A stretch of DNA of 64,000 nt from Mycobacterium sherrisii (GTDB taxonomy: Bacteria; Actinomycetota; Actinomycetes; Mycobacteriales; Mycobacteriaceae): assembly GCF_002102355.1 (NCBI RefSeq), contig NZ_LQPT01000084.1, positions 62,001 through 126,000 on the forward strand. Reading direction: 5' to 3'. Numbering within the stretch: position 1 is the stretch's first letter; every line of letters begins with the position of its first letter. Below, one piece after another: positions 1 through 64,000 of the stretch. Made by a program: the position numbers and the translations under genes. The notes below the pieces were generated by a model, which saw nothing but the letters and a program-made list of their open reading frames with translations, did not search any database and was not told where the DNA came from.

Positions 1-114
1 TCCCCGACCGCCAACGCATAGGCCCCGAGCCTGACCGGAAGAATTCCGGGCATTGCGGTGTTCGGCTGCAACACGGCAGTGGCGCCTGCGGCGCCGGCAA
101 AGGAGGACGAGTTC

Positions 115-995
115 ATGAGCTCCGCAGAGGTGCTCGGCTGCTGGCACGGCACACGGCGGCGGGCCACCGGTTCACGGCCGCCGGAATCTCGTCGTTCGTC
201 CTGGATGACGGCCCCCGCGACGCGGCACCGGTGGTGTGCGTGCACGGAGTTCCGGCTTCGGCCTTTCTGTACCGCAAGGTGGTCCCGGAATTGGCGTCTC
301 GAGGGTTGCGCGGCATCGCCATCGACCTGCCCGGACTGGGGCTGGCCGAACGGCCCGGCGATGCCGACTACACCTGGACTGGGCTGGGCCGTTGGCTGCT
401 GGCGGCGATCGATGAGTTGCAACTCGATCGCTTTCACCTGGTGTTGCACGACATCGGCGGTCCCATCGGGTTCGAGGTGGCCAACGCCGCACCCGACCGG
501 GTGCTGTCGATGACGTTGTTGAACACCCTCATCGAGGTGGAGTCGTTCCACCGGCCCTGGCCGATGGAACCCTTCGCGCATCCGCTGCTCGGCGAGACGT
601 GGCTGGCGTCGCTGCGCATCCCGGGAACGTTCCTGTCGATCATGCGGCTGGTAGGTGCCAGTCGCCATGTCCCGGCCGCGGAGATTTTGTGCTGGAAGCC
701 GTTGCTGTTCGGCGACGACGGCGGGCAAGCATTTTTAAAAATCATGCGCGGCTTCGAGCTGACCGCGGCCAAGCAGCAGCTGTACCTGGATGTGTTGCGC
801 GACCGCCGCTATCCCGCGCAAGTCGTGTGGGGCGCCCGCGACAAGATGCTGCCCTGGCACCGCTACGGCATCCAGGCTCAACGTGCCGCCGGCGCGCGGG
901 ACCCAATCACGTTGCCCGCCAAACACTTTCTGCAAGAGGATCATCCGCAGGAAATCGCCGAAGCGGTGTACCGGCTGACCCAGCGGCACGATTAG
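115..995 (+). CDS. alpha/beta hydrolase, haloalkane dehalogenase/epoxide hydrolase-like, apparent 5' frameshift
   Basis: The body of the protein (readable from GTG 231 to the stop at 995) has an alpha/beta-hydrolase fold: an HG oxyanion motif just after 231, an HDIGG nucleophile elbow with the Asp codon at 450-452, and a late KHFLQEDHP segment with the catalytic His codon at 924-926. An Asp nucleophile and HFLQED are typical of haloalkane dehalogenases and epoxide hydrolases. The Trp after the nucleophile and the Asn of HGN that hold halide are absent, so substrate is uncertain. GTG 231 is too late to include the first strands. An ATG at 115 has an excellent AGGAGG (101-106), but it is in another frame. 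The hydrolase frame upstream of 231 is open with no ATG, GTG or TTG. A one-base indel between about 115 and 190 would join the two. Confidence 0.7.
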
Positions 996-1044
996 CCGCC
1001 GCAATGTCGCCTGCGATCTTGGCAGTCCTCGTATTGTCGGCCCT

Positions 1045-1893
1045 GTGCTGATCGGTTTTCTCCTCGCGCTGGGTTGTTCGGTGTGTTACGGCGCGGCGTC
1101 GGTGCTACAAGCCGTCGCGGCTCGCTCGGTGGAAGCCGGCGGCACGTCCGGTGTGGACGCGGCCTTGCTGTTGCGCGCCATCCGTCAGTGGCGCTACCTC
1201 GCGGGCATCGGCCTGGACGGGCTGGGTTTCCTGCTGCAGGTGCTGGCGCTGCGCCTGGTGCCGATCTACGTCGTCGCCGCGGCGTTGGCCGCCTCGATCG
1301 CGGTGACCGCACTGGTGTCGGTGTGGGTGCTGTCGGCCCGATTGTCGCGGGCCGAGTGGACGGCCATCGGGGTGGTTTGTGCCAGCCTGGCCGCGCTGGC
1401 GGCCGCGGCCGGGCCCGGCCACTTCCGCCACGGCCCCGCCGGGCTGGGTTGGGCCCTGATCGGCGTGGTCGCCGCGCTGTTTTTGGGCGGTGCGACCGCC
1501 GGCTGGTTGCCCGACCGGGCACGCGCCCTCGCCCTGGGGCTCGCGGCCGGCACCGGGTTTGGTGTGGTGGAGATCGGGGTGCGTCTGCTCGACGAGATCG
1601 ATCCCACCAAGGCCGCCTTCTACACCGACCCGGCGTTGTACGCGGCGGCCGGTGGCGGCCTTGCGGGGTTTCTGTTGTTCACCTCGGCGCTGCAACGCGG
1701 ATCGGTCACCACCACCGTGGCCGCGATGGTGGTCGGAGAAACCATCGCACCCGCGCTGGTCGGGGTGGTGTGGCTGGGTGACACCGCTCGCGCCGGTTGG
1801 GGCTGGCTGGTCATCGTGGGATTCGTCGTCGCGGTGGCCGCGACGTTGCTGCTGGCGCGATTCGGCGAGGCGCCCAACGCAGCACCCGGTTGA
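1045..1893 (+). CDS. DMT/EamA-type multi-pass membrane protein
   Basis: The 282-residue product is almost wholly hydrophobic, with about nine to ten predicted membrane segments in two halves, as in drug/metabolite transporter (DMT) proteins. There is a short Arg-rich loop near residues 45-50 and a soluble loop around an LLDEIDPTKAAFY segment. Start is GTG 1045, 49 nt after the hydrolase stop; an overlapping short reading frame from ATG 1004 ends at 1051 and might couple translation. The substrate cannot be read from sequence. The 3' end overlaps the convergent acyl-CoA ligase gene by 83 nt, which is unusual. Confidence 0.7.
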   Translation: MLIGFLLALGCSVCYGAASVLQAVAARSVEAGGTSGVDAALLLRAIRQWRYLAGIGLDGLGFLLQVLALRLVPIYVVAAALAASIAVTALVSVWVLSARLSRAEWTAIGVVCASLAALAAAAGPGHFRHGPAGLGWALIGVVAALFLGGATAGWLPDRARALALGLAAGTGFGVVEIGVRLLDEIDPTKAAFYTDPALYAAAGGGLAGFLLFTSALQRGSVTTTVAAMVVGETIAPALVGVVWLGDTARAGWGWLVIVGFVVAVAATLLLARFGEAPNAAPG

Positions 1894-3529
1894 ACCACCG
1901 CGTTGCTCCTCCCGAAACCGGTTGCGCCGCAGCCGAAGCCGACTCAGCGACCGCGTAGGTGGTACCGCGCGGGGGTCGGCTCAGCAGGACACCACCCTGG
2001 GCGCTGATCCCGGCGGCGATCAGTTCGCGTTTGAGGATCTTGTTGGTGGCCGTGGCCGGCAGGTCGGCGTTGATGCGCAGGTAGCGTGGCCACGCTTTCG
2101 GCGACAGGTCCGGCTGCGCGGCCAAAAATTCCTCCAGGTCCGCAGCCGTCACGTCCATTCCCTCGTGCAGCACCAGTGCCGCCATCACCTGATCCCCCAC
2201 CCGCTCGTCCGGCACCGCGTACACCGCGACCTGGCTGACTTGGGGCAGCCGTGCCAAGATCCGCTCGATCGGCGCCGCCGCCATGTTCTCGCCGTCGACC
2301 CGCATCCAATCGGCGGTGCGACCGGCGAGGTAGATCCAGCCGTCGGTGTTGCGATAGGCCAGATCTCCGGTCCAATACATGCCGTGCCGCATCCGCTCGG
2401 CGGTGGCTTCCGGATCGTTGTAGTAACCGGCGAAGGGTCCCGCCCCCTGCGTATTGACCAGTTCGCCGACCGCCTCGTCGAAGTTGGTCAGCGCACCATG
2501 GTCGTCGAACTGCGCGACGGCGCACTCGCGCAGGGTTGTCGGGTTGTAGATGCCGACGCCGGGATACGGCTTGCCGATCGAACCGGGCGGAGTGCCGTCC
2601 ACCCGCACCACGATCACCGCGAACTCGCTGGACCCGAAGCTGTCGATCACCCGGCAACCGAAACGTCGGGCGAATTCCTCGATGTCGCGATCGGTGGCCT
2701 CATTGCCGAATGCGACGCGCAGGGTGGTGTCCGCATCGTCGGGCCGCTCCGGGGTGGCAAGGATCAGGGCCAGTGGCTTACCGACGTAATTGAAGTAGGT
2801 CACCCCGTAGCGGCGCACGTCGTCGAGGAAGCGTGACGGCGAGAACTTGGCGGGGACCATCGTCGCGCCGCTGCCGATCGCAACGGCCCAGCCGGCCGCG
2901 ACCCCGTTGGAGTGGAACAGCGGCATCGCCAGATAGCAGACGTCGTCGGCCGTGACGTCGTATTGACTGATCAAGCTGGCTCCGCACAGCACCGCCATGC
3001 CGTGCGCGAATCGCACCGCCTTAGGGTTGCCGCTCGTGCCGGACGTGAAAATCATCATCAGCGTGTCGGCCGCGACGACCTCGCGATGCGGGCGCAGTGG
3101 CGGGGCCGCGGCCACCGCCGCGTGATAGTCCGCGTTGGTGACGTTGAGAACGCGAATCCCGTTGAGTTCCAAGCCTTCCAGGATCGCCTGCTGGTCGTCG
3201 TCGACGAGCAGGAGCTGACAGTCGGACCGGTGGATGTCGGCGAGCAGCGCCGCGCCGCGCCGTGTGGTGTTGAGACCACACAAGACGTAGCCGCCCAGCG
3301 CCGCGGCCGCCATCGCACGCAGCATGGCCGGCGAATTGCCCAGCGCGGCACCGACATGCAGGGGGCGAGCCGGATCGGCAAGCGCGATCAGTGCGGCGGC
3401 CTCGGCTGCGGCCTCGGCCAGGTGCTCGCGCCAGGTCCAGATCCGGTCACCGTGCGCGACCGCCGGCGCGTCGTCGTTCCTGCGTTGCCGCAACAACTGC
3501 TGAACCGTTTCCGGTGCTCCTCCGGTCAT
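1811..3529 (-). CDS. acyl-CoA synthetase, FadD17-like
   Basis: Activates a carboxylic acid to its acyl-CoA through an acyl-adenylate. Visible features are the ANL P-loop (IFTSGTSGNPKAV), the YYNDPEAT region, the TGDLAYRNTDGW motif with its adenosine-binding Asp, the hinge DWMRVDGEN, and a C-terminal Lys in TNKILKREL. The spacing and wording resemble mycobacterial FadD17, which acts in sterol side-chain catabolism (from memory). The ATG at 3529 overlaps the stop of the monooxygenase gene as ATGA, so it is the last gene of the nine-gene operon. At 572 residues it is about 50 longer than expected: translation runs on past the usual GTTYAV end into a basic, Arg-rich tail that overlaps the convergent membrane-protein gene. 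Confidence 0.85.
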   Translation of the reverse strand: MTGGAPETVQQLLRQRRNDDAPAVAHGDRIWTWREHLAEAAAEAAALIALADPARPLHVGAALGNSPAMLRAMAAAALGGYVLCGLNTTRRGAALLADIHRSDCQLLLVDDDQQAILEGLELNGIRVLNVTNADYHAAVAAAPPLRPHREVVAADTLMMIFTSGTSGNPKAVRFAHGMAVLCGASLISQYDVTADDVCYLAMPLFHSNGVAAGWAVAIGSGATMVPAKFSPSRFLDDVRRYGVTYFNYVGKPLALILATPERPDDADTTLRVAFGNEATDRDIEEFARRFGCRVIDSFGSSEFAVIVVRVDGTPPGSIGKPYPGVGIYNPTTLRECAVAQFDDHGALTNFDEAVGELVNTQGAGPFAGYYNDPEATAERMRHGMYWTGDLAYRNTDGWIYLAGRTADWMRVDGENMAAAPIERILARLPQVSQVAVYAVPDERVGDQVMAALVLHEGMDVTAADLEEFLAAQPDLSPKAWPRYLRINADLPATATNKILKRELIAAGISAQGGVLLSRPPRGTTYAVAESASAAAQPVSGGATRWFNRVLRWAPRRIAPAATSRPPRRRIPR

Positions 3530-5121
3530 CGGGTGGTCCACACCAACCCGGCGTAGTCGTTGCGCGCGACCTCGTCGCAGTGCCGGCGGTAGCTGCCGAA
3601 TCCACCGATGTAGGGCATGAAGGTCCGTTTCTTGCCTTCGATGTTGGCACCCAGATACCACGACGAGGCCGCCCGGGGAAACAAGGTGCGCTCGGCGGCC
3701 TGGGCCACGTGCTCGGTCCAGCTCTGCGCGGCGTCCTGACGGGGCTCGACCTCGACGGCGCCCCGGCGTCGGGCGGCGTGCACCAACTCGACGACCCAGT
3801 CGACCTGGACCTCCGCGTGCAGGACCATGTTGGCCAGCACCGAGGGACTGCCCGGCCCGCTGATCGTGAACAGGTTCGGCAGGCCCGGCACCATCAGCCC
3901 GAGAAACGTCACCGGCCCGTCGGCCCACACGTCGCGCAGCCGGTGGCCCCGGGGCCCGCGCGGGTCGATTCGGGTCAGGGCTCCGGTCATGGCGTCGAAG
4001 CCGGTGGCGAAGATCAGCACATCGCATGGGTAGCTTGCCGCGGCAGTGCGCACCGCGTCAGCGGTAATCGTCTCGATCGGTTCGCGCCGCAGGTTGATCA
4101 GTTGCACGTTGTCGCGGTTGAAGATGGCGTAATAGCCGGCGTCGGTGCAGATCCGTTTGGTTCCGATCGGGTGATCGACCGGGATGAGATCGGCCGCGAC
4201 GACGGGGTCGGTGACGATCTCGCGGATCCGGTCCTCGGCGAATTTCCGTGCGACGTCGTTGGCGGCGAGATCGCTGGTTTGATCGGGGAAGGTCTTGGCG
4301 AACAGTACCCCGCCTTCGCGCCAGCGCTGCCACAGCGCTTCGGCCCGCTCTCGCGGGTCGGTATCGACGGCCTTCTTGTGGTAGGTGCCGTGCGGCGTCC
4401 CGGCCGGCGCGTAGGCCGACGCCCGCCGACGTTCGGGGTATTGCTCCTGGATCTGGCGCTGTTCCTCAGCCGACCAGGGCCGGTTCGGCATCGGGATGGT
4501 GTAGTTGGCGGATCGCTGGAATACCACTAGCTTTTCGGCCTGGGCCGCGACGATCGGCGCGAGCTGGATACCCGATGATCCGGTACCGATGAGTCCCACC
4601 CGTTTGCCGGCCAGCTCGGGGTCCTCCCGTGGCCACGCCGCCGTGAAGTACACCTCGCCCGAAAAGCCCTCGACGCCTGGCAGATTGGGACGGTTGACCG
4701 CGGACAGGCAGCCGGTGGCGCACAACAGGAACTGCGCCGCGTAGCTCTCGCCGGCGGCGGTGTCGACATGCCAGTGACCGTCGGAAAAAGCGGCGCCGAC
4801 GACGTCGGTGCCGAACAGATAGTGGCGGCGCAAGTCAAACCGGTCGGCGACATGACGTAGGTAGGCCAGGATTTCCGGTTGCGCGGCGAACCGCTCGCTC
4901 CACTGCCAGCTTCGCTGCAGCGCTTGGTCGAACGAGTAGGAGTAGTCGACGCTTTCGACGTCGCACCGTGCGCCCGGGTACCGGTTCCAATACCAGGTGC
5001 CACCCACATCGGGTGCCGCTTCGATCGCGGTCACCGACAGGCCAGCCGCCGCGAGCCGGTGCACGGCGTAAAGGCCGGCGAATCCGGCGCCGATGACGAT
5101 GACGTCGCTGACCCTTGTCAT
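3526..5121 (-). CDS. Baeyer-Villiger-type flavin monooxygenase
   Basis: FAD- and NADPH-dependent enzyme expected to insert oxygen next to a ketone to give an ester or lactone. Seen: first Rossmann motif GAGFAG at residues 11-16, second GTGSSG at 179-184, and the BVMO signature GGTWYWNRYPGARCD starting at 40. Length 531 is normal for cyclohexanone/cyclopentadecanone-type BVMOs. The class fingerprint FxGxxxHxxxW is present at 153-163, but its central His is Phe (residue 159). That His supports catalysis in characterised members, so activity may be altered. ATGA overlaps join it to the esterase upstream and the acyl-CoA ligase downstream. A BVMO next to an esterase suggests ketone to ester to acid plus alcohol. 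Confidence 0.85.
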   Translation of the reverse strand: MTRVSDVIVIGAGFAGLYAVHRLAAAGLSVTAIEAAPDVGGTWYWNRYPGARCDVESVDYSYSFDQALQRSWQWSERFAAQPEILAYLRHVADRFDLRRHYLFGTDVVGAAFSDGHWHVDTAAGESYAAQFLLCATGCLSAVNRPNLPGVEGFSGEVYFTAAWPREDPELAGKRVGLIGTGSSGIQLAPIVAAQAEKLVVFQRSANYTIPMPNRPWSAEEQRQIQEQYPERRRASAYAPAGTPHGTYHKKAVDTDPRERAEALWQRWREGGVLFAKTFPDQTSDLAANDVARKFAEDRIREIVTDPVVAADLIPVDHPIGTKRICTDAGYYAIFNRDNVQLINLRREPIETITADAVRTAAASYPCDVLIFATGFDAMTGALTRIDPRGPRGHRLRDVWADGPVTFLGLMVPGLPNLFTISGPGSPSVLANMVLHAEVQVDWVVELVHAARRRGAVEVEPRQDAAQSWTEHVAQAAERTLFPRAASSWYLGANIEGKKRTFMPYIGGFGSYRRHCDEVARNDYAGLVWTTR

Positions 5122-6092
5122 AGCGAGCCCATATTCGCGGCGCCTCGGTGCGTCGGCTGCAGCACCTCACCCAGGTCCGCGAAGATCAGCTGCCGCGCTG
5201 CCGCGGCCGGACCGAAGGACTCGATGGTCATGAAGCCGTGGAACAGGCCGGGAAAGTCGCGGTGCACAACCGGCACTTTCGCCGCGCGCAGTCGGCGGGC
5301 ATAGTCGCAGCCCTCGCTGTGCAGCGGGTCCAGGCCGGCGGTCACGATCACGGCGGGCGGCAGGCCTGCATGCGACTCCGCGCGTGCCGGGGCAACCAGG
5401 TAGGGCGGATCGAAAACCCTTGGTCCGCTGAGGTATTGATGCCAATACCATTGCATGGCCGTCCGGGTGTTGAAGTAACCGGTACCGAAGCGGTGGTAGC
5501 TGTCGGTATCGAAGGAGGGATCGATCGCTGGGTAGAGCAGCAGCTGGGCCGCGGGGCCGGCGACCGCGCGATCGCGACACATCAGCGCGGTGACCGCCGC
5601 CAGGTTGCCGCCGGCACTGTCCCCCGCCACCACGATGCGCCGCGGATCGATGCCCAACTCGTGGGCGTTCTCGACGACCCGGCAAAACGCCGCGAACGCA
5701 TCGAGCGCGGCCGCGGGAGCGGGATGTTCGGGGGCAAGTCGGTAGTCGACCGACACCACGACGGCCCGGGCGCCGCGGGCCAGGCTCCGGCAGAAGGCGT
5801 CATGGGATTCGATGTCGCAGAAGACGAATCCGCCGCCGTGATAAAAGACGACCGCGGGACGATCCGCGTCGGGTTCGCCGTGCGGGTGGTAGACCCGGAT
5901 CGGGATGGCGCCGGCGGGTCCCGGCACCGTGCGGTCGGTGGTGCGGCGGACCTCGGTGTGGTTGCCAGTCGGCACCCGGCGGGCGGCGACCGCGGCACGC
6001 GCCTGGGTAGCGGTCATGTGCTCGACGCGCGGGAACCCCGCGTTCAGCTGGTCGAGCATCGCCCGCACCGTGCCGTTGAGGGGATCGTCCAC
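5118..6092 (-). CDS. alpha/beta hydrolase, hormone-sensitive-lipase family esterase
   Basis: Carboxylesterase of the HSL (family IV) group. Seen: oxyanion motif HGGGF at residues 85-89, nucleophile GDSAGG with Ser159, an Asp in TAGLDPLHSEG and a late His in FPGLFHGF. Length of 324 residues is typical. GTG 6092 is preferred because GGAGG lies five bases upstream; the frame stays open further up but without a better start. The stop overlaps the start of the monooxygenase gene (ATGA), and 26 nt separate it from the DUF35 gene before it. Its likely role is hydrolysis of the ester or lactone made by the monooxygenase; this is inferred from context. Confidence 0.85.
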   Translation of the reverse strand: MDDPLNGTVRAMLDQLNAGFPRVEHMTATQARAAVAARRVPTGNHTEVRRTTDRTVPGPAGAIPIRVYHPHGEPDADRPAVVFYHGGGFVFCDIESHDAFCRSLARGARAVVVSVDYRLAPEHPAPAAALDAFAAFCRVVENAHELGIDPRRIVVAGDSAGGNLAAVTALMCRDRAVAGPAAQLLLYPAIDPSFDTDSYHRFGTGYFNTRTAMQWYWHQYLSGPRVFDPPYLVAPARAESHAGLPPAVIVTAGLDPLHSEGCDYARRLRAAKVPVVHRDFPGLFHGFMTIESFGPAAAARQLIFADLGEVLQPTHRGAANMGSL

Positions 6093-6118
6093 CTGCACCT
6101 CCGACCTCGCCGTTGAGA

Positions 6119-6532
6119 TCACGCCGGCCGGTATCTGAGCAAAGTGATTCCGGCCTCGGGCAGATCGTAGAACACCGGCCGCACCCGCATGCCGATTCGG
6201 ACGTCGTCCGGGCCGACCTCGACCAGCTCGGTGCTGATCCGGGGCCCGGCGTCCCATTGCACGACCGCCAGCAGTTGCGGCACGACGTCGGCCCACGGCG
6301 GACCGGTCGGCCGCCGGGCCACGGTGAAGGTGTACAGCGTTCCGGCGCCATTGATTTCGCGCCATTGCAGGTCGTCGGCCAGGGTGCCGGGAGCAAGGAC
6401 GCGAGGGTAGAAGACGTAGCGCTGCAACGACGGCGAGTACTGCACCCGAATCCGGTGCTGCGCCAGCACATCCCAGAAAGGTTGCGAAACCGGTGTGGGC
6501 TCGGGCACCGGAACCGGTTCGGTGGTCTGCAT
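6119..6532 (-). CDS. DUF35 OB-fold acyl-CoA-binding protein
   Basis: The 137-residue protein matches the DUF35 family, partners of thiolase-fold enzymes such as Ltp2. The N-terminal FWDVLAQHRIRVQYSPSLQR segment occupies the rubredoxin-like zinc ribbon, but the usual Cys pairs are missing and QYSPS stands where a CxxC normally is, so zinc is probably not bound. The OB-fold part (GTLYTFTVARR, PQLLAVVQWD) is well kept. Its ATG overlaps the stop of the thiolase-fold gene by one base (TGATG), which supports co-translation and a direct complex. Confidence 0.8.
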   Translation of the reverse strand: MQTTEPVPVPEPTPVSQPFWDVLAQHRIRVQYSPSLQRYVFYPRVLAPGTLADDLQWREINGAGTLYTFTVARRPTGPPWADVVPQLLAVVQWDAGPRISTELVEVGPDDVRIGMRVRPVFYDLPEAGITLLRYRPA

Positions 6533-7734
6533 CAGTCTCCCTGCATGATCAGTGCGACCTGCTCGCTCATGATGCCGCCGTTGCCGGTGACGAAGGCGGT
6601 GTGGCAGTCCGCGACTTGCGCGTCGGCGCCGCGTCCCATGAGTTGACGGGCGCCGTCGACGACATGGTGCATGCCGCCGGCCATCCCCGCCTGGCCAAAC
6701 GAAAGTTGGCCGCCGGCCGTGTTCAGCGGAAAGTCGCCGCGGTAGGTGAGATCGTGCTGGGCTACCCAGGACATGCCGGCGCCCTTGGCGCAAAAGCCGG
6801 CATCCTCCAAGGTCATCAGCACCGTGATCGTGTAGCAGTCGTAGATCGAGGCGACGTCGATGTCGGACCGGTTCAGCCCCGCCATGGCAAAGGCCCGGTC
6901 CGCAGCGCGGGCGATCGGGGTATTCAGCAGCTCGTCGGCGTACGTGGGGGTCTTGAATGCGAGATGTTCGCCAAACCCCTTGACCCATACCGGGCGGTGC
7001 CGGCCACGCCGGGCCAGGTCCGCGTTGGCCAACAGCACACCCGCTCCCCCGTGCACCCGCATCACCGTCTCGAGCAAGTGGATCGGGTCGGCGATCATGG
7101 GGCTGGCCAGGACTTCATCTGCGGTGATCGGCGTCCCGTGAAACACCGCGCCCGGATGCGCGCAGGCGTTGGTGCGCTGGTCGACCGCGATCTTGGCCAA
7201 CGCGGCGGGAGCGTAACCGAAGACGGCGGCATAGCGCTGCGCGATCTGCGCGTAGGGCGCATTCTGCCCCACGTTGCCATAGGGGATCTCGAATTCCGCC
7301 TGTGGCGACCCGTAGTTATTCGACGATGCCCCATACCAATTCGATGCGGCAGCCGGTCGTCGCCGTGATTGCGGCAAGGCCGCCGATCCGGGCACCACGG
7401 CAAGGGCGGCGTCGCAGATGCCGAGCTCGATCGCGGCGGCCGCCCGCCAGATCATGCCGGCCGACGTGGCCCCGCCCAAATCGACACGTTCACCGAAATC
7501 CAATGCCAGGCCCAAGTATTCGCACAGCGTGGCGGGGGCGAACATCGCGGACTCCGCCACGCCGTGCGTGAGCAAACCATTGATGTGCGACGGGTCGAGG
7601 CCGGCGTCGGCCACGGCCGCCTTCGCCAGCAACGCGTATTGGTCGAGGGTGAACCGCGGCGGCCCGGTCGGCCGGCGCTCGGCCGGTAATTCGGCGATAC
7701 CGACGATGGCCGCCTCGCCCCGCAGGCCCGTCAC
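6532..7734 (-). CDS. thiolase-fold lipid-transfer protein, Ltp2-like (probable retro-aldolase)
   Basis: A 400-residue thiolase-superfamily protein of the nonspecific lipid-transfer (SCP-x) type. It reads GGATSAG at residues 87-93, where true thiolases carry the nucleophilic Cys, and it has a YDCYT motif at 298-302, as in Ltp proteins. Ltp2 of the mycobacterial cholesterol pathway cleaves a 3-hydroxyacyl-CoA by retro-aldol chemistry and needs a DUF35 partner. Here a DUF35 gene follows with a one-base overlap, and no 3-hydroxyacyl-CoA dehydrogenase gene lies in the operon, so aldol cleavage rather than thiolysis is the better guess. Start is GTG 7734, overlapping the MaoC stop (GTGA). Confidence 0.8.
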   Translation of the reverse strand: MTGLRGEAAIVGIAELPAERRPTGPPRFTLDQYALLAKAAVADAGLDPSHINGLLTHGVAESAMFAPATLCEYLGLALDFGERVDLGGATSAGMIWRAAAAIELGICDAALAVVPGSAALPQSRRRPAAASNWYGASSNNYGSPQAEFEIPYGNVGQNAPYAQIAQRYAAVFGYAPAALAKIAVDQRTNACAHPGAVFHGTPITADEVLASPMIADPIHLLETVMRVHGGAGVLLANADLARRGRHRPVWVKGFGEHLAFKTPTYADELLNTPIARAADRAFAMAGLNRSDIDVASIYDCYTITVLMTLEDAGFCAKGAGMSWVAQHDLTYRGDFPLNTAGGQLSFGQAGMAGGMHHVVDGARQLMGRGADAQVADCHTAFVTGNGGIMSEQVALIMQGD

Positions 7735-8171
7735 GATGGACCTGCGCGCCGGGGCAGCTCGACCATGGCGGTGCCGGGCATCAGGACGGCGTCGTCACGG
7801 CGGCCGGCGATCTCGAGATCCACCAGCCCCGCGCCGTGCTCGGACACACGCTTGGCAGTGACCGTGCCGCCGAACGTCAGTGCCTGGCCGGGGAAGGCGG
7901 TCGCCCGGTTCTGCACCGAGAACGACACCAGGCGGCCGCGCCCGCCGAGCCAGCCGCCGAGCACGCGGGCCAGCAGCGCCGCTTGCAGGGGCCCATGCAC
8001 GAGCACGTTGTCGTAACCTTCGACATCGCGCGCCCAATCTTTGTCGTAGTGAATGCGGTGACCGTTGTAGGTGGCGGCGCTGAAGAAGAACAGCTGGGTT
8101 TCGTCGATGGTGACGGTCAGCTCGGGGATCTGCGCACCCACCTCAACGTCGTCGAAATACACCTGTGTCAT
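7731..8171 (-). CDS. MaoC-like enoyl-CoA hydratase subunit (ChsH1-like)
   Basis: Small hot-dog-fold protein of 146 residues resembling R-specific enoyl-CoA hydratases. The hydratase motif region reads SAATYNGHRIHYD: the motif His is present, but the usual catalytic Asp of GDxNP is replaced by Thr. The preceding gene encodes the complementary case, Asp present and His lost. In the cholesterol pathway ChsH1 and ChsH2 form a heteromeric hydratase, and the same arrangement is inferred here. It overlaps the thiolase-fold gene downstream by four bases and follows the other MaoC gene by seven. Confidence 0.8.
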   Translation of the reverse strand: MTQVYFDDVEVGAQIPELTVTIDETQLFFFSAATYNGHRIHYDKDWARDVEGYDNVLVHGPLQAALLARVLGGWLGGRGRLVSFSVQNRATAFPGQALTFGGTVTAKRVSEHGAGLVDLEIAGRRDDAVLMPGTAMVELPRRAGPS

Positions 8172-8178
8172 GGCATTC

Positions 8179-8679
8179 CTAGGGTCGGGCGATCATCGAG
8201 GTCGAGGCTTCGGCCACCAGGTCGCGGTGTTGATTCCGGTACACGCTGTGCCAGGTGACCAGGACGAATCTGCCGGAGCGGCCCAGCTTTTCGACGATCG
8301 ACTCGATGGTGCGGACCATCTCGATCTCGTCGCGGTGATACGCCGGCAGGTGGAAGGTGAAGGTTTCGCCGCCGGCCATCCGTTTTGGTGCACGGGGAAA
8401 CGCCAGCCCACCGGATACCGCGCCGGAGGATCCGTCCGGCCGCAGCGCATCAAGACGCGTCACGCCGAGCACCGCGTACTGCAGGAAAAGCGGTGGACAG
8501 ATGATGTCGCGGTAACCGTTGGCACGGGCGAACGCCGGATCGAAATACAACGGGTTGTGGTCCCCTACCGCTGCTGCCCACCGTTGCCAATCACGGTGCA
8601 GCACTTCGCCGGTCGCCGTGGCAGCAACCGAACCCACCTGCGCCGCCGCGGCGGCGTCGATCAGTGTGTCCTCAGTCAT
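8179..8679 (-). CDS. MaoC-like dehydratase, FAS1-type N-terminal hot-dog domain (ChsH2-like)
   Basis: 166 residues, single hot-dog domain of the FAS1-like dehydratase group. The motif GDHNPLYFD holds the catalytic Asp, but Tyr stands where the hydratase His normally is. ATG 8679 is chosen because it starts a natural N-terminus; it overlaps the acyl-CoA dehydrogenase stop by eight bases. In ChsH2 this type of domain is fused to a DUF35 domain, whereas here DUF35 is a separate gene two genes downstream. Probable partner of the next MaoC protein in hydrating an enoyl-CoA. Confidence 0.78.
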   Translation of the reverse strand: MTEDTLIDAAAAAQVGSVAATATGEVLHRDWQRWAAAVGDHNPLYFDPAFARANGYRDIICPPLFLQYAVLGVTRLDALRPDGSSGAVSGGLAFPRAPKRMAGGETFTFHLPAYHRDEIEMVRTIESIVEKLGRSGRFVLVTWHSVYRNQHRDLVAEASTSMIARP

Positions 8680-9793
8680 GGGCTTCCTCCAGGGTTTCCT
8701 CCAGCCAGGTTGCGGCGACGTCGGCCCCACCACCGAGAATCGAACCGGCCCTTGCCCGTTCGCTCCACAGGTGAAGATCGGTTTCCGTCACATATCCAAT
8801 CCCGCCATGCAGTTGATGGGCGTCCAGCGTGGCCAATCGTGCCGCCGCGCCCGCGTGTATGCGTGCGATGGCGGTTTCGCGGGTGGCCGTCCGCCCGCGC
8901 CCGATCCAGAACACGGCCGCGTGCGCGGCCAACCGGGCCGCGGCCACGGCGATGTGCATGTTGGCGACGAGATGTTGCGCCGCCTGGAAGGAGGCGATTG
9001 GGCGGTCGAATTGCCGGCGCAGCTTCGTGTACTCGACGGTGCGGTCCAGGACCGCTTCGCCGACACCGACCAGATCGAGTGAGCCTAAGGCCACCCCCGC
9101 GTTGGCCAGCCGGCGCAGTACGGGCCGGGTGGGCTGGCCGTTGTCGAGCACCGCCTCGCGCCCGACGACCACGTCGTCGAAGCACACCGTGCACGACTGG
9201 TGACCGCCCGCCATAGGAAGCGGCTTGACGGTCACGCCCGGTGCGCGGGCCTCGACGGCGAAGACCAGCACGCGGTCCCCCGCCGCAGCCGACACCACGA
9301 TGACGTCGGCGATGTCGGCGTCCGCGACGTAGTCCGCGGTTCCGTTGAGCCGCCACCGCGGCGGGGCGGCCTCGGCACGCAGCACGGCGGAGATATCGGC
9401 CGCATCGCGCGCGTTCCACAGCGCATGCGTGCCGCGGGCCTCACCGCGCACCAGCAGCGGCAGCCAGCCGCCCTTGACGTCCGGCGATCCCAGCTGGTCG
9501 ATGGCCAGCACCGCGGCCAACGTGCTGTGCACGGACGTCGGACACAGCGCACGCCCGGACTCGGTGTAGAACATGGCCAGGTCGGCGATGGCGCCCCCGG
9601 CGCCGCCGTACTCCTCGGCAACGGCGAGGCCGAAGACGCCCGCGTCCGCCAACGCCTGCCACAGCGCCGGGACGATCCGATCGGCGCCGGGTTCGCCGAG
9701 ACCACGCACCAGGGTCACCGGGCAGTGCGCGGCCAACAGCGCACGCAGCGAGGCCGCGAACGCGCGTTGCTCGGCGTCCAGGATCGGCTTCAC
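8672..9793 (-). CDS. acyl-CoA dehydrogenase-like subunit, probably non-catalytic
   Basis: 373-residue acyl-CoA dehydrogenase homologue with the family C-terminal segment QFDRPIASFQAAQH and HQLHGGIGYVTE. It has no Glu at the isovaleryl-type catalytic position (SLDLVG where LDLER is expected) nor at the medium-chain-type position (SILGGG where IYEG is expected). Such subunits occur in the alpha2beta2 acyl-CoA dehydrogenases of mycobacterial steroid degradation (ChsE1-ChsE2 type), where only one partner is catalytic. Its neighbour three bases upstream keeps the Glu, so the two very likely form one enzyme. Confidence 0.8.
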   Translation of the reverse strand: MKPILDAEQRAFAASLRALLAAHCPVTLVRGLGEPGADRIVPALWQALADAGVFGLAVAEEYGGAGGAIADLAMFYTESGRALCPTSVHSTLAAVLAIDQLGSPDVKGGWLPLLVRGEARGTHALWNARDAADISAVLRAEAAPPRWRLNGTADYVADADIADVIVVSAAAGDRVLVFAVEARAPGVTVKPLPMAGGHQSCTVCFDDVVVGREAVLDNGQPTRPVLRRLANAGVALGSLDLVGVGEAVLDRTVEYTKLRRQFDRPIASFQAAQHLVANMHIAVAAARLAAHAAVFWIGRGRTATRETAIARIHAGAAARLATLDAHQLHGGIGYVTETDLHLWSERARAGSILGGGADVAATWLEETLEEAHD

Positions 9794-9796
9794 CGG

Positions 9797-10999
9797 TCAC
9801 CGCCCATAGGAGGGCATCCCGTGGCCGCGCTGGGCGATCACATCGCGCAGCACCTCGTTGGTCCCACCGCCGAAACGCATCAGGGGTGCGGCGCGGTAGA
9901 GCCGCTCGAATTTTCCTGCCAGCGGCGCATTTTCGCTGCGATGCGCGAGCAGGCCGTCCGGGCCCAGCAGATCGAGTGCCAGGTCGGCGATGCGCTGCCG
10001 CAGTTCACTGGTGAAGATCTTCTCGACGCTGACCTCCACCGACGGCATCACGCCGCTGTCGAGCAGGGCGGCGGCCTCATAACCCATCAACGCCGCCACC
10101 TCGACGTCGGCCTCCGCCCGCACCAGGCGGCGGCGAAGGGCCACGTCGTGGCTCGGCACCGACCCGTCGCGCCGCGGTTGGCGGGCGAGTTCGCGTAAGT
10201 CGTCGACGGCGCGACGCAGATCGCCCGCATTGGTCAGCGCGCCCCGTTCCAGGTCGAGCGCACCGGTGATGTATTTCCAGCCGCGGTTGACCTCACCGAC
10301 CAGATTGCCCACAGGCACCCGCACGTCGTCGAAACGGACCTCGTTCGTCCGGTAGCCCGACCACGCGTAGAGCGGACGGATCTGGACACCCGCCGCGTCG
10401 ACGGGAACGATGATGACCGAGATTCCGCGATGGCGTTCGCTGCCGGGATCGGTACGCACGCAAAGCCATTCGTGGGTGGCCCGCTGCGCCGTGCTGTTCC
10501 AGATCTTGCTGCCGTTGATCACCCAGTGGTCGCCGTCGCGGGTCGCCCTGGTCCGCAGGTTGGCCAGGTCCGTTCCCGCGTCCGGCTCGGAATAGCCGAC
10601 GGCGCAGATCATTTCACCTCTGGCGATCAGCGGCAGCCATTCCATTTTGTTTTGTTCGGTGCCGTGTCGCATGATCATCGGGGCCACCGAGGTGACGGTC
10701 AGGTCCGGCCCGGGCACGCCCCAATATTCGAACTCGCTCATCAGCAGGTGCTGGTACACCGCCCCGAGGCCCAGCCCGCCGTATTCGCGAGGCCAATTCA
10801 GGCCGAACCAGCCTTTGGCACCGATCTTGCGGCGAAATCGCGTCACTTCGCCGCCAGGCAGCTCCAGATCGTGTTCGCCCAGTTCGGCTCGCAATTGCGC
10901 GGTGACGTTCTCGCGGAGGAACTCACGGACTTCGTCGAGCCACGCGCGTTGCCCGGCGTCGAGTTCGAAGTCCACTCCGGGCCACCTCATCCTTTCCAT
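9797..10999 (-). CDS. acyl-CoA dehydrogenase, catalytic subunit of a heteromeric pair
   Basis: 400-residue FAD enzyme introducing the alpha,beta double bond in an acyl-CoA. FAD/substrate segments are clear (GYSEPDAGTDLANLRT, NGSKIWNST). The catalytic base is at the isovaleryl-CoA dehydrogenase position, LDLER with Glu251, while the medium-chain position reads FGGGTNEV. This matches catalytic subunits of FadE26/ChsE-type heterotetramers. It is the first gene of the nine-gene operon; the start is ATG 10999 or the in-frame ATG 10990. The intergenic region towards the divergent TetR gene holds two palindromes that probably control it. Confidence 0.85.
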   Translation of the reverse strand: MERMRWPGVDFELDAGQRAWLDEVREFLRENVTAQLRAELGEHDLELPGGEVTRFRRKIGAKGWFGLNWPREYGGLGLGAVYQHLLMSEFEYWGVPGPDLTVTSVAPMIMRHGTEQNKMEWLPLIARGEMICAVGYSEPDAGTDLANLRTRATRDGDHWVINGSKIWNSTAQRATHEWLCVRTDPGSERHRGISVIIVPVDAAGVQIRPLYAWSGYRTNEVRFDDVRVPVGNLVGEVNRGWKYITGALDLERGALTNAGDLRRAVDDLRELARQPRRDGSVPSHDVALRRRLVRAEADVEVAALMGYEAAALLDSGVMPSVEVSVEKIFTSELRQRIADLALDLLGPDGLLAHRSENAPLAGKFERLYRAAPLMRFGGGTNEVLRDVIAQRGHGMPSYGR

Positions 11000-11088
11000 C
11001 CGGCGGCGTCAGCGTAACGCCAGTGCCGCGTTTCGCCCGCCATTTTCGTCGGGACGACGATCACCGGTGCCGCATGCGGCAACACTTG

Positions 11089-11117
11089 GCTGACGGCCGT
11101 CATTGACGCTCGTCAGC
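11089..11117. promoter_or_regulatory. tandem palindromic operator between TetR gene and catabolic operon
   Basis: TGACGGCCGTCA at 11091-11102 is a perfect 12-bp palindrome; TGACGCTCGTCA at 11104-11115 is the same except for its two central bases. They repeat with a 13-bp period, and outer GC/GC bases extend the symmetry to 11089-11117. The site is 22 nt before the TetR start codon and 90 nt from the divergent operon, a usual place for an autoregulatory TetR operator. Binding is inferred. Confidence 0.7.
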
Positions 11118-11138
11118 GAAATCGGGTAGGTTGCCGGC

Positions 11139-11735
11139 ATGCCGTCATCGGTGACGAACGCCAGGGAGGCGCAGCGACTGACGACCCGCGATCGCCTGTT
11201 CGACGCGGCCGTGGCCGAGATAGGGCAGTCCGGACTGGCCAAAGCGGACGTCGCCGCGATCGCCGCGGCCACCGGGGTCGCGCGCGGCACCTTCTATTTC
11301 CATTTCCCGACCAAAGAGCACGTGCTGGTGGAGCTGGAGCGGGCCGAGGAGGCGAAAATCGTGGCCAAGCTCGCCAAGACCCGCAAAGCCGGCGACCTGC
11401 CGTCGATGCTGAGGCTGCTGGTGCGTCAGGTCTTGGCCGCCGAGGAGCGGCTCGGGCCGGTGGTTTTCAGGGACATGCTGGCGCTGCATTTTTCGCCGAC
11501 GCGCCCGATCGAGGACGAAACCGCCGAGCACCCGCTCGCCGAGTTCGTGATCGCGGCGGTCGAAGACGCGCGGGCCGCGGGACGGGTGCCAAGCGACGCG
11601 GACCCCGCCGAACTGGGCGTGATCTTCATGACCGGCCTGTTCGCCTTGCTCGCCACCACCGCGGGCACCAATACACGTGTCGTCCTGTTGGACCGCTACG
11701 TCACGACCATCGTCAGGGGAATGGGGGCGCCGTGA
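11139..11735 (+). CDS. TetR family transcriptional regulator
   Basis: 198 residues with an N-terminal TetR helix-turn-helix: TRDRLFDAAVAEIG, then GLAKADVAAIAAATGVARGTFY as turn and recognition helix. The C-terminal half is a ligand-binding helical domain typical of the family. It is divergent from the nine-gene operon, with two operator-like palindromes between them, so it probably represses that operon and itself and is released by an acyl-CoA or ketone intermediate. The next gene overlaps its stop by four bases (GTGA) and is co-transcribed. Confidence 0.9.
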   Translation: MPSSVTNAREAQRLTTRDRLFDAAVAEIGQSGLAKADVAAIAAATGVARGTFYFHFPTKEHVLVELERAEEAKIVAKLAKTRKAGDLPSMLRLLVRQVLAAEERLGPVVFRDMLALHFSPTRPIEDETAEHPLAEFVIAAVEDARAAGRVPSDADPAELGVIFMTGLFALLATTAGTNTRVVLLDRYVTTIVRGMGAP

Positions 11736-12556
11736 CCGGCACCGGCATCGAGGGCTACCGAATCTTCCTAGCGCACCGCGACGGCGACGCCGACCTGCTG
11801 CACCGCCGGCTGGCCAACCGCGAGGAGTTCTTCACCTCGCTGGAGGCCGATCCGGTGCGCTCGGCCCGTCCGATCGACCGGCAGGTGTTTCTGCGGAATT
11901 TGCGCCGCCGCCGGCCCGAACCGGGCCTGTCGCGCGAGATGTTGTTCGCGTTGGCCACCGCGAAGCTCAACCAGGCGGAGCGGTTCGGGGTGGACTTGGG
12001 CGACACCTACGGGCGCATCGGTGGCGCCGACCAACCGCCGGAGCGCGTCTATCTCGCCCTCGAGGAGCACTACCACACTCGCCTATTGGCTTACGTGCTG
12101 GACGTTTTCGAGCTGCCGTACCAGGTGGTGATACCTGACTTGGTGTTGCGCCAGTTCGTCAAGATGCAGGTGTTTCTTCCCGAACGCGTCGGCTTCCCCT
12201 TCGTCGGCGCAGCGGAGATGGCGGGCTGCATCATGTTCGACGAATTACGCCGCGTCGGTGTCGAATTGTTCGCCGACGAACCGGCGGTGTCCGCGCGCAT
12301 CGACCTGCTCTACACCGAAATTCTCACCGACGAACTGGGCCGTGTCGGCTATTGCGCGGCCCGGTGCAGTGCTGCCGAGCGCCGGCTAATGCGTTGGCTG
12401 TACCCGCTTTTCGGCCGGCTCATCGCCCGCCAGACTGCTGAGATCAGCCTCCTGACCGACCGCGCGAAATTGCGTGCACGCCTCGATGTGCCCTTCGACG
12501 CCGACGAACTCGCCGCCGGGGTGCGGAACGAAACGTTCGTCGCCTCGCACCCGTGA
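11732..12556 (+). CDS. conserved hypothetical protein, possible ferritin-like/diiron fold
   Basis: 274 residues, mainly helical. An ExxH (Glu112-His115 in EEHYH) and a later EILTDELGR around 196-204 resemble the paired ExxH ligands of ferritin-like diiron proteins, but the second His is Arg204. An AEMAG...DEL segment lies between. This is only a weak structural hint and a metal site may be incomplete. GTG 11732 overlaps the TetR stop, so the gene belongs to the TetR transcript and probably to the same catabolic programme. Confidence 0.55.
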   Translation: MTGTGIEGYRIFLAHRDGDADLLHRRLANREEFFTSLEADPVRSARPIDRQVFLRNLRRRRPEPGLSREMLFALATAKLNQAERFGVDLGDTYGRIGGADQPPERVYLALEEHYHTRLLAYVLDVFELPYQVVIPDLVLRQFVKMQVFLPERVGFPFVGAAEMAGCIMFDELRRVGVELFADEPAVSARIDLLYTEILTDELGRVGYCAARCSAAERRLMRWLYPLFGRLIARQTAEISLLTDRAKLRARLDVPFDADELAAGVRNETFVASHP

Positions 12557-12685
12557 ATCGAGCGGCACAACAGCATCTTCTGTAAATACACTGTCAAACT
12601 CCCGTTAAAACCCACGCTCAACGACGCGGAAAAGCTTCCGGGCTGGAATGCTTTTCGCATCGGCGCGACGAAATCGGGAGATGTC

Positions 12686-12850
12686 ATGCCAACTATCGAG
12701 ACGCGGCTCCGCCAAGAGCTGCACAACTATGCCGTCGAGTTGCGCCAGCTGGCGTACACCCTGCCGAACGGGGTCGGCGAGCATGGACTGCTCCAGCTGT
12801 CCGAGCGGATGCACGCGGCCGCCGAACAGGTGGTCCGCAGGGGAGCTTGA
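12686..12850 (+). CDS. small conserved-looking helical protein (54 aa)
   Basis: ATG 12686 opens a 54-residue amphipathic helical protein (begins MPTIETRLRQEL, ends AAEQVVRRGA) with regular Leu/Glu/Arg spacing and mycobacterial codon bias. GGGAG lies six to ten bases upstream. No function is recognised. It ends 24 nt before the convergent end of the ABC transporter gene; that gap has only a weak GCATC/GATGC hairpin. Confidence 0.55.
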   Translation: MPTIETRLRQELHNYAVELRQLAYTLPNGVGEHGLLQLSERMHAAAEQVVRRGA

Positions 12851-12874
12851 CCCGTCCGGCATCACCGACGATGC

Positions 12875-15577
12875 TCAGCGCCCGCCCTTGAGGCGAATCT
12901 TCCAGCGCACAAAGGTCAGGTAGGCGATGCAAAGCACGATCAGCATGCTGGTGTCCAACCACCACGCGCTGGCCGTATGGCGCCAGTGAGAATCCTTGGG
13001 CGACACCGGACCTGGTACCAGCTGATTGAGGTCCGCGGTCGACGCCGAGGCCGCAAAACCCCAGCGCGCTGGCGTCGCCCAGGACATCTGGTCCAGGCCG
13101 AGGCGTCCGGTGACCGGGATCATCCCGCCGGAGAAGACCAGCTGTGACATGACCGCCACCACCAGCAGGGGCATGATCTGGTCGTTGGATTTCGCGACGG
13201 ACGACAACAGCAGACCCAGCATCGCCGACGCGACGGTGGTCAGCGCGACGTCCACGAACAGCTCCAACCCGGGCCTGCCCAACACCACCGCGCCGTGCGT
13301 CGGTCCGCCCTTGCCGATCAGTGCGATGATGGTCACGATCGCGGACTGCGCGACCGCGAACACGGTGTAGACGCAGACCTTGGCCATCAGGTAGGCGGTA
13401 GTGGACAGGCCGACCGCCTGCTCGCGCAGGAAAATCGCGCGTTCACCGATGAGGTCGCGGATGGTCAGCGCCGTGCCCATGAACACCGCACCGACGTTGA
13501 GCAACACCAGGATCTGGCCCGGCTCGTTGGGCGCGGACCCCATCGGATTCGGCGTACCGAATCCGACGTCGCCGGGCACCGACATCGACAGCGAACCCAT
13601 GATGAACGGCAGCAGCGCCAGGAAGACGAAGTAGCCCCGGTCGGAGACGATCAACCGGACCTGCCGGCGCGCGATCGTGGAGAACTGCCGCAGCAGGCTG
13701 GTGTGCGACGGGTCGCCGATCTCGGCCGGCTCCTCTGCCGGCGGCGGGGGCGGCGGCGGACCGGTGCGTGCCAGGTACTTTGCCTTGGCGCCGTCCGGAT
13801 CGCCCGCCACCGAGCTGAAGATGTCGGCCCAGTTCGTGGTGCCCATCGCCGGGCCGATCTGGGCGGGCGGCCCGCAGAACGCGGTCTTGCCGCCGGGCGC
13901 CAGCAACAGCACCTGGTCGCAGACGTCGAGATAGGTCAGCGAGTGGGTGACCACCAGCACCACCCGGCCGGCGTCGGCCAATTGCCGCAGCATGGTCATG
14001 ACCTGCCGGTCCAGCGCGGGATCCAGGCCGGACGTCGGCTCGTCGAGGATCAGCAGCGACGGCCCGGTCAACAGCTCCAGCGCCACCGACGCGCGTTTGC
14101 GCTGACCGCCGGACAGCTTGTCGACGCGAGTGTGCAAGTGCTGGGTCATCTCCAGCTCCTCGAGCACCCGCGCCACCACCTGCTCACGGTCGGCCTTGGT
14201 GGTGTCCGGCGGCAGTCGCAGTTCAGCGGCATATCCCAGCGCCTGCTCGACCGTCAGCTGGCCATGCACGACGTCGTCCTGCGGGACCATGCCGATCCTG
14301 CTGCGCAGCGAGGCGTATTCGGCGTGCACGTTGTGGCCCTCAAAGGTCACCGTGCCCTTGGTGGGATGGGTGTAACCGGCCACCAACCGGGCGAAGGTCG
14401 ATTTGCCCGCGCCCGACGGGCCGATGACCGCCGTGAGCGTTCCGGGGCTGGCGGCCAGGGAGATCTCGTCCAGCAGGGTCTTGTTGTTTTCGATCGTCCA
14501 GGTGACCCCGCGCACGTCGAGGCCGCCGAGACGGGTCTGTGCGGCGGTGTCGGCGTCGCGCCGGGCCAGCTTGCCGTCGGCGAAGACCAGGTCGATGTTG
14601 CCGATGGTGACGACGTCGCCGTCCTTGAGCAGCGCGGAATCGACCCGCGCGCCATTGACGAAGGTGCCGTTGATGCTCCGGTTGTCCTGAATCTCCGTGC
14701 CGGCCGGGGTCGGTATCAGGGTCGCGTGATGCCGGGACGCGAGCACCTCGGGAATGACGATGTCGTTGTCGTTGGCGCGGCCGATCCGGATCGCCCCCGG
14801 TACGTCGGCCCCCGACCGCCCGGGCCGCAAAATTTTCATCATCGACGTCGCCAGGTTGGAGGCGTCACCACCCACCCGGCCGGTCATCGTGGTCGGCGTT
14901 TCGGCCGCTGGAGCCGGCGGCGCCGGTGCGGGTTGCGCGCGGTAGATGTGTGGTGTCGATCCGGTGGCGGGGCCGGCCGAATGCGTGCCGGTCGGGGAAT
15001 GCGGCGGGCTGGGCTGGGGGCCGGTTGCGTGCGTCGGCACCGGGCCGGACGGGGAATGCTGAGGTGGTCCGGAGGGCGGGCCCGAGGGCGGGCCGGGCTG
15101 CGCGCCGGTGGGCGGGTGTGCGGGCGAGGGCCGGGCGTGCGGCGGGGGTTGGGCCGGGCCAGGCCAGGCCGGACCGGTCGCGGGCCGGGCCCCAGCTAGC
15201 CGTGGCTCGCCGGCGTGGTTGACCAGCGGGATCGACGTCGTGGGGGGCGGGGTGCCCGCCGACCCCTGATGGCGACCGACCTCGAAGGTCAGCACGGGCC
15301 CATCGGGGTTGCCGATGTTGATTCGCTGGCCGTCGTGAATCTCGACGGCCGGTACCCGGCGGTTGTTGACATACAGACCGTTGAGGCTGCCGTTGTCGAT
15401 GGCGATCCAGCGGCCCTGGTCGAAGCGCACCAGTAGATGTATCCGGGAGATCAACGGGTGCGCGATGCGGACGTCAGCCCGCAGGTCGCGCCCGATGACG
15501 ACGTCGTTGCCGGGTGCGAAAGTCCGCTGGGATCCCTCGTACCGCACGGTCAGCACAGGTGGGGCTGGTCGACTCAC
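12875..15577 (-). CDS. FHA-domain ABC transporter, Rv1747-like
   Basis: 900-residue ABC exporter half-unit fused to phosphothreonine-reading domains. Order: FHA1 about 25-85 (VIGR, SRIH, NGSLNG), Pro-rich linker about 105-230, FHA2 about 264-320 (RIGR, SRHH, RSINGT), nucleotide-binding domain about 355-590 with Walker A GPSGAGKS at 386-393 and signature LSGGQRKR, then an ABC2-type membrane domain with about six segments. This order is that of mycobacterial Rv1747, which is phosphorylated in its linker by Ser/Thr kinase PknF and linked to lipooligosaccharide export. No PknF gene is adjacent here, but a PknE-type kinase lies about 37 kb away. Confidence 0.92.
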   Translation of the reverse strand: MSRPAPPVLTVRYEGSQRTFAPGNDVVIGRDLRADVRIAHPLISRIHLLVRFDQGRWIAIDNGSLNGLYVNNRRVPAVEIHDGQRINIGNPDGPVLTFEVGRHQGSAGTPPPTTSIPLVNHAGEPRLAGARPATGPAWPGPAQPPPHARPSPAHPPTGAQPGPPSGPPSGPPQHSPSGPVPTHATGPQPSPPHSPTGTHSAGPATGSTPHIYRAQPAPAPPAPAAETPTTMTGRVGGDASNLATSMMKILRPGRSGADVPGAIRIGRANDNDIVIPEVLASRHHATLIPTPAGTEIQDNRSINGTFVNGARVDSALLKDGDVVTIGNIDLVFADGKLARRDADTAAQTRLGGLDVRGVTWTIENNKTLLDEISLAASPGTLTAVIGPSGAGKSTFARLVAGYTHPTKGTVTFEGHNVHAEYASLRSRIGMVPQDDVVHGQLTVEQALGYAAELRLPPDTTKADREQVVARVLEELEMTQHLHTRVDKLSGGQRKRASVALELLTGPSLLILDEPTSGLDPALDRQVMTMLRQLADAGRVVLVVTHSLTYLDVCDQVLLLAPGGKTAFCGPPAQIGPAMGTTNWADIFSSVAGDPDGAKAKYLARTGPPPPPPPAEEPAEIGDPSHTSLLRQFSTIARRQVRLIVSDRGYFVFLALLPFIMGSLSMSVPGDVGFGTPNPMGSAPNEPGQILVLLNVGAVFMGTALTIRDLIGERAIFLREQAVGLSTTAYLMAKVCVYTVFAVAQSAIVTIIALIGKGGPTHGAVVLGRPGLELFVDVALTTVASAMLGLLLSSVAKSNDQIMPLLVVAVMSQLVFSGGMIPVTGRLGLDQMSWATPARWGFAASASTADLNQLVPGPVSPKDSHWRHTASAWWLDTSMLIVLCIAYLTFVRWKIRLKGGR

Positions 15578-15679
15578 GAGCCCACTGTATCGACGTTGAC
15601 GGCAAACGGGGACCAGTCGCCGATACCCGCTTCGGATCGGCGGGGGTTTGCCGACGGCACTACGGGTAAGCTCACGGTC

Positions 15680-15895
15680 ATGCCTGGCAACGATGGCGGA
15701 TTCCCCGACGATGTCCCGATCGCCGATGCCGTCGAACAGCAGCGCGCGACCGACGACTTTTCCGTGCTCGACGATGACGATGACGCCGAGCTGGAGATTG
15801 AGGGCGAATTGCCTTTAGAAGCAACGGAATCCGATTGGCAAGAGCAGCAAGAGGTGATTGTCATCGATCCCGATTTCGAGGAACCCGGTCAATAA
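15680..15895 (+). CDS. small acidic protein (71 aa)
   Basis: ATG 15680 opens a very acidic 71-residue protein with an Asp/Glu run (VLDDDDDAELEIEGELP) and an acidic end. It is divergent from the FHA-ABC gene across 102 bp. Composition suggests a disordered or partner-binding protein; no family is recognised. A strong inverted repeat directly after its stop probably ends transcription. Confidence 0.65.
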   Translation: MPGNDGGFPDDVPIADAVEQQRATDDFSVLDDDDDAELEIEGELPLEATESDWQEQQEVIVIDPDFEEPGQ

Positions 15896-15939
15896 GGGCG
15901 CCGCGGCCGTCACCGCATCCGCGGATATGGCTGGCGCCC
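15896..15939. terminator. probable bidirectional terminator hairpin
   Basis: GGGCGCC at 15896-15902 pairs with GGCGCCC at 15933-15939, with further CCGCGG complementarity inside. It starts immediately after the TAA of the small acidic gene and lies 12 nt from the end of the convergent esterase gene. There is no U-tract, as is common in mycobacteria. Confidence 0.5.
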
Positions 15940-15950
15940 AATCGCTTTGA

Positions 15951-16988
15951 TCAGCCCGCGTTGGCGACGACCTGCTCGAGCGCGGGCTCCGCGGTGACTT
16001 CCTTGATGAAATCGCCGAGCAGTCGGATGGCACGCCGCCCTTCCGGCAGCACCTCCGCCGCTATCGGAAAGTCGTGGATCTGGCCTTCCCAGACATGCAG
16101 ATCACAGGGAATCCCGTTGGCTTCCAAGCGTTCTGCCATAAGCTCGGCGTCCGGGAGCAAGAGCTCGTCGGAACTTGCGTGGATGGTGACCGGCGGCAGG
16201 CTCGACAGGTCGGCGTCGACCGGCGATACCACATGGCTTTCGGAAGAGCCAGGCCCGTCTGGAATCTCCACCTCGCCAAGGTAGCGGGTGAAGATCGACA
16301 ACGCCGCGCCGGTGAACATCGAGCACTTCCGGGCATTACGGTGGTTGAGTTTGCGGGTCGGATCGGCGTCGGTGAACGGCGAAATGGTGGCAATCCCCGC
16401 AGGGTTGGCGACGCCGGTGTGGATGGCGGCCAACGTCGCCATGAACGCGAGATACCCGCCGGCCGAGTCGCCGGCCACGACGATGCGCTCATCGTCGAAT
16501 CCCCGGCGCTTCAACCACCGCAGACCACAAAGACTGTCGTCAATCGCGTCGGCAATCTGGTGCGCGGGCAATTTCCGGTACCCGACGATCAGCACGGCGG
16601 CATCCGCCGCTTTGGACAGGCGACTTACCAGGGCGCGGTGGGTGTTGACGCCGCAGGTGAGAAATGCGCCGCCGTGCAGGTACAAAATGGCCCTTGTCGG
16701 GGATACGCCGGGCGCACATATCCATTCGGCGTTGCACTCGTCGAGGCGGACGACGTCCACTTGCGCTTGGGACGGCAGCCGCGGCAGCATACCCGCGAAA
16801 TCGTCGACATATCCCAGCGGCCAGCGCAGATTTGGCTGCACGGCCCAGGCGCGCACAACATTTTTCACGATCAACCGAGTGGCCAGCGAGACCGCGATCG
16901 ATTGCGGACTGCGGCGGTGGTGGATTCGCCGCTTCGGTGTCGTATGCAGCGCCTTAGTTGGCGTCTTCGTTGGCGTCTTGGTTGGCAT
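15951..16988 (-). CDS. alpha/beta hydrolase, HSL-family lipase/esterase (LipF/LipI-like)
   Basis: Esterase of the hormone-sensitive-lipase group with oxyanion HGGAF, nucleophile GDSAGG, acidic SSDELLLPD and late His in WEGQIHDFP. ATG 16988 is chosen because GGGGGTG lies just upstream; an in-frame ATG at 17033 would add 15 residues. The N-terminus carries a short tandem KTPT repeat and then a basic HRRSPQS segment, a feature seen in mycobacterial LipF/LipI-type proteins. It is divergent from the short-chain dehydrogenase across 184 bp. Substrate unknown. Confidence 0.8.
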   Translation of the reverse strand: MPTKTPTKTPTKALHTTPKRRIHHRRSPQSIAVSLATRLIVKNVVRAWAVQPNLRWPLGYVDDFAGMLPRLPSQAQVDVVRLDECNAEWICAPGVSPTRAILYLHGGAFLTCGVNTHRALVSRLSKAADAAVLIVGYRKLPAHQIADAIDDSLCGLRWLKRRGFDDERIVVAGDSAGGYLAFMATLAAIHTGVANPAGIATISPFTDADPTRKLNHRNARKCSMFTGAALSIFTRYLGEVEIPDGPGSSESHVVSPVDADLSSLPPVTIHASSDELLLPDAELMAERLEANGIPCDLHVWEGQIHDFPIAAEVLPEGRRAIRLLGDFIKEVTAEPALEQVVANAG

Positions 16989-17172
16989 GTCATCACCCCC
17001 AGAACTCGCGGATACCCGCCGCCGCAAAGCCAAAACCGCCGGTACACCGGCATTTAACGGCGCAACATTTCCGGTTTATCGCCAGCAAAATCTGGGTACT
17101 GCATCCCTTGGATTGTGTCCGCGACTCGGGCTGGCTGCGCAGCGAATTCCGCGCATGTTCGAAGATGTGTAT

Positions 17173-18018
17173 ATGGACCAGTCAATTCAGTTCAGCCGCA
17201 TGCTGGCCGACCGGGTGGCGGTGGTGACCGGAGCTGGGGGCGGCATCGGCGCGGCCACCGCCGAACTTTTCGCCGAACATGGCGCGCGGGTCGTCATTGC
17301 CGACATCGATGCCCAACGCGCGCAACGTACCTCGGAGCGCATCACCGCGTCCGGCGGGTCGGCCCTGGTGGTGGTCACCGATGTTCGCGACGCCACACAG
17401 GTCGCCACCCTGGCACACACGGTAATGGGCCGGTTCGGACGGGCAGACGTGTTGGTCAACAACGTTGGCCACTGGCTGCGTCATCCGGGAAACTTCGTCG
17501 ACACCGACCCGCAATTCTGGGATGAGCTCTACCACATCAACCTTCACCACGTCTTCCTGGTCACGCGCGCGTTCCTGCCGGCCATGATCGCTCGACGGCG
17601 CGGCTCGATCGTCAACGTCTCCTCCGTCGAGGGATTGCGCGGCTACCCCGAAGACCCTGTCTACGCCGCATTCAAGGCCGCCGTCATCCATTTCACTCGC
17701 AGCCTCGCCGTGCAGGTGGGTCAAAAAGGCGTGCGGGTCAACGCGGTTGGCCCCGACGTCACCGAATCGCTGCAGGTGCCGTATTCGCAGTGGCTTGCCC
17801 CCGAAGAACATGCCCACTGGCCACGGTGGGTTCCCGTCGGGCGGATGGGCCGGCCCGAAGACCAGGCGCGGGTGATCTTGTTCTTGGCCTCGGAATTGGC
17901 GGCATTCGTTACCGGCCATACGATTCCGACCGACGGTGGCACCGGTGCGGCCGGCGGCTGGTTCCGTTCGTCCCGCCGGCCAGACCGGGAGTGGACCAAC
18001 CGGCCGATCGCACCCTGA
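17173..18018 (+). CDS. short-chain dehydrogenase/reductase
   Basis: NAD(P)-dependent oxidoreductase of the classical SDR family. Seen: cofactor motif TGAGGGIG, Asp in IADID that suggests NAD(H) preference, NNVG, catalytic Ser in NVSSVEG and YAAFK (YxxxK). The C-terminus ends in an SDR-typical ASELAAFVTGHTIPTDGG plus a basic tail. Start ATG 17173 gives a normal N-terminus; ATG 17155 and ATG 17200 are alternatives and none has a strong ribosome-binding site. Length is 281 residues from 17173. Confidence 0.85.
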   Translation: MDQSIQFSRMLADRVAVVTGAGGGIGAATAELFAEHGARVVIADIDAQRAQRTSERITASGGSALVVVTDVRDATQVATLAHTVMGRFGRADVLVNNVGHWLRHPGNFVDTDPQFWDELYHINLHHVFLVTRAFLPAMIARRRGSIVNVSSVEGLRGYPEDPVYAAFKAAVIHFTRSLAVQVGQKGVRVNAVGPDVTESLQVPYSQWLAPEEHAHWPRWVPVGRMGRPEDQARVILFLASELAAFVTGHTIPTDGGTGAAGGWFRSSRRPDREWTNRPIAP

Positions 18019-18049
18019 TCGCTCGGCCGTTTCGGCGTCGCTGCGGCAA

Positions 18050-20317
18050 TCAGCTCAACGACACCGGTTGTGCGGCTTCAAATCTGGCTTGGTCGGGCAC
18101 GACGGTCACCGGAATCCCGTTGAGGGCACCGTTTCCCGAGGGCTCGTCGACAAACGTCGGCGGGGAAAGCGCGTTGGTGTTGGCGCCGGGTGAAACGTTG
18201 GCCACCGACATGCGCGTGCCGGGTTTGCCGTGTCCCCAGCCATGCGGTAACGACACCACCCCGGGCATGACCGCATCGGTGATCTCGACAGGCACCTTGA
18301 TCTCTCCGGCGGCCGACTTCACGGTGACGACGTCGTCGTCCGTGACACCACAGCGGGCCGCGTCGTCGGGGTGAATCAGCAAGGTGCACCGATCCCTTCC
18401 CTTCATCAGGGCGGGCACGTTGTGCAGCCAGCTGTTGTTGGAGCGCAGATGCCGGCGGCTCACCAGGACCAGCGGTTCGGCGGGCCGCTGCAGCCGCGCC
18501 GCCAGGCGGGGCAGGTCGTCGAGCAGATACTGCGGGGCAATTTGAATCTTCTTGTCGGGGGTGTCCAGGATGTCGGGCAATTGCGGCACCATCGGCCCGA
18601 AGTCGATACCGTTCGGGTTGGCCTTGAGCAGATCCAGCGTGAGCCCGCCGGGGTTCGTGCCGTACTGGTCGCCGAACGGCCCGGTCCGCAACGTCAGGTC
18701 GAGTATCCGCTCGGGGCCGCCGCCCATACCGGCAGCGGCATAGTGCTTGCGGAGTTCGGCACCATCCAGGCCGCGGGTGAATGCCAGGTAGTCAAAGAAG
18801 CCGTCGTCTATCGCGGCGACGTCGACGTCTTCGGCGGGTGTGCCGGTGCACAGGCCGGTCAGGCGGATCAAGATTTCCCACTCGTGCGGGCGCTCACCGG
18901 GATCGAACACCGGCGCGGAGTAGTTCGCGATGCTACGGATGGCGAAGAGCAGGATCAGATCGTCGTGGTGCGGTTGCTCGAGGGGTGACAGACCGGGCAG
19001 GATCACGTCGGCGTGCCGAGTCGTCTCGTTGATCCACAAGTCGATCGAAATCATCGCCTCCAGCGTCGGCAGCACCTCGTCGAGCTTGTCGCCGCCGGGC
19101 GTGGACAAGACCGGGTTGCCGGCGACGGTGATCAGCGCCTTGAGCTGCCCCTCCCCGGGGGTGGCGATCTCCTCGGCCATGCAGGATACGGGCGCTTGCC
19201 CCAAGACCTCCTTGGCGCCGCGCACCCGGGTGTGCCACCGGCCGAATTCGGGCCGGCCACCCTCGAGCCCGGGCAGCGGCTGGGTGGTGATCGACCAGGC
19301 CGCCGGCCTCGGAAACATCGCCCCGCCGGGCGTGTCGAAGTGACCGGTCAAGATGTTGACCACGTCGACGAGCCAGCTGGCCAGACTGCCGAACTCCTGA
19401 TTGCACAGCCCAATTCGGCCGTACACCACCGACCGCTCGGTGCCCGCGAGTTCGCGCGCCAATCGGCGGATGGTGTGGCCGTCGATGCCCGTGACGGCGC
19501 TGACCCGTTCCGGCGGCCATTCGGTGGCGACCCGTCGCAGGGTGTCGACCCCGTCGACGTGGGGTCCGGGGTTGATCAGATCTTCGGCGAAGAGCGTGTG
19601 CACCACCGCCAACAGCAGCGCCGCGTCCGTGCCCGGCACAATCGGAAGCCATTCGTCGGCGTGGGCCGCGGTCTGCGTGCGCACCGGATCGATCACAATC
19701 ACCTTGCCGCGCCGGCGAATTCCGTCGATCAGTCCCATCACGTTCGGTGCGGCCAGCAGCGAGCCCTGCGACGCGGCCGGGTTAGCGCCCATGATGATCA
19801 ACAGATCGGTGCGTTCGATGTCGGGCACCGGGAAGTTCCACCACAGGCCATACATCAGGTGCGACGAGAGGTTTTTCGGCCATTGGTCCACCGTGCCGGG
19901 CGAATACGTGACCGGCATCCCGGACATGCCCATCAGCACCCCGGCGTAACGTGCCAGCGAGAAGGAGTGCGCTAACGGGTTGCCGGTGTAGGCCGTCACC
20001 GCGCCGATGCCATACCTTTCGATCACCGGGGCCAGCAGTTCGGTGCACCGCCGAAATGCTCTGTCCCAGCTGACTTCCTGCCAGGCACCGTCGACCTTGA
20101 TCAGCGGCCGGCGGATGCGGTCCGGGTCGTGGTGCACGGCCCCCAGCGATACGCCCTTCGGACACAGGTGCCCGCGGCTCCAGACATCGTCGGGGTTTCC
20201 CCGGATGCCGGTGACCCGGGCATCCTCGGGACCGCCTTCAACGTGAATCTCCAAGCCGCACATGGCTTCACACAGTGGACACGTCCGCAGGTGCTTGCTG
20301 TCGATGCCGGGTCTCAT
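18050..20317 (-). CDS. molybdopterin (bis-PGD) oxidoreductase with N-terminal 4Fe-4S site
   Basis: 755-residue DMSO-reductase-family protein. Cys13, Cys16, Cys20 and Cys52 (CPLCEAMC and HLCPKG) form the classical [4Fe-4S] ligand set. Then come the Mo-cofactor segments GANPAASQG and IDPVRTQTA, the ETTRHADVILPG region and a C-terminal MGD-binding domain (HPDDAARCGVTDDD). No twin-arginine signal is visible, so it is probably cytoplasmic. It resembles mycobacterial Rv0197-type oxidoreductases; electron acceptor and substrate cannot be told. It converges with the SDR gene, 31 nt apart. Confidence 0.85.
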   Translation of the reverse strand: MRPGIDSKHLRTCPLCEAMCGLEIHVEGGPEDARVTGIRGNPDDVWSRGHLCPKGVSLGAVHHDPDRIRRPLIKVDGAWQEVSWDRAFRRCTELLAPVIERYGIGAVTAYTGNPLAHSFSLARYAGVLMGMSGMPVTYSPGTVDQWPKNLSSHLMYGLWWNFPVPDIERTDLLIIMGANPAASQGSLLAAPNVMGLIDGIRRRGKVIVIDPVRTQTAAHADEWLPIVPGTDAALLLAVVHTLFAEDLINPGPHVDGVDTLRRVATEWPPERVSAVTGIDGHTIRRLARELAGTERSVVYGRIGLCNQEFGSLASWLVDVVNILTGHFDTPGGAMFPRPAAWSITTQPLPGLEGGRPEFGRWHTRVRGAKEVLGQAPVSCMAEEIATPGEGQLKALITVAGNPVLSTPGGDKLDEVLPTLEAMISIDLWINETTRHADVILPGLSPLEQPHHDDLILLFAIRSIANYSAPVFDPGERPHEWEILIRLTGLCTGTPAEDVDVAAIDDGFFDYLAFTRGLDGAELRKHYAAAGMGGGPERILDLTLRTGPFGDQYGTNPGGLTLDLLKANPNGIDFGPMVPQLPDILDTPDKKIQIAPQYLLDDLPRLAARLQRPAEPLVLVSRRHLRSNNSWLHNVPALMKGRDRCTLLIHPDDAARCGVTDDDVVTVKSAAGEIKVPVEITDAVMPGVVSLPHGWGHGKPGTRMSVANVSPGANTNALSPPTFVDEPSGNGALNGIPVTVVPDQARFEAAQPVSLS

Positions 20318-20368
20318 TCACCCACTGTATTGCGCTACCGCGGGTAGCGGAAGTGGCAGATGCCGATC

Positions 20369-20791
20369 TCAGGCCCAGGGGCCGATGCCGCCCACCTTGT
20401 CGATGTGAATGTGGTTAAGGTATCCCGGCGGGGAGTCGTCCGGGGGAAACTTCAGGTCGGGGTTACCCAGCAGCGGGTTCAGCTCCTTCAGCAGCTCGGG
20501 GGCGCCGCCCTCCACGATGCGCGCGGTCCCGGTGATCGACAGGAAGGGCCGCATGCCCTGCTCCGCCCCGCCCGTCGACACGATCGTGACGGCGACCCGG
20601 GGATCGTTGCGGATGTTGCGCAGCTTCTTGTAGTCGGCCAGATGCGCGCTGACGAGTTCGTCGCCATCCGGGGTGGACCGCAGTGCCACCCACACCAGAC
20701 TCACCTGGGGACTGCCGTCGGGGTTGATGGTGACCAGGGTGGCGTCGGCGCCCGGGCCGATGAATTTGCGTGCGGCTTCGTTGAGTTCCAT
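20369..20791 (-). CDS. PPOX-class split-barrel flavin/F420-binding protein
   Basis: 140 residues in the pyridoxamine-phosphate-oxidase fold: LVTINPDGSPQVSLVWV, then KKLRNIRNDPRVAVTIV and SITGTARIVEGG. This resembles the mycobacterial Rv1155 group, which binds F420 or FMN. ATG 20791 (MELNEAARKFIG) is preferred over an upstream basic extension to 20848. It lies 51 nt upstream of the Mo-oxidoreductase start, on the same strand, and may be co-transcribed. Reaction unknown. Confidence 0.78.
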   Translation of the reverse strand: MELNEAARKFIGPGADATLVTINPDGSPQVSLVWVALRSTPDGDELVSAHLADYKKLRNIRNDPRVAVTIVSTGGAEQGMRPFLSITGTARIVEGGAPELLKELNPLLGNPDLKFPPDDSPPGYLNHIHIDKVGGIGPWA

Positions 20792-20962
20792 GCGCTGTTC
20801 TACCGCGACGTGGCGTGATTCATTCCCACCCCTTCGCCGTCGCCCCATTACTTGAATCAGGTGTGAATCGCCCCGGGCGACTGGTCACCGGCGACACGTG
20901 CGCCCTAGCGTCGAACACGACCTGAACACCGGAACCGGGAGCCACCCGCCACGGGCGCAGAT

Positions 20963-21145
20963 ATGACTGATCACGAGCCTCCGACACACATCGAATACCT
21001 GCGCCGCGAGGTGCTGGCCCGGATCGACGCACACCCTTTAGATGACTGGTCCCCCGCGTTGCTGCGGGCTGTGATCGCCGTGTTCGACCTGAACGGGGTC
21101 ATGCCCGTGCCCGTCCACCGCTTTACCCCGCGGGTCGTCAAGTAA
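20963..21145 (+). CDS. small conserved hypothetical protein (60 aa)
   Basis: 60 residues beginning MTDHEPPTHIEYLRREVL and ending in a basic FTPRVVK. Codon bias is coding-like and the opposite-strand frame does not give a better candidate. A CACCGGAA...GGGAGCC region precedes it but no clear ribosome-binding site. No family recognised; it heads a run of plus-strand genes leading to the Hsa-like cluster. Confidence 0.5.
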   Translation: MTDHEPPTHIEYLRREVLARIDAHPLDDWSPALLRAVIAVFDLNGVMPVPVHRFTPRVVK

Positions 21146-21216
21146 GACGGCACGACGATGCCCGTGACTAGGGTGCTAATCCGTACGGTGGGGGCACTCG
21201 ATGAGGAGTCACGGCC

Positions 21217-21666
21217 ATGCAGACGTGGGAATTGATTGCCCGAGAGCAGATCCGCGACACCCTCGCCCGCTACAACTGGTCGGGTGATGCGGGACGTCTC
21301 GACGGATTGGCCGAGACGTTTTGCGACGACGGTGTGCTTGAGATTCGGGGTGCCGAACCGCTGCGCGGCAGGCGCGAGATCACGGCCTTCCTCGGCGGCG
21401 TGACCGGACGCGTCGCCACCGACGCACGTGTCAAGCCGATTGTCCGGCACAACCTCGCCAATGTCTTGTTCACCGCGCTGACGCCCAGCGAGGCGCGAGT
21501 TTCGTCATACTTCACCGTCGTCACCCACATCGGGCTCGATCATTGCGGACGCTACCGGGACACCCTGGTACCCGCCGGCGGCACCTGGCTGATCAAGCAC
21601 CGCAACGTGTCCACGGATTGGACCGCCGCCGACTCGGTCATGGCCCGGCCCGCGCCGGGCGCGTAA
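21217..21666 (+). CDS. SnoaL/NTF2-like protein
   Basis: 149 residues with the start of an NTF2-like cone fold: REQIRDTLARYNWSGDAG, FCDDGVLEIRG and an RGRREITAFLGG turn. This family includes small cyclases and isomerases such as ketosteroid isomerase-like proteins as well as non-catalytic members. GAGGAG sits nine bases before ATG 21217. Placed two genes before a meta-cleavage hydrolase, it may serve the aromatic/steroid pathway, but that is only context. Confidence 0.75.
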   Translation: MQTWELIAREQIRDTLARYNWSGDAGRLDGLAETFCDDGVLEIRGAEPLRGRREITAFLGGVTGRVATDARVKPIVRHNLANVLFTALTPSEARVSSYFTVVTHIGLDHCGRYRDTLVPAGGTWLIKHRNVSTDWTAADSVMARPAPGA

Positions 21667-21758
21667 CCCGTGTCGGCACAAGCACATTCATACCGGCGTG
21701 AGCTGACCGGTATCCTCGGCGGCGTCGGGTTTTGTCACTACGGCGCCGGGAGAACGAC

Positions 21759-22181
21759 ATGCCTGAAACCGACCGCGCTCTTGGCTACTTGCTGCTGCGG
21801 TTGACCATCGGCGCGAGCTTTTTCGGCCACGGCGTGGTCCGGATGCCCAAGCTCGGGGCGTTTCACGCTCATCTGACGGGCGAGTTCACCAAGTCGTATC
21901 TGCCCGGCTTCCTCGTCTCTGGGTGCGGTTACCTGCTGCCGTTCGCCGAACTCATCATCGGAGTTCTGCTCTTGATCGGCGCGTTGACCAGGGCCGCCGC
22001 GGTCGCCGGTGTGCTGTCGATGATCATCCTGGTCATCGGCGCAACCTCGATCGAGCACTTCGACGTGGTCGTCGAGCAACTGGTGCACGCGATCATGTTG
22101 TCGGCGGTGGTCGCCTTGCGGGAATACAACCGATTTTCGATCGACGAGCTGCTGACCCGCCGCCGATCAGTCCCCGCCTGA
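21759..22181 (+). CDS. DoxX family membrane protein
   Basis: 140 residues, four membrane segments (LLLRLTIGASFFGHGVV, then PFAELIIGVLLLIGAL, VAGVLSMIILVIGA and a fourth ending in VVALRE). The family is DoxX/TQO small subunit-like, usually membrane redox partners or of unknown role. GGGAG before ATG 21759 decides the start against an upstream in-frame alternative at 21732. Confidence 0.75.
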   Translation: MPETDRALGYLLLRLTIGASFFGHGVVRMPKLGAFHAHLTGEFTKSYLPGFLVSGCGYLLPFAELIIGVLLLIGALTRAAAVAGVLSMIILVIGATSIEHFDVVVEQLVHAIMLSAVVALREYNRFSIDELLTRRRSVPA

Positions 22182-22278
22182 GGCCGACCGGCACCCAAGA
22201 CCCCGACTGTCCACACCGGTGACCAGTAAGCGGAACACCGGTCCCGCGCCGCCCGGGCGACATGGCAGGGTGAGGACC

Positions 22279-23151
22279 GTGGCGAATACTTCTGCGGTGA
22301 CCGTCGAGCAGGACCTGCGTGAGATCGATACTCCGAAAGGCGCACTGCGCTACTACGACTGCGGATCGAACTCCGCGCCGACGCTGCTGTTCCTGCACGG
22401 GTCGGGTCCCGGAGTGACTGGGTGGCGCAACTTCCGCGGGATCCTGCCCACCTTCGCCGAGCATTTCCGCTGCCTGATCCTGGAATTTCCCGGTTTCGGG
22501 GTCACCGACGACCTCGGTGGCCACCCGATGGTGACCGCGTTCGGCGTGGTGCGGCCGTTCCTGGACGCACTCGGTGTCGACAAGGCGCACGTCGTCGGCA
22601 ACTCCATGGGCGGCGGCGTCGGCATCAACTTCGCGATCGGCAATCCGGACCGCATCGGCAGGCTGGTGACTATCGGCGGCATCGGCACCAACATTTTCAG
22701 TCCCAGCCCCAGCGAGGGAATCCGGCTGCTGCAGGAATTCGTCGAGGATCCGACGCGGCAGCGGCTCGTGGACTGGCTCAAGTCGATGGTGTACGACCAG
22801 GCACTGGTGACCGACGAACTCGTCGAAGAACGCTGGCAACTGGCCACCGACCCCGTCGCCCTGGACGCCGCGCGCCGCATGTACGGCAAGGCGGCGTTCG
22901 CCGCGATGAACTCGGCGATGAGCGCGTCGGACCGGCCGTTCCCCTGGGCCGTGCTGCACAAGGTGGCGGCACCCACGCTGCTGACCTGGGGCCGCGACGA
23001 TCGGGTGAGCCCGCCCGACATGGCGCTGATCCCGATGCGCACCATCCCGAACGCGGAACTACACATCTTCCCGAACTCGGGACACTGGGCCATGATCGAA
23101 GCCCAGGCCGCGTTCGAAAGCACGGTGCTGGGCTTTTTGTCCCGCGGTTAA
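22279..23151 (+). CDS. meta-cleavage product C-C hydrolase, HsaD/BphD-like
   Basis: Alpha/beta hydrolase of the meta-cleavage product type, 290 residues. Catalytic triad visible: Ser109 in GNSMGG, Asp at 240-241 in WGRDDRVSP and His269 in NSGHWAMIE. HGSGPG near the start is the family oxyanion motif. HsaD of M. tuberculosis cleaves the ring-opened steroid catechol 4,9-DSHA, and this looks like a paralogue. GTG 22279 is used because GAGG precedes it; an upstream start at 22219 would add a non-conserved basic stretch. HsaA- and HsaC-like genes follow after 214 bp. Confidence 0.85.
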   Translation: MANTSAVTVEQDLREIDTPKGALRYYDCGSNSAPTLLFLHGSGPGVTGWRNFRGILPTFAEHFRCLILEFPGFGVTDDLGGHPMVTAFGVVRPFLDALGVDKAHVVGNSMGGGVGINFAIGNPDRIGRLVTIGGIGTNIFSPSPSEGIRLLQEFVEDPTRQRLVDWLKSMVYDQALVTDELVEERWQLATDPVALDAARRMYGKAAFAAMNSAMSASDRPFPWAVLHKVAAPTLLTWGRDDRVSPPDMALIPMRTIPNAELHIFPNSGHWAMIEAQAAFESTVLGFLSRG

Positions 23152-23365
23152 GCTTCGCCCGCAAGGTGTTTCGCCAGCCGCGCGTGCGCGCTCGCCCTCG
23201 GACACCGAGAGCCGCACGCGCGACGTGGATGGTCTCCTCATGTCGGGCGGGCCGAGCACATTCGCCGGGCCGGCCGCTCATTTCCGTCCGCTGATCGGGA
23301 TTCCTGCCGGGCCGGGCGAGGACTGCGGTAGACCATTACCTAGCCCCCCACAGTAAGGACACGAC

Positions 23366-24550
23366 ATGAGCGACCGCGTACTCGACCGGGTTGTGGCGAT
23401 GGCGGATCAGTTGCGTGATCAGGCCGCCGAGGCCGAGCGCATTGGTCGGCTTACCGATGACACGGTCAAGTTGATGAAAGGGGCCGGCCTGATCCGGTTG
23501 CTGCAGACCAAGCAGTACGGGGGCTTTGAGGTCCATCCTCGTGAGTTCGCCGAGACGGTGATGGCCACGGCGGCGCTGGATCCGGCGGCGGGCTGGATCG
23601 TGGGCGTGGTTGGGGTGCACCCTTACCAGTTGGCCTATGCGGATCCCCGGGTCGCGGCCGAGATCTGGGCCGACGATGTGGATACCTGGATGGCCTCCCC
23701 GTACGCGCCCCAGGGGGTGGCCAAGCCGGTCGACGGGGGTTATCTGTTCAACGGGCGGTGGCAGTTCAGTTCGGGCACCGATCACTGCGATTGGATCATT
23801 CTGGGGGCCATGCTCGGTGACAAGAACGGGGTGCCGTTGCTGCCGCCGCAGATGCTGCACATGATTCTGCCGCGCACGGACTACGAGATCGTCGAGGACT
23901 CGTGGAATGTGGTGGGGCTGCGGGGAACCGGGTCCAAGGACGTCATCGTCTCCGACGCGTTCGTGCCGAGCTACCGGACGATGGACGCGACGAAGGTGAT
24001 GGACGGCACCGCACAGCGGGAGGCCGGTATGACCGAGGCGCTGTATTTGATGCCGTGGTCGACGATGTTCCCGCTGGGCATTTCGGCGGCGACCATCGGC
24101 ATCGCCGAGGGGGCCTTGGCGGCGCATCTGGATTACCAGCGCGGGCGCGTCGGCGCGACCGGGACCGCGATCAAGGACGACCCGTACGTCATGTACGCGA
24201 TCGGGGAGGCCGCCGCCGACATCAACGCCGCCCGTCAGGAGTTGCTGGCCAACGCCGACCGGATCTATGACCTGGTCGCGGCCGGCCAGGAGGTGTCGTT
24301 CGCCGACCGCGCCGCGGGGCGTCGCACCCAGGTGCGCGCGGTGTGGCGTGCGGTGTCGGCGGTCGACGAGATCTTCGCCCGGTCGGGCGGCAACGCGGCG
24401 CGGATGGACACTCCGCTGCAGCGGTATTGGCGGGACGTGCACGTCGGGCAGATGCATGCCATCCATGTCCCCGGCACCACCTATCATGCGGCGGCGCTGA
24501 GTTCGATCGGCATCGACCCGCCCGAAGGCCCGCTGCGGGCGTTGATCTAA
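23366..24550 (+). CDS. flavin-dependent aromatic monooxygenase, HsaA-like
   Basis: 394 residues in the acyl-CoA-dehydrogenase fold but of the group D flavin monooxygenase type, exactly the length of mycobacterial HsaA. Recognisable segments are LLQTKQYGGFEVHP, NGRWQFSSGTDHCDW, LRGTGSKDV and HVPGTTYHAAALSSIG. HsaA hydroxylates 3-HSA to a catechol using FMNH2 from the reductase HsaB. AAGGA lies before ATG 23366. The dioxygenase gene starts ten bases after the stop. No HsaB gene is adjacent, so reduced flavin must come from elsewhere. Confidence 0.88.
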   Translation: MSDRVLDRVVAMADQLRDQAAEAERIGRLTDDTVKLMKGAGLIRLLQTKQYGGFEVHPREFAETVMATAALDPAAGWIVGVVGVHPYQLAYADPRVAAEIWADDVDTWMASPYAPQGVAKPVDGGYLFNGRWQFSSGTDHCDWIILGAMLGDKNGVPLLPPQMLHMILPRTDYEIVEDSWNVVGLRGTGSKDVIVSDAFVPSYRTMDATKVMDGTAQREAGMTEALYLMPWSTMFPLGISAATIGIAEGALAAHLDYQRGRVGATGTAIKDDPYVMYAIGEAAADINAARQELLANADRIYDLVAAGQEVSFADRAAGRRTQVRAVWRAVSAVDEIFARSGGNAARMDTPLQRYWRDVHVGQMHAIHVPGTTYHAAALSSIGIDPPEGPLRALI

Positions 24551-24560
24551 GGAGCGTTCG

Positions 24561-25481
24561 GTGAGCCACCTGAAAAGCCTTGGCTACGTGACCATTTCGA
24601 CCAGCGACATCGACCGCTGGCGGCATTTTGCCTTCGGCGTGCTGGGTTTCGCCGAAGGCTCCCCTAGTTTCAGAGGCCCCGACCCCTCGGCGCTGTATCT
24701 GCGGATGGACGAACGTGCGGCGCGGTTGATCGTGGTGCCGGGTGAGACCGATCGGGTGCTCACCATCGGCTGGGAGGTGCGCGACCACTCCGGGCTGCAG
24801 CGGGTCAAGGCGGCACTCGACGGCGCCGGGGTGTCGTTCAAGCAGCTCTCCGTCGACGAGGCCGAGACCCGCCGGGTCGAAGAGGTGATCAGCTTCGAGG
24901 ATCCGGCCGGTACCACGCTCGAGGTGTTCCACGGCCCGGTGCTCGATCACAGCCCGGTCGTCACGCCGTTCGGCGCGCGATTCGTCACCGGCGATCAGGG
25001 CCTGGGCCACGTCGTGGTGCCCGCCATGGACCCCCATGGTGCGTTCGAGTTCTACACCGAGGTGCTGGGTTTCCGCTCCCGCGGGGCGTTCCGGGTGCCG
25101 CTGCCCAAAGAGTTCGGCCCGGTGCGAGTCCGGTTTTTGGGCATCAACGAACGCCATCACAGCCTGGCGATCGTGCCGGCCGCGCATATGCGCGACCCGC
25201 GACTAGTGCACATCATGGTCGAGGTCGACACCCTCGACGCGGTGGGTCAGGCGCTGGATCGAGTGAACGCCGAAGGCTTCCAGCTGTCGTCCACGCTGGG
25301 CCGGCACACCAACGACAAGATGGTCTCCTTCTACGTCCGGGCGCCGGGTGATTGGGACATCGAATTCGGCACCGACGGCATGCGGGTCGACGAAACCTAT
25401 TACACCGCAGAAGAAATCACCGCCGACAGCTATTGGGGCCACCAGTGGGTGGGCGAGATGCCGGCGGCGATGCGGCTGTGA
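24561..25481 (+). CDS. extradiol ring-cleavage dioxygenase, HsaC/BphC-like
   Basis: 306 residues, two vicinal-oxygen-chelate modules. The C-terminal module keeps the iron ligands His150 (GLGHVVV), His217 (LVHIMVEV) and Glu268 (WDIEFG), and the general acid/base His200 (RHHSLAI). These correspond to His145, His215 and Glu266 of HsaC (from memory). It should cleave a catechol next to the two hydroxyls. GTG 24561 follows AAGGAG. The stop overlaps the ATG of the FAD dehydrogenase (TGATG), so the two are co-translated. Confidence 0.88.
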   Translation: MSHLKSLGYVTISTSDIDRWRHFAFGVLGFAEGSPSFRGPDPSALYLRMDERAARLIVVPGETDRVLTIGWEVRDHSGLQRVKAALDGAGVSFKQLSVDEAETRRVEEVISFEDPAGTTLEVFHGPVLDHSPVVTPFGARFVTGDQGLGHVVVPAMDPHGAFEFYTEVLGFRSRGAFRVPLPKEFGPVRVRFLGINERHHSLAIVPAAHMRDPRLVHIMVEVDTLDAVGQALDRVNAEGFQLSSTLGRHTNDKMVSFYVRAPGDWDIEFGTDGMRVDETYYTAEEITADSYWGHQWVGEMPAAMRL

Positions 25482-26953
25482 TGTCCCAGACGCCGGACCT
25501 CGACGTGACGCCGGTCCCGGCGTCGTTGATCACCGCCTGGGACTACGAGGCGGACGTGGTGATCGCCGGTTACGGCGTCGCGGGAGCGGCCGCCGCGGTC
25601 GAGGCCGCGCGGTCCGGTGCCGAGGTCCTGGTCCTGGAGCGCACCGGCTCGTGGGGCGGGGCGGCGGCCATGGCCGGCGGATTCATCTACCTCGGCGGCG
25701 GCACACCCATCCAAACGGCTTGCGGTTTCCCCGATTCCGTCGACAACATGGCGGCGTTCCTCAACGTCGCGATGGGGCCGGGAGCCGACGAGAACCGGAT
25801 CGCCGACTACTGTGCGGGCAGCGTCGCGCACTTCGACTGGCTGGTCGGCTGCGGGGTGCCGTTCAAGGCCGAGTTCTTCGCCGAACCCGGTTGGGAACCG
25901 ATGGGCGACCAGGGCCTGATGTACAGCGGCGGGGAAAACTCCTTCCCGTTCAACACCATCGCCACCCCCGCCCCGCGCGGGCACGTCCCGCAGATGCAGA
26001 ACAAGAAACAAGGTGAAGCCAGCGCCGGCTACATGCTGATGAAACCGCTCGTCGACACCGCGACCGCCGCCGGCGCACGCGCCCTTTATGACGTGCGGGT
26101 GCAGCGTTTGATCGTCGCGTCCGACGGCCGGGTGGTCGGCATGTGCGCGCGCCGATACGGCTCCGAACTGACCATCCGGGCGCGCACCGGCGTCGTGTTG
26201 GCCACCGGAAGCTTCGCTTACAACGACGCGATGGTGGCGCGCTACGCGCCGCGCATCGCCGGCCGCCCGGCGGCCTCCATCGAGCAGCACGACGGGCAGG
26301 CGATCCGGATGGCGCAAGCGTTGGGCGCCGATCTGGCCCATATGGACGCCACCGAGGTCGCGATCTTCATCGATCCCCAGCAGCTGGTGCGCGGCATCCT
26401 GGTCAACGGCCGCGGCCAGCGCTACGTCCCCGAAGACACCTACCCGGGCCGCATCGGGCAGCTCACCCTCTATCACCAGGACAACACCGCGTACCTGATC
26501 GTCGACGACGACGCCCAGCAGGAGGCCATGGCCTCGGTGTCGCCACGGCTCATGCTCCGCCAGCCGACCTGGGTCGCCGACACCGTGGCCGAGCTGGAAG
26601 CCGACATGGGTCTGGCGCCGGGTTCGCTGCAGGCGACCGTGGCCGCCTACAACGAGGCCGCCGCCCGCGGCGAGGACCCCCTGCTGCACAAAAAGCCTGA
26701 GTGGATCAAGCCGATCGGCAGCCCGGTCGGCGCCATCGACCTGCGCCAAAGCACCGGCGGGTTCACCCTGGGCGGGCTGGCCACCACGCTGGACGCCGAA
26801 GTGCTGCACGTCAACGGCGAACCCATCCCCGGCCTGTTCGCCGCCGGCCGCTCGACCGCCGGGCTGGCCGCCTGGGGCTATGCCAGCGGCGTCTCGCTCG
26901 GCGACGGCAGCTTCTACGGCCGCCGCGCCGGCCGCTCGGCCACCAAGGGTTGA
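25481..26953 (+). CDS. FAD-binding dehydrogenase, ketosteroid dehydrogenase/fumarate reductase flavoprotein family
   Basis: 490-residue flavoprotein with N-terminal dinucleotide fold (VVIAGYGVAGAAAAVEAA, then a Glu-ending strand VLVLERTGSWGG) and C-terminal FAD loop (GLFAAGRSTAGL, SLGDGSFYGRRAG). It belongs to the FAD_binding_2 superfamily with KstD, but lacks the YPGxG active-site segment of true 3-ketosteroid-delta1-dehydrogenases and is about 70 residues shorter. It may oxidise another ring position. ATG 25481 overlaps the dioxygenase stop by one base; GTG 25478 is an in-frame alternative. Confidence 0.8.
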   Translation: MSQTPDLDVTPVPASLITAWDYEADVVIAGYGVAGAAAAVEAARSGAEVLVLERTGSWGGAAAMAGGFIYLGGGTPIQTACGFPDSVDNMAAFLNVAMGPGADENRIADYCAGSVAHFDWLVGCGVPFKAEFFAEPGWEPMGDQGLMYSGGENSFPFNTIATPAPRGHVPQMQNKKQGEASAGYMLMKPLVDTATAAGARALYDVRVQRLIVASDGRVVGMCARRYGSELTIRARTGVVLATGSFAYNDAMVARYAPRIAGRPAASIEQHDGQAIRMAQALGADLAHMDATEVAIFIDPQQLVRGILVNGRGQRYVPEDTYPGRIGQLTLYHQDNTAYLIVDDDAQQEAMASVSPRLMLRQPTWVADTVAELEADMGLAPGSLQATVAAYNEAAARGEDPLLHKKPEWIKPIGSPVGAIDLRQSTGGFTLGGLATTLDAEVLHVNGEPIPGLFAAGRSTAGLAAWGYASGVSLGDGSFYGRRAGRSATKG

Positions 26954-26959
26954 CGGGCA

Positions 26960-27028
26960 CGCGAGCCTAACCACACTGCGAAAAGGCACGCCGAAACTCG
27001 CAGTGCAGTTAGGCTCGCGGACCGCGAG
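26960..27028. repeat. large inverted repeat with a second, competing hairpin
   Basis: Arms 26960-26981 and 26998-27019 pair over 22 bp with only two mismatches (26972/27007 and 26973/27006), leaving a 16-nt loop. CTCGCGG at 27014-27020 also pairs perfectly with CCGCGAG at 27022-27028, using bases of the large stem's 3' arm, so the two hairpins exclude each other. It begins seven bases after the dehydrogenase stop. It may be a terminator, an attenuator-like switch before the IclR gene, or a dispersed intergenic repeat. Confidence 0.65.
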
Positions 27029-27102
27029 CGTCGGACACCCGCATCCGACAGCTTCGAGTGTGGTTCGCGGGGGTGTGACAGCGGCCACACGGTGTGGTAC
27101 AC

Positions 27103-27125
27103 ACATATTCCTAATAGGAATATGT
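27103..27125. promoter_or_regulatory. 23-bp palindromic operator upstream of IclR gene
   Basis: ACATATTCCTA and TAGGAATATGT are perfect 11-bp inverted arms around a single A at 27114. The site is AT-rich in very GC-rich surroundings and ends 31 nt before the IclR start codon. IclR proteins bind palindromes of this size, often with TTCC/GGAA cores, so autoregulation is likely; binding is inferred. Confidence 0.7.
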
Positions 27126-27156
27126 CAGCCCGACCTGCCGCGGCGTTGGAGGACCG

Positions 27157-27999
27157 ATGTCAAAGATCGCTGCACCCGTCGAAGGCAGCACCCCCACGGC
27201 CGTCATCGACCGCATCTCGCTGGTTCTCGACGCCTTCGACGGGCCGGGCCGACTCACTTTGGCCCAGATCGTCCGCCGCACCGGCCTGCCCCGCTCCTCG
27301 GCGCACCGGATGCTGGAGCGCCTGGTGCAGCTGCGCTGGCTGCGCCGCAACGGCCACGACTACGAGCTGGGCATGCGGCTGGTAGAACTCGGGTCGCTGG
27401 CCGTGCATCAGGATCGGCTGGTGCAGGCGGCGCGTCCACTGCTGGGCGAGTTACACCGGGCCACCGGACTGGTCGCCCATCTGGCGGTGCTGGACGGCCC
27501 GGACGTCGTCTATCTCGACAAGGTCGGCGACCGGATGGCCGAAATCATCCCCACCCGGGTCGGCGGTCGCCAACCTGCGCACTGCACCGCAGTCGGCAAG
27601 GCGATCTTGGCCTACGGCCACCAGGACGCCGCGGTGAACCTGCAGGTTCGTCAAACCAAGTACTCCATCTGCACCGGGCCGCACCTCGCCGCGGAACTGG
27701 CCAAGGTCCGCGCGCGCGGCGTCGCCTTCGAACGCGAGGAGTCGTTTCCCGGATTCGGTTGTGTCGCAGCCCCTATCGGTGATATTGGCGGGGATCGCGA
27801 CGTCGTGGCCGCGGTTTCGGTGTGCGGACCGACGCGTCGCATGATGTTCGATCAGCGACTCACCGCCCCCGTGCGCATGACGGCGATGGGCATCTGGCGC
27901 AACGCCGAGGACGGCCCGGCACGGGTAGCACCCGCCCTGCAGCCGCTACGCCCGCTGCTTCCCCAGCGCCCCGTCCGCAGCGCGCTTCGGTATGCGTGA
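27157..27999 (+). CDS. IclR family transcriptional regulator
   Basis: 280 residues. An N-terminal winged helix-turn-helix (RISLVLDAFDGPGRLTLAQI, then GLPRSSAHRMLERLV) is followed by the IclR effector domain (GLVAHLAVLDGPDVVYLDKV, RQPAHCTAVGKAILA). The family often controls aromatic and steroid catabolism. It is the last plus-strand gene after the HsaD/A/C-like genes and has its own palindromic operator, so it probably controls that cluster or itself in response to a ring metabolite. Confidence 0.9.
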   Translation: MSKIAAPVEGSTPTAVIDRISLVLDAFDGPGRLTLAQIVRRTGLPRSSAHRMLERLVQLRWLRRNGHDYELGMRLVELGSLAVHQDRLVQAARPLLGELHRATGLVAHLAVLDGPDVVYLDKVGDRMAEIIPTRVGGRQPAHCTAVGKAILAYGHQDAAVNLQVRQTKYSICTGPHLAAELAKVRARGVAFEREESFPGFGCVAAPIGDIGGDRDVVAAVSVCGPTRRMMFDQRLTAPVRMTAMGIWRNAEDGPARVAPALQPLRPLLPQRPVRSALRYA

Positions 28000-28124
28000 A
28001 CTCATTCGCCGGGAGCGTCACGATCATCTCGAAACGCGCTGCACCGCAGACCGTTCCGCGCTCCACGTAGTCGACTCATTCGGGGTTCAGGTCGTTTGAC
28101 CCGGAGGTGGTCGTTCACGAGACG

Positions 28125-30272
28125 TCATGAGTCCGACGGATAACTGAGTTCAAGTTCGCCGAGGCCGGCGGCGACCGTGACCAAGGGCAGGGCGGCGTCG
28201 ACCGCATCACCGCGTGCCCCGTCGCAACGCAGCGCCGGCACAAACTCATCGATGATCGGCCGTGGCGGGTGCACGGATTCACCGCGCAATTTGGCCGACA
28301 TGGATCGAGCATGAGCCTCCAGCACGGCGCGCGCGTTCGCATACGCCGATCGCGGCTGGGCCGGTGGCACTTCGGCGATCACGTCGGAGGTCAGGCGCAG
28401 CCGCGTGATGCGATTGGCCGCTTGCACCACCGGGGTGCGCAGGTCGGCTTCGCTGCCGGTTTCGGAAAGATAATGTCGCACAGCGTCATCGACGGCCCGG
28501 TCGGCGGCCATCGCAACGTAACCGAGCACCGCTACCGGGTCATCGGTGGCGCCGCCGGTGACGCGCAGCACCGCGGCGTGCAGATATCCTGCGTTGGCTT
28601 GCAGGGCCGCCCGAATCAGTTCCGTTATCGCCGCGGTCGCTCCCCGTGGCCATAGCAGCAGCGACGCGACGATCGCCACCGTCGAGCCTAGGACGACATC
28701 CTCGATGCGCAGCAACCCAATTCGCCAGCCCGTGGGCGCGATGAGATTGAGGATCACCAAAACGGTCATCGTGATCGCAGCCTGACCCGCGGCGAACGAG
28801 CGTTGCGGTAGGTAGGTAGCGCTGAAGACGGCGACGGGTAGCAAAAGCCACAGCATCTTGGGGTCCACTCCGAAAGCGGCGATGAGCGCTCCCCCGACCG
28901 CGACGCCCACCGCCGTGCCGGTCACGGCGCGGATCACCTTGGTACCGGTGCTCAGCGCGCTGCTGCCGAGCACGATCATGGCGCCCAAGGCGACCCAAAA
29001 ACCGTGTTGCACGGAAAACAGATGACTGACGGCCACCGCGAGCGCCAAGCCGGCCCCGGTGCGCACACTGTTACGGGCCGAGACCGCGCGCGTCGCGAGG
29101 AAAGCGGTGGGGATGGCGGCCACCGCCAGGGGTTCGGGAATCAGCCTCGCGGCGCTGGCTGTCTTCGGCAGCCGCAAACCGAGCGCGCGTGCCCACACCG
29201 GCCGCGCGTCGGCCGCGGCCGCCGCCGCCACCACCGACCCGGTGAGAGCGACCGCCGTGGTGATCGTTCGCCGGCTCAGCACTTGGCGCCCGGTGGCGAT
29301 GGCGGCCGCATCGTCGATTTCGCTCAAGATCCACACCACCTCGTCGCGGTAGCAGCTGCCCTCCACGGAACGCAGGTGGATGACCGCCCGGTCCAGGGCC
29401 GCGCGGTCGAGATCACGCTGCGCGGGTGACGACCACAGCAGAACTTTGCTGCACTCCTCCAACACGGCGATGGCCGGCTGGGTCATCGGCCCGAGCGCGG
29501 CAGAATGAACGTCGGCGAGCCGGTCGCGGATTAGTTGCAGATTGTCGACGACCCGGACGAGCGCCTGGCTGCCCGCCGTGAGTCCGGCCGGGCGCACGTT
29601 GGTGGCGAGGTAATTCGCGTGCAGGGCGTCCATCGCGGCGACGACGTCGGCATCCGAGCCGGTGCCGCGGAGCCGGGACGCTAACGCGACGCAGGCACGG
29701 GCGGCGTGATCGCGTAGCCGTCCGCGGTGACGCGCGGGCAGCAGAAACAGGGCGGCAGGCACGCAGGTCGCCAGTGCGATCGCCCACCCCAGCAGTCGCT
29801 GATCGACGGGCCCGGACGGAGTGGAGGCCGGCCACAGATAGAGCAGCAGGGTGGCGCGCTGTCCGGCGGACATCGTCTCGCTCACCACGCCAGCCAGGGT
29901 GACCGCCGCACCGAGCACGAACGTCAAGGCCACGGCGAACCACAGACGCGACGAGACGGCCGTGCCCGCGGCGATCAAGACGAACCCGTTGACGCCGAGC
30001 CCGAGGTATCCGACCGCGCGGTTTTGTCGGTTGCCCGGAAAGTCGGTGAAAATCATCAGCCAAAACGCGCCGAGCAGCGCATACAGTGGCGCCTCGGTGC
30101 CGCCCGCGGTGACCAGGCCCAGCGCCGCCGCGACGGGCACCGTGATGCCCGCGCGGGCAGCGCGTCGCAGCGTATCTTGCCGCGAGCCCGGTTCGCGCCG
30201 TCGCCGGTCCGGTGACTGGATCGGGCGCAGTGGCGAACGCGCCGTCGCGTCGGTGGGGCCGATTCGTGGCAT
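28125..30272 (-). CDS. FUSC-type multi-pass membrane protein, possible aromatic acid exporter
   Basis: 715 residues with two hydrophobic blocks: about five to six membrane helices near residues 35-175 and another set near 360-510, each followed by a soluble helical region. That layout fits the fusaric acid resistance/AaeB-like (FUSC) family, which exports aromatic carboxylic acids or is uncharacterised. ATG 30272 is chosen because the frame upstream lies inside fdhD and gives a basic, shadow-like extension. It follows the fdhD stop by eight bases, so it is the last gene of the cyd/fdh operon. Confidence 0.75.
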   Translation of the reverse strand: MPRIGPTDATARSPLRPIQSPDRRRREPGSRQDTLRRAARAGITVPVAAALGLVTAGGTEAPLYALLGAFWLMIFTDFPGNRQNRAVGYLGLGVNGFVLIAAGTAVSSRLWFAVALTFVLGAAVTLAGVVSETMSAGQRATLLLYLWPASTPSGPVDQRLLGWAIALATCVPAALFLLPARHRGRLRDHAARACVALASRLRGTGSDADVVAAMDALHANYLATNVRPAGLTAGSQALVRVVDNLQLIRDRLADVHSAALGPMTQPAIAVLEECSKVLLWSSPAQRDLDRAALDRAVIHLRSVEGSCYRDEVVWILSEIDDAAAIATGRQVLSRRTITTAVALTGSVVAAAAAADARPVWARALGLRLPKTASAARLIPEPLAVAAIPTAFLATRAVSARNSVRTGAGLALAVAVSHLFSVQHGFWVALGAMIVLGSSALSTGTKVIRAVTGTAVGVAVGGALIAAFGVDPKMLWLLLPVAVFSATYLPQRSFAAGQAAITMTVLVILNLIAPTGWRIGLLRIEDVVLGSTVAIVASLLLWPRGATAAITELIRAALQANAGYLHAAVLRVTGGATDDPVAVLGYVAMAADRAVDDAVRHYLSETGSEADLRTPVVQAANRITRLRLTSDVIAEVPPAQPRSAYANARAVLEAHARSMSAKLRGESVHPPRPIIDEFVPALRCDGARGDAVDAALPLVTVAAGLGELELSYPSDS

Positions 30273-30280
30273 GGCCGCTC

Positions 30281-31108
30281 CTATCCGATGATCCGGTCGG
30301 GGCGCGTGTAGACGTTCATGGATTCGCCGCGCAGGAACGCGACCAGGGTGACTTGCGATTCGGCGGCAAGATCGACCGCCAGCGAGGATGGCGCGGACAC
30401 CGCCGCCAATACGGGAATGCCGGCCATGACGCATTTCTGGGTCAATTCGAACGACGCGCGCCCACTCACCAGTAACACCGCACCCGAGAGGGGAATCCGC
30501 TCGCGTTCGACCGCCCAACCGATCACCTTGTCCACCGCATTGTGACGGCCGATATCCTCCCGGGCCACCAGCATGGTGCCGTCGGGCTCGAACAACGCTG
30601 CCCCGTGCAATCCACCGGTGGCGGTGAAAATCTTTTGCGCCGAACGCAATTGGCGGGGCATATCGGTCAGGGTCGCTGCGGCTACGCGGGGGCCGCGGCC
30701 GGTGACCGGATGGCGGGTCGTGACCCGCACCGCCTCGAGGGAGGCCTTGCCGCATACGCCGCATGACGACGTCGTGTAGAAGTTGCGACCGATATCGACA
30801 ACGGGTGCCGGGACGTTCGGGTTCAGTGTCACGTCAAGCACGTTGTACGTGTTGGTACCGTCACCGGCTCGCCCTCCGGCGCAGTAGCGCATGGCCAGCA
30901 CGTCGTCGCGGTGCGCGACGATTCCCTCTGTCAGCAAAAACCCTTGCGCCAGTTCCATGTCCACTCCCGGGGTCCGCATCGTCACCGTGATGGCACGGCC
31001 GCCGATGCGGATTTCGAGCGGCTCCTCGACGACAAGCGTCTCCCGGCGAATAGTGCTGGCCTCCGTGGTGAGCCGCCGCGCCACGCAACGCGTCGTTATC
31101 CGACCCAT
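30281..31108 (-). CDS. fdhD: FdhD, sulfurtransferase for formate dehydrogenase-type enzymes
   Basis: 275 residues. FdhD passes sulfur from a cysteine desulfurase to the bis-MGD cofactor of formate dehydrogenases. The essential CGVCGK motif is present with Cys116 and Cys119, as are [13 protein letters not shown] and the late [11 protein letters not shown] segment that recurs in the family. It lies in the same operon as a YdeP/FdhF-type oxidoreductase, its likely client; the Mo-oxidoreductase at 18-20 kb could be another. The intergenic gap to the universal stress gene is 58 nt. Confidence 0.92.
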
Positions 31109-31166
31109 TAGCCCACCTTCCCGAAGGCGTAACGTGGGGCGCTGCGTCGACGCGAATTCGGCATTC

Positions 31167-32012
31167 TCACGCCTGCCGGGTGTGGACGTGAGCCCGGCGG
31201 GCCACCAACACCGGTGCCCGCACGGAACCGAGCACCGTACATGTCAACGGCCCCAACCGAAGCCCCGAAAACCCTTGAGCCGCACGGTCACAGATCACAA
31301 TCAGTTGCGTCGCCCGGGAAACCTCGCGCAGTGGAACGTCGCTGCACGCATAGCTCTGCACGGAACGCACGGTGACGTCGGGATAGCGGCCGCGGTGCGG
31401 CTGCAGGTATTCGTCAGCCAGCTCTCCGATCGGTGCCAGTACCCCGGCCACCGGGAACCGCTCGCGCTGGATCGCTCGGTTCGGGCTGTAGACCGTGACC
31501 AGATCAACACCGCGACGGGAGGCTTCCTGAAACCCGACGTCGACCGCTACCTCGCAACTCGGGCAGGACTCAACGGGCACCAGCACGGGCAGATTCGGGT
31601 GCCATCGGTCGACGTCGTGGATCACCAGCACGGGGCAGCGCGCATGCTGCACCAACCGGGCGGGTGCCGAACGCATCAGGTTGTCGGCGGCGTGGCGCTG
31701 GTAACCCGCGCCGAGGATCAAAAGGTCGGCGTAATCCGAGAGACCGAGGAGCGCCCAGATCACCAGTCCATCAACGATTTCCAGCTCAATGGAGCTCGTG
31801 CATCGGGTCTCGATGGCGTCCGCGGCCGCCACCAATGCGGGCCACACCAGGTCCCGTCGCATACCGGGCTTCCTGATGGCGACCAGCGTGAGGGTGACCT
31901 CGCGCAGCGAGGCTTCGCGCGCCGCCCATTCGACAGCTGCGGGTGAGGACAGCGACCCGTTGACGACGACGACGACACCCCGAGGGTGGGCGGGTACGTT
32001 CACCTCGATCAC
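31167..32012 (-). CDS. universal stress protein, two tandem UspA domains
   Basis: 281 residues made of two UspA-like halves (about 10-130 and 140-275). The first begins [21 protein letters not shown]. The ATP-binding signature GxxGxxxxxxxxxGS is not clear in either half (first half reads [18 protein letters not shown]), so nucleotide binding is uncertain. GTG 32012 overlaps the cydB stop (GTGA), fixing its place in the respiratory operon. Mycobacterial two-domain Usp proteins are typical of the hypoxia/nitric oxide response, which suits a neighbour of cytochrome bd. Confidence 0.85.
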
Positions 32013-33019
32013 CTTTGTTGAGGGTCATCCACGGCACTGGGCACCGCGGCGAGCCGAAACAGCGCTAACAATGGTGGCAGCACCAAAACGACCGCGGCGC
32101 AAGCCACCGCGACGAGAATGGCCAACGTGGCGCGGGGGGCGGCGGCCTCCCCGACGGTCAGGTGCGTCCCCAGCAGATTCGGATACTGCGAGACACCCCA
32201 GCCGGCTACCACGGCCGCGACCGCCGCAGCGGCCGTCTCCCGCACCCCGACAAAGCGTTGGCGCATCAGCATTCCGATGCTGGCCACACCGCCGAGGCCG
32301 GCGGCAGTGACCAGGGGCAGTCCCACATGCGTCAGGTCCGTGAAGAGCCGCGGCGCATCGGCACGCAGGATCGCGATGCCGACCAAACTCACCGCACCAC
32401 TTGCCCCGCCCGCGGCCAGCGCCCGGCGGCGGAAGTAACCGGTCAACTTTTCGTCGCCAGCACGACTGGCCGCGACCGTCAGGTACGTGGCTGCCAGGAA
32501 TGCGCATGCCAGAACCGCCAGCACACCACCGAGTGCGCTCGCCGGGTTCACCCAGCTGCGGACCGGGTCACCGTATCCGCCCGACGGCACCCGTCCGGAT
32601 GCGACGGCGCCCGCAATGGCGCCGAAGCAGTACGGCGTCAGGACCGACGATGCCGCGAACACAACTCCGTAGAACCGTCGCTCGGGGGTGACCATTGTTT
32701 CCTTGCGGAAGGCGAAGCCAGCCCCCCGCAACACAATTCCCAGCGCCGCCACCATCAGGGGTAGGTACAGCGTGGTGGTGATCGCGGCGAAGGCGGTAGG
32801 GAAGCCGCTCCACAGCATAACGATGCTGTAGATCAACCAGATGTGATTGGCTTCCCACACCGGCGCTACACAGGAGTCGATGAGGGCCCGCGGCGCTTTG
32901 CCCCGCTGCGTCCCGCCGGCGGCGAGGTCCCAAAACCCGGCACCGAAGTCGGCACCGCCGAGCACGGCGTAGGAAACCACTCCGACGAACAGCAGCACCG
33001 CGACCAGTCCGGCCATCAT
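32009..33019 (-). CDS. cydB: cytochrome bd-type quinol oxidase subunit II
   Basis: 336 residues, about eight to nine membrane segments. Family landmarks are the N-terminal GGADFGAGFWDL, the APVWEANHIWLI segment with its conserved Trp and Glu, and GAGFAFRKE. CydB pairs with CydA in the high-affinity terminal oxidase that reduces oxygen to water with quinol. ATG 33019 overlaps the cydA stop (ATGA). This appears to be a second, divergent cyd pair of the cyanide-insensitive type rather than the cydABDC cluster, because no CydDC genes follow. Confidence 0.9.
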   Translation of the reverse strand: MMAGLVAVLLFVGVVSYAVLGGADFGAGFWDLAAGGTQRGKAPRALIDSCVAPVWEANHIWLIYSIVMLWSGFPTAFAAITTTLYLPLMVAALGIVLRGAGFAFRKETMVTPERRFYGVVFAASSVLTPYCFGAIAGAVASGRVPSGGYGDPVRSWVNPASALGGVLAVLACAFLAATYLTVAASRAGDEKLTGYFRRRALAAGGASGAVSLVGIAILRADAPRLFTDLTHVGLPLVTAAGLGGVASIGMLMRQRFVGVRETAAAAVAAVVAGWGVSQYPNLLGTHLTVGEAAAPRATLAILVAVACAAVVLVLPPLLALFRLAAVPSAVDDPQQR

Positions 33020-34440
33020 GACACCAGCTCTTCAGAGCGGTTGCCGCCGAAGCGTTTTGGACCGTACGGCACGGCGACGGCGTCGTCACCGTCGTCTTGC
33101 CAGCGCCGCGCCATCGATCGCAGCACCGCTATCGCGGCGGTCCCCACGGCGGCGTAAATGACCACCACCCCCGCGAACATCGGCCACAGATTGCCGTGCG
33201 TGGTGACCGCATCCCGCGTCAGGAGCAGACCCACGACCGTCCAGGGTTGACGCCCGACCTCGGTGACCACCCAGCCGCTTTCCATCGAGACAACGGAAAT
33301 AGCCCCACAGATCGACGCCGCCCGGAGGAACCAGCGGTTGGTGGTGAGCGTCGTTCGGTGGCGCCACCACAGCCACGCGAACCACACCCCCGATCCCAAC
33401 AGCAGGGCCGTCGTGCCGACCATGGTGTCGAACGCCAGGTGCACGATGTTGACCAGGTGGTCGGGGGGACGGACATCGACCGGAATCAGGTCCAGACCCC
33501 TGATGACGGTCGACGGTTTGAAACCGGCCAACTGCGAGGCCATATCGGGAATCGGCACTCCGCCTTGCACTTTGCCGTCGACCAGGACACCCCCCAACGT
33601 TTCCGGGACGTGACTTCCGGTGGTGGGCAGGAGCTCGATGGCCGCGAATTTGGCCGGTTCCTCCTTGTAGACGTGTCGGGCAATCAGGTCGCCCAACACC
33701 ACCTGCACCGGGAGGCCGACGGCAGCCGTGGTGAACCCGATCACCAGGCCCAGCTGGTGATAGCGCGTCCGGCGGCCGCGCAGGATGCCGGTGGCGTAAA
33801 CACCGGCGACGACGAAGCCGGCGACGATATAGGCGGCCGTGAGCATGTGGAGGAACTCCAGCCAGAACGCGTTGTTGAAGAACACCAGGGCGGGCTCGAC
33901 CGCCACGAGTTTGCCGTCGCGCATGGTGATTCCGCCGGGTCGGTTCATCCAGCCGTTGGCGGCGACGACGGCGGCCGCGCCGCCCGCGCTGGCGATCGAG
34001 ACGACGACGCCGGAGGCGAAGTGAAGGCGAGTGCCCAGCCGGTCCCAGCCGTAGATATAGATGGAGACGAAGATGGCCTCCAGGAAGAAGAACAGGCCCT
34101 CGATCGCGAACGGGAACCCGAAGGCCGGACCGTATTGCTTCATCAGGCCGGGCCACAGAATGCCCATCTCGAACTGCAGCACGGTGCCCGAGACGGCCCC
34201 GACCGCAAACAATACGGCGGCGACCTTCGACCACCGCCGGGCCAGTAGTAGTGCCGCGCGGTCGTTGTGGCGCACACCTCGGTAGTGGGCGATGAGCATC
34301 AGTGTGGTCAGCGCGACCCCGAAAGGCACCAGGATGATGTGGAATCCAAGGGTGAACGCCATCTGCTCTCGGGCGGGGAGCAGTTGCTGCGGGTCTCCAG
34401 CCGCGAGCCAAACGCGCGCGGCAAAACTGGGCGCTGTCAT
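33016..34440 (-). CDS. cydA: cytochrome bd-type quinol oxidase subunit I
   Basis: 474 residues. Expected haem ligands and acids are visible: His34 in LGFHIILVPF, Glu114 and Glu121 in FAIEGLFFFLEAIF, the second His in EFLHMLTAAY, and MESGWVVTEVGRQPW with the axial Met and the quinol-linked GRQPW. The loop between segments 6 and 7 is short, as in the short-Q-loop group. ATGA overlaps join it to the YdeP/FdhF-type oxidoreductase upstream and cydB downstream. That invites the idea that the oxidoreductase and the oxidase work together. Confidence 0.92.
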   Translation of the reverse strand: MTAPSFAARVWLAAGDPQQLLPAREQMAFTLGFHIILVPFGVALTTLMLIAHYRGVRHNDRAALLLARRWSKVAAVLFAVGAVSGTVLQFEMGILWPGLMKQYGPAFGFPFAIEGLFFFLEAIFVSIYIYGWDRLGTRLHFASGVVVSIASAGGAAAVVAANGWMNRPGGITMRDGKLVAVEPALVFFNNAFWLEFLHMLTAAYIVAGFVVAGVYATGILRGRRTRYHQLGLVIGFTTAAVGLPVQVVLGDLIARHVYKEEPAKFAAIELLPTTGSHVPETLGGVLVDGKVQGGVPIPDMASQLAGFKPSTVIRGLDLIPVDVRPPDHLVNIVHLAFDTMVGTTALLLGSGVWFAWLWWRHRTTLTTNRWFLRAASICGAISVVSMESGWVVTEVGRQPWTVVGLLLTRDAVTTHGNLWPMFAGVVVIYAAVGTAAIAVLRSMARRWQDDGDDAVAVPYGPKRFGGNRSEELVS

Positions 34441-36806
34441 GAGATGCCTGAATGCGTTGTCGGGGCGGGGCTGCGGCTCACACGCACCTTGATGTTCTTC
34501 ATCAACGGTTGGTTGCTTTGGGTGCTGTAATCACCGGCTGCGATCAGAGCGTTCATCTCCGGCATGTAGCCGGCGGCACAGCCTCGCGGCAGGTCGTAGT
34601 CGACGGCCCGGTAGCGCTGTAACGTGCGCTGGCTACCGTCGCGGGCCGTGGCCACGATGTCGACCGGAGTTCCCGGTTCAATGTGGCGGGCCCGCATGTC
34701 GTCGCGGTTCATCAGGATGAGGGTGCGCAGGTTGGCAATCCCGCGATAGCGGTCGTTGTCGGAATAGATCGTGGTGTTCCACTGGTCATGGCTGCGCATC
34801 GTCTGCAGGATCAGGACGTCGTCATCCAGGGGTGCTTGGGGCAACGGAGCACTAGAGAATTCCGCCCGGCCGGAGGGTGTCAAGAAGACCAACTCGCGCG
34901 CGGGCTGACGGATCCGGAAACCCAGCGGCAGGCGCACACGGCGGTTGAAATCCTCGAACCCGTCGAGCACCTGGGCCATCGTGTCGCGGATGCGGTCGTA
35001 GTCTTCGATGTAGGACTCCCACGGTGTCTTGCTGCCGGGCAGCGTGGCGCGGGCGATGCCGGCAATGATGGCCGGTTCGGATAAAAGGTGCGGCGAGGCA
35101 GGCTTTTTCATCCCCACCGACAGGTGCACCATGCTCATGGAGTCCTCCACGGAGGTGGCTTGCAGGCCGCGTTTTTGGTGGTCCTTCTCGGTGCGGCCCA
35201 GACAAGGCAGGATCAGCGCCTGCTGCCCGTGTACCAGGTGGCTGCGGTTGAGCTTGGTGCTGACGTGCACGGTCAGCGTGCAGCGCCGCAGGCCCCGAAA
35301 GGTGTAATCGGTGTCGGGGGCGGCCAGCGCGAAATTGCCGCCCATGCCGACGAATACCTTGACGCGCTCGTCGTTCATCGCGGCGATGGTGTCGACCGTG
35401 TCCATCCCGTGTTCGCGAGGGGGTTCGATGTGACAGACGGTCGCAAGCCGGTCCAGAAATTCCGGGGCCGGACGGTGGTCGATGCCGCAGGTGCGGTTGC
35501 CTTGCACGTTGCTGTGCCCGCGCACCGGCGACGGGCCGGCACCCTCGCGGCCTAGATTCCCCCGCAGCAGAAGGACATTGATGATCTCGCGGATGGCGTC
35601 GACGCCGTGCTCATGCTGGGTGACCCCCAGACACCAACTGATCAGGGTGCGGTCCGACCGGGAGTACACCTCCGCGGCTTTCAAGATGTCGGCGCGGCTC
35701 AGCCCAGATTGCAGTTCGAGTTCTGTCCAACTGGTGGACTCGCAGACAGCGCGGTACTCCTCGAATCCTTCGGTGTAGCGGGCGATGAACTCGTGATCGA
35801 GTGCCTTGGGATTGCGCCGGCCTTCCTCCAGCACCGCCTTGGCGATCCCGCGCATCAGCGCCATGTCTCCCCCGGCCCGCACCTGCAGGTTCAGCGTGCT
35901 GGTCCGGGTGGCCTTGAACATCGCCATCTGCCCGATCTCATGAGGGACGATGGTCCGCGTTGCCGCGGCCTCGACGAGCGGATTGACGTGCACGATCTGT
36001 GCGCCCCGGCGATACGCTTCGGCCAGCGCGGTCAGCATGCGCGGAGCGTTGGACGCCGCGTTGACGCCCATGATGAACAGGGCATCGGCCGTCTGCCAGT
36101 CCTTGAGGTCGGCCGTTCCCTTGCCGGTCCCGATCGCGGCCTGCAGCGCGCGCCCGGAAGCTTCGTGGCACATGTTGGAGCAGTCGGGCAGGTTGTTGGT
36201 GCCGAACTCGCGGGCGAACAGTTGATAGAGGAACGTGGCCTCGTTGCCCAGCCGGCCCGAGGTGTAGAACGCCGCCTGGTTGGGATTGTCGAGGGCACGC
36301 AGTTCCCGACCAACCAGGTCGAAGGCGTCCCGCCAGCTGATCGGGCGGTAGCGGTCGCTCGAGGCGTCGTAGACCAGGGGTTCGGTGAGCCGACCCTGGT
36401 CTTCCAGAGCGAAATCCGACCACCCAGACAACTCCGTGACGGTGTGCTGCGCGAAGAACTCCGCGGTCACCCGCTTGGAGGTCATCTCCCAGGTGACGTG
36501 TTTGATGCCGTTTTCGCAGATGTCGAGGCGTAGGCCCTTGGTGTCGTCCGGCCATGCGCAGCCGGGACAGTCAAATCCGCCGTTCTCGTGGTTCATCCGG
36601 TGGATGGCTCGCGCTCCGTCGACCACAGCGTGTTCCCGAAGCAGGAACTGGGTCACGCTCTTGGCCGCCCCCCAGCCGGCGGCCGGATGGTGGTAGGGGT
36701 GGTGGCTTGGCGTTTTGCCGGGAGCCGGGCCGTCACCACCGAGAGATGTTGGCGCCGTGTCCAATTCGTCATCGCGAGCGGACCGTCCGTCCACTGGTGC
36801 AGCCAT
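34437..36806 (-). CDS. YdeP/FdhF-type molybdopterin oxidoreductase
   Basis: 789-residue bis-MGD enzyme of the YdeP (FdhF-like) branch. The N-terminal iron-sulfur region has only a CPGC pair (Cys80, Cys83 in GGFDCPGCAWPD), not the four-Cys cluster of classical formate dehydrogenases. The Mo-site region reads PDCSNMCHEASG with Cys209 and Cys213; MGVNAASNAPRM and GHSNVQGNRT are cofactor segments. AGGAG before ATG 36806 decides the start; the longer frame to 36935 is not needed. YdeP relatives are linked to acid and redox stress, and formate is not proven. It leads the operon with cydA, cydB, a Usp gene, fdhD and the FUSC gene. Confidence 0.88.
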   Translation of the reverse strand: MAAPVDGRSARDDELDTAPTSLGGDGPAPGKTPSHHPYHHPAAGWGAAKSVTQFLLREHAVVDGARAIHRMNHENGGFDCPGCAWPDDTKGLRLDICENGIKHVTWEMTSKRVTAEFFAQHTVTELSGWSDFALEDQGRLTEPLVYDASSDRYRPISWRDAFDLVGRELRALDNPNQAAFYTSGRLGNEATFLYQLFAREFGTNNLPDCSNMCHEASGRALQAAIGTGKGTADLKDWQTADALFIMGVNAASNAPRMLTALAEAYRRGAQIVHVNPLVEAAATRTIVPHEIGQMAMFKATRTSTLNLQVRAGGDMALMRGIAKAVLEEGRRNPKALDHEFIARYTEGFEEYRAVCESTSWTELELQSGLSRADILKAAEVYSRSDRTLISWCLGVTQHEHGVDAIREIINVLLLRGNLGREGAGPSPVRGHSNVQGNRTCGIDHRPAPEFLDRLATVCHIEPPREHGMDTVDTIAAMNDERVKVFVGMGGNFALAAPDTDYTFRGLRRCTLTVHVSTKLNRSHLVHGQQALILPCLGRTEKDHQKRGLQATSVEDSMSMVHLSVGMKKPASPHLLSEPAIIAGIARATLPGSKTPWESYIEDYDRIRDTMAQVLDGFEDFNRRVRLPLGFRIRQPARELVFLTPSGRAEFSSAPLPQAPLDDDVLILQTMRSHDQWNTTIYSDNDRYRGIANLRTLILMNRDDMRARHIEPGTPVDIVATARDGSQRTLQRYRAVDYDLPRGCAAGYMPEMNALIAAGDYSTQSNQPLMKNIKVRVSRSPAPTTHSGIS

Positions 36807-37029
36807 CGCCACCGCTCCTTCCCGCGGTTCCGCACGGTCGACACGGCGGCGACGGGGCCGAGATGTCGGGAACCGCGCCGCCAATGCTTCAGCAAACGCG
36901 GGGGTGGTGAATAGAGTCGTTTGACTCAGCCGCAAGCAGGCCCCGGCGCGAGGTAGCGATCCGCCGGCGCTCGTTCACCCCGGCGTTGAGCCAGAAACGC
37001 CCCGCGTGAAGCAACCAACGTCGCCCCGA

Positions 37030-37296
37030 TCACTCGTCGACGATGGCCAACTCCCCGCGCCGTACCGCCTCGATGATCGATTCACGCAGCGCCGAACACA
37101 CCAGGAACACACCGCGATTCGCATGCGGAGCGACCTGTTGAGCGGCCACGCGTTCGGCGCACCGCTCGGCCGCCTCGGCGTTCCACTGCACACTGGTCTG
37201 ATTCCAGGTGCTCTTGCGGACCAGCACCCTGGCTGCGCAGCGACCGCACGTCACCGGCACCATCGGCATCTCGTCGAGCCGATTGTCCGTTCTCAC
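37030..37296 (-). CDS. small CxxC protein coupled to kshA (88 aa)
   Basis: GTG 37296 overlaps the kshA stop (GTGA), so it is probably translated with it. The protein has a CGRC pair near residue 19 and single Cys later (AAERC, LVCSALR). Three or four Cys could form a zinc site or a small iron-sulfur site, but there is no full ferredoxin pattern. I recall similar short proteins next to oxygenase genes in mycobacteria, without a known function. A redox or assembly helper for KshA is a guess. Confidence 0.65.
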   Translation of the reverse strand: MRTDNRLDEMPMVPVTCGRCAARVLVRKSTWNQTSVQWNAEAAERCAERVAAQQVAPHANRGVFLVCSALRESIIEAVRRGELAIVDE

Positions 37297-38405
37297 CTGA
37301 CCGCCAGGTTGGCTTCGACCTCTTTCATCCAGGCCTGGTAGGGCCGGGTGGTGTCGAGTTCGAACTCGAAGCGGTCCACCATATCCGGCTCCACGTCCGC
37401 GACGTCGACATAGAACTGCTGATACCACCGCCGCAACTGGTAGACCGGGCCATCCTCCTCGACCAGCAGCGGGTTGTCGATGCGCGCCTTGTGCCGCCAG
37501 ATCGCGACGTCCTGCTCGAAACCCAATTTGATGTAGTCGCCCAACGTGATCGCGGTCTGCATGGCCTGATCGCCGGGCAGCGCCTCGGACTTCTTGACGA
37601 TGATGCCGTATTGCAGCACAAAAGAATTCGAGTCAATCGGGTAGTGACAGTTGATGAGAATCGATTCAGCGTCGCCGTGCTCGTAGTGATAGGTCAGGTC
37701 GTCGATCATGAAAGACGGGCCATAGTAGGATGCGACCGAGGTGTTGCCCAGCATGCGGGAACCCTCTGCACCGGCCAGGTCGGGTCGGCCTTCGCCGTTC
37801 ATATATTGCGTCGCGACGTGTCCCTCGAAGATGTTCTTGAAATAGGTCGGCAGCGCGCCGTGGATGTAGTAGAAGTGCGCCATATCGACGACGTTGTCGA
37901 TGATTTCGCGACAGTTGCTGTGCACCACGGTGGTGTACCAATGCCAGTCCGTCCAGCCGTCGCTGGTGGCCCCTTCGATGCGCGGAATGGTGACCTCCGG
38001 CGGCGGCGGGTTGCGCTCCGGGTCATTCCAGACGAAGAGCATGCCGTCCTGTTCCAGAGTGGTCCAGGTTGCGGTGCGGGCTGACCGGGGGGCGCGCCGC
38101 GCGTAGGGCACCCGCTTGCAGCGGCCGTCGCCGCCCCATCGCCAGTCGTGAAACGGACAGGCGATCTCGTCGCCCTTGACCTCGCCCTGGGAGAGGTCGC
38201 CGCCCATGTGCCGGCAGTAGCTGTCCAGCACATTGAGCTTGTCGTCGCCGCCGCGGAACACGACGAGTTTCTGGCCGAAGGCGTTGACGGCGTGCGGCTT
38301 TCCGTCACCGAACTGTTTGATCAGGCCCAGGCAATGCCAGCCCCGGGCGAACCGCGTCGGTACGGCTTGGGCTTCGATGAGCCGGACTTCGTCGGTGTCC
38401 TGCAT
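37293..38405 (-). CDS. kshA: 3-ketosteroid 9-alpha-hydroxylase oxygenase subunit
   Basis: 370-residue Rieske non-haem iron oxygenase. Rieske ligands Cys64/His66 (CRHMGG) and Cys83/His86 (CPFHDW); mononuclear-iron residues Asn171, Asp174, His177 and His182 in NVVDMAHFYYIHG; a typical KshA wording GALPTYFKNIFEGH. KshA hydroxylates C9 of 3-ketosteroids and, together with KstD, opens ring B. Electrons come from KshB, which is not in this window. The divergent kstD starts 99 bp away. Mycobacteria often hold several KshA paralogues with different steroid ranges, and which one this is cannot be told. Confidence 0.9.
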   Translation of the reverse strand: MQDTDEVRLIEAQAVPTRFARGWHCLGLIKQFGDGKPHAVNAFGQKLVVFRGGDDKLNVLDSYCRHMGGDLSQGEVKGDEIACPFHDWRWGGDGRCKRVPYARRAPRSARTATWTTLEQDGMLFVWNDPERNPPPPEVTIPRIEGATSDGWTDWHWYTTVVHSNCREIIDNVVDMAHFYYIHGALPTYFKNIFEGHVATQYMNGEGRPDLAGAEGSRMLGNTSVASYYGPSFMIDDLTYHYEHGDAESILINCHYPIDSNSFVLQYGIIVKKSEALPGDQAMQTAITLGDYIKLGFEQDVAIWRHKARIDNPLLVEEDGPVYQLRRWYQQFYVDVADVEPDMVDRFEFELDTTRPYQAWMKEVEANLAVR

Positions 38406-38418
38406 CCAACCGATTCAA

Positions 38419-38444
38419 CTCTCCCGGCGCCCCGTGCGGGAGAG
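38419..38444. promoter_or_regulatory. inverted repeat in the kshA-kstD divergent promoter
   Basis: CTCTCCCG (38419-38426) and CGGGAGAG (38437-38444) are perfect 8-bp arms with a 10-nt spacer, centred in the 99-bp gap between the two divergent starts. It could be a shared operator. It does not look like the AAC/GTT-type KstR motif as I remember it. Confidence 0.45.
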
Positions 38445-38504
38445 CTGTTCCACTCATCAGGACGGCTATTCCTGCACTGCTGCGCCCGGGCCTACGGTTT
38501 CGGC

Positions 38505-40202
38505 GTGACCCCGGATGGCGCGACGATCCCGCCCGGGCTGGCCGTCGCCGACACCACCGTTGACCTGCTGATCGTCGGCTCGGGCACCGGAATGGCGGCG
38601 GCGCTGTCCGCGCACGAACTCGGGCTGTCGGTGCTGATCGTGGAGAAGGCGGCGCACGTGGGCGGATCGACCGCCAGATCCGGTGGAGCGCTGTGGCTGC
38701 CCGCCGGTCCGATGCTGCGGGCCGCCGGCGACACCGAGGAGGACGCCGCGACCTACCTCGACGCGGTCGTCGCGGGCTCGGCACCCCGGGCGCGTTGGGA
38801 GGCGTTCCTGTCCCATGTTTGCCCGGCGGTTGCGATGCTGGGGCGGCAGACGACCCTGCGGTTCTTCTGGGCTCGCGACTACTCCGACTATCACCCCGAG
38901 GAACCCGGGGGCAGCGCCGCGGGGCGCACCTGTGAATGCCACCCCTTCGACACGTCGCTGCTCGGCGCGTACCGCACTCGCTTGGAGCCGGGCCTGATGG
39001 AGGCGGCGGTCCCGATCCCGACGACGGGTGCCGACTATCGCTGGATGAATCTCGTCGCGCGCGTCCCGGGCAAGGGCATTCCGACGTTCGCCAAGCGGCT
39101 GGCGCAGGGCGTGGGCGGCCGGTTGCTGGGCCGCCACTACGCCGCGGGCGGCCAGGGTCTGGCGGCCGGCCTGTTCGCCGGTGTGCTACGGGCGGGCATC
39201 CCGGTGTGGACCGATGCTCCCCTGCTGCGCCTGCACGGCGACGGCGACCGCGTCCGGGGCGCGGTCGTGCAGCACGGTGGCCGGGAGGTGCTGATCACCG
39301 CACGCCGCGGTGTCGTGCTGGCCACCGGCGGGTTCGACCACAGCATGGACATGCGGTGGAAATTTCAGTCCGAGTCGCTGGGCGCGCACCTGAGCCTGGG
39401 GGCGGCGGCCAACACCGGTGACGGGATCCGCGCCGGGCAGGAACGCGGCGGCGGCATCGGTCTGATGGACCAGGCCTGGTGGTTCCCGGCGGTCGCGCCG
39501 CTGCCCGGCGCGGCCCCCGCGGTCATGCTGGCCGAACGGTCACTTCCGGGCAGCCTGATCGTGGACCAGCACGGCCGTCGCTTCGCCAACGAATCGTCGG
39601 ACTACATGTCCTTCGGTCAACGGCTGCTCGGGCTGGAGCGGTCCGGCAGCCCCGTCGAAACCATGTGGATCATCTTCGACCAGCACTACCGCAACAGTTA
39701 TGTCTTTGGGGCGCAAGTATTTCCCCGCATGCGCATCCCGCGCGCGTGGTACGACGCCGGCATTGCCGCTCGGGGCGACGACTTCGCGCAACTGGCGGCC
39801 CGGATCGGATTGCCGGTACCGGAGTTCACCGCCACCATCAACCGCTTCAACCGCAATGCTGCCGCCGGTGAAGATCCCGACTTCGGCCGCGGCCGCAGTG
39901 CCTACGACCGGTACTACGGCGACCCGACGATATCGCCCAACCCCAACCTGCGTGCGCTGACCAAGGGTCCGTTCTACGCGGTGCGGATGGTGTTGAGCGA
40001 CCTGGGCACGTGCGGCGGGTTGACCGTCGATCACCGGGGACGGGTGCTGCGCGAGGACGGCGCCGTCATCGACGGGCTGTGGGCCGTCGGCAACACCGCC
40101 ACCAACGTGTTCGGCACGACGTACCCGGGCGCGGGTGCGACCATCGCGCAGGGACTGGTCTACGGCTACATCGCGGCCCGTGACGCCGCGGGCACCGGTT
40201 AA
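38505..40202 (+). CDS. kstD: 3-ketosteroid delta1-dehydrogenase
   Basis: 565 residues, the usual KstD length. FAD motif GSGTG at residues 25-29 followed by Glu in VLIVEK; GGSTARSGGALWLP; SAYDRYYGDPTISPNPNL; LGDL-like LSDLGTCGGL; and TTYPGAGATIAQG, which contains the active-site Tyr-Pro-Gly-x-Gly. The enzyme desaturates C1-C2 of 3-ketosteroids. GTG 38505 is used since upstream sequence is the opposite-strand kshA promoter. It converges on the PadR gene, the stop codons overlapping by four bases (TTAA). Confidence 0.9.
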   Translation: MTPDGATIPPGLAVADTTVDLLIVGSGTGMAAALSAHELGLSVLIVEKAAHVGGSTARSGGALWLPAGPMLRAAGDTEEDAATYLDAVVAGSAPRARWEAFLSHVCPAVAMLGRQTTLRFFWARDYSDYHPEEPGGSAAGRTCECHPFDTSLLGAYRTRLEPGLMEAAVPIPTTGADYRWMNLVARVPGKGIPTFAKRLAQGVGGRLLGRHYAAGGQGLAAGLFAGVLRAGIPVWTDAPLLRLHGDGDRVRGAVVQHGGREVLITARRGVVLATGGFDHSMDMRWKFQSESLGAHLSLGAAANTGDGIRAGQERGGGIGLMDQAWWFPAVAPLPGAAPAVMLAERSLPGSLIVDQHGRRFANESSDYMSFGQRLLGLERSGSPVETMWIIFDQHYRNSYVFGAQVFPRMRIPRAWYDAGIAARGDDFAQLAARIGLPVPEFTATINRFNRNAAAGEDPDFGRGRSAYDRYYGDPTISPNPNLRALTKGPFYAVRMVLSDLGTCGGLTVDHRGRVLREDGAVIDGLWAVGNTATNVFGTTYPGAGATIAQGLVYGYIAARDAAGTG

Positions 40203-40876
40203 TCGGCTTCGCGCCTGGCCTTGACCTGCCGTTCCACCTCGCGCCAGTAACCCGGCGTGGTCCGGGGCTTACCGTAGCCACCCTTGGGTGCGGTCTGCAG
40301 GATGCCGTCGGCCTCGTCGATCTCCTTCATCAACTCCAGCGCGAACTCGCGCTCAGCCGCGTAGTACTTGGCCGCCCAGCGCAGCGCGAGCACCGAATAC
40401 GCCCATGCCGGTTCGGCCTCGGCGCCCTCGGCGTCCTCGACTGCCTTACGATGCCTGGCCTCGGCGTAGGCCACGTGTTCTTGCAGCAGTTCCTTGAGCC
40501 GCGCCGGGTTGCTCAGATGGCCGAACGTGATGCGCAGCAGCACACCGTGTTTGAGGACCGGCGCATCCACCGGCGCATGATTGGTCCATGCGGTGACGGC
40601 GTCCATGCCCGCCGGGGTGATCTTGTAGAGGCGGCGGCTGCGGATCCCCTCGTCACGTTCGACGCGCGACGTGACCAGCCCCAGCCCTTCGAGTTTCTTG
40701 AGCTCGGTGTAGATCTGGCTGAACGACGGGCTCCAGTAGTAGAGGTCGACGCTCCAGTCGATCCACTTCTTCAGGTCGTAACCCGATACTTCCTCTTCGT
40801 AGGACATCATGCCCAGCAGCGCCCAGCTCGTGCCCGCCAGCATCGCCTTCCCCGGCTTTCCGCTGGTCTCCGCCAT
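40199..40876 (-). CDS. PadR family transcriptional regulator
   Basis: 225 residues. The N-terminal winged-helix PadR domain reads LLGMMSYEEEVSGYDLKKWI, FSQIYTELKKLEGLGLVTSR, RRLYKITPAG; the C-terminal half is helical (LLQEHVAYAEARHRKAVEDAEG), as in PadR-s2 or Vir-type regulators. It lies between kstD and the divergent OYE/CAR genes, so it may respond to a steroid or phenolic compound and control either. Candidate sites lie just upstream at 40900-40982. Confidence 0.88.
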   Translation of the reverse strand: MAETSGKPGKAMLAGTSWALLGMMSYEEEVSGYDLKKWIDWSVDLYYWSPSFSQIYTELKKLEGLGLVTSRVERDEGIRSRRLYKITPAGMDAVTAWTNHAPVDAPVLKHGVLLRITFGHLSNPARLKELLQEHVAYAEARHRKAVEDAEGAEAEPAWAYSVLALRWAAKYYAAEREFALELMKEIDEADGILQTAPKGGYGKPRTTPGYWREVERQVKARREAD

Positions 40877-40899
40877 GGCGCCAGGTTAACAACGGCGCG

Positions 40900-40982
40900 A
40901 GTGTGGGAACGGCACACTGACCGCTGGCCGGGACAGGGCCGCCGCGCCGATGCCCCGGGCGTCCTAGGACGCTCCTCCTAGG
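40900..40982. promoter_or_regulatory. operator-like repeats between padR and OYE/CAR genes
   Basis: AGTGTG (40900-40905) and CACACT (40913-40918) are perfect inverted arms 23 nt upstream of the PadR start. Further on, GTCCTAGGAC (40961-40970) is a perfect palindrome, and its CCTAGG core recurs at 40977-40982. Both elements sit in the 235-bp gap shared with the OYE gene. They are candidate PadR sites; no binding is shown. Confidence 0.45.
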
Positions 40983-41111
40983 CGATAGGACATGTGTCGT
41001 AGCCGGGACGGTCGGCCGACTACACCATAGAGGTCGTCCGCACGTTTAACGGGGCAGTCGGGCGTCCGTATCTCGTGGCAGGGCAAAACCCGACGAAAGG
41101 TACGGACAATC

Positions 41112-42263
41112 GTGGCTCGAAGATTCGCTGTTGCCGGTCTCAGACAACCCTTCTTCCTGGCCCTCGCGGCCGATGACGCAACAGAGCCGCGGTTGCTGCG
41201 TCCCGGCCATCCTTTACTGGCCCCGCTCCAGCTCGGTGCGCTGTACGCGCCCAACCGAATCCTGATGGCCCCGATACCGCGGACCCGTGCAACCGACGAC
41301 GGCGTCCCCACCCGGCTGATGGCCGAGTACTATGCCCAGCGCGCCAGTGCCGGCCTGATCATCACCGAGGGTGCCTTTCCGTCGGCGCGCGGCCAGGCGT
41401 ATCCCAACCAGCCCGGATTGCATACCGCCGCGCAGCAAGCAGGATGGGAGCGCGTCGCCGAAGCCGTTCATGCGTCCGGCGGTCGAATCGTCATGCAGCT
41501 CATGCACTCTGGGCGGATCTCGCACCCGGAGATTTTGGGCGGCGAGCGTCCCGTGGCGCCCTCGGCGGTCAAACCGCCCGGCGGCGTGCACACCGCCACC
41601 GGCAACCGGCCCTTCGTGATTCCTGATGAACTCACGTTCGGCGAAATACAGGACGTGATCGCCGATTTCGTCGCGGCCGCACGCCGCGCCCGGGCCGCCG
41701 GAGCCGACGGCGTGGAGATCGATGCGGCAAACGGCTACCTGCTCAGCCAATTCCTGAGCTATGACGCGAACTATCGGCGCGACGCCTACGGCGGGTCCGC
41801 ACAGGACCGCGCACGGCTGCCCAGCGAGGTGATTCGCGAAGTCGCGAACGCGATCGGACCGGGCCGGGTCGGCTTGCGCATCTCCCCCGGCAACCCCGAG
41901 AACGACATCCACGAGCCCGACCTCGAGGCCCACCTGATCCTGGCCAAGAACGCCCGCGATCTGGGATTGGCGTACCTGCACGTGCGGGTGGCCCCCGAAA
42001 GCCCGATCTTCTCCTGGTTGCGTCGCCGCTGGCCGGATCGCCTCCTGCTCAACCGCGCGTTCCAGACCACGACGACCCGCGAGCAGGCGGTCGACGTCGT
42101 CACCGACGGCACCGCCGACGCGGTGACCATCGGGCGTGCCTACGTCGCCAATCCCGATCTGGTGCGCCGCTGGACGGACGGCGCCGAACTCAACGTGCCG
42201 CGCATGCAATTCCTCTACACCGGTGGCGCGACGGGTTATACGGACTATCCGTCCATGTCCTGA
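41112..42263 (+). CDS. Old Yellow Enzyme homologue (NADH:flavin oxidoreductase, NemA-type)
   Basis: 383-residue TIM-barrel flavoprotein. Family segments: PLQLGALYAPNRILMAP, AEYYAQRASAGLIITEG, MQLMHSGRISHP and YGGSAQDRARLPSEV. In ene-reductases the substrate-binding motif is HGANGYLLxQFL; here it reads IDAANGYLLSQFL, so the first ligand residue (normally His) is Asp204, while Asn207 is kept. Substrate binding or the reaction may therefore differ. The product is about 30 residues longer at the N-terminus than usual if GTG 41112 is the start; a GAAAGG precedes it. It leads a plus-strand run with carboxylic acid reductase. Confidence 0.8.
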   Translation: MARRFAVAGLRQPFFLALAADDATEPRLLRPGHPLLAPLQLGALYAPNRILMAPIPRTRATDDGVPTRLMAEYYAQRASAGLIITEGAFPSARGQAYPNQPGLHTAAQQAGWERVAEAVHASGGRIVMQLMHSGRISHPEILGGERPVAPSAVKPPGGVHTATGNRPFVIPDELTFGEIQDVIADFVAAARRARAAGADGVEIDAANGYLLSQFLSYDANYRRDAYGGSAQDRARLPSEVIREVANAIGPGRVGLRISPGNPENDIHEPDLEAHLILAKNARDLGLAYLHVRVAPESPIFSWLRRRWPDRLLLNRAFQTTTTREQAVDVVTDGTADAVTIGRAYVANPDLVRRWTDGAELNVPRMQFLYTGGATGYTDYPSMS

Positions 42264-42356
42264 GGAGTAACCAAGGTCACACCCGAGGGCGTACACCCCA
42301 ACTCGTCCGGCCGGAGTTCTGCCTCGAAGAACAGATAAAGACGGAAGGACACCCCC

Positions 42357-45300
42357 ATGACGAGCGGTCCGCTTCACGACCTGTCCATCTCCGACATCCG
42401 GGACGACCAGGCCGAGCAACTGGCCCGGCGAGCGGGCGAACTGTTCCACACCGACCCGCAGTTCCGCGCCGCCACCCCGCTGCCCGCGGTTACCGGGGCG
42501 GCGTGTGCGCCGGATCTTCGGCTCACCGAAATTCTGCAGACGATCGTCGAAGGCTACGCCGACCGGCCGGCATTGGGCGAACGTGCCCGCGAATTGGTCA
42601 CCGATACAACGGGCCGGACCAAGGTCCGGCTGCGGCCACGCTTCGACACGGTCAGCTACCGCGAGCTATGGGACCGGGTACGCGCGATAGCCGCCGCCTG
42701 GCGGCACGACACCGAGAACCCGGTCCTCCCAGGCGATGTCGTGGCGACGGTCGGGTTCTCCAGCGCCGATTACCTGGTCGTCGACATGGTATGCGCCTAC
42801 CTCGGCCTGGTCACCGTGCCGCTGCAACACAACGCGCCGGTGTCCAGACTGCGGCCGATCATGGCGGAATGTGAACCGAAAATTCTCGCGGTCAGCGCCG
42901 AATACCTCGATCTGGCAGCCGAATCCGCGTTGACCAGTTCGTCATTGCGGCAGCTGATGGTGTTCAACTATCGACCCGATGTCGACCAACAGCGGGAAGA
43001 CTTCGAGAAGGCATGTATTCGTTTGCAGGGCAACGGGGCTCGCGTGGCCGTCACGACCGTCGATGACACCGTTGAGCGCGGCAGCGGCCTGCCGGCGGGC
43101 CCGGCGTTCACCGACGACACCGACGAACGTCTGGCAATGATCATGTACACCTCGGGTAGCACCGGGACACCCAAGGGCGCCATGTACACCGAACGGATGG
43201 TCGCCAAGATCTGGACATCCGGATCGTTCTTGCCGGGCGACCTGCCGGTGATCAACGTCAACTTCATGCCGCTCAACCACATCGGCGGTCGGCTGCCGCT
43301 CGCGTCGGCGTTCCTCACCGGGGGCACCAGCTACTTCGTCCCGGAAACCGACCTTTCCAGCCTCTTCGACGATTGGGCATTGGTGCGGCCGACCGAGCTG
43401 GGGATGGTGCCACGGGTGGCCGAAATGCTGTACCAGCATTACCGCAACACCATCGACCGCGGGATCGCCGACGGCGCCGATTCCGCCACCGCGGAGCGAG
43501 ACGCCGCGGACGAGCTGCGGGAGCGGGTGTTGGGCGGCCGGGTGCTGGGCGGCTTTGTCGGCAGCGCGCCGCTGTCCGGCGAGATGAAGTCGTTCTTGGA
43601 TCGGGTACTTCAAACCCACATCACGGACGGGTACGGCCTGACCGAGACCGGCATCGTCGCCCGTGACGGCATGATCAATCGCAAGCGGGTGATCGACTAC
43701 AAGCTCGTCGACGTCCCCGAACTCGGCTATTTCGGCACCGATCGGCCGTACCCGCGGGGCGAATTGCTGGTCAAGACGGACACAATGACGCCCGGCTATT
43801 TCAAACGCCCCGAACTCACCACGCAGGTCTTCGACGAGGATGGCTTCTACCGGACCGGCGACGTCGTCGCCGAGATCGAACCCGACCGCGTGACCTACGT
43901 CGATCGCCGCAACAACGTCCTCAAGCTGTCCCAGGGCGAATTCGTTGCGGTGGCGACGCTGGAATCGGTGTACGCCGCCGCCGCGTTGGTGCGACAGATC
44001 TTCATCTACGGCAACAGCGAACGGCCGAGTCTGCTGGCGGTGATCGTGCCGACGCCCGAGGCGCTGGCCGAGTACGGCAACAGCGCGGCGCTGAAAACCG
44101 CGCTACACCAGTCACTTCAGCAAAGCGGATCCGCCGCGCAGCTGCAGTCCTACGAGGTGCCCGTCGACTTCATCCTCGAAACCGAGCCCTTCACCGCCGA
44201 CAACGGATTGCTGTCCGGCTTGGGCAAGCAGCTTCGCCACCGGCTCAAAGACCGCTACGGCCAGGAACTCGAGCGACTTTACACCGACATCGCGGCCGCG
44301 CAGGTCGACGAGATCCGGGCGCTGCGCGAAAGCGCCGAGCACCGTCCGGTGGTGGAAACCCTCTCGGGGGCCTGCCGTGCTCTGCTCGGCACGTCCGGCG
44401 CCACCGCCGACGTCCATTTCACCGACCTCGGTGGAGACTCCTTGTCGGCGTTGAGCTTTTCGCATCTGCTCGAGGGAATCTTCGACGTCGAGGTTCCGGT
44501 TTCGGTGATCACCAGCCCCGCCAACAACATCGGCAAGATCGCGGATTACATCGAGGCGCGACGCGGCGCGGTCAGCCAGCGCCCGACCGCGGTGGCGGTG
44601 CATGGCCGCGGCGCGACCGCGATTGCCGCCGCCGACTTGACGTTGGACAAGTTCCTCGACGCCCAAACTCTGGACGCCGCACCGTCATTGCCGCGGGCCA
44701 CGAGCACGCCGCAGACGGTCCTGCTGACCGGTGCCAACGGGTGGTTGGGACGGTTCCTGACGCTGGAGTGGCTGCAGCGGCTCTCCGTGCCGGGCGGCAA
44801 ACTGATCACGATCGTGCGCGGCCGAAACGCCGACGAGGCCCGAACCCGGTTGGCGGACGCTTTCGACAGCGGCGATCCGGCGCTGATGCACCGCTTCCGC
44901 GAGCTTACCGCGCACCTCGAGGTGGTGGCCGGTGATATCGCGGAGCAGGATCTGGGCCTGGACGGCGCCGCCTGGCAACGGTTGGCCGACACCGTCGACC
45001 TGATCGTGCATCCGGCGGCCCTGGTCAACCATGTGCTGCCATACGACCAGTTGTTTGGACCCAATGTTGTTGGTACAGCAGAGGTTATTCGCCTCGCTCT
45101 TACCACCCGGATCAAACCGGTCAGCTATCTGTCCACGATTGCGGTGGCGATGAGCGCGGCGCCCGGTGAGTTTGTCGAGGATGGCGACATCCGCGTGATC
45201 AGCCCTACCCGGGCGATCAACGACGACTACGCCAACGGCTATGCCAACAGCAAGTTGGCCGGCGAGGTGCTGCTTCGAGAGGCCCACGACTTGTGCGGCC

Positions 45301-45902
45301 TGCCGGTCGCGGTGTTCCGCTCCGACATGCTGCTCGCCCATACCCGATACCACGGCCAGGTCAACGTCCCGGATATGTTCTCCCGATTGATCTTCAGCCT
45401 GCTCGTGACGGGCATCGCGCCGCATTCGTTCTACGAAGATGACGGACTCGGCAGCCGGGCCCGCGCCCACTACGACGGTCTCCCCGTCGACTTCGTCGCC
45501 GAGGCCATCACCGCCATCGGCGCCGGGATCACCGATGGGTACCGGTCGTTCGACGTGATGAACCCCCACGACGACGGAGTGTCAGTGGATGTGTTCGTGG
45601 ACTGGCTGATTCGCGCCGGCCACGACATTCAACGCATTCCCGATTACGGCGTGTGGCTGGACCGATTCCAGACCGCGCTGACGGGTCTGCCCGAACACCA
45701 ACGCCAGCACTCGGTCCTGCCGCTGCTGCACGCATTTCGGAAGCCGGAGAAGCCGATCCGGGGCGCCGCCGCCCCGACCGATGCGTTCCGCGCGGCGGTG
45801 CGCGCGGGCAAGATCGGGCCCGACCACGACATCCCGCATATCTCGCCGGCACTGATCGGAAAGTACGCGGATGACCTGCGCCGGCTGTCGTTGCTCGGCT
45901 GA
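42357..45902 (+). CDS. car: carboxylic acid reductase (FadD9-type)
   Basis: 1181-residue three-domain enzyme: adenylation domain (MYTSGSTGTPKGAMYTE, DGYGLTETG, YRTGD), carrier domain with phosphopantetheine site GGDSLS at Ser695, and a reductase domain with NADPH motif TGANGWLGRF and short-chain-dehydrogenase-type YANSKLAGE. It reduces carboxylic acids to aldehydes with ATP and NADPH and needs a PPTase for activation. GAAGGA lies before ATG 42357, 93 bp after the OYE gene. The LLM gene starts 26 bases after the stop. Together they suggest an aldehyde or enone-processing route. Confidence 0.95.
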   Translation: MTSGPLHDLSISDIRDDQAEQLARRAGELFHTDPQFRAATPLPAVTGAACAPDLRLTEILQTIVEGYADRPALGERARELVTDTTGRTKVRLRPRFDTVSYRELWDRVRAIAAAWRHDTENPVLPGDVVATVGFSSADYLVVDMVCAYLGLVTVPLQHNAPVSRLRPIMAECEPKILAVSAEYLDLAAESALTSSSLRQLMVFNYRPDVDQQREDFEKACIRLQGNGARVAVTTVDDTVERGSGLPAGPAFTDDTDERLAMIMYTSGSTGTPKGAMYTERMVAKIWTSGSFLPGDLPVINVNFMPLNHIGGRLPLASAFLTGGTSYFVPETDLSSLFDDWALVRPTELGMVPRVAEMLYQHYRNTIDRGIADGADSATAERDAADELRERVLGGRVLGGFVGSAPLSGEMKSFLDRVLQTHITDGYGLTETGIVARDGMINRKRVIDYKLVDVPELGYFGTDRPYPRGELLVKTDTMTPGYFKRPELTTQVFDEDGFYRTGDVVAEIEPDRVTYVDRRNNVLKLSQGEFVAVATLESVYAAAALVRQIFIYGNSERPSLLAVIVPTPEALAEYGNSAALKTALHQSLQQSGSAAQLQSYEVPVDFILETEPFTADNGLLSGLGKQLRHRLKDRYGQELERLYTDIAAAQVDEIRALRESAEHRPVVETLSGACRALLGTSGATADVHFTDLGGDSLSALSFSHLLEGIFDVEVPVSVITSPANNIGKIADYIEARRGAVSQRPTAVAVHGRGATAIAAADLTLDKFLDAQTLDAAPSLPRATSTPQTVLLTGANGWLGRFLTLEWLQRLSVPGGKLITIVRGRNADEARTRLADAFDSGDPALMHRFRELTAHLEVVAGDIAEQDLGLDGAAWQRLADTVDLIVHPAALVNHVLPYDQLFGPNVVGTAEVIRLALTTRIKPVSYLSTIAVAMSAAPGEFVEDGDIRVISPTRAINDDYANGYANSKLAGEVLLREAHDLCGLPVAVFRSDMLLAHTRYHGQVNVPDMFSRLIFSLLVTGIAPHSFYEDDGLGSRARAHYDGLPVDFVAEAITAIGAGITDGYRSFDVMNPHDDGVSVDVFVDWLIRAGHDIQRIPDYGVWLDRFQTALTGLPEHQRQHSVLPLLHAFRKPEKPIRGAAAPTDAFRAAVRAGKIGPDHDIPHISPALIGKYADDLRRLSLLG

Positions 45903-45928
45903 GTTCACGACACAAGAAGGAGCACACG

Positions 45929-46854
45929 GTGCAGTTGTCAGTATTTGCCGCTCTCGGAGCGCGAACCGGACAATGGGACATCGATACCTACGTTCAGAGC
46001 ATCGCGCGGTTCGCCGACGCCGGTTTCACGCGGTATGGTCCGCCCAATTACCTTGGGACGCTGACTTATTCACTGCACAGGCCGTTGCGTTGCGCGAGGT
46101 TCCTGCCGTCGAGTTGGGTTCGGCGGTACTGCCCATCCAAGTCGCGCATCCGATGCTGACCGCACAACGGGCACTGACCCTGAACGCGATCGCCGGGGGG
46201 CGGTTCAAGCTCGGCCTCGGGGTTAATCACCCGGGCATTAGCACCCAGCTGTGGGGCATCCCATGGGACAAACCGGTGCGACGCATGAGCGAGTACCTGG
46301 ACGGACTGCTGCCCTTGCTCGCAGGTCAAAAGGCCGACGCCGTCGGGGAACTGGTCACCACGCGCGGCGAGCTTGACATTGCGGGCGCCCCGGCACCAGA
46401 GGTTTACCTCGCCGCGATGGGTCCACAAATGTTGCGGCTGGCGGGTCGGCGGTGCGCGGGAACGATCACGTGGATGACCGGCCCGAAGACCTTGGCCAAC
46501 CACATCGGTCCGACGCTGCGCGACGCCGCGGCCGAGGCGGGCCGCCCCGAAGCAGTCCGAGTGGCCGCCGGGATACCGCTCTGTGTTACCGATGACGTGG
46601 CCGGCGCGCGGGCGCGTGCCGCCGAGCAGTTCCGGCTTTACGGCACGCTCCCGTCGTATCGGGCCATGCTGGACCGGGAAGGCTATGCCAGCCCCGAAGA
46701 CGCGGTCGTGATCGGTGATGAAGGCACCGTGTCCGACCGCATCGAGGAACTACGCTCCGCCGGTGTCGACGAGCTGATCGCATCCCCGTTCGGCGACGAT
46801 GAGGAATCGATCGCGCGGTCGGTGGCGCTGCTGAAAGCGGTTGCCGGCGTCTGA
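45929..46854 (+). pseudogene. LLM-class F420-dependent oxidoreductase, single-base frameshift
   Basis: GTG 45929 follows AAGGAG and begins MQLSVFAALGARTGQWDI...FADAGFTR, a normal luciferase-like N-terminus. That frame derails after GFTR. The rest (VWSAQLPWDADLFTAQAVAL, LPIQVAHPMLTAQRALTLNA, WGIPWDKPVRRMSEYLDGLL) continues in another frame to 46854. Adding one G at 46032-46033 (GCGGTATGG to GCGGGTATGG) gives an uninterrupted protein of about 308 residues. So the gene is either broken by a one-base deletion or the assembly has an error. The family uses F420 to oxidise or reduce alcohols and aldehydes, which would suit the neighbouring carboxylic acid reductase. Confidence 0.8.
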
Positions 46855-46857
46855 CCC

Positions 46858-47709
46858 TCACCGGATGTGCAAACCGCGCCGGTGCACCCACAGCACTGCC
46901 GCGGCACTTCCGACCACCCAGACCGCCAGCGCGATAACAAGGTGCACAAAGCTTTTCGTGTCACGGCCGAGTACCGGCCAGATCATCGCGGGAAGCTGCG
47001 TCCACAACACCCGGTGCTCGACCCCGTTCATCGGGTCCGCGAAGTAGTAGACGACATAGGGCAACATCAACGCGGTGATCCAGCCGCGCACGCGGCGACC
47101 GTCATCCCGCTGTCGCCACCGACGCAACAGCGGCTCGACACCGACCGGGTGCAACACCGACAACAGGTTACCCAGCCCGAGCCAGGACACGATGGGAACC
47201 GCGACCGTCGGAATCGTGATGGCCAGGCGCTGCGGGGACTCGATCCACAGCGTCAACAGCACCGCGGCCAGCAGGGTGGGCAATCCGACAATGACGAGCA
47301 GCGCGAGGTTCTTGATCAACAGCACCCGCCAGAACGGGACACCGTCGGACAAGGCCTGCTGCACGCGGTAGTGATCGGCACCGAGCAGGTTGGTAGTGGT
47401 GACATCGGCAAGGACCCACGACGAGAAGTAGGTCCCGACCAAAATGACCCAGTCCTGGTGGCGGCCCGGCGTCAGCGGCTGCACCACCAGCCAGCCGACG
47501 GCGAAAACCAGATTGGCCAGCACACCCATCAGCCAGGTGCGTGGCGGCGTGAACGCCCAGCGGATCTCGGCGCACACGGCCGGCCCCAGGCGTAGCTGCA
47601 GATCTTGGGCGGCCCTCCTGGCCGCATCCGGACGCGGCGCAGACGCCCGCGCTGTCGCGCGCACCACGGCACGCAGTCGCGACTCGACCAGGTGCTCCTG
47701 CTTGACCAC
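46858..47709 (-). CDS. ABC-2-type membrane permease-like protein
   Basis: 283 residues: a basic cytoplasmic N-terminus (about 50), then six hydrophobic segments (LMGVLANLVFAVGWLVV; DWVILVGTYFSSWVLA; a long FWRVLLIKNLALLVIVGLP block; IPTVAVPIVSWLGLGNLL; ALMLPYVVYYFA; LVIALAVWVVGSAAAVLWV). This fits an ABC-2-type transporter membrane subunit. GTG 47709 follows a small gene by 20 bases. No ATP-binding partner is adjacent, so it is an orphan permease or its ATPase lies elsewhere. Confidence 0.65.
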   Translation of the reverse strand: MVKQEHLVESRLRAVVRATARASAPRPDAARRAAQDLQLRLGPAVCAEIRWAFTPPRTWLMGVLANLVFAVGWLVVQPLTPGRHQDWVILVGTYFSSWVLADVTTTNLLGADHYRVQQALSDGVPFWRVLLIKNLALLVIVGLPTLLAAVLLTLWIESPQRLAITIPTVAVPIVSWLGLGNLLSVLHPVGVEPLLRRWRQRDDGRRVRGWITALMLPYVVYYFADPMNGVEHRVLWTQLPAMIWPVLGRDTKSFVHLVIALAVWVVGSAAAVLWVHRRGLHIR

Positions 47710-47729
47710 GGCGTCTCGGCTTTTCTGGC

Positions 47730-47900
47730 TTACCCGCGATCTTTGATGGCCGCCGAAAGGAGGCGCCGGTGCAACTCCTCGGTGAGCAGGTGACTGAGCG
47801 CGGTGTTGGTCTTCGGCTCGCGGGCCGGCAAGTCGTGGTCGGCTCGCGCCTGCTGGAAGACCGCCTGCCGGTTCTGCCCGATGGTGACGAAGGTCGACAA
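47730..47900 (-). CDS. small protein upstream of the permease (56 aa, TTG start)
   Basis: TTG 47900 with AAAGGA upstream opens a 56-residue reading frame: it begins STFVTIGQNRQAVF after the start, runs through REPKTNTALSHLLTEELHRRLL, and ends IKDRG with TAA. Codon bias is coding-like and helical propensity is high. It ends 20 bases before the permease start, so the two are probably co-expressed. No family is recognised; its TTG start makes it easy to miss. Confidence 0.5.
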   Translation of the reverse strand: MSTFVTIGQNRQAVFQQARADHDLPAREPKTNTALSHLLTEELHRRLLSAAIKDRG

Positions 47901-48122
47901 GATCCGTTCCTTTCTGCCCGTCGTGGTGCGCGCCGCTGGCCCATATTAGTGGCCGACGGCTTCCTCCCCGGCAGGAATAGAACGTGTTACAGTGCTGCCG
48001 ATCCGCGACCGAGGCGCCGGTCGTCCGGGCATTGCAGGCAAGGAGGCCCGCATGGATCTCGCCGCGGTCCACTCGTGGACCCCCCGCACGGAATTGCCTG
48101 CAGCGCAACGGAATTCGGGACG

Positions 48123-49250
48123 ATGACGGCACGTAAGCGCGTTGTGGTCGCCGGTCTTGGCGACGTTGGCCTGCTCACCGCGATCCGGTTGGCAAAGCAC
48201 GCCGACGTCGTGGGAATCTCCGTCAAGGACGCGTTGGTCAGCGGCCAGGAGCTCGGCGTGCGGCTGTCCCGCCCGGGTGACTGGGCCCGCGACTACTGGA
48301 TACCGTTTGACCGATTCCGCGGTCTGGACCGGGTGCGCACGGTGCAGGCCGAGCTGACCGGGCTGGACCTGGCCGGCCGGACCGTGTTCGCCCGGGGCAG
48401 TGACGGGGCCGCAATCGCCGAAGGATTCGACGCGCTGGTGATCTCGACCGGCGTGACGAACGGCTTCTGGCGTCAACCCATCATCCAGTCAGGCGCCGAT
48501 GTCGGCGCCGACCTGCACGCCAAACACCAGCGCCTGGCCGTCGCCGGGTCGATCATCGTCATCGGCGGCGGCGCGGCCGCGGTCAGCAGCGCCGTCAACC
48601 TGGCCACCACCTGGCCGACGAAACGGATTGACCTGTATTTTCCGGGAGCAGACGCGTTAATCGGGTATCACCCACGGATTTGGAAACGAATCCGGAACCG
48701 GCTCGCCGAACTCGAAGTGGGCGTGCACCCGGGACACCGCGCGATCATCGCGAACGGGTCCGCGGACCCGCACATCACGAGTGAACCCGTCCGGTGGAGC
48801 ACCGGACAACCGCCGGCCGTGGCAGATGCCGTGCTGTGGGCGGTGGGCCGGGTGCGGCCGAACACCGACTGGCTACCGCCGGACATTCTCGACGAGCAGG
48901 GCTTTGTTCGCGTGACGCCGGAACTGGAAGTGCCGGGCCACCGCGGGGTGTTCGCCGTGGGTGACGTCGCGGCCAGCGATCCGCAGCGCAGCTCGGCGCG
49001 CAATCGCGGGGACGCTCTGGTCGCCCACAACATCCGTGCCGAATTCAGCGGCCGCCGGCTGCGGTCGTTTCGGCCGCCGGGACGCCGGTGGGGTTCGTTG
49101 GTGGGCATCCAGCCCAATGGGCTGGAGGTGTTTTTGCCCAGTGGGCACGCGTTCCGCATTCCGCCGTGGCCGGTTCAGCGCATCGTGATGCCCGGCCTCG
49201 TTCGGTGGGGCATGTACCGCGGGATCCGGACGAATAATCCGCTTCGATAA
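48123..49250 (+). CDS. FAD-dependent pyridine nucleotide-disulphide oxidoreductase, AIF/NDH-2-like
   Basis: 375 residues with two dinucleotide folds: VVVAGLGDVGLLTA (FAD) and SIIVIGGGAAAVSSAVNLA (NAD(P)H), and the late GVFAVGDVAASDP motif that closes the FAD site. No CxxC redox pair is seen, so it is not a disulphide reductase; the nearest types are apoptosis-inducing-factor-like and type II NADH dehydrogenase-like proteins. ATG 48123 follows GGGA. The 222 bp before it hold nothing recognisable. The substrate is unknown. Confidence 0.8.
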   Translation: MTARKRVVVAGLGDVGLLTAIRLAKHADVVGISVKDALVSGQELGVRLSRPGDWARDYWIPFDRFRGLDRVRTVQAELTGLDLAGRTVFARGSDGAAIAEGFDALVISTGVTNGFWRQPIIQSGADVGADLHAKHQRLAVAGSIIVIGGGAAAVSSAVNLATTWPTKRIDLYFPGADALIGYHPRIWKRIRNRLAELEVGVHPGHRAIIANGSADPHITSEPVRWSTGQPPAVADAVLWAVGRVRPNTDWLPPDILDEQGFVRVTPELEVPGHRGVFAVGDVAASDPQRSSARNRGDALVAHNIRAEFSGRRLRSFRPPGRRWGSLVGIQPNGLEVFLPSGHAFRIPPWPVQRIVMPGLVRWGMYRGIRTNNPLR

Positions 49251-49304
49251 ACGTTGCGGGGAATGGCTTTTCGTGGGCGCCCGCCGTAAGGGACGCATGG
49301 TCAC

Positions 49305-50003
49305 TCAGGTGTTGCGGGTGTCGATAACCCGTTGTGCGACGTCGACCAGGCGCACGTTGGATTCCTGCGACAAGCTGCGCAGCATTTCGAAGGCGCGCAC
49401 GTCGTCCACGCCGTAACGCTCCATGATGATGCCTTTGGCCTGACCGATGCGGTCGCGGGTCAGCAACGCCGACTGCAGGTTCTCTCCCTCACGGCTGGCC
49501 GCCAGCGCGGCGGCGGCGTGTGCGGCCAACACCATGCCGACCGTCTCGGCGTCCGCATCCCACACGTGGGGCCGGAAGCCGAAGACGTTGAGCGCCCCGG
49601 CGGTGCGATCCGCGGTGTACAGCTTGAACGACAGTCCGCTGAACACGCCGACCTCGGTCACCGCGGCACTGTATTTCGGCCAGCGCGTCTCTTCGCGGAA
49701 GTCGTCGGTGCGCACCAAGGTCTCCTTCAGCGCGGCTTGCATGCACGGCCCTTCGCCCAGGCTCCTTTGCAGCTCGTCCAGCTCGTGCGGCAGGCCCGTG
49801 GTGCCGGCGACGGATTCGAACTGGCCGCCCGGGCCGATCAGCAGCACCCCGGCGCTGTCAGCTCCGGGAATCAGCTCGACAACGGCGGTAGTGACCTCCG
49901 CCAACACGTCCTCGGTCCGCCGTGGTGCCGCGATGCTACGGGATAATTCGGCCATGCGTTGCGCCAGCAGATGTCGCTCCAATACCGGCTCGTCAGTTTG
50001 CAT
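49305..50003 (-). CDS. GAF-ANTAR domain regulator
   Basis: 232 residues: a GAF domain (ADSAGVLLIGPGGQFESVA, FRPHVWDADAETVGMVLAAHA) and C-terminal ANTAR RNA-binding domain (ALLTRDRIGQAKGIIMERYGVDDVRAFEMLRSLSQ). ANTAR proteins act on paired hairpins to antiterminate transcription; GAF senses a small ligand or the redox state. AGGAG precedes ATG 50003, and the frame to 50198 is an unsupported extension. It is divergent from the flavin-reductase-like gene. Confidence 0.88.
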   Translation of the reverse strand: MQTDEPVLERHLLAQRMAELSRSIAAPRRTEDVLAEVTTAVVELIPGADSAGVLLIGPGGQFESVAGTTGLPHELDELQRSLGEGPCMQAALKETLVRTDDFREETRWPKYSAAVTEVGVFSGLSFKLYTADRTAGALNVFGFRPHVWDADAETVGMVLAAHAAAALAASREGENLQSALLTRDRIGQAKGIIMERYGVDDVRAFEMLRSLSQESNVRLVDVAQRVIDTRNT

Positions 50004-50148
50004 TTCCGTCGCTCCTGGGTACTTGGCTTCACGCAGGGTTCCCAGATACGCGAATGTCGAACATGCCGGCCCGCACTGCCGCGGCGCAACGCCGCGGCCA
50101 TAGCAGTCGGCGTGATTCCGATCCGGAACAAACGGGAATAGTGAGCGG

Positions 50149-50646
50149 GTGAGCGAGCCGGGGGTTAGTGCTTTTGAGAAATTGGTGGCGCTGCTCAACT
50201 ATCCGATGTTCGTCGTCACCACGCAGGCCAACGGCACCGCGGCCGGCTGCCTGGTGGGCTTCGCCTGCCAGGCGAGCATCCGTCCACCGCGATTCCTGGT
50301 CGGCCTGTCGACGCAAAACCACACGTACCGGGTGGCCGCCCAGGCCACCCATTTGGCCGTACACGTGTTCGACGTCGAACACATCGATGTCGTCGAGTTC
50401 TTCGGCAGCCACACCGGTGACCGGACCGACAAGTTCGCCCGATGCCGCTGGCATGTCGGTCCCGCCCAGCTGCCCATCCTCGAGGACGCGGCCGCCTGGT
50501 TCGTCGGGAAAATCGTGGACCGGTTCTCCCTCGGTGATCACGTCGGGCACCTGCTCCAACCCCTGGACGGCGACCCGCCAGCAGAACTGGAGCAGTGGGT
50601 GTCCTTCGGTGATGTCCGCACCCTCGAACCGGGCCACGAGGCCTGA
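50149..50646 (+). CDS. flavin-reductase-like, FMN-binding split-barrel protein
   Basis: 165 residues with the flavin reductase-like fold: YPMFVVTTQANGTAAGCLVGFACQASIRPPRFLVGLS, then a conserved HTGDRTDKFA. Such proteins supply FMNH2/FADH2 to two-component monooxygenases or only bind flavin. The RibD-like gene begins three bases after its stop. It could in principle serve the HsaA-like monooxygenase, which lacks an adjacent reductase, but it is 26 kb away. Confidence 0.78.
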   Translation: MSEPGVSAFEKLVALLNYPMFVVTTQANGTAAGCLVGFACQASIRPPRFLVGLSTQNHTYRVAAQATHLAVHVFDVEHIDVVEFFGSHTGDRTDKFARCRWHVGPAQLPILEDAAAWFVGKIVDRFSLGDHVGHLLQPLDGDPPAELEQWVSFGDVRTLEPGHEA

Positions 50647-50649
50647 CCG

Positions 50650-51396
50650 ATGACAACCTCTGATCGCTGCCACCAGCAGAACAGCATGGTCCGTGTGGGC
50701 ACCGTCTCCGGCATCGACGAGCTTGCGTCGTTCTACGCGGAGCCGCCGGAAGGGGTGCGCGCCAACATGATCTACAGCGCCGACGGCGCCGCCGCGTTCG
50801 GGGGCCGCACCGGGCCGCTGTCGTCGCAAACCGATCGCGAGCTGCTGCGGATCCTGCGAGGATTCGCCGACGTGGTTCTGGTCGGCGCCGCGACCGCGCG
50901 CGCCGAGAATTACGGGCCGGTGCAACTCAGCGACTCCCAACATGCCGCACGCCGGCGGGGCGGAAAGCTCAAGCCGCCGCCGGTCGCGGTGATCAGCCGG
51001 ACAGCTGAGCTTCCCACCAGGCTCGTCAGCGACCCGAGCCAACCGCCGCTATTGGTCACCAGCGCCGAGACCGCGGCGCGCCATGACCGCACCGGCAACC
51101 CACGCTGCGGCGTGCTGGTGGCCGGTGAGCGTTCCGTCGATGTCGCGACGGCCGTTGCGCTGCTGCGCAGCCACGGATTGTCACGCGTGCTCTGTGAGGG
51201 CGGTCCGACACTGCTCGACGAACTGGTGGCTGCCGACGCGGTTCAGGAGGTGTGCGTGACGCTGGCGCCCAAGCTCGCCGCCAGTCAGCCGATCGGTCAC
51301 CGGCAGCAGCCCTCGTCGCTGGCTTTACCGGCCACGCTGCGACTCGAACACGCGTTGGTCCACGACGACTATCTGTTCTTGAAGTACTGCCGCTGA
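50650..51396 (+). CDS. RibD C-terminal-type pyrimidine reductase-like protein
   Basis: 248 residues with the RibD_C/DHFR-like fold: VRANMIYSADGAAAFGGRTG, LRGFADVVLVGAATARAENYGP, and the late RVLCEGGPTLLDELVAADAV. It lacks a deaminase domain. It resembles Rv2671-type proteins, which reduce riboflavin-pathway pyrimidines or, as reported, can act as an alternative dihydrofolate reductase (from memory). It follows the flavin-reductase-like gene by three bases, so the pair may be linked to flavin supply. Confidence 0.82.
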   Translation: MTTSDRCHQQNSMVRVGTVSGIDELASFYAEPPEGVRANMIYSADGAAAFGGRTGPLSSQTDRELLRILRGFADVVLVGAATARAENYGPVQLSDSQHAARRRGGKLKPPPVAVISRTAELPTRLVSDPSQPPLLVTSAETAARHDRTGNPRCGVLVAGERSVDVATAVALLRSHGLSRVLCEGGPTLLDELVAADAVQEVCVTLAPKLAASQPIGHRQQPSSLALPATLRLEHALVHDDYLFLKYCR

Positions 51397-51399
51397 CCG

Positions 51400-51885
51400 C
51401 TACACCCGCGGATAGCCGCGGCGAACGGTGCGATCGAAGATTCCGAGCGTCGCGCGCAGTGCGTTCTCGGACAGCACCGGGAAAATCTTGGCCTCCCGCC
51501 AGGCCGGGTCGATCTGCGACCAGTCGTAGAACGAGGTGACCACGCTGGCGGCGGGATCGTCGGTCGGCGTGAGCGCAAAGCCGTAGACGTGCCCGATCTG
51601 CGGGCGTAGCCGACCGAGCACCGTCCAGGCAATCAGCCGGTCCGGGTCGAACTCCGTGATCTGTACCGTGACGTCGTATTTACCCAGTTGCGGATAGTCG
51701 TTGAGTGCTTCGCGGTCCATGTGCACGACGAACTCGTCGCCGACGGCGGCGACCGGATCCCCGTCCGCATCCTGCAGCATGCCGGTGGAGTCGATGGCGA
51801 CATGGCCTTGCGGGTCACAGAGCAGCCGGAAAATGTCGTGCGCCGCGGCCGAGATCGTGCGCTGGGCTTCGATGCGTTCGCTCAT
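51400..51885 (-). CDS. SRPBCC (polyketide cyclase/START-like) protein
   Basis: 161 residues starting MSERIEAQRTISAAAHDIFRLLCDP, a standard SRPBCC opening, then TVQITEFDPDRLIAWTVLG and a C-terminal helix NALRATLGIFDRTVRRG. It may bind or transport hydrophobic ligands. GGAGG lies seven bases before ATG 51885. It converges on the RibD-like gene three bases from its stop. Function unknown. Confidence 0.8.
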   Translation of the reverse strand: MSERIEAQRTISAAAHDIFRLLCDPQGHVAIDSTGMLQDADGDPVAAVGDEFVVHMDREALNDYPQLGKYDVTVQITEFDPDRLIAWTVLGRLRPQIGHVYGFALTPTDDPAASVVTSFYDWSQIDPAWREAKIFPVLSENALRATLGIFDRTVRRGYPRV

Positions 51886-52070
51886 GTGTCCTCCAGTTGG
51901 GCTTACTGTATGACGTTCGCGCCGGCGGATGTCCGAAACCGGAAGGCTCGCAACGGTTGCCTGGGCGCAGCGGAGTCCGGGCGCGGGCCGGTTCAAATGG
52001 CGCCCCACACCGTGCTGTGCCACGGTGGAGTGATGCGGCAGTTTCCGGGCGAGGTCGGGGTGGCGACACG

Positions 52071-52187
52071 ATGACCCTGGGTCGAACACCCGTCGAACCG
52101 GCTGTGCGCCATTGCCTTCAGGCCGCCGTCAGCCGCTTGCGCGTGCGTGGGGAGGAGGACCGTCGACCCGGTGAGCGATTCACATGA
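52071..52187 (+). CDS. possible small ORF (38 aa), uncertain
   Basis: ATG 52071 opens a 38-residue basic frame (MTLGRTPVEPAVRHCLQAAV...) that ends at TGA 52185-52187, overlapping the next gene's GTG start by 17 nt. A GGGGTGG precedes it. Such overlap could couple translation, but there is no family support. The rest of the 285-bp gap from 51886 holds nothing recognised. Confidence 0.22.
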   Translation: MTLGRTPVEPAVRHCLQAAVSRLRVRGEEDRRPGERFT

Positions 52188-52512
52188 CGATGAGAGCTAC
52201 CGCAATATCGCGGTGAACGGATTGCGGCCCAATGAACTTCGCTGGGCGCTCAACCATGATGCCGTGCATGGCATTGCATACGCTTTCAAAAATCCCGTCG
52301 CAGTGGCCAATTCCAGCGACGATCCCGACGACGACCGGCTGACTTATCTGGTGCGAATCAAACGCACGGATTTGGCCGCGGCGCTGAGCAACATCAGCGC
52401 ATGGATTGGCCAAAACCCCGGCAAGACGGGCCTGCATGCCTACGGTTTCCTGCGAGCGCTATCCAGGGAGGGCCTGACCGAGCCCAGAACGGGCGACGAG
52501 GAACGCCGCTAA
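52171..52512 (+). CDS. conserved hypothetical protein (113 aa)
   Basis: GTG 52171 has GGAGGAGG 12 bases upstream (a slightly long spacing). The 113-residue product reads like a small alpha/beta protein (YRNIAVNGLRPNELRWALNH, DRLTYLVRIKRTDLAAALSNISAWI), with acidic stretch NSSDDPDDD. No function is recognised. It lies 125 bp upstream of the kinase gene on the same strand. Confidence 0.55.
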   Translation: MSDSHDDESYRNIAVNGLRPNELRWALNHDAVHGIAYAFKNPVAVANSSDDPDDDRLTYLVRIKRTDLAAALSNISAWIGQNPGKTGLHAYGFLRALSREGLTEPRTGDEERR

Positions 52513-52637
52513 CCGGACGTTGCCGCCGCCCGAGGCATTTTTGGCCCGGGAATTGAATCATTCGGCATTCTTTCTTTTCACCATGCCCCTGGCTGGCCCA
52601 AACTATTAGCCTTATGCCTGGTACGGAGGAGTCGGCA

Positions 52638-54443
52638 ATGGGTGACACCGCGGGTTCGCGGGAGGGCTCACAATTCGGGCCCTACCTTTTGCGGCGGCTG
52701 ATGGGCCGCGGCGGGATGGGCGACGTCTACGAGGCCGAGGACACGGTACGGGAGCGCATCGTTGCGCTGAAGCTGATGTCGCAGGCGCTGTCCAGCGATC
52801 GCGTCTTCCGCACCCGCATGCAGCGCGAGGCCCGCACCGCGGGGCGGCTGCAGGAGCCCCACGTCGTACCCATCCATGACTACGGGGAGATCGACGGGCA
52901 ACTCTATGTCGACATGCGCCTGATCGACGGCCTGGATGCGGCCACCATCCTGAGTCGCTACGGGCCGCTGTCGCCGCCGCGGACGGTGGCCATCGTGCGC
53001 CAAATCGCCTCCGCGCTGGACGCCGCGCACGCTGCCGGCGTGACGCATCGCGACGTCAAACCGGAGAACATCCTGATCAGCAAGGACGATTTCGCGTACC
53101 TGGTGGACTTCGGCATCGCCAGCGCCACCTCCGACGAGAAGCTGACACAGTTCGGCACCACGGTGGGAACCTTCAAATACATGGCGCCGGAACGGTTCAG
53201 CGACGGTGACGTGACCTACCGAGCCGACATCTACGCGCTGGCCTGCGTCCTGTACGAATGCCTGACCGGATCTCCGCCGTACCAGGGCGATCAGGTCAGC
53301 GTGATGAGCGCACACCTCCATCAGCCGATCCCCCGGTCCAGCGTGGCGCGGCCCGGCATCCCGGCCGCGTTCGACCGGGTGATCGCGCGCGGCATGGCCA
53401 AGGATCCGTTGGATCGTTATCCCACTTGCGGCGATCTCTCCGCGGCGGCGTACGCCGCGCTGGCCACTCCCGATCAAGACCGGGCCACGGACATATTGCA
53501 GCGCAGTCAGGCCGAGCTGCCGGCCGCCTACGCCGGGCAGTCCCCGGCCAATTTCGCCTCCGCGCCACCCGCCATGGCGGGTCCGTCGCCGGGCCCGGGG
53601 TGGCCCGCATCGCTCACCGGGTCCCCCCTACCACCGAGTGGAGCCATCCCGCAGCCGACGGGCTGGCCCGGTACTCATGGCTGGGGCACCGCAGATGCGG
53701 CGAGCACCGTGACTCCCCCGTGGGGCCAGCCCGCACCCCGTCGGGTGCGTAACGCCTGGTTGTTCGTCGGCTTGGCGGCGTTCGTGGTCGTGGCGCTGGT
53801 CAGCGCCGTTCTCGTCGTCGCCCAGCCGTGGCGCTCGTCGGGACGGTCGGGGTCGACGACGGCACCACCGGCCGCGGACGCGGTCGAACTCCGCATCCTC
53901 GACGACGGTGTGATGGTGGGCAGCTCGACCGCGCCCGTCACTGTCGACATTTTCAACGAACCCATCTGCCCGCCGTGTGGCAGCTTCATCCGCTCCAACG
54001 CCGGTGACATCGAAACCGCGATCACCAACAAGAAACTCGCGGTGCGCTATCACCTGCTGAATTTTCTCGACGACAAGTCGCACAGCAAAAACTATTCGAC
54101 CCGTGCCGTCGCCGCGACGTACTGCGTCGCGGCGCAAAACGACCCGAAAATCTACCTCGCCTTCTATTCCGGCCTGTTCGCCAGCAACTTCCAGCCACAA
54201 GAGGGCGCGCCCGAGGATCGCACCGACGGTGAATTGGCACAACTGGCCAAGACCACCGGCGCCGACGCCACCGTGATCAACTGCATCAAAGCGGGCGACG
54301 ACGTCGCCACCGCCAAGGCGAAGGCCGAGGCCGGCGACACGTCGCTGGCGGGCCTCAACGCCACCGGCACACCGTTCGTCTGGGACGGCAGCAAAGCGGT
54401 GAACTACCAGGACGCGACCTGGCTCACCAAGCTCCTCGGGTAG
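52638..54443 (+). CDS. pknE: transmembrane Ser/Thr protein kinase with extracellular DsbA-like domain (PknE)
   Basis: 601 residues. Kinase domain about 14-275: glycine loop GRGGMGDV, Lys45, HRDVKPEN with catalytic Asp139, DFG at 157-159, activation-loop Thr174, Thr175 and Thr178. A Pro/Gly-rich linker follows, one membrane helix about 374-396, and an extracellular thioredoxin/DsbA-like domain with CPPC at Cys444-Cys447. This order is that of PknE, which senses redox or nitric oxide stress. GGAGG before ATG 52638 decides the start. Unlike the M. tuberculosis arrangement I recall, the FHA-ABC partner gene is about 37 kb away. Confidence 0.92.
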   Translation: MGDTAGSREGSQFGPYLLRRLMGRGGMGDVYEAEDTVRERIVALKLMSQALSSDRVFRTRMQREARTAGRLQEPHVVPIHDYGEIDGQLYVDMRLIDGLDAATILSRYGPLSPPRTVAIVRQIASALDAAHAAGVTHRDVKPENILISKDDFAYLVDFGIASATSDEKLTQFGTTVGTFKYMAPERFSDGDVTYRADIYALACVLYECLTGSPPYQGDQVSVMSAHLHQPIPRSSVARPGIPAAFDRVIARGMAKDPLDRYPTCGDLSAAAYAALATPDQDRATDILQRSQAELPAAYAGQSPANFASAPPAMAGPSPGPGWPASLTGSPLPPSGAIPQPTGWPGTHGWGTADAASTVTPPWGQPAPRRVRNAWLFVGLAAFVVVALVSAVLVVAQPWRSSGRSGSTTAPPAADAVELRILDDGVMVGSSTAPVTVDIFNEPICPPCGSFIRSNAGDIETAITNKKLAVRYHLLNFLDDKSHSKNYSTRAVAATYCVAAQNDPKIYLAFYSGLFASNFQPQEGAPEDRTDGELAQLAKTTGADATVINCIKAGDDVATAKAKAEAGDTSLAGLNATGTPFVWDGSKAVNYQDATWLTKLLG

Positions 54444-54455
54444 CGTGGGCGGCGA

Positions 54456-55601
54456 TCACTGCGCCAACGACCGCACCGGTACGCACTCGGTCGGGTTCGG
54501 CGACATCCGGGCCGAAAGTCGTTGCAGGATCACGAACGGATCGCTGCTGGAGAGGTCCAGCGCGGCAAAGCCGCCCGCGTCGGCACGCACGCTGACCAGA
54601 CATGGCCGCTGCGATTCGCCGGTGCTCGGGTCGATCGTTTCGATAACGCCGTCGAAGATCACCACATCGAAGCAACGCGTGTCGTCGACCGCGAATGCGG
54701 TGGCCAGGGCCAGCACAGTGAGCTGGGCAATGATGCTGGCGTACAACGCCTTTACCTGCCCAGCCGGTCGCGCGGTCGCAACGACGGTGTCGCGCGCCTT
54801 GACGTGCCGGTAGGCCTTGACCTTCGGGACGACATCGGCGCCCGGCAGCTGATATTCGACCGTCAACTGGCGCCGGGGCTGCGAATAGCTGACGGTCACG
54901 GCGGGAACGATGTTGGGCGGCAACGGGATTGCCGCCAGCGCGGTTTCTACCCGGCCCGCCACGTCGGCATTGTGCGCCGCGCCGCGGGGTATGGTCACGT
55001 CGCCCGCCAGCCACCCCAGTCCCGCGCGGAGCAGCTGGCGCAGCGCGGCCACCCGGGATGCGATGTTCGCGTTCTGCCGCTCCACCTGGGCGGCGATGCC
55101 GTCGAGGTCGTAAATTTCCCGGTCCAGGACAACGTCTTTGGGCCATCGGCTGCGTTGCCACTCACGCCGGCGCGTGGTCTCGGCGGCGCGTTCCCTCGCT
55201 TCGGCGAGCTGCATCGCCGTATAGAGCGCCTTTGTTGTCTCGAGCTCTTTGCGCCGCTGTTGGTCGCGCACCGGATGCCGGAGCCGGGCGAGCTGGTACT
55301 GATGGCGCACCTGAGCCAGCTGGTGCTGGGCGTCGGCCACCCCATAGTAGTGCGGCGGCGGCACGAAGTCCGCGAGTTGCGGCAACGGCTCGACGACCTG
55401 CAGGTAGTGGATGCGCATTTCGCAGGCGGCACGGTCCTGGCGCGCCTTGGTGACGGTGTAGTAGGTCTGCAGCATCCGGCAGGCCGTTTTCCAGTTCTCA
55501 GTGGTCGGTGCCGAGCGCGACGGACACCGCCACAGATTCCAGAGCGCTTGGTAGGCCGCCAGCTCCGCGGCCCGTCGCTCGCGGTCGTCGAATGACGCCA
55601 T
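54456..55601 (-). CDS. conserved hypothetical protein (381 aa)
   Basis: A helical, charged N-terminal half (long Gln/Arg/Glu stretches such as QHQLAQVRHQYQLARLRHPV) is followed by a globular C-terminal half with an RQLTVEYQLPGADVVP strand and an ending (AALDLSSSDPFVILQRLSARMS) that I recall from proteins linked to restriction-type domains. There is no nuclease motif in this protein. Function is not recognised. It converges on pknE with 12 bp between the stops and has its own promoter region upstream. Confidence 0.65.
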   Translation of the reverse strand: MASFDDRERRAAELAAYQALWNLWRCPSRSAPTTENWKTACRMLQTYYTVTKARQDRAACEMRIHYLQVVEPLPQLADFVPPPHYYGVADAQHQLAQVRHQYQLARLRHPVRDQQRRKELETTKALYTAMQLAEARERAAETTRRREWQRSRWPKDVVLDREIYDLDGIAAQVERQNANIASRVAALRQLLRAGLGWLAGDVTIPRGAAHNADVAGRVETALAAIPLPPNIVPAVTVSYSQPRRQLTVEYQLPGADVVPKVKAYRHVKARDTVVATARPAGQVKALYASIIAQLTVLALATAFAVDDTRCFDVVIFDGVIETIDPSTGESQRPCLVSVRADAGGFAALDLSSSDPFVILQRLSARMSPNPTECVPVRSLAQ

Positions 55602-55697
55602 GCTCTCCCCTGACCGGACTACCTCCGTAATTGAAACCTAACCGGTCGGGGCGAGGCATGCAGCATGGCCGTTCCCACAGGAATATCCGCACCGGCT

Positions 55698-57875
55698 TCA
55701 GAGAATGTAAAGCATCTCCTGGTAGGTCGGTAGCGGCCACAAATCGTCGGCGACAACGGTTTCGAGCGCGTCCACGGCGGCGCGGACGGCGTCCATCGCT
55801 GGCAGCAGGGACTTCTGGGCATGGGTGGCCTCATCCAGTGCTGACTGCGCCGAGTGCTTGGACAGGGCCGCCGACAAGGTCGTTAGCGCCGCGGAGAGAT
55901 CGTTCAGCGGCCCCGAAACGGCTTCCAGGGCAGCTGTACTGGGCTCGATACCGGCCGCTTTCATGGTGGCAACATTCTGTGCGAGCTCGGTTTGATAGCG
56001 GATCGCGGCGGGCAGGACGACCGTCGTCCCGATTTCCAGCGCCAACTTCGCCTCGACCCCGATGGTCAGCGCGTACTGCTCCAACCGGACTTCATAGCGG
56101 CTGTGCAGCTCACGTTCGTTGAACACGTCGTACTTGGTGAACAGCTCGACCGCCTCCGGCTTGATCAGCTCCGGAATGGCGTCCAGCGTCGTCTTCAGGT
56201 TCGGCAGGCCGCGCTCGGCCGCCTCGATCTGCCAGTTCTCCGAGTATCCGTCCCCGTTGAACACCACCGCGCCGTGTTCGGTGATGACCTCGGTGAGCAG
56301 CTTCTGCACCGCCTTGTCGAAGTCTTCGCCATCGGCGACGGCCTGCTCGAGAGCCGTGGCCATGTAGTCGAAGGAGTCGGCCATGATCGTGTTGAGCACG
56401 ATCATCGGGACCGCTACCGTCTGGCCCGAGCCCGGTGCACGGAACTCGAACCGGTTACCGGTGAAGGCGAAGGGGCTGGTCCGGTTGCGGTCGCCCGCGT
56501 CGGTCGGAAGCGGGGGCAGCGTGTCTACCCCGATGATCATGGTGCCCTTGCCCTTTGACGAGGTGGCTTGCCCCTTCGCGATTTGCTCGAATACGTCGGC
56601 GAGTTGTTCGCCGAGGAAGATCGAAATGATCGCGGGCGGCGCTTCGTTGGCGCCCAGCCGGTGGTCGTTGGTCGCCGACGCGACCGACACTCGAAGCAGC
56701 CCGGCGAACTTGTGTACCGCCCGGATGACGGCCGCGCAGAACACCAAGAATTGTGCGTTCTCATGCGGGGTGTCGCCCGGGACCAGCAGCGAACCCAGCT
56801 CCGCGTTGCCCACCGAGAAGTTGACGTGCTTGCCCGATCCGTTCACGCCCGCAAACGGCTTCTCGTGGAACAGGCATTCCATGCCGTGCTTTTTGGCCAC
56901 CGTTTTGAAGATCGTCATCAGCAGTTGCTGGTGGTCGGAGGCGATGTTGGCCCGCTCGAACATCGGCGCGACCTCGAACTGACCGGGTGCGACCTCGTTG
57001 TGCCGGGTCTTGGCCGGGATGCCGAGCTTGAATAGCTCCCGCTCGGTGTCCATCATGAAGCCCAGGACACGTTCAGGCACCGCGCCGAAGTAGTGATCGT
57101 CGAACTCCTGGCCTTTCGGCGGCTTGGCGCCGAACACCGTGCGGCCGGCGTTGATCAGGTCCGGCCGCGCCAGAAAAAAGTGCCGGTCCACCAGGAAGTA
57201 TTCCTGCTCCGGCCCGCAGAACGACACCACCTTGTTGAGGTCTTTGTGGCCGAACAGCGTCAGGATTCGCTCGGCGTGGATCCCCATGGCCTGCTGGCTG
57301 CGCAGCAAGGGGGTCTTGTAATCCAGCGCTTCCCCGGTCATCGACACGAAAACCGTTGGAATGCAGAGCGTGTTGCCGTTCGGGTTTTCCAAAACGTAGG
57401 CCGGGCTAGTGACATCCCAGCCGGTGTATCCGCGTGCCTCAAAGGTGCTCCGCAACCCGCCGGACGGAAAACTCGACGCGTCGGGCTCCCCCTGTATCAG
57501 GGTCTTGCCAGCGAACTCGGCCAGTGTCTGTCCGTCGGAGATGGGCTCGAGAAAACTGTCGTGCTTTTCGGCGGTCAAACCGGTCATCGGGTAGAACACG
57601 TGGGCGTAGTGGGTGGCGCCCTTCTCCAGCGCCCAGTCCTTCATAGCGACCGCGACCGTATCGGCGACCGCGGGGTCGAGTTTGGCGCCCTTCTCAATGG
57701 TGGCAATGACGGACTTGTACACGGATTTCGGCAGCCGCCGTTGCATTTCGGCTTTGGTGAAGACGTTCGAGCCGAAGACCTCGCCGGGTGTCTCTCCGGC
57801 CACGAAACTGACGGCCGGGGGGACGTATGATTCGACGTTGTTGATCGCCTGCAGGCGGACTGCGTTACCGCTCAA
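55698..57875 (-). CDS. glutamine synthetase type III
   Basis: 725 residues, the size of GSIII (about 700-730) and much longer than GSI. GS-type motifs are present: [56 protein letters not shown] and EFRAPGSG. It makes glutamine from glutamate, ammonia and ATP. TTG 57875 is chosen because AGAGG lies seven bases upstream; the longer frame to 57968 has no good start. GSIII is known mostly from Bacteroidetes, cyanobacteria and some actinomycetes; mycobacteria are better known for GlnA1-4, so this looks like an accessory, possibly acquired gene. Confidence 0.92.
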
Positions 57876-58029
57876 TGGAGTTCCTCTCGCTGGGCACACG
57901 TTGCGGACATCAGGGGCCTTCGCGGGCGGAAGGCGGGACCGCCCCACCTTAGGAACTTTCGATGGCAAACTTGTTACATGCGCATCAACGGTGCGATTTT
58001 CGCGTTGCGAGCATGCAACGGCCGGCTTG

Positions 58030-58725
58030 TCAGCTACGTCGTCGCAGCACGGCCCCCAGCAGGGCCGGGCTCAGCGGGCGAGCGGTGCGCCGTCGGGTCG
58101 CCGGGTAGAAGCAGAGCCCGACGAGGAGCGCGGTGAAGTGACCGATCGCCGTGAAGTTCAGCACGGTGAAGTTCATCGTCAACAGCGGGAATCCGAAGAT
58201 GATCAGCAGCGCACCAAGATAGCCCCAACGCCACGGCGTAGCAATGTGGTACACCAGCACCGCCGCCACCCCGGCAAGGAAGTAACTCACCCCGATGTCA
58301 CGCGCATGCACCAGACGCTCCGGCGCCTGATTCTGCTCGATCGCCAGGTACAGGATGCCTTCGCTGAGGTAGGTCGCCACCACATGGGCGGTCAGTCCAA
58401 CTGCCAGCCAACGCACCCGGCCAAGCCAGTGTTCTGCGGGTGCGAGGATCAACGTAAAGAACACAAGGTAGGGCAGCAGGTTCTTGCCGTCGATCCACAA
58501 CAGGCTCGAGACCAGGACGCTGATCGGGTCCGTACTCAAGTGGTAGATATCGGTGGAGTGCCGCAGGAGTAGCCAATGCCGCTGCCGTCCGGTGAGTCCG
58601 TCCTGGATGATCGTCGTGATGAGCAGCACGGACAGCCAGCCGTAGGTGAGCGGCGCCGTCCTGATGAATCGCCATATCACCAGGGCTGTTGAAGATAGTT
58701 TCGCCTGTACCGATGATTCAGCCAT
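58030..58725 (-). CDS. rhomboid-like integral membrane protein
   Basis: 231 residues (from ATG 58725; ATG 58737 is an alternative) with about six membrane segments: [78 protein letters not shown] and [16 protein letters not shown] in segment 4 and GH in segment 6 sit where rhomboid proteases carry Ser (GxSG) and His, but Gly after Ser is Tyr. It may be an active or inactive rhomboid. The peptidase gene lies on the other strand 295 bp away. Confidence 0.65.
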
Positions 58726-59020
58726 GAGCTCGATCATGGCAGTATTTCGGTTGCGGCCAAAGACAATTCGGCTTTTCGCAATGGGATTCGGCACGGTGAA
58801 CCGCCGCTGCCACCTGGGGTGGACCGGCGGACAAGGGACAACGATTACCCAAACGGCTGCGCCCCCGCGGCGAGCGGGTCCGTCTCAAGACGGCAACATC
58901 TGTGCGTGTTACGCCGTGCTTCGCGCAAAGTTCGGCGTTTAATGCTCCCAAGAGGGCGACTCCCGACCCTTTTCTCAATACAGCAGCGTGCCGCCGCCGC
59001 GGCTCGAGAAAAGGATGCCC

Positions 59021-59686
59021 ATGAAGCGCACCACGACTGCCATCGTCGCGGTGGTGGTGCGCGGCGTCGCCGTCATTCTCGCGGCCGCCGCGTCCGCCTC
59101 GCTCATCCTGGCCACTGTGGTCCACGCCGCCCCCGGCCCGCCGGTCCCCGACGCCGACCACGAGGCGGGCATGTACGGGGACCCCGCGGCCGCCGCGCCC
59201 TTCTGGCGCCAACAACATGCGTCGGACTGCGGAGAGATGGCCGTGGCCGATGTCGTCGGCGAAATCACCGGGCACCAGCCGGCTGAGCAGCAGATCACCC
59301 TGCTGGCCGGAAAACTGCCAAACGCAACGGGTTCCGGACCGATTTGGCACCCGCCGGGCAATACCGACATCAGGGACCTACCGCTGCTGCTGTGGCACTA
59401 CTGGATCAGGGCCGACAACATCCAAACGGACATCGCTGCGGTGCAAAGGGATCTGGCTCAGCGACGCAAGGTGATCGCCCTGGTGAACGCCGAGACCATC
59501 TGGAATCGGCCGGGCAACCGCAACATCGGAAACCACTTTGTGGTCGTCACCGGCGTCGACACCAGGGCCGGGGTGGTGCATCTCAACGACAGCGGCATCT
59601 CGGCCGGCCGCGACGAGCAGGTTCCCCAAGCCGTGTTCGAGCAGGCCTGGGCGCCGAACTACCGGTCCGCCGTGGTGACGAGGTGA
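59021..59686 (+). CDS. secreted C39-like cysteine peptidase domain protein
   Basis: 221 residues with a Sec signal peptide: basic MKRTT, a long hydrophobic core with Ala-rich VAVILAAAASASLILA, and a likely cleavage after VHA. The mature part has a papain-like C39 pattern: Cys in HASDCGEMAVADV, His in NIGNHFVVVTG and Asp in LNDSGISAG. Substrate unknown; related peptidases act in toxin or cell-wall processing. AAAGGA five bases before ATG 59021 decides the start; the frame is open upstream to 58988. It is divergent from the rhomboid-like gene. Confidence 0.78.
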   Translation: MKRTTTAIVAVVVRGVAVILAAAASASLILATVVHAAPGPPVPDADHEAGMYGDPAAAAPFWRQQHASDCGEMAVADVVGEITGHQPAEQQITLLAGKLPNATGSGPIWHPPGNTDIRDLPLLLWHYWIRADNIQTDIAAVQRDLAQRRKVIALVNAETIWNRPGNRNIGNHFVVVTGVDTRAGVVHLNDSGISAGRDEQVPQAVFEQAWAPNYRSAVVTR

Positions 59687-59698
59687 CCGAAAGTCGGC

Positions 59699-59962
59699 TC
59701 AGGTCAGGGTTTTCGTCGCCGTCAGCTCCACGGGAGCCGATCCGCGACCGGTGGCAAGACTGCAGGACGGGGCCAGCGGCGGGCCGTAGGCAGCGGCGCC
59801 GCACTCACATTCCCAGCAGATGTGCCGGCCGCACGAACAGGGAATTGTCGCCACGATCATATGTCCCGGCAGCAGCCAGTGACCACGTGCACACCGTTGT
59901 GGTGGTCTGTCCATCCATTGCGTGCGCGGGCGGCACGCCGGCGCGTCGACATGAACACTCAC
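59699..59962 (-). CDS. small Cys-rich protein (87 aa)
   Basis: GTG 59962 has GGGAGG nine bases upstream. The C-terminal two thirds read RCARGHWLLPGHMIVATIPCSCGRHICWECECGAA-like text with a cluster of Cys/His residues (CSCGRH, CWECEC), which suggests a zinc-binding fold. I recall a similar short mycobacterial protein without known function. It converges on the C39-like gene 12 bases from its stop. Confidence 0.55.
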   Translation of the reverse strand: MSVHVDAPACRPRTQWMDRPPQRCARGHWLLPGHMIVATIPCSCGRHICWECECGAAAYGPPLAPSCSLATGRGSAPVELTATKTLT

Positions 59963-60060
59963 GAGCACCACCCTCCCATTGGCTGCCGGAGCCGACCAGG
60001 GTGATGGGCGAATCGTTATGGACTCGTTGACCGTGTCGTTGTCCGCGGGTTCGCGGCCGG

Positions 60061-60819
60061 TCAGTCCTTTTCCAGGGTCACCTGGGTGACATCAATCTGG
60101 CCGGTGCGGAACGCGTTGGCCCGACCGGTCAGGAAGTGCAGGTATCGCTGGTAGACCTCTTCGGAATGCCTCGCGATGGCCTCGTCCTTGTGCGCCTCCA
60201 ACGCCTCGGTCCACAGGTCGAGCGTCTTGGCGTAATGCGGCTGCAGCGTCTCGCGCAGGGTCAGGGTGAAACCCGCTTGTTCCGCCCGCTGTTCGACCGG
60301 AGCCGGGGTCGGCACTTCGGTGACGGTGTGCAGAAACATGACGCCGTCGTCGGGTAGCACGGCGTAGGCCATTTCGAAGAGGTCGTCGTAACGCCCGTGC
60401 TCGAACGCCCCGATCGAGACGATTCGGTCGACGGGCTCGGCGAACTGTTCCCAGCCCTGCAGCATCACCCACTTGCTGCGCTGGGTGTCCATCTCGTCGA
60501 ATGACTGCTGTACGTAAGCGGCCTGGTCGCTGGACGATGTCAGCCCCACCACGTTGACGTCGTATTTCTCGATCGCGCGCCGCATCGTGGTTCCCCAGCC
60601 GCAGTCGACGTCGAGCAGCGTCATGCCCGGCTGTAGATCCAGCGACGCCAGCGCCAAATCGATCTTGGCGAGTTGGGCTTCTTCCAGCGTCATGTCGTCG
60701 CGCTCGAAATATGCGCAACTGTAAATCTGAGTCCGATCGAGGAACAACCGGAAGAAATCGTCGGACAGGTCGTAACGAACTTGCGCGTCGTCAACCCTCG
60801 GAATCATCTCCTGAGTCAT
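60061..60819 (-). CDS. cyclopropane mycolic acid synthase homologue with internal deletion
   Basis: 252 residues versus about 287-300 for mycobacterial CmaA/MmaA/PcaA methyltransferases. YDLSDDFFRLFLDRTQIYSCAYFERDDMTLEEAQ is family-typical. The AdoMet glycine loop reads LLDVDCGWG, so the first Gly is Asp72. After GAFEH (active-site Glu kept) and FLHTVTEV the chain goes straight to APVEQRAEQAGF, missing some 35-40 residues that normally carry HPKQ...FPGGxLPS, part of the acyl-binding region. The late Tyr in PHYAKTLDLW remains. The gene is intact in frame, so it may be a modified or inactive enzyme. ATG 60819 is the start. Confidence 0.8.
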   Translation of the reverse strand: MTQEMIPRVDDAQVRYDLSDDFFRLFLDRTQIYSCAYFERDDMTLEEAQLAKIDLALASLDLQPGMTLLDVDCGWGTTMRRAIEKYDVNVVGLTSSSDQAAYVQQSFDEMDTQRSKWVMLQGWEQFAEPVDRIVSIGAFEHGRYDDLFEMAYAVLPDDGVMFLHTVTEVPTPAPVEQRAEQAGFTLTLRETLQPHYAKTLDLWTEALEAHKDEAIARHSEEVYQRYLHFLTGRANAFRTGQIDVTQVTLEKD

Positions 60820-61004
60820 GAATTCTTGCCTTTCTGGACCCAGGGCCCCCCCGCATGACTTCTCAAGTCTGCACATAGTTGCCCGGGGCCGCATGCGGCA
60901 AACCCGATTCGAAGGAAGTTCTCAGCATCGGGCTAGTGTCCCGGCGATGAATTTCCGGCCGCCCGCGAGTCAGACCAGCAAGTCAACATTGAGGAGCGGA
61001 TCTC

Positions 61005-61700
61005 ATGTCACCGAGTCCTGCGGCCCTGCCGCCGATCGTCGATCACCACACCTGGCGCACCCAACTCGACCAGTTGCGCACCCGAGAGAAGGCGGCGACG
61101 CGCGAACTCGATGCGATCGCCGCGCAGCGGCGCCGCCTGCCGATGGTCGAGTTGCCCGATTACACGCTCGTCGGGCCCGACGGACCCATCCGCCTGGTGG
61201 AGGTGTTCGGCGGGCGATCCCAGCTCATCACCTACCACCACATGTGGTCGGACGGCGCCGAGTGGCAGTGCGCCGGGTGCACCGGCTTCACGTCGCAGTT
61301 CACCCGGCTGGAGTTCCTCGAGAACTACGACGCCCGCTTCGTCATCGTGACCAACGGGCCGATTGAGGACGCGCTCGCCTACCGGCGCAAGGTCGGCAAT
61401 CGGATGCAGTGGTATTCGTCGGCGCAGAGCCCGTTCGGGACGGACATGGACGCGCCACCGGGCGGCGGCTTTGCGGTCAACGTGTTCCTGCGCGACGGTG
61501 ACACGGTGTATCGGACCTGGCACACCAACGGGCGGGGCACCGAGCAACTCAGTCACTCATTCGGGCTCATCGACGTGTTGCCGTGGGGTCGGCAAGAGCA
61601 GTGGTTGGACTCGCCCGAGGGCTGGCCGTCGCGGCCCACCTACTCGGGGTGGCTGGACTCCCCCGCCATCGCCCGCGCCTACGGAGTCGCGGAGGGCTGA
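61005..61700 (+). CDS. DUF899 thioredoxin-like protein
   Basis: 231 residues. Family landmarks: LRTREKAATRELDAIAAQRRRLPMVEL, then YTLVGPDGPIRLVEVFGGRSQLITYHHMWSD and CAGCTGFTSQFTRLE, with a CxxC pair; HSFGLIDVLPWGRQEQWLDSPEGWP closes it. DUF899 proteins have a thioredoxin-like fold and unknown function. GAGGAG lies before ATG 61005. It converges on the iron-sulfur gene, the two overlapping by 22 bp. Confidence 0.85.
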   Translation: MSPSPAALPPIVDHHTWRTQLDQLRTREKAATRELDAIAAQRRRLPMVELPDYTLVGPDGPIRLVEVFGGRSQLITYHHMWSDGAEWQCAGCTGFTSQFTRLEFLENYDARFVIVTNGPIEDALAYRRKVGNRMQWYSSAQSPFGTDMDAPPGGGFAVNVFLRDGDTVYRTWHTNGRGTEQLSHSFGLIDVLPWGRQEQWLDSPEGWPSRPTYSGWLDSPAIARAYGVAEG

Positions 61701-62722
61701 GGCCGTCCACCGTCGACTACCCTGACCCGCTTGTGCGGATAGCGACGCTCCGCGTACTCCTTCGCTTTGGAGTTCGGCAACACGTAGAGCGTTTCCTTCT
61801 TGTCCTGCAACGGTTTGAGCACCAAGTCCAGGAAGCTTTTCCGGTTGTCCAAATAGGGCTCGATGACATCCTCGCCGGCGGGGCAGACGGCCAGACAGTA
61901 GGCGGCCTTGTAGTTCGGCTTGAACGACAGGCTCTGCCACATCGATGCATTTTCGGAATCGGTTACCCGCAAACGGAACTCGGCTGCGTCGGTACTATCG
62001 GCCACGGTCTGCACCCAGTCGGTGAAGCCGCCCATGAACTCGCGGTAGTTGTGTGTCGAACAGGCCAGCCAGTCGAAGCTGCCGTCCTTGCCGATCGCCC
62101 CGACCGGGCACGCCGCGACGCACAGCTTGCACTCCAGACACGGACTGTAATCCAATGGCTGGCCGTAGCGACTGATCGGGGCGTCGACCAGGATGGTGCC
62201 GAGCAGGATGAAATTGCCGAACTTAGGGTGAATCACGTTGCGGTGGATTCCCATTACGCCGAGGCCGGCCGCCACGGCCACCGGCTTGTGCGCGACCACC
62301 CAGATACGGCCCGGGTAGTTGTCCATCTCCATCGGGAAGGTGGCAGACGGGTTCAGGGCTCGGTAACCGGCGTCTTGCAGTCGGCGAACGACGCGGTGGG
62401 CTGTCTCGTTGAGCAGCTCACCGCTGCGGTGGAACTCCTGGTTGGCGACGCTGCGGGCGGTAGATCGGATGTTGTCGCGGTTCATCTTGACCACCAGCGA
62501 GATGTAGCTCTTGGTTCCGGGCAACGCCGCCTCGACATGCTCGACCTCCGAGGCGAGTTCGGGGTCGTCCACCCGGGCGAACGCCACGTCGTCGGCGCCG
62601 GCGTCCAGGCAGATCTCGCGCAGCCAGTCGGCGTCGAGAATGCCGGGCCGGCGCGGTTGCCGTCCGCGCACCGTACGCACCGTCGGATGCTGCGCTAATC
62701 GGCCGGGAAGTTTGTCGCCCAT
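61679..62722 (-). CDS. QueG-like/4Fe-4S double-cluster iron-sulfur oxidoreductase
   Basis: 347 residues in the epoxyqueuosine-reductase-like family. One cluster motif is canonical (CLECKLCVAACPVG); a second, CLAVCPAGED, follows but with fewer visible ligands. The middle part has AAGLGVMGIHRNVIHPKFG, like the cobalamin-binding region of QueG. Mycobacteria are not known to need queuosine as far as I recall, so the substrate is unclear. Start ATG 62722 is supported by a TAATAT -10 box seven bases upstream, as in leaderless transcripts. Confidence 0.75.
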   Translation of the reverse strand: MGDKLPGRLAQHPTVRTVRGRQPRRPGILDADWLREICLDAGADDVAFARVDDPELASEVEHVEAALPGTKSYISLVVKMNRDNIRSTARSVANQEFHRSGELLNETAHRVVRRLQDAGYRALNPSATFPMEMDNYPGRIWVVAHKPVAVAAGLGVMGIHRNVIHPKFGNFILLGTILVDAPISRYGQPLDYSPCLECKLCVAACPVGAIGKDGSFDWLACSTHNYREFMGGFTDWVQTVADSTDAAEFRLRVTDSENASMWQSLSFKPNYKAAYCLAVCPAGEDVIEPYLDNRKSFLDLVLKPLQDKKETLYVLPNSKAKEYAERRYPHKRVRVVDGGRPQPSATP

Positions 62723-62729
62723 GCTGGGT

Positions 62730-62735
62730 ATATTA
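62730..62735 (-). promoter_or_regulatory. probable -10 box of a leaderless promoter
   Basis: On the minus strand TAATAT ends seven bases before ATG 62722, the usual -10 to start distance for a leaderless transcript. There is no ribosome-binding site before this ATG, and it lies ten bases after the end of the upstream gene, so the gene has its own promoter. Confidence 0.5.
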
Positions 62736-62743
62736 CACAATAC

Positions 62744-64000
62744 TTAGAGCACGGGGCCGAATCTGCAGGCACAGGACGCAGTGATGGGGACGTCGGCGCG
62801 CGCTTGCGCCAGCACCAGTTGCTGCTCGATGATCGCGGCTTCAGCGGTGCGGCCAAGGCGGCGCAAACATTCGTGGTAGCCGTGCAGGCTCCAGACGTTG
62901 CCGGGATGTTGACAGCTTCGCCGGACGGCCGGATCAAGACCCAGATCGGCCGCATAGACCTGGGCCGCTTCACTCACCCGCCCCTGTTCGAGCAGCAGCG
63001 CGCCGTAGGCGTGGCGGGTCGGCTGCATCCAGCCCCACGGCTCGTCGTACGGCAGGGCGTCGTCGAGTTCCACCGCGCGGGCCAAATGGTCGAATGCGGT
63101 GTCGAAATCTCCTCGGCGGTAGGCGATTTCACCGTCGATCATCGCTGCGGCGACCGCGAGGATGTCACGACTGGTGTTGTTGAACAAATACCGCGAGGCC
63201 GGGATGCGAGCATAAGCCTCGGCGAAGGCTTGCCGCTCGGCATCTGCGCGCGACAGTTGGCCCGAGGCCGCATAGGCGACGGCGCGGCCATAGTGCACCG
63301 TGGTCGCCGTGGTGCAGTACAGATCCGGGTCGGCGGGCAGCGGCGCGGCGATCAAATCAGCCCACCGCCCGAAGCGGATGAGAACATGCACCCGCAGCGG
63401 CACGAATGCTTCCAGCCAGTCGGCCATCGGGGGCGAATCGATCAACAGCACCGCCGGCGTGAGTTGCGCGGCCAGCTCATCGGCGGCCGCGAGCGCGACT
63501 CGAGACTGTCCGGAAAACATCGCCGCGTACACCACGAAGTGCAAGTCGTGTGCTCGGTAGGCGGAGTAAAAGTTCAGTGCCCCTTCGCGTTCCAGGAACT
63601 TGCGATCCGCGCGCACTGCCGCCAGGTTCGAGACCACCGCACTGCGGTAATCGCCGCACAGTACGTCGATATGGGTCGGCATGTGTTCGAGGTGACCGGC
63701 GTCCGGCACCAGCCCGCGAAGCAGATCGGCCGCGGGCAGCGCAACCTCGGGATGTGTCGATAACTCCATCGTGTGCAGATAGAGATGCAGGATGCCGGGG
63801 TGAGCTTGCCCGGCGGGAGTCGCTAGCGCGGTCTCGAGGAGCTGTTTGGCCTCGAGGACACGAGAGCCGGGAGCCGGCTCGCCGGTGTCGGTATCCCAAA
63901 GGGCCCAGGCCGTCACGTTGACCAGCGCATCCGCGGTCAAGGCCGCGACGTCCACGTCGTGCGGGTACGTCGAGGCCAACGTTGACATCGAGTCGGCGTA
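62744..64000 (-). CDS. TPR-like repeat protein, partial (5' end beyond window)
   Basis: The frame is open through the window end (codons upstream of ATG 63988 read YADS), so the true start lies outside. The visible 418 codons are helical with alternating Ala/Leu/Tyr patterns: LEHMPTHIDVLCGDYRSAV, ALNFYSAYRAHDLHFVVYAAM, AEAYARIPASRYLFNNTSRD and DEPWGWMQPTRHAYGALLL. They fit tandem tetratricopeptide-like helix pairs, though conserved positions are irregular. The function is not recognised; a short gap (62723-62743) with its own -10 separates it from the QueG-like gene. Confidence 0.7.
   Translation of the reverse strand, partial: YADSMSTLASTYPHDVDVAALTADALVNVTAWALWDTDTGEPAPGSRVLEAKQLLETALATPAGQAHPGILHLYLHTMELSTHPEVALPAADLLRGLVPDAGHLEHMPTHIDVLCGDYRSAVVSNLAAVRADRKFLEREGALNFYSAYRAHDLHFVVYAAMFSGQSRVALAAADELAAQLTPAVLLIDSPPMADWLEAFVPLRVHVLIRFGRWADLIAAPLPADPDLYCTTATTVHYGRAVAYAASGQLSRADAERQAFAEAYARIPASRYLFNNTSRDILAVAAAMIDGEIAYRRGDFDTAFDHLARAVELDDALPYDEPWGWMQPTRHAYGALLLEQGRVSEAAQVYAADLGLDPAVRRSCQHPGNVWSLHGYHECLRRLGRTAEAAIIEQQLVLAQARADVPITASCACRFGPVL

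Follow-up and report, generated by a model that had tools for sequence, protein, structure and literature searches.

A mycobacterial operon with a Sal-type aldolase and a Baeyer-Villiger monooxygenase is a candidate for degrading sterol-type side chains

What would an operon degrade if it encodes both a retro-aldol route for shortening acyl-CoAs and a Baeyer-Villiger monooxygenase (BVMO) with an esterase? We examined such an operon in a window of 64,000 nucleotides (the whole stretch of DNA that was analyzed). Neither this gene set nor, as an earlier note on this DNA had supposed, any pathway with the aldolase and BVMO/esterase set turned up in the open-licence literature, which was searched mostly at the level of titles and abstract openings. 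The same search, at the same level, found no described enzyme for the ketone that remains once a branched side chain has been cut aldolytically.

Results

A nine-gene operon

Nine open reading frames run along the minus strand from 10999 to 1811, and a regulator is divergent from them:

9797..10999, minus strand: acyl-CoA dehydrogenase subunit 1 (Ad1), retaining the L-E-R Glu; closest solved chain 4x28_A (279 bits)
8672..9793, minus strand: acyl-CoA dehydrogenase subunit 2 (Ad2), with no Glu at the corresponding place
8179..8679, minus strand: MaoC subunit A (FAS1_DH region); the likely start is the ATG at 8679, with GGAGG upstream, but translation could also begin at 8733
7731..8171, minus strand: MaoC subunit B, with dyad His41 and with Asn36 instead of Asp; best solved match itaconyl-CoA hydratase (47 bits)
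6532..7734, minus strand: thiolase-fold protein, predicted retro-aldolase of the Sal/Atf1 type, with Y298-D-C300-Y, Q343 and Q348 and no nucleophilic Cys
6119..6532, minus strand: DUF35 (OB_ChsH2_C) protein, predicted aldolase partner, without zinc-binding cysteines
5118..6092, minus strand: esterase of the hormone-sensitive-lipase family, with HGGGF, GDSAGG, Asp255 and His285; start codon uncertain
3526..5121, minus strand: BVMO; nearest solved relative is a steroid monooxygenase (4aos_A, 604 bits)
1811..3529, minus strand: acyl-CoA ligase of the FadD1 family, related to FadD17 and to the steroid-22-oyl-CoA synthetase CasI
11139..11735, plus strand: TetR-family regulator
11090..11118, between the TetR gene and ad1: operator-like inverted repeat CTGACG..CGTCATTGACG..CGTCAG

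The matches to Pfam were acyl-CoA dehydrogenase (twice), the FAS1_DH region, Thiolase_C_1, OB_ChsH2_C (DUF35), Abhydrolase_3, flavin monooxygenase domains, and AMP-binding. (The MaoC match in the operon scored 24.6 bits, under its cut-off of 27.) The genes are tightly packed. Gaps of 3, 7, and 26 bases separate ad1 from ad2, MaoC A from MaoC B, and DUF35 from the esterase; overlaps are 8 bases for ad2/MaoC A (if MaoC A starts at 8679), 4 for MaoC B/aldolase, 1 for aldolase/DUF35, 4 for esterase/BVMO, and 4 for BVMO/ligase (if the ligase ATG is at 3529). Reading frames, Pfam matches, and junctions all agree with the earlier note's account of nine closely packed genes in this order, and the spacing suggests that they are co-transcribed. 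Also as that note had it, there is no 3-hydroxyacyl-CoA dehydrogenase family among the Pfam and NCBIfam matches listed for the nine proteins.

A synteny search, which the note had proposed, found the order ad1-ad2-MaoC A-MaoC B-aldolase-DUF35 in named loci from mycobacteria, Nocardioides, Rhodococcus, and Amycolatopsis, so this arrangement of six genes is not due to chance. The residue counts below cover 80 named loci together with L119-L123 and L127; L128, L129, and L130 are left out because they duplicate L056, L070, and L104. Earlier residue counts had excluded L001-L038 and L124-L126.

The thiolase-fold protein resembles the aldolase Sal

Among solved structures, the thiolase-fold protein is much more similar to Comamonas CtSal (9myr_A, 434 bits; 51% identity over 396 columns) than to Ltp2 (6ok1_A, 133 bits). 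It has the same catalytic residues as Sal (PMC12329534, PMC11321319): in CtSal, Tyr302 and Cys304 of the Y-D-C-Y motif are catalytic (PMC12329534). This motif and both supporting glutamines are kept in all 85 distinct relatives. The nucleophilic cysteine of thiolases is replaced by Gly88 in the same 85 of 85 (L-G-G-A in both the window's protein and CtSal, with the position inferred from the alignment). One of these relatives, L121, has a cysteine just after the Gly88 position. The statement that the thiolase cysteine is lacking therefore holds for the nucleophilic one, but another cysteine, the one in Y-D-C-Y that is catalytic in Sal, is present.

In a phylogenetic tree, the window's clade (19 rows, 100/99) adjoins a clade of nine rows (99/99), and both group with CtSal, apart from TcLtp2. 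TcLtp2 is the only row with Y-D-H-F; the 33 others have Y-D-C-Y. (One row, L117 from Rhodococcus, is listed under a cyanobacterial family, which we took to be a labelling fault.) The residues and the tree exclude an assignment to Ltp2. Together with the bit scores they place the protein in the Sal type, so the description "Ltp2-like" does not survive at the subfamily level. For aldolytic cleavage itself, which the earlier note thought probable, both the residues and the tree give good support, and we predict that the protein is a retro-aldolase of the Sal/Atf1 type.

The predicted partner is less typical. In the bile acid system of Comamonas, the hydratase Shy, which goes with Sal, combines MaoC and DUF35 in one homomeric protein and carries a Cys3His1 zinc finger (PMC12329534, PMC11321319), whereas the window's operon has two MaoC proteins and a separate DUF35 protein. 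That protein has no cysteine at all, and hence no such zinc finger; 79 of 82 distinct rows have zero or one cysteine.

Two mycobacterial systems are similar in part. The first is the HBC operon of Mycolicibacterium neoaurum (atf1-chsH4-chsE6-kstR3; PMC10398937), whose Atf1 is required for cleavage of the steroid side chain at C22-C23 (PMC10398937). Both operons have a Sal-type aldolase (Atf1 being likened by its description), DUF35, acyl-CoA dehydrogenase, and TetR. But the HBC operon has one long dehydrogenase, is without a hydratase gene, and includes neither a MaoC pair nor BVMO, esterase, or ligase genes in its run. With two dehydrogenases and two MaoC proteins, the window's operon is not an HBC operon. 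The same genome has an HBC set elsewhere (at C23: TetR, a 741-aa dehydrogenase, an aldolase at 63%, and DUF35 at 71%), and its aldolase falls in the separate nine-row clade. In eight further genomes of that second clade, TetR, the long dehydrogenase, aldolase, and DUF35 occur together in L133 and L135; the dehydrogenase occurs without a matched TetR in L136, L137, and L139; and L131, L132, and L134 have neither.

The second is the igr operon, which by gene order (cyp125-chsE1-chsE2-chsH2-chsH1-ltp2) is at C28 of the same genome. Both operons have a dehydrogenase pair, a heteromeric MaoC hydratase, a thiolase-fold aldolase, and DUF35, and relatives of the window's operon can have a CYP125-type gene (22 of 80; see below). 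However, igr has an Ltp2-type aldolase and a MaoC-DUF35 fusion, and the window's operon has neither; it has a Sal-type aldolase, a separate DUF35, and an additional BVMO, esterase, and ligase.

A predicted heteromeric dehydrogenase and hydratase

The Glu in the L-E-R motif of acyl-CoA dehydrogenases is catalytic. In Ad1 this residue (Glu251) is kept in all 78 readable relatives, and the nearest solved chain is presumably FadE26/ChsE4. In Ad2, Glu is absent from residues 232 and 233 in 80 of 80, so Ad2 is probably a non-catalytic partner of Ad1, and the two have the ChsE-type arrangement of one subunit with the catalytic Glu and one without. The best solved match of Ad2 is isovaleryl-CoA dehydrogenase (104 bits), ahead of the steroid partners 6wy8_A (95 bits) and 4x28_D (68 bits).

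Similarly, MaoC A (31 bits to ChsH chains) never has the dyad His (Trp in 58 of 81, Tyr in 23). In the non-catalytic subunit ChsH2 this His is Tyr, so MaoC A looks like the inert subunit of a ChsH1-ChsH2 pair. MaoC B keeps the dyad His in 82 of 82, but its Asp has become Asn in 81 of 82, and so it lacks the His/Asp dyad of a ChsH1-type catalytic subunit. An inert subunit in each pair argues for a role in sterol side-chain degradation. The Asn in MaoC B argues against it, as does the fact that Ad2 and MaoC B find their closest solved matches among non-steroid enzymes.

The BVMO and a proposed pathway

Type I BVMOs have the fingerprint FxGxxxHxxxWP, a second motif [AG]GxWxxxx[FY]P[GM]xxxD, and an active-site Arg. 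The window's BVMO has Phe159 instead of the fingerprint His. Among 58 readable distinct rows, this position is Phe in 44, Tyr in 9, and His in 5, and 53 of the 54 readable mycobacterial copies have Phe or Tyr. The second motif and Arg323 are present in all 58 readable rows once duplicates are removed (59 of 59 with one duplicate), as recounted at four sites. These natural BVMOs offer a test of how far the fingerprint His is needed. The best solved match, the steroid monooxygenase of Rhodococcus rhodochrous, converts progesterone to testosterone acetate (PMC12239570). That enzyme keeps the fingerprint His where the alignment shows Phe in ours.

The esterase is at the threshold of the NCBIfam model LipP1 (350.3 bits, cut-off 350). 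Its family features are intact: HGGG in 57 of 57 rows (one of them a duplicate), the triad Ser in 56 of 56, and Asp and His in 55 of 55 readable ones.

We propose that the operon degrades the side chain of a sterol-type carboxylic acid (bulky, branched, isoprenoid), with the aldolase acting before the BVMO and the esterase. Gene content and order, conservation, active-site residues, and the links to CYP125 and to the aldolase are observations; we infer the class of substrate, which way the path runs, and each reaction, and we give this proposal nearly an even chance of being right. The FadD1-type ligase would make the CoA thioester; the heteromeric dehydrogenase would introduce a 2,3 double bond; and the MaoC hydratase would add water onto the beta carbon. 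The aldolase with DUF35 would then cut the C2-C3 bond by a retro-aldol reaction and so release a short acyl-CoA plus a carbonyl compound. If the beta carbon is branched, this compound would be a ketone, which is closed to further beta-oxidation. The BVMO could put an oxygen beside the ketone carbonyl, and the esterase could split the ester to an alcohol and an acid. We favor this carbonyl as their substrate. Candidate substrates are a C24-alkylated sterol (a C26 acid giving a C24 ketone) or a C23 acid giving a progesterone-like C20 ketone. If the proposal is correct, it would show a possible fate for the ketone from aldolytic cleavage, and a bypass for side chains that beta-oxidation leaves unfinished; the aldolase, the steroid-type BVMO, and the esterase could be of use in steroid manufacture.

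CYP125 is the family of sterol C26-hydroxylases. A sterol-type substrate seems likeliest because the BVMO is nearest to steroid monooxygenase and a CYP125-type P450 is present in 22 of the 80 named loci. With the ligase's membership in the FadD1/FadD17/CasI group, these features favor the steroid-like substrate that the earlier note had suggested. (Of the mycobacterial genomes with CYP125 at the locus, all six tested have other CYP125-like genes elsewhere.) Several observations count against a sterol. CYP125 is absent from the window's locus and from the 49 named loci most like it. The BVMO has lost the fingerprint His. The known Sal and Atf1 act on a secondary alcohol and yield an aldehyde and acetyl-CoA instead of a ketone. 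The acyl-CoA released from a C24-alkylated C26 acid would be propionyl-CoA, and we know of no Sal-type enzyme shown to release it. The available part of the main text of a phytosterol transcriptome study names no BVMO (PMC6593523), in a strain that may or may not carry the operon. The broader claim, that this is a third mycobacterial machine for sterol side chains besides igr/Ltp2 and HBC/Atf1, is more doubtful, and we regard it as a possibility: the chain would be cut at a branched carbon by a retro-aldol reaction, and enzymes from the same transcript would then carry out Baeyer-Villiger oxidation of the ketone and hydrolysis of the ester, with a BVMO that has Phe or Tyr for His and an aldolase partner without a zinc finger.

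The steps could also run in the other order. A steroid or terpenoid ketone would first be converted to an acid and an alcohol by the BVMO and the esterase, and the acid would then be activated and cut aldolytically. For example, the aldol-lyases Ltp3 and Ltp4, which are described as cleaving C24-branched sterol side chains (cited in PMC6273163 and PMC6593523), could supply a C24 ketone, from which a C24 acid would be made for a ligase of the C24 type. The operon ends with the esterase, BVMO, and ligase genes, the latter two of which overlap; in L096, L107, and L116, an SDR lies between BVMO and ligase; the ligase is kin of FadD17, which is C24-specific; and other sources of acid could explain why some genomes have the aldolase set without the BVMO. 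Nevertheless, we think this order unlikely, because the Sal-type aldolase itself yields a carbonyl, which would be left unexplained, and because in Nocardioides L089 and L106 the BVMO near the aldolase set is accompanied by esterase, alcohol dehydrogenase, and aldehyde dehydrogenase genes. In L138, a BVMO and an alcohol dehydrogenase have an aldehyde dehydrogenase next to them. Also, the position of the BVMO varies, up to several kb past the ligase (L090).

Distribution and neighboring genes

Across 148 genomes of the genus, 33 have the BVMO at 70% identity or more, and 32 of those have the aldolase, while 21 of the 53 aldolase carriers lack the BVMO. (The Fisher test for co-occurrence is without correction for shared ancestry, and the 80 named loci include close kin; one aldolase genome, G031, is a partial match to residues 1-245, and one BVMO genome, G076, has an internal stop.) This co-occurrence fits both orders of steps. 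A wider search matched 22 of 394 genomes of the class at E = 1e-120, and 21 of these are from the same genus.

Is the BVMO part of the pathway at all? The BVMO and esterase might be an accessory pair that detoxifies ketones or esters, or the BVMO without its His might have another activity, with the path proper running from ligase to aldolase. The frequent replacement of the His is consistent with this, and 22 of the 80 named loci lack a BVMO and an esterase at 40% identity or more (some of these contigs are cut). But nearly every BVMO genome has the aldolase, the second motif and the Arg are invariant, and a BVMO of another subfamily lies near an aldolase in L120, so we consider an accessory role improbable. 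We inspected the neighborhoods of 26 chosen loci. On a Rhodococcus plasmid, the BVMO is within the same gene run as the aldolase set; in Rhodococcus DMU1, a BVMO of another subfamily and a 58%-identical aldolase lie about 9 kb apart. Both arrangements favor the proposed pathway. By a pattern check, a second FAD protein of DMU1 has no BVMO motif, and the FAD protein of a Vibrio alfacsensis plasmid matched neither motif, so we dropped this plasmid as an independent example of an aldolase with a BVMO.

The same chemistry could instead serve a smaller acid, alicyclic or terpenoid; a cycloalkylacetic acid is one example. Retro-aldol cleavage would yield a cyclic ketone, which the BVMO would turn into a lactone and the esterase then into a hydroxy acid; alcohol and aldehyde dehydrogenases would convert this to a dicarboxylic acid. 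(A classical cyclohexylacetate route in Arthrobacter, reportedly described by Ougham and Trudgill in 1982, is a parallel.) The gene neighborhoods of L089 and L106 would suit this. In Nocardioides loci, class III CoA-transferases accompany or replace the ligase and there is an SBP_bac_5 transport protein, and the Rhodococcus plasmid has an ABC transporter at the locus; these would also suit a smaller, polar acid and weigh against a sterol. The SDR in L116 is nearest to 4-hydroxycyclohexanecarboxylate dehydrogenase (195.7 bits, far under the cut-off of 400), and cyclohexanone monooxygenases come third among the groups of solved BVMO relatives. Against this, there are the CYP125-type neighbors, a steroid monooxygenase is the top match of the BVMO, and the nearest aldolases are of the Sal and HBC type. 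We judge a smaller acid to be quite unlikely. Among steroid systems, the pdc progesterone cluster is described without an aldolase set in the available portion of its report (PMC12239570).

Regulation

TetR is probably a local repressor of the operon. The core of the inverted repeat, GTCAATGAC, is found on either strand within 300 bases upstream of ad1 in all 14 relatives that have the TetR and in none of 64 others. A scan with the KstR and KstR2 box sequences found no box at the operon, which counts against a sterol, and we dropped control by KstR or KstR2. The window has one KstR-like box, at 47978; 20 of 100 shuffled sequences have at least one.

The acyl-CoA ligase

The earlier note called the ligase FadD17-like, but this fails at the subfamily level: the ligase scores 951.1 bits with the FadD1 model (NF009927, cut-off 800) and 568 bits with the FadD17 model (NF005897, cut-off 850), so these cut-offs rule out FadD17. 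We do not claim that fadD1 of M. tuberculosis is the last remnant of the operon, because eight small genomes of the genus all have a ligase at 60-66%, and another ligase from the window's own genome outscores the window's ligase with the FadD1 model (1011.5 versus 951.1 bits).

The operon and its control region

All nine genes of the operon described in the earlier note are present, and all lie on the minus strand. Adjacent genes overlap by 1 to 8 bases or are separated by gaps of 3, 7, or 26 bases, if the ATG at 8679 is the start of MaoC A and the ATG at 3529 is the start of the ligase.

Features of the operon and its upstream flank
10999 down to 1811, minus strand: nine-gene run (two acyl-CoA dehydrogenases, ad1 and ad2; two MaoC-type proteins, A and B; thiolase-fold protein; DUF35; esterase; flavin monooxygenase; acyl-CoA ligase)
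6532..7734, minus strand: thiolase-fold protein (the aldolase)
6119..6532, minus strand: DUF35 protein, partner of the aldolase
3526..5121, minus strand: flavin monooxygenase (BVMO)
11090-11118: inverted repeat between the TetR gene and the operon
11139 (start), divergent from the operon: TetR gene
11732-12556, plus strand: 274-residue protein
12875-15577, minus strand: large protein

The core of the inverted repeat is found at most 300 bases upstream of ad1 in all 14 relatives that retain the TetR gene, versus 0 of the 64 others. We found no KstR box at the operon. (A single KstR-like box, TAGAACGTGTTACA, lies far away at 47978-47991, and 20 of 100 shuffles contained at least one box.) The gene for the 274-residue protein overlaps the TetR stop and stays adjacent to TetR in relatives; the protein matches nothing in Pfam at 1e-5 or in NCBIfam at 1e-40. 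The large protein, read by eye as FHA domains with an ABC transporter and thus like Rv1747, is found next to the operon in many of its closest relatives as well.

The thiolase-fold protein resembles Sal

The closest solved chain to the aldolase is 9myr_A (434 bits), while an Ltp2 chain (6ok1_A) scores only 133 bits. The top solved match of the DUF35 protein is 9myr_B. According to PMC12329534, 9MYR is the CtShyDUF35-CtSal complex; the catalytic pair of CtSal is Tyr302 and Cys304, within a Y-D-C-Y motif, with two glutamines assisting; and a glycine occupies the position of the thiolase nucleophilic cysteine. The aldolase is 51% identical to CtSal (396 columns) and 31% identical to TcLtp2 (370 columns). 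It has Y298-D-C300-Y, Q343, and Q348, with L-G-G-A at the inferred nucleophile site. The Y-D-C-Y motif and both glutamines are conserved in all 85 distinct relatives, whereas the Ltp2 motif is Y-D-H-F. The earlier note stated that this protein lacks the thiolase cysteine, which holds for the nucleophile, but C300 remains and corresponds to the catalytic cysteine of Sal. Its aldolytic reading is well supported, with the type specified as Sal by the motif and the closest match: these sequence comparisons give good support to a predicted Sal-type retro-aldolase.

In a tree of 34 aldolases, the protein falls in a clade of 19 (support 100/99), with sequences of Mycobacterium montefiorense and M. 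triplex as its nearest named relatives. An adjoining clade of 9 (99/99) includes a second copy from the same genome. The fork uniting the two clades (88/86) is under our support mark.

The DUF35 protein contains no cysteines, and 79 of 82 distinct DUF35 sequences contain 0 or 1. Another DUF35 from this genome (71% identical; 11756-12166 of L124, the genome's locus resembling the HBC operon) also has none. The zinc finger is thus gone in this group. Since the HBC-type protein lacks cysteines too, the loss may be older than the split of the two kinds of operons.

A third set in one genome

This 5.56 Mb genome, in which the window lies on contig C84, has two other sets of this kind. First, contig C23 encodes a TetR and an acyl-CoA dehydrogenase of 741 residues, together with an aldolase and a DUF35 protein (63% and 71% identical, respectively). 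Among 8 further genomes with this second aldolase clade, 2 have the same four genes, 3 have no matched TetR, and 3 have the aldolase and DUF35 alone. In gene content, the C23 set matches the M. neoaurum HBC operon (atf1-chsH4-chsE6-kstR3). PMC10398937 describes Atf1 as required for retro-aldol cleavage of the steroid side chain, at C22-C23. Second, a run on contig C28 reads as an igr operon (cyp125, dehydrogenases, ChsH2, ChsH1, Ltp2). The operon in the window is therefore the third such set, and it is a variant of the known steroid side-chain aldolase systems. We did not find this gene set in the portions covered of PMC12329534, PMC10398937, PMC6593523, PMC6273163, PMC7807495, PMC11321319, and PMC12239570; the word Baeyer is absent from the main text of PMC6593523, on the phytosterol transcriptome.

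The remaining subunits

The Glu of the L-E-R motif, the catalytic residue of acyl-CoA dehydrogenases, is present in ad1 (78/78 readable) and missing from ad2 (80/80). The dyad His of MaoC A is replaced by Trp or Tyr (inert ChsH2 has Tyr). MaoC B retains this His, with Asp changed to Asn in 81/82. The top solved matches are chain 4x28_A for ad1 (279 bits), an isovaleryl-CoA dehydrogenase for ad2 (104 bits), ChsH chains for MaoC A (31 bits), and itaconyl-CoA hydratase for MaoC B (47 bits). The ligase passes the FadD1 model and is related to the C24-specific FadD17 and to CasI. The esterase triad is retained in every readable sequence.

The closest solved relatives of the BVMO are, in order, steroid monooxygenase (604 bits) and the phenylacetone and cyclohexanone monooxygenases. 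Of the hallmarks of a BVMO, it retains the Arg and the second motif. At the His position of the fingerprint, 58 readable sequences have Phe (44), Tyr (9), or His (5); 4 of the 5 with His are from outside Mycobacterium (L089, L106, L115, L119), and L110 also bears His.

Co-occurrence of the BVMO and the aldolase

We compared 148 genomes from the genus, including this one, at thresholds of at least 75% identity for the aldolase and at least 70% for the BVMO. The aldolase is in 53 genomes and the BVMO in 33; 32 have both, 1 has only the BVMO, 21 have only the aldolase, and 94 have neither (p = 3e-17, ignoring ancestry). In 30 of the 33, one contig carries both genes, at most about 7 kb apart; in 2 (G038 and G129) the BVMO is on a different contig and the aldolase is at a contig end; and 1 has no aldolase. 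We conclude from these counts that the BVMO relies on the aldolase set, and that the aldolase set does not rely on the BVMO. The sole operon-type BVMO found without an aldolase (L127 10069-11739, genome G113) neighbors an amidase, an SDR, YcaO, TfuA, and a P450. In 12 genomes (G036, G100, G080, G017, G110, G046, G134, G129, G131, G001, G031, G051), the contig with the aldolase also carries a second BVMO, 53-55% identical, at a distance of 15 to 30 kb from the aldolase. At this threshold, the window's genome has no second BVMO.

Order of steps and substrate

Neighbor counts were taken from the best 80 of 350 loci, with close kin included and some contigs cut. At 40% identity or above, 53 of these 80 have both BVMO and esterase, 3 only the BVMO, 2 only the esterase, and 22 neither. 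(L056, L065, and L070 have neither, with the ligase directly after DUF35, as if the pair were lost jointly.) On the opposite strand of L089 and L106, the BVMO, esterase, alcohol dehydrogenase, and aldehyde dehydrogenase are consecutive; L115 has the BVMO, a 40% esterase, and an aldehyde dehydrogenase; and on plasmid L119 the aldolase, DUF35, two SDRs, and BVMO form a single run.

The earlier note placed the BVMO and esterase before CoA activation. The BVMO's dependence on the aldolase set can be explained by either order. We favor a BVMO that acts after the aldolase, because the aldolase yields a carbonyl and because of the alcohol and aldehyde dehydrogenase partners.

Of the 80 loci counted, 22 include a P450 at least 68% identical to the L095 copy. 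The L095 copy is CYP125, judging from its matches to solved structures (648.8 bits to 2xn8_A). These 22 loci all fall within the less similar 31 (L088-L118), and the P450 is missing from each of the 49 most similar loci. The 10 genomes tested have 1 to 5 CYP125-like genes each, and the 6 mycobacterial genomes tested have further ones besides the operon-linked gene. The window's genome carries a CYP125-like gene at 72% identity and the igr copy at 66%, both off this contig.

A sterol-type side chain is the likeliest substrate, as indicated by the CYP125 linkage in some relatives, the steroid-monooxygenase-like BVMO, the Sal-type aldolase, the FadD1-type ligase, and the pairing of subunits in both dehydrogenase and hydratase. 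A small alicyclic acid is a possible alternative, along the lines of the classical cyclohexylacetate route. Against a sterol-type substrate, the window's own group lacks CYP125, the operon lacks a KstR box, two subunits have non-steroid top matches, and there are transferase and transporter neighbors in other genera. In L089, L103 (which also has a 41-42% ligase), L106, L113, L115, L117, plasmid L119, and L138, class III CoA-transferases separate the dehydrogenases from MaoC A. In L120, a 58% aldolase is about 9 kb from a PtlE-kind BVMO (669 bits, under the cut-off of the PtlE model).

A molybdopterin oxidoreductase gene adjoins the operon-linked CYP125 in L090 (749 amino acids), L091, and L108; in L112 and several further loci, kin of this gene occur at other places near the operon.
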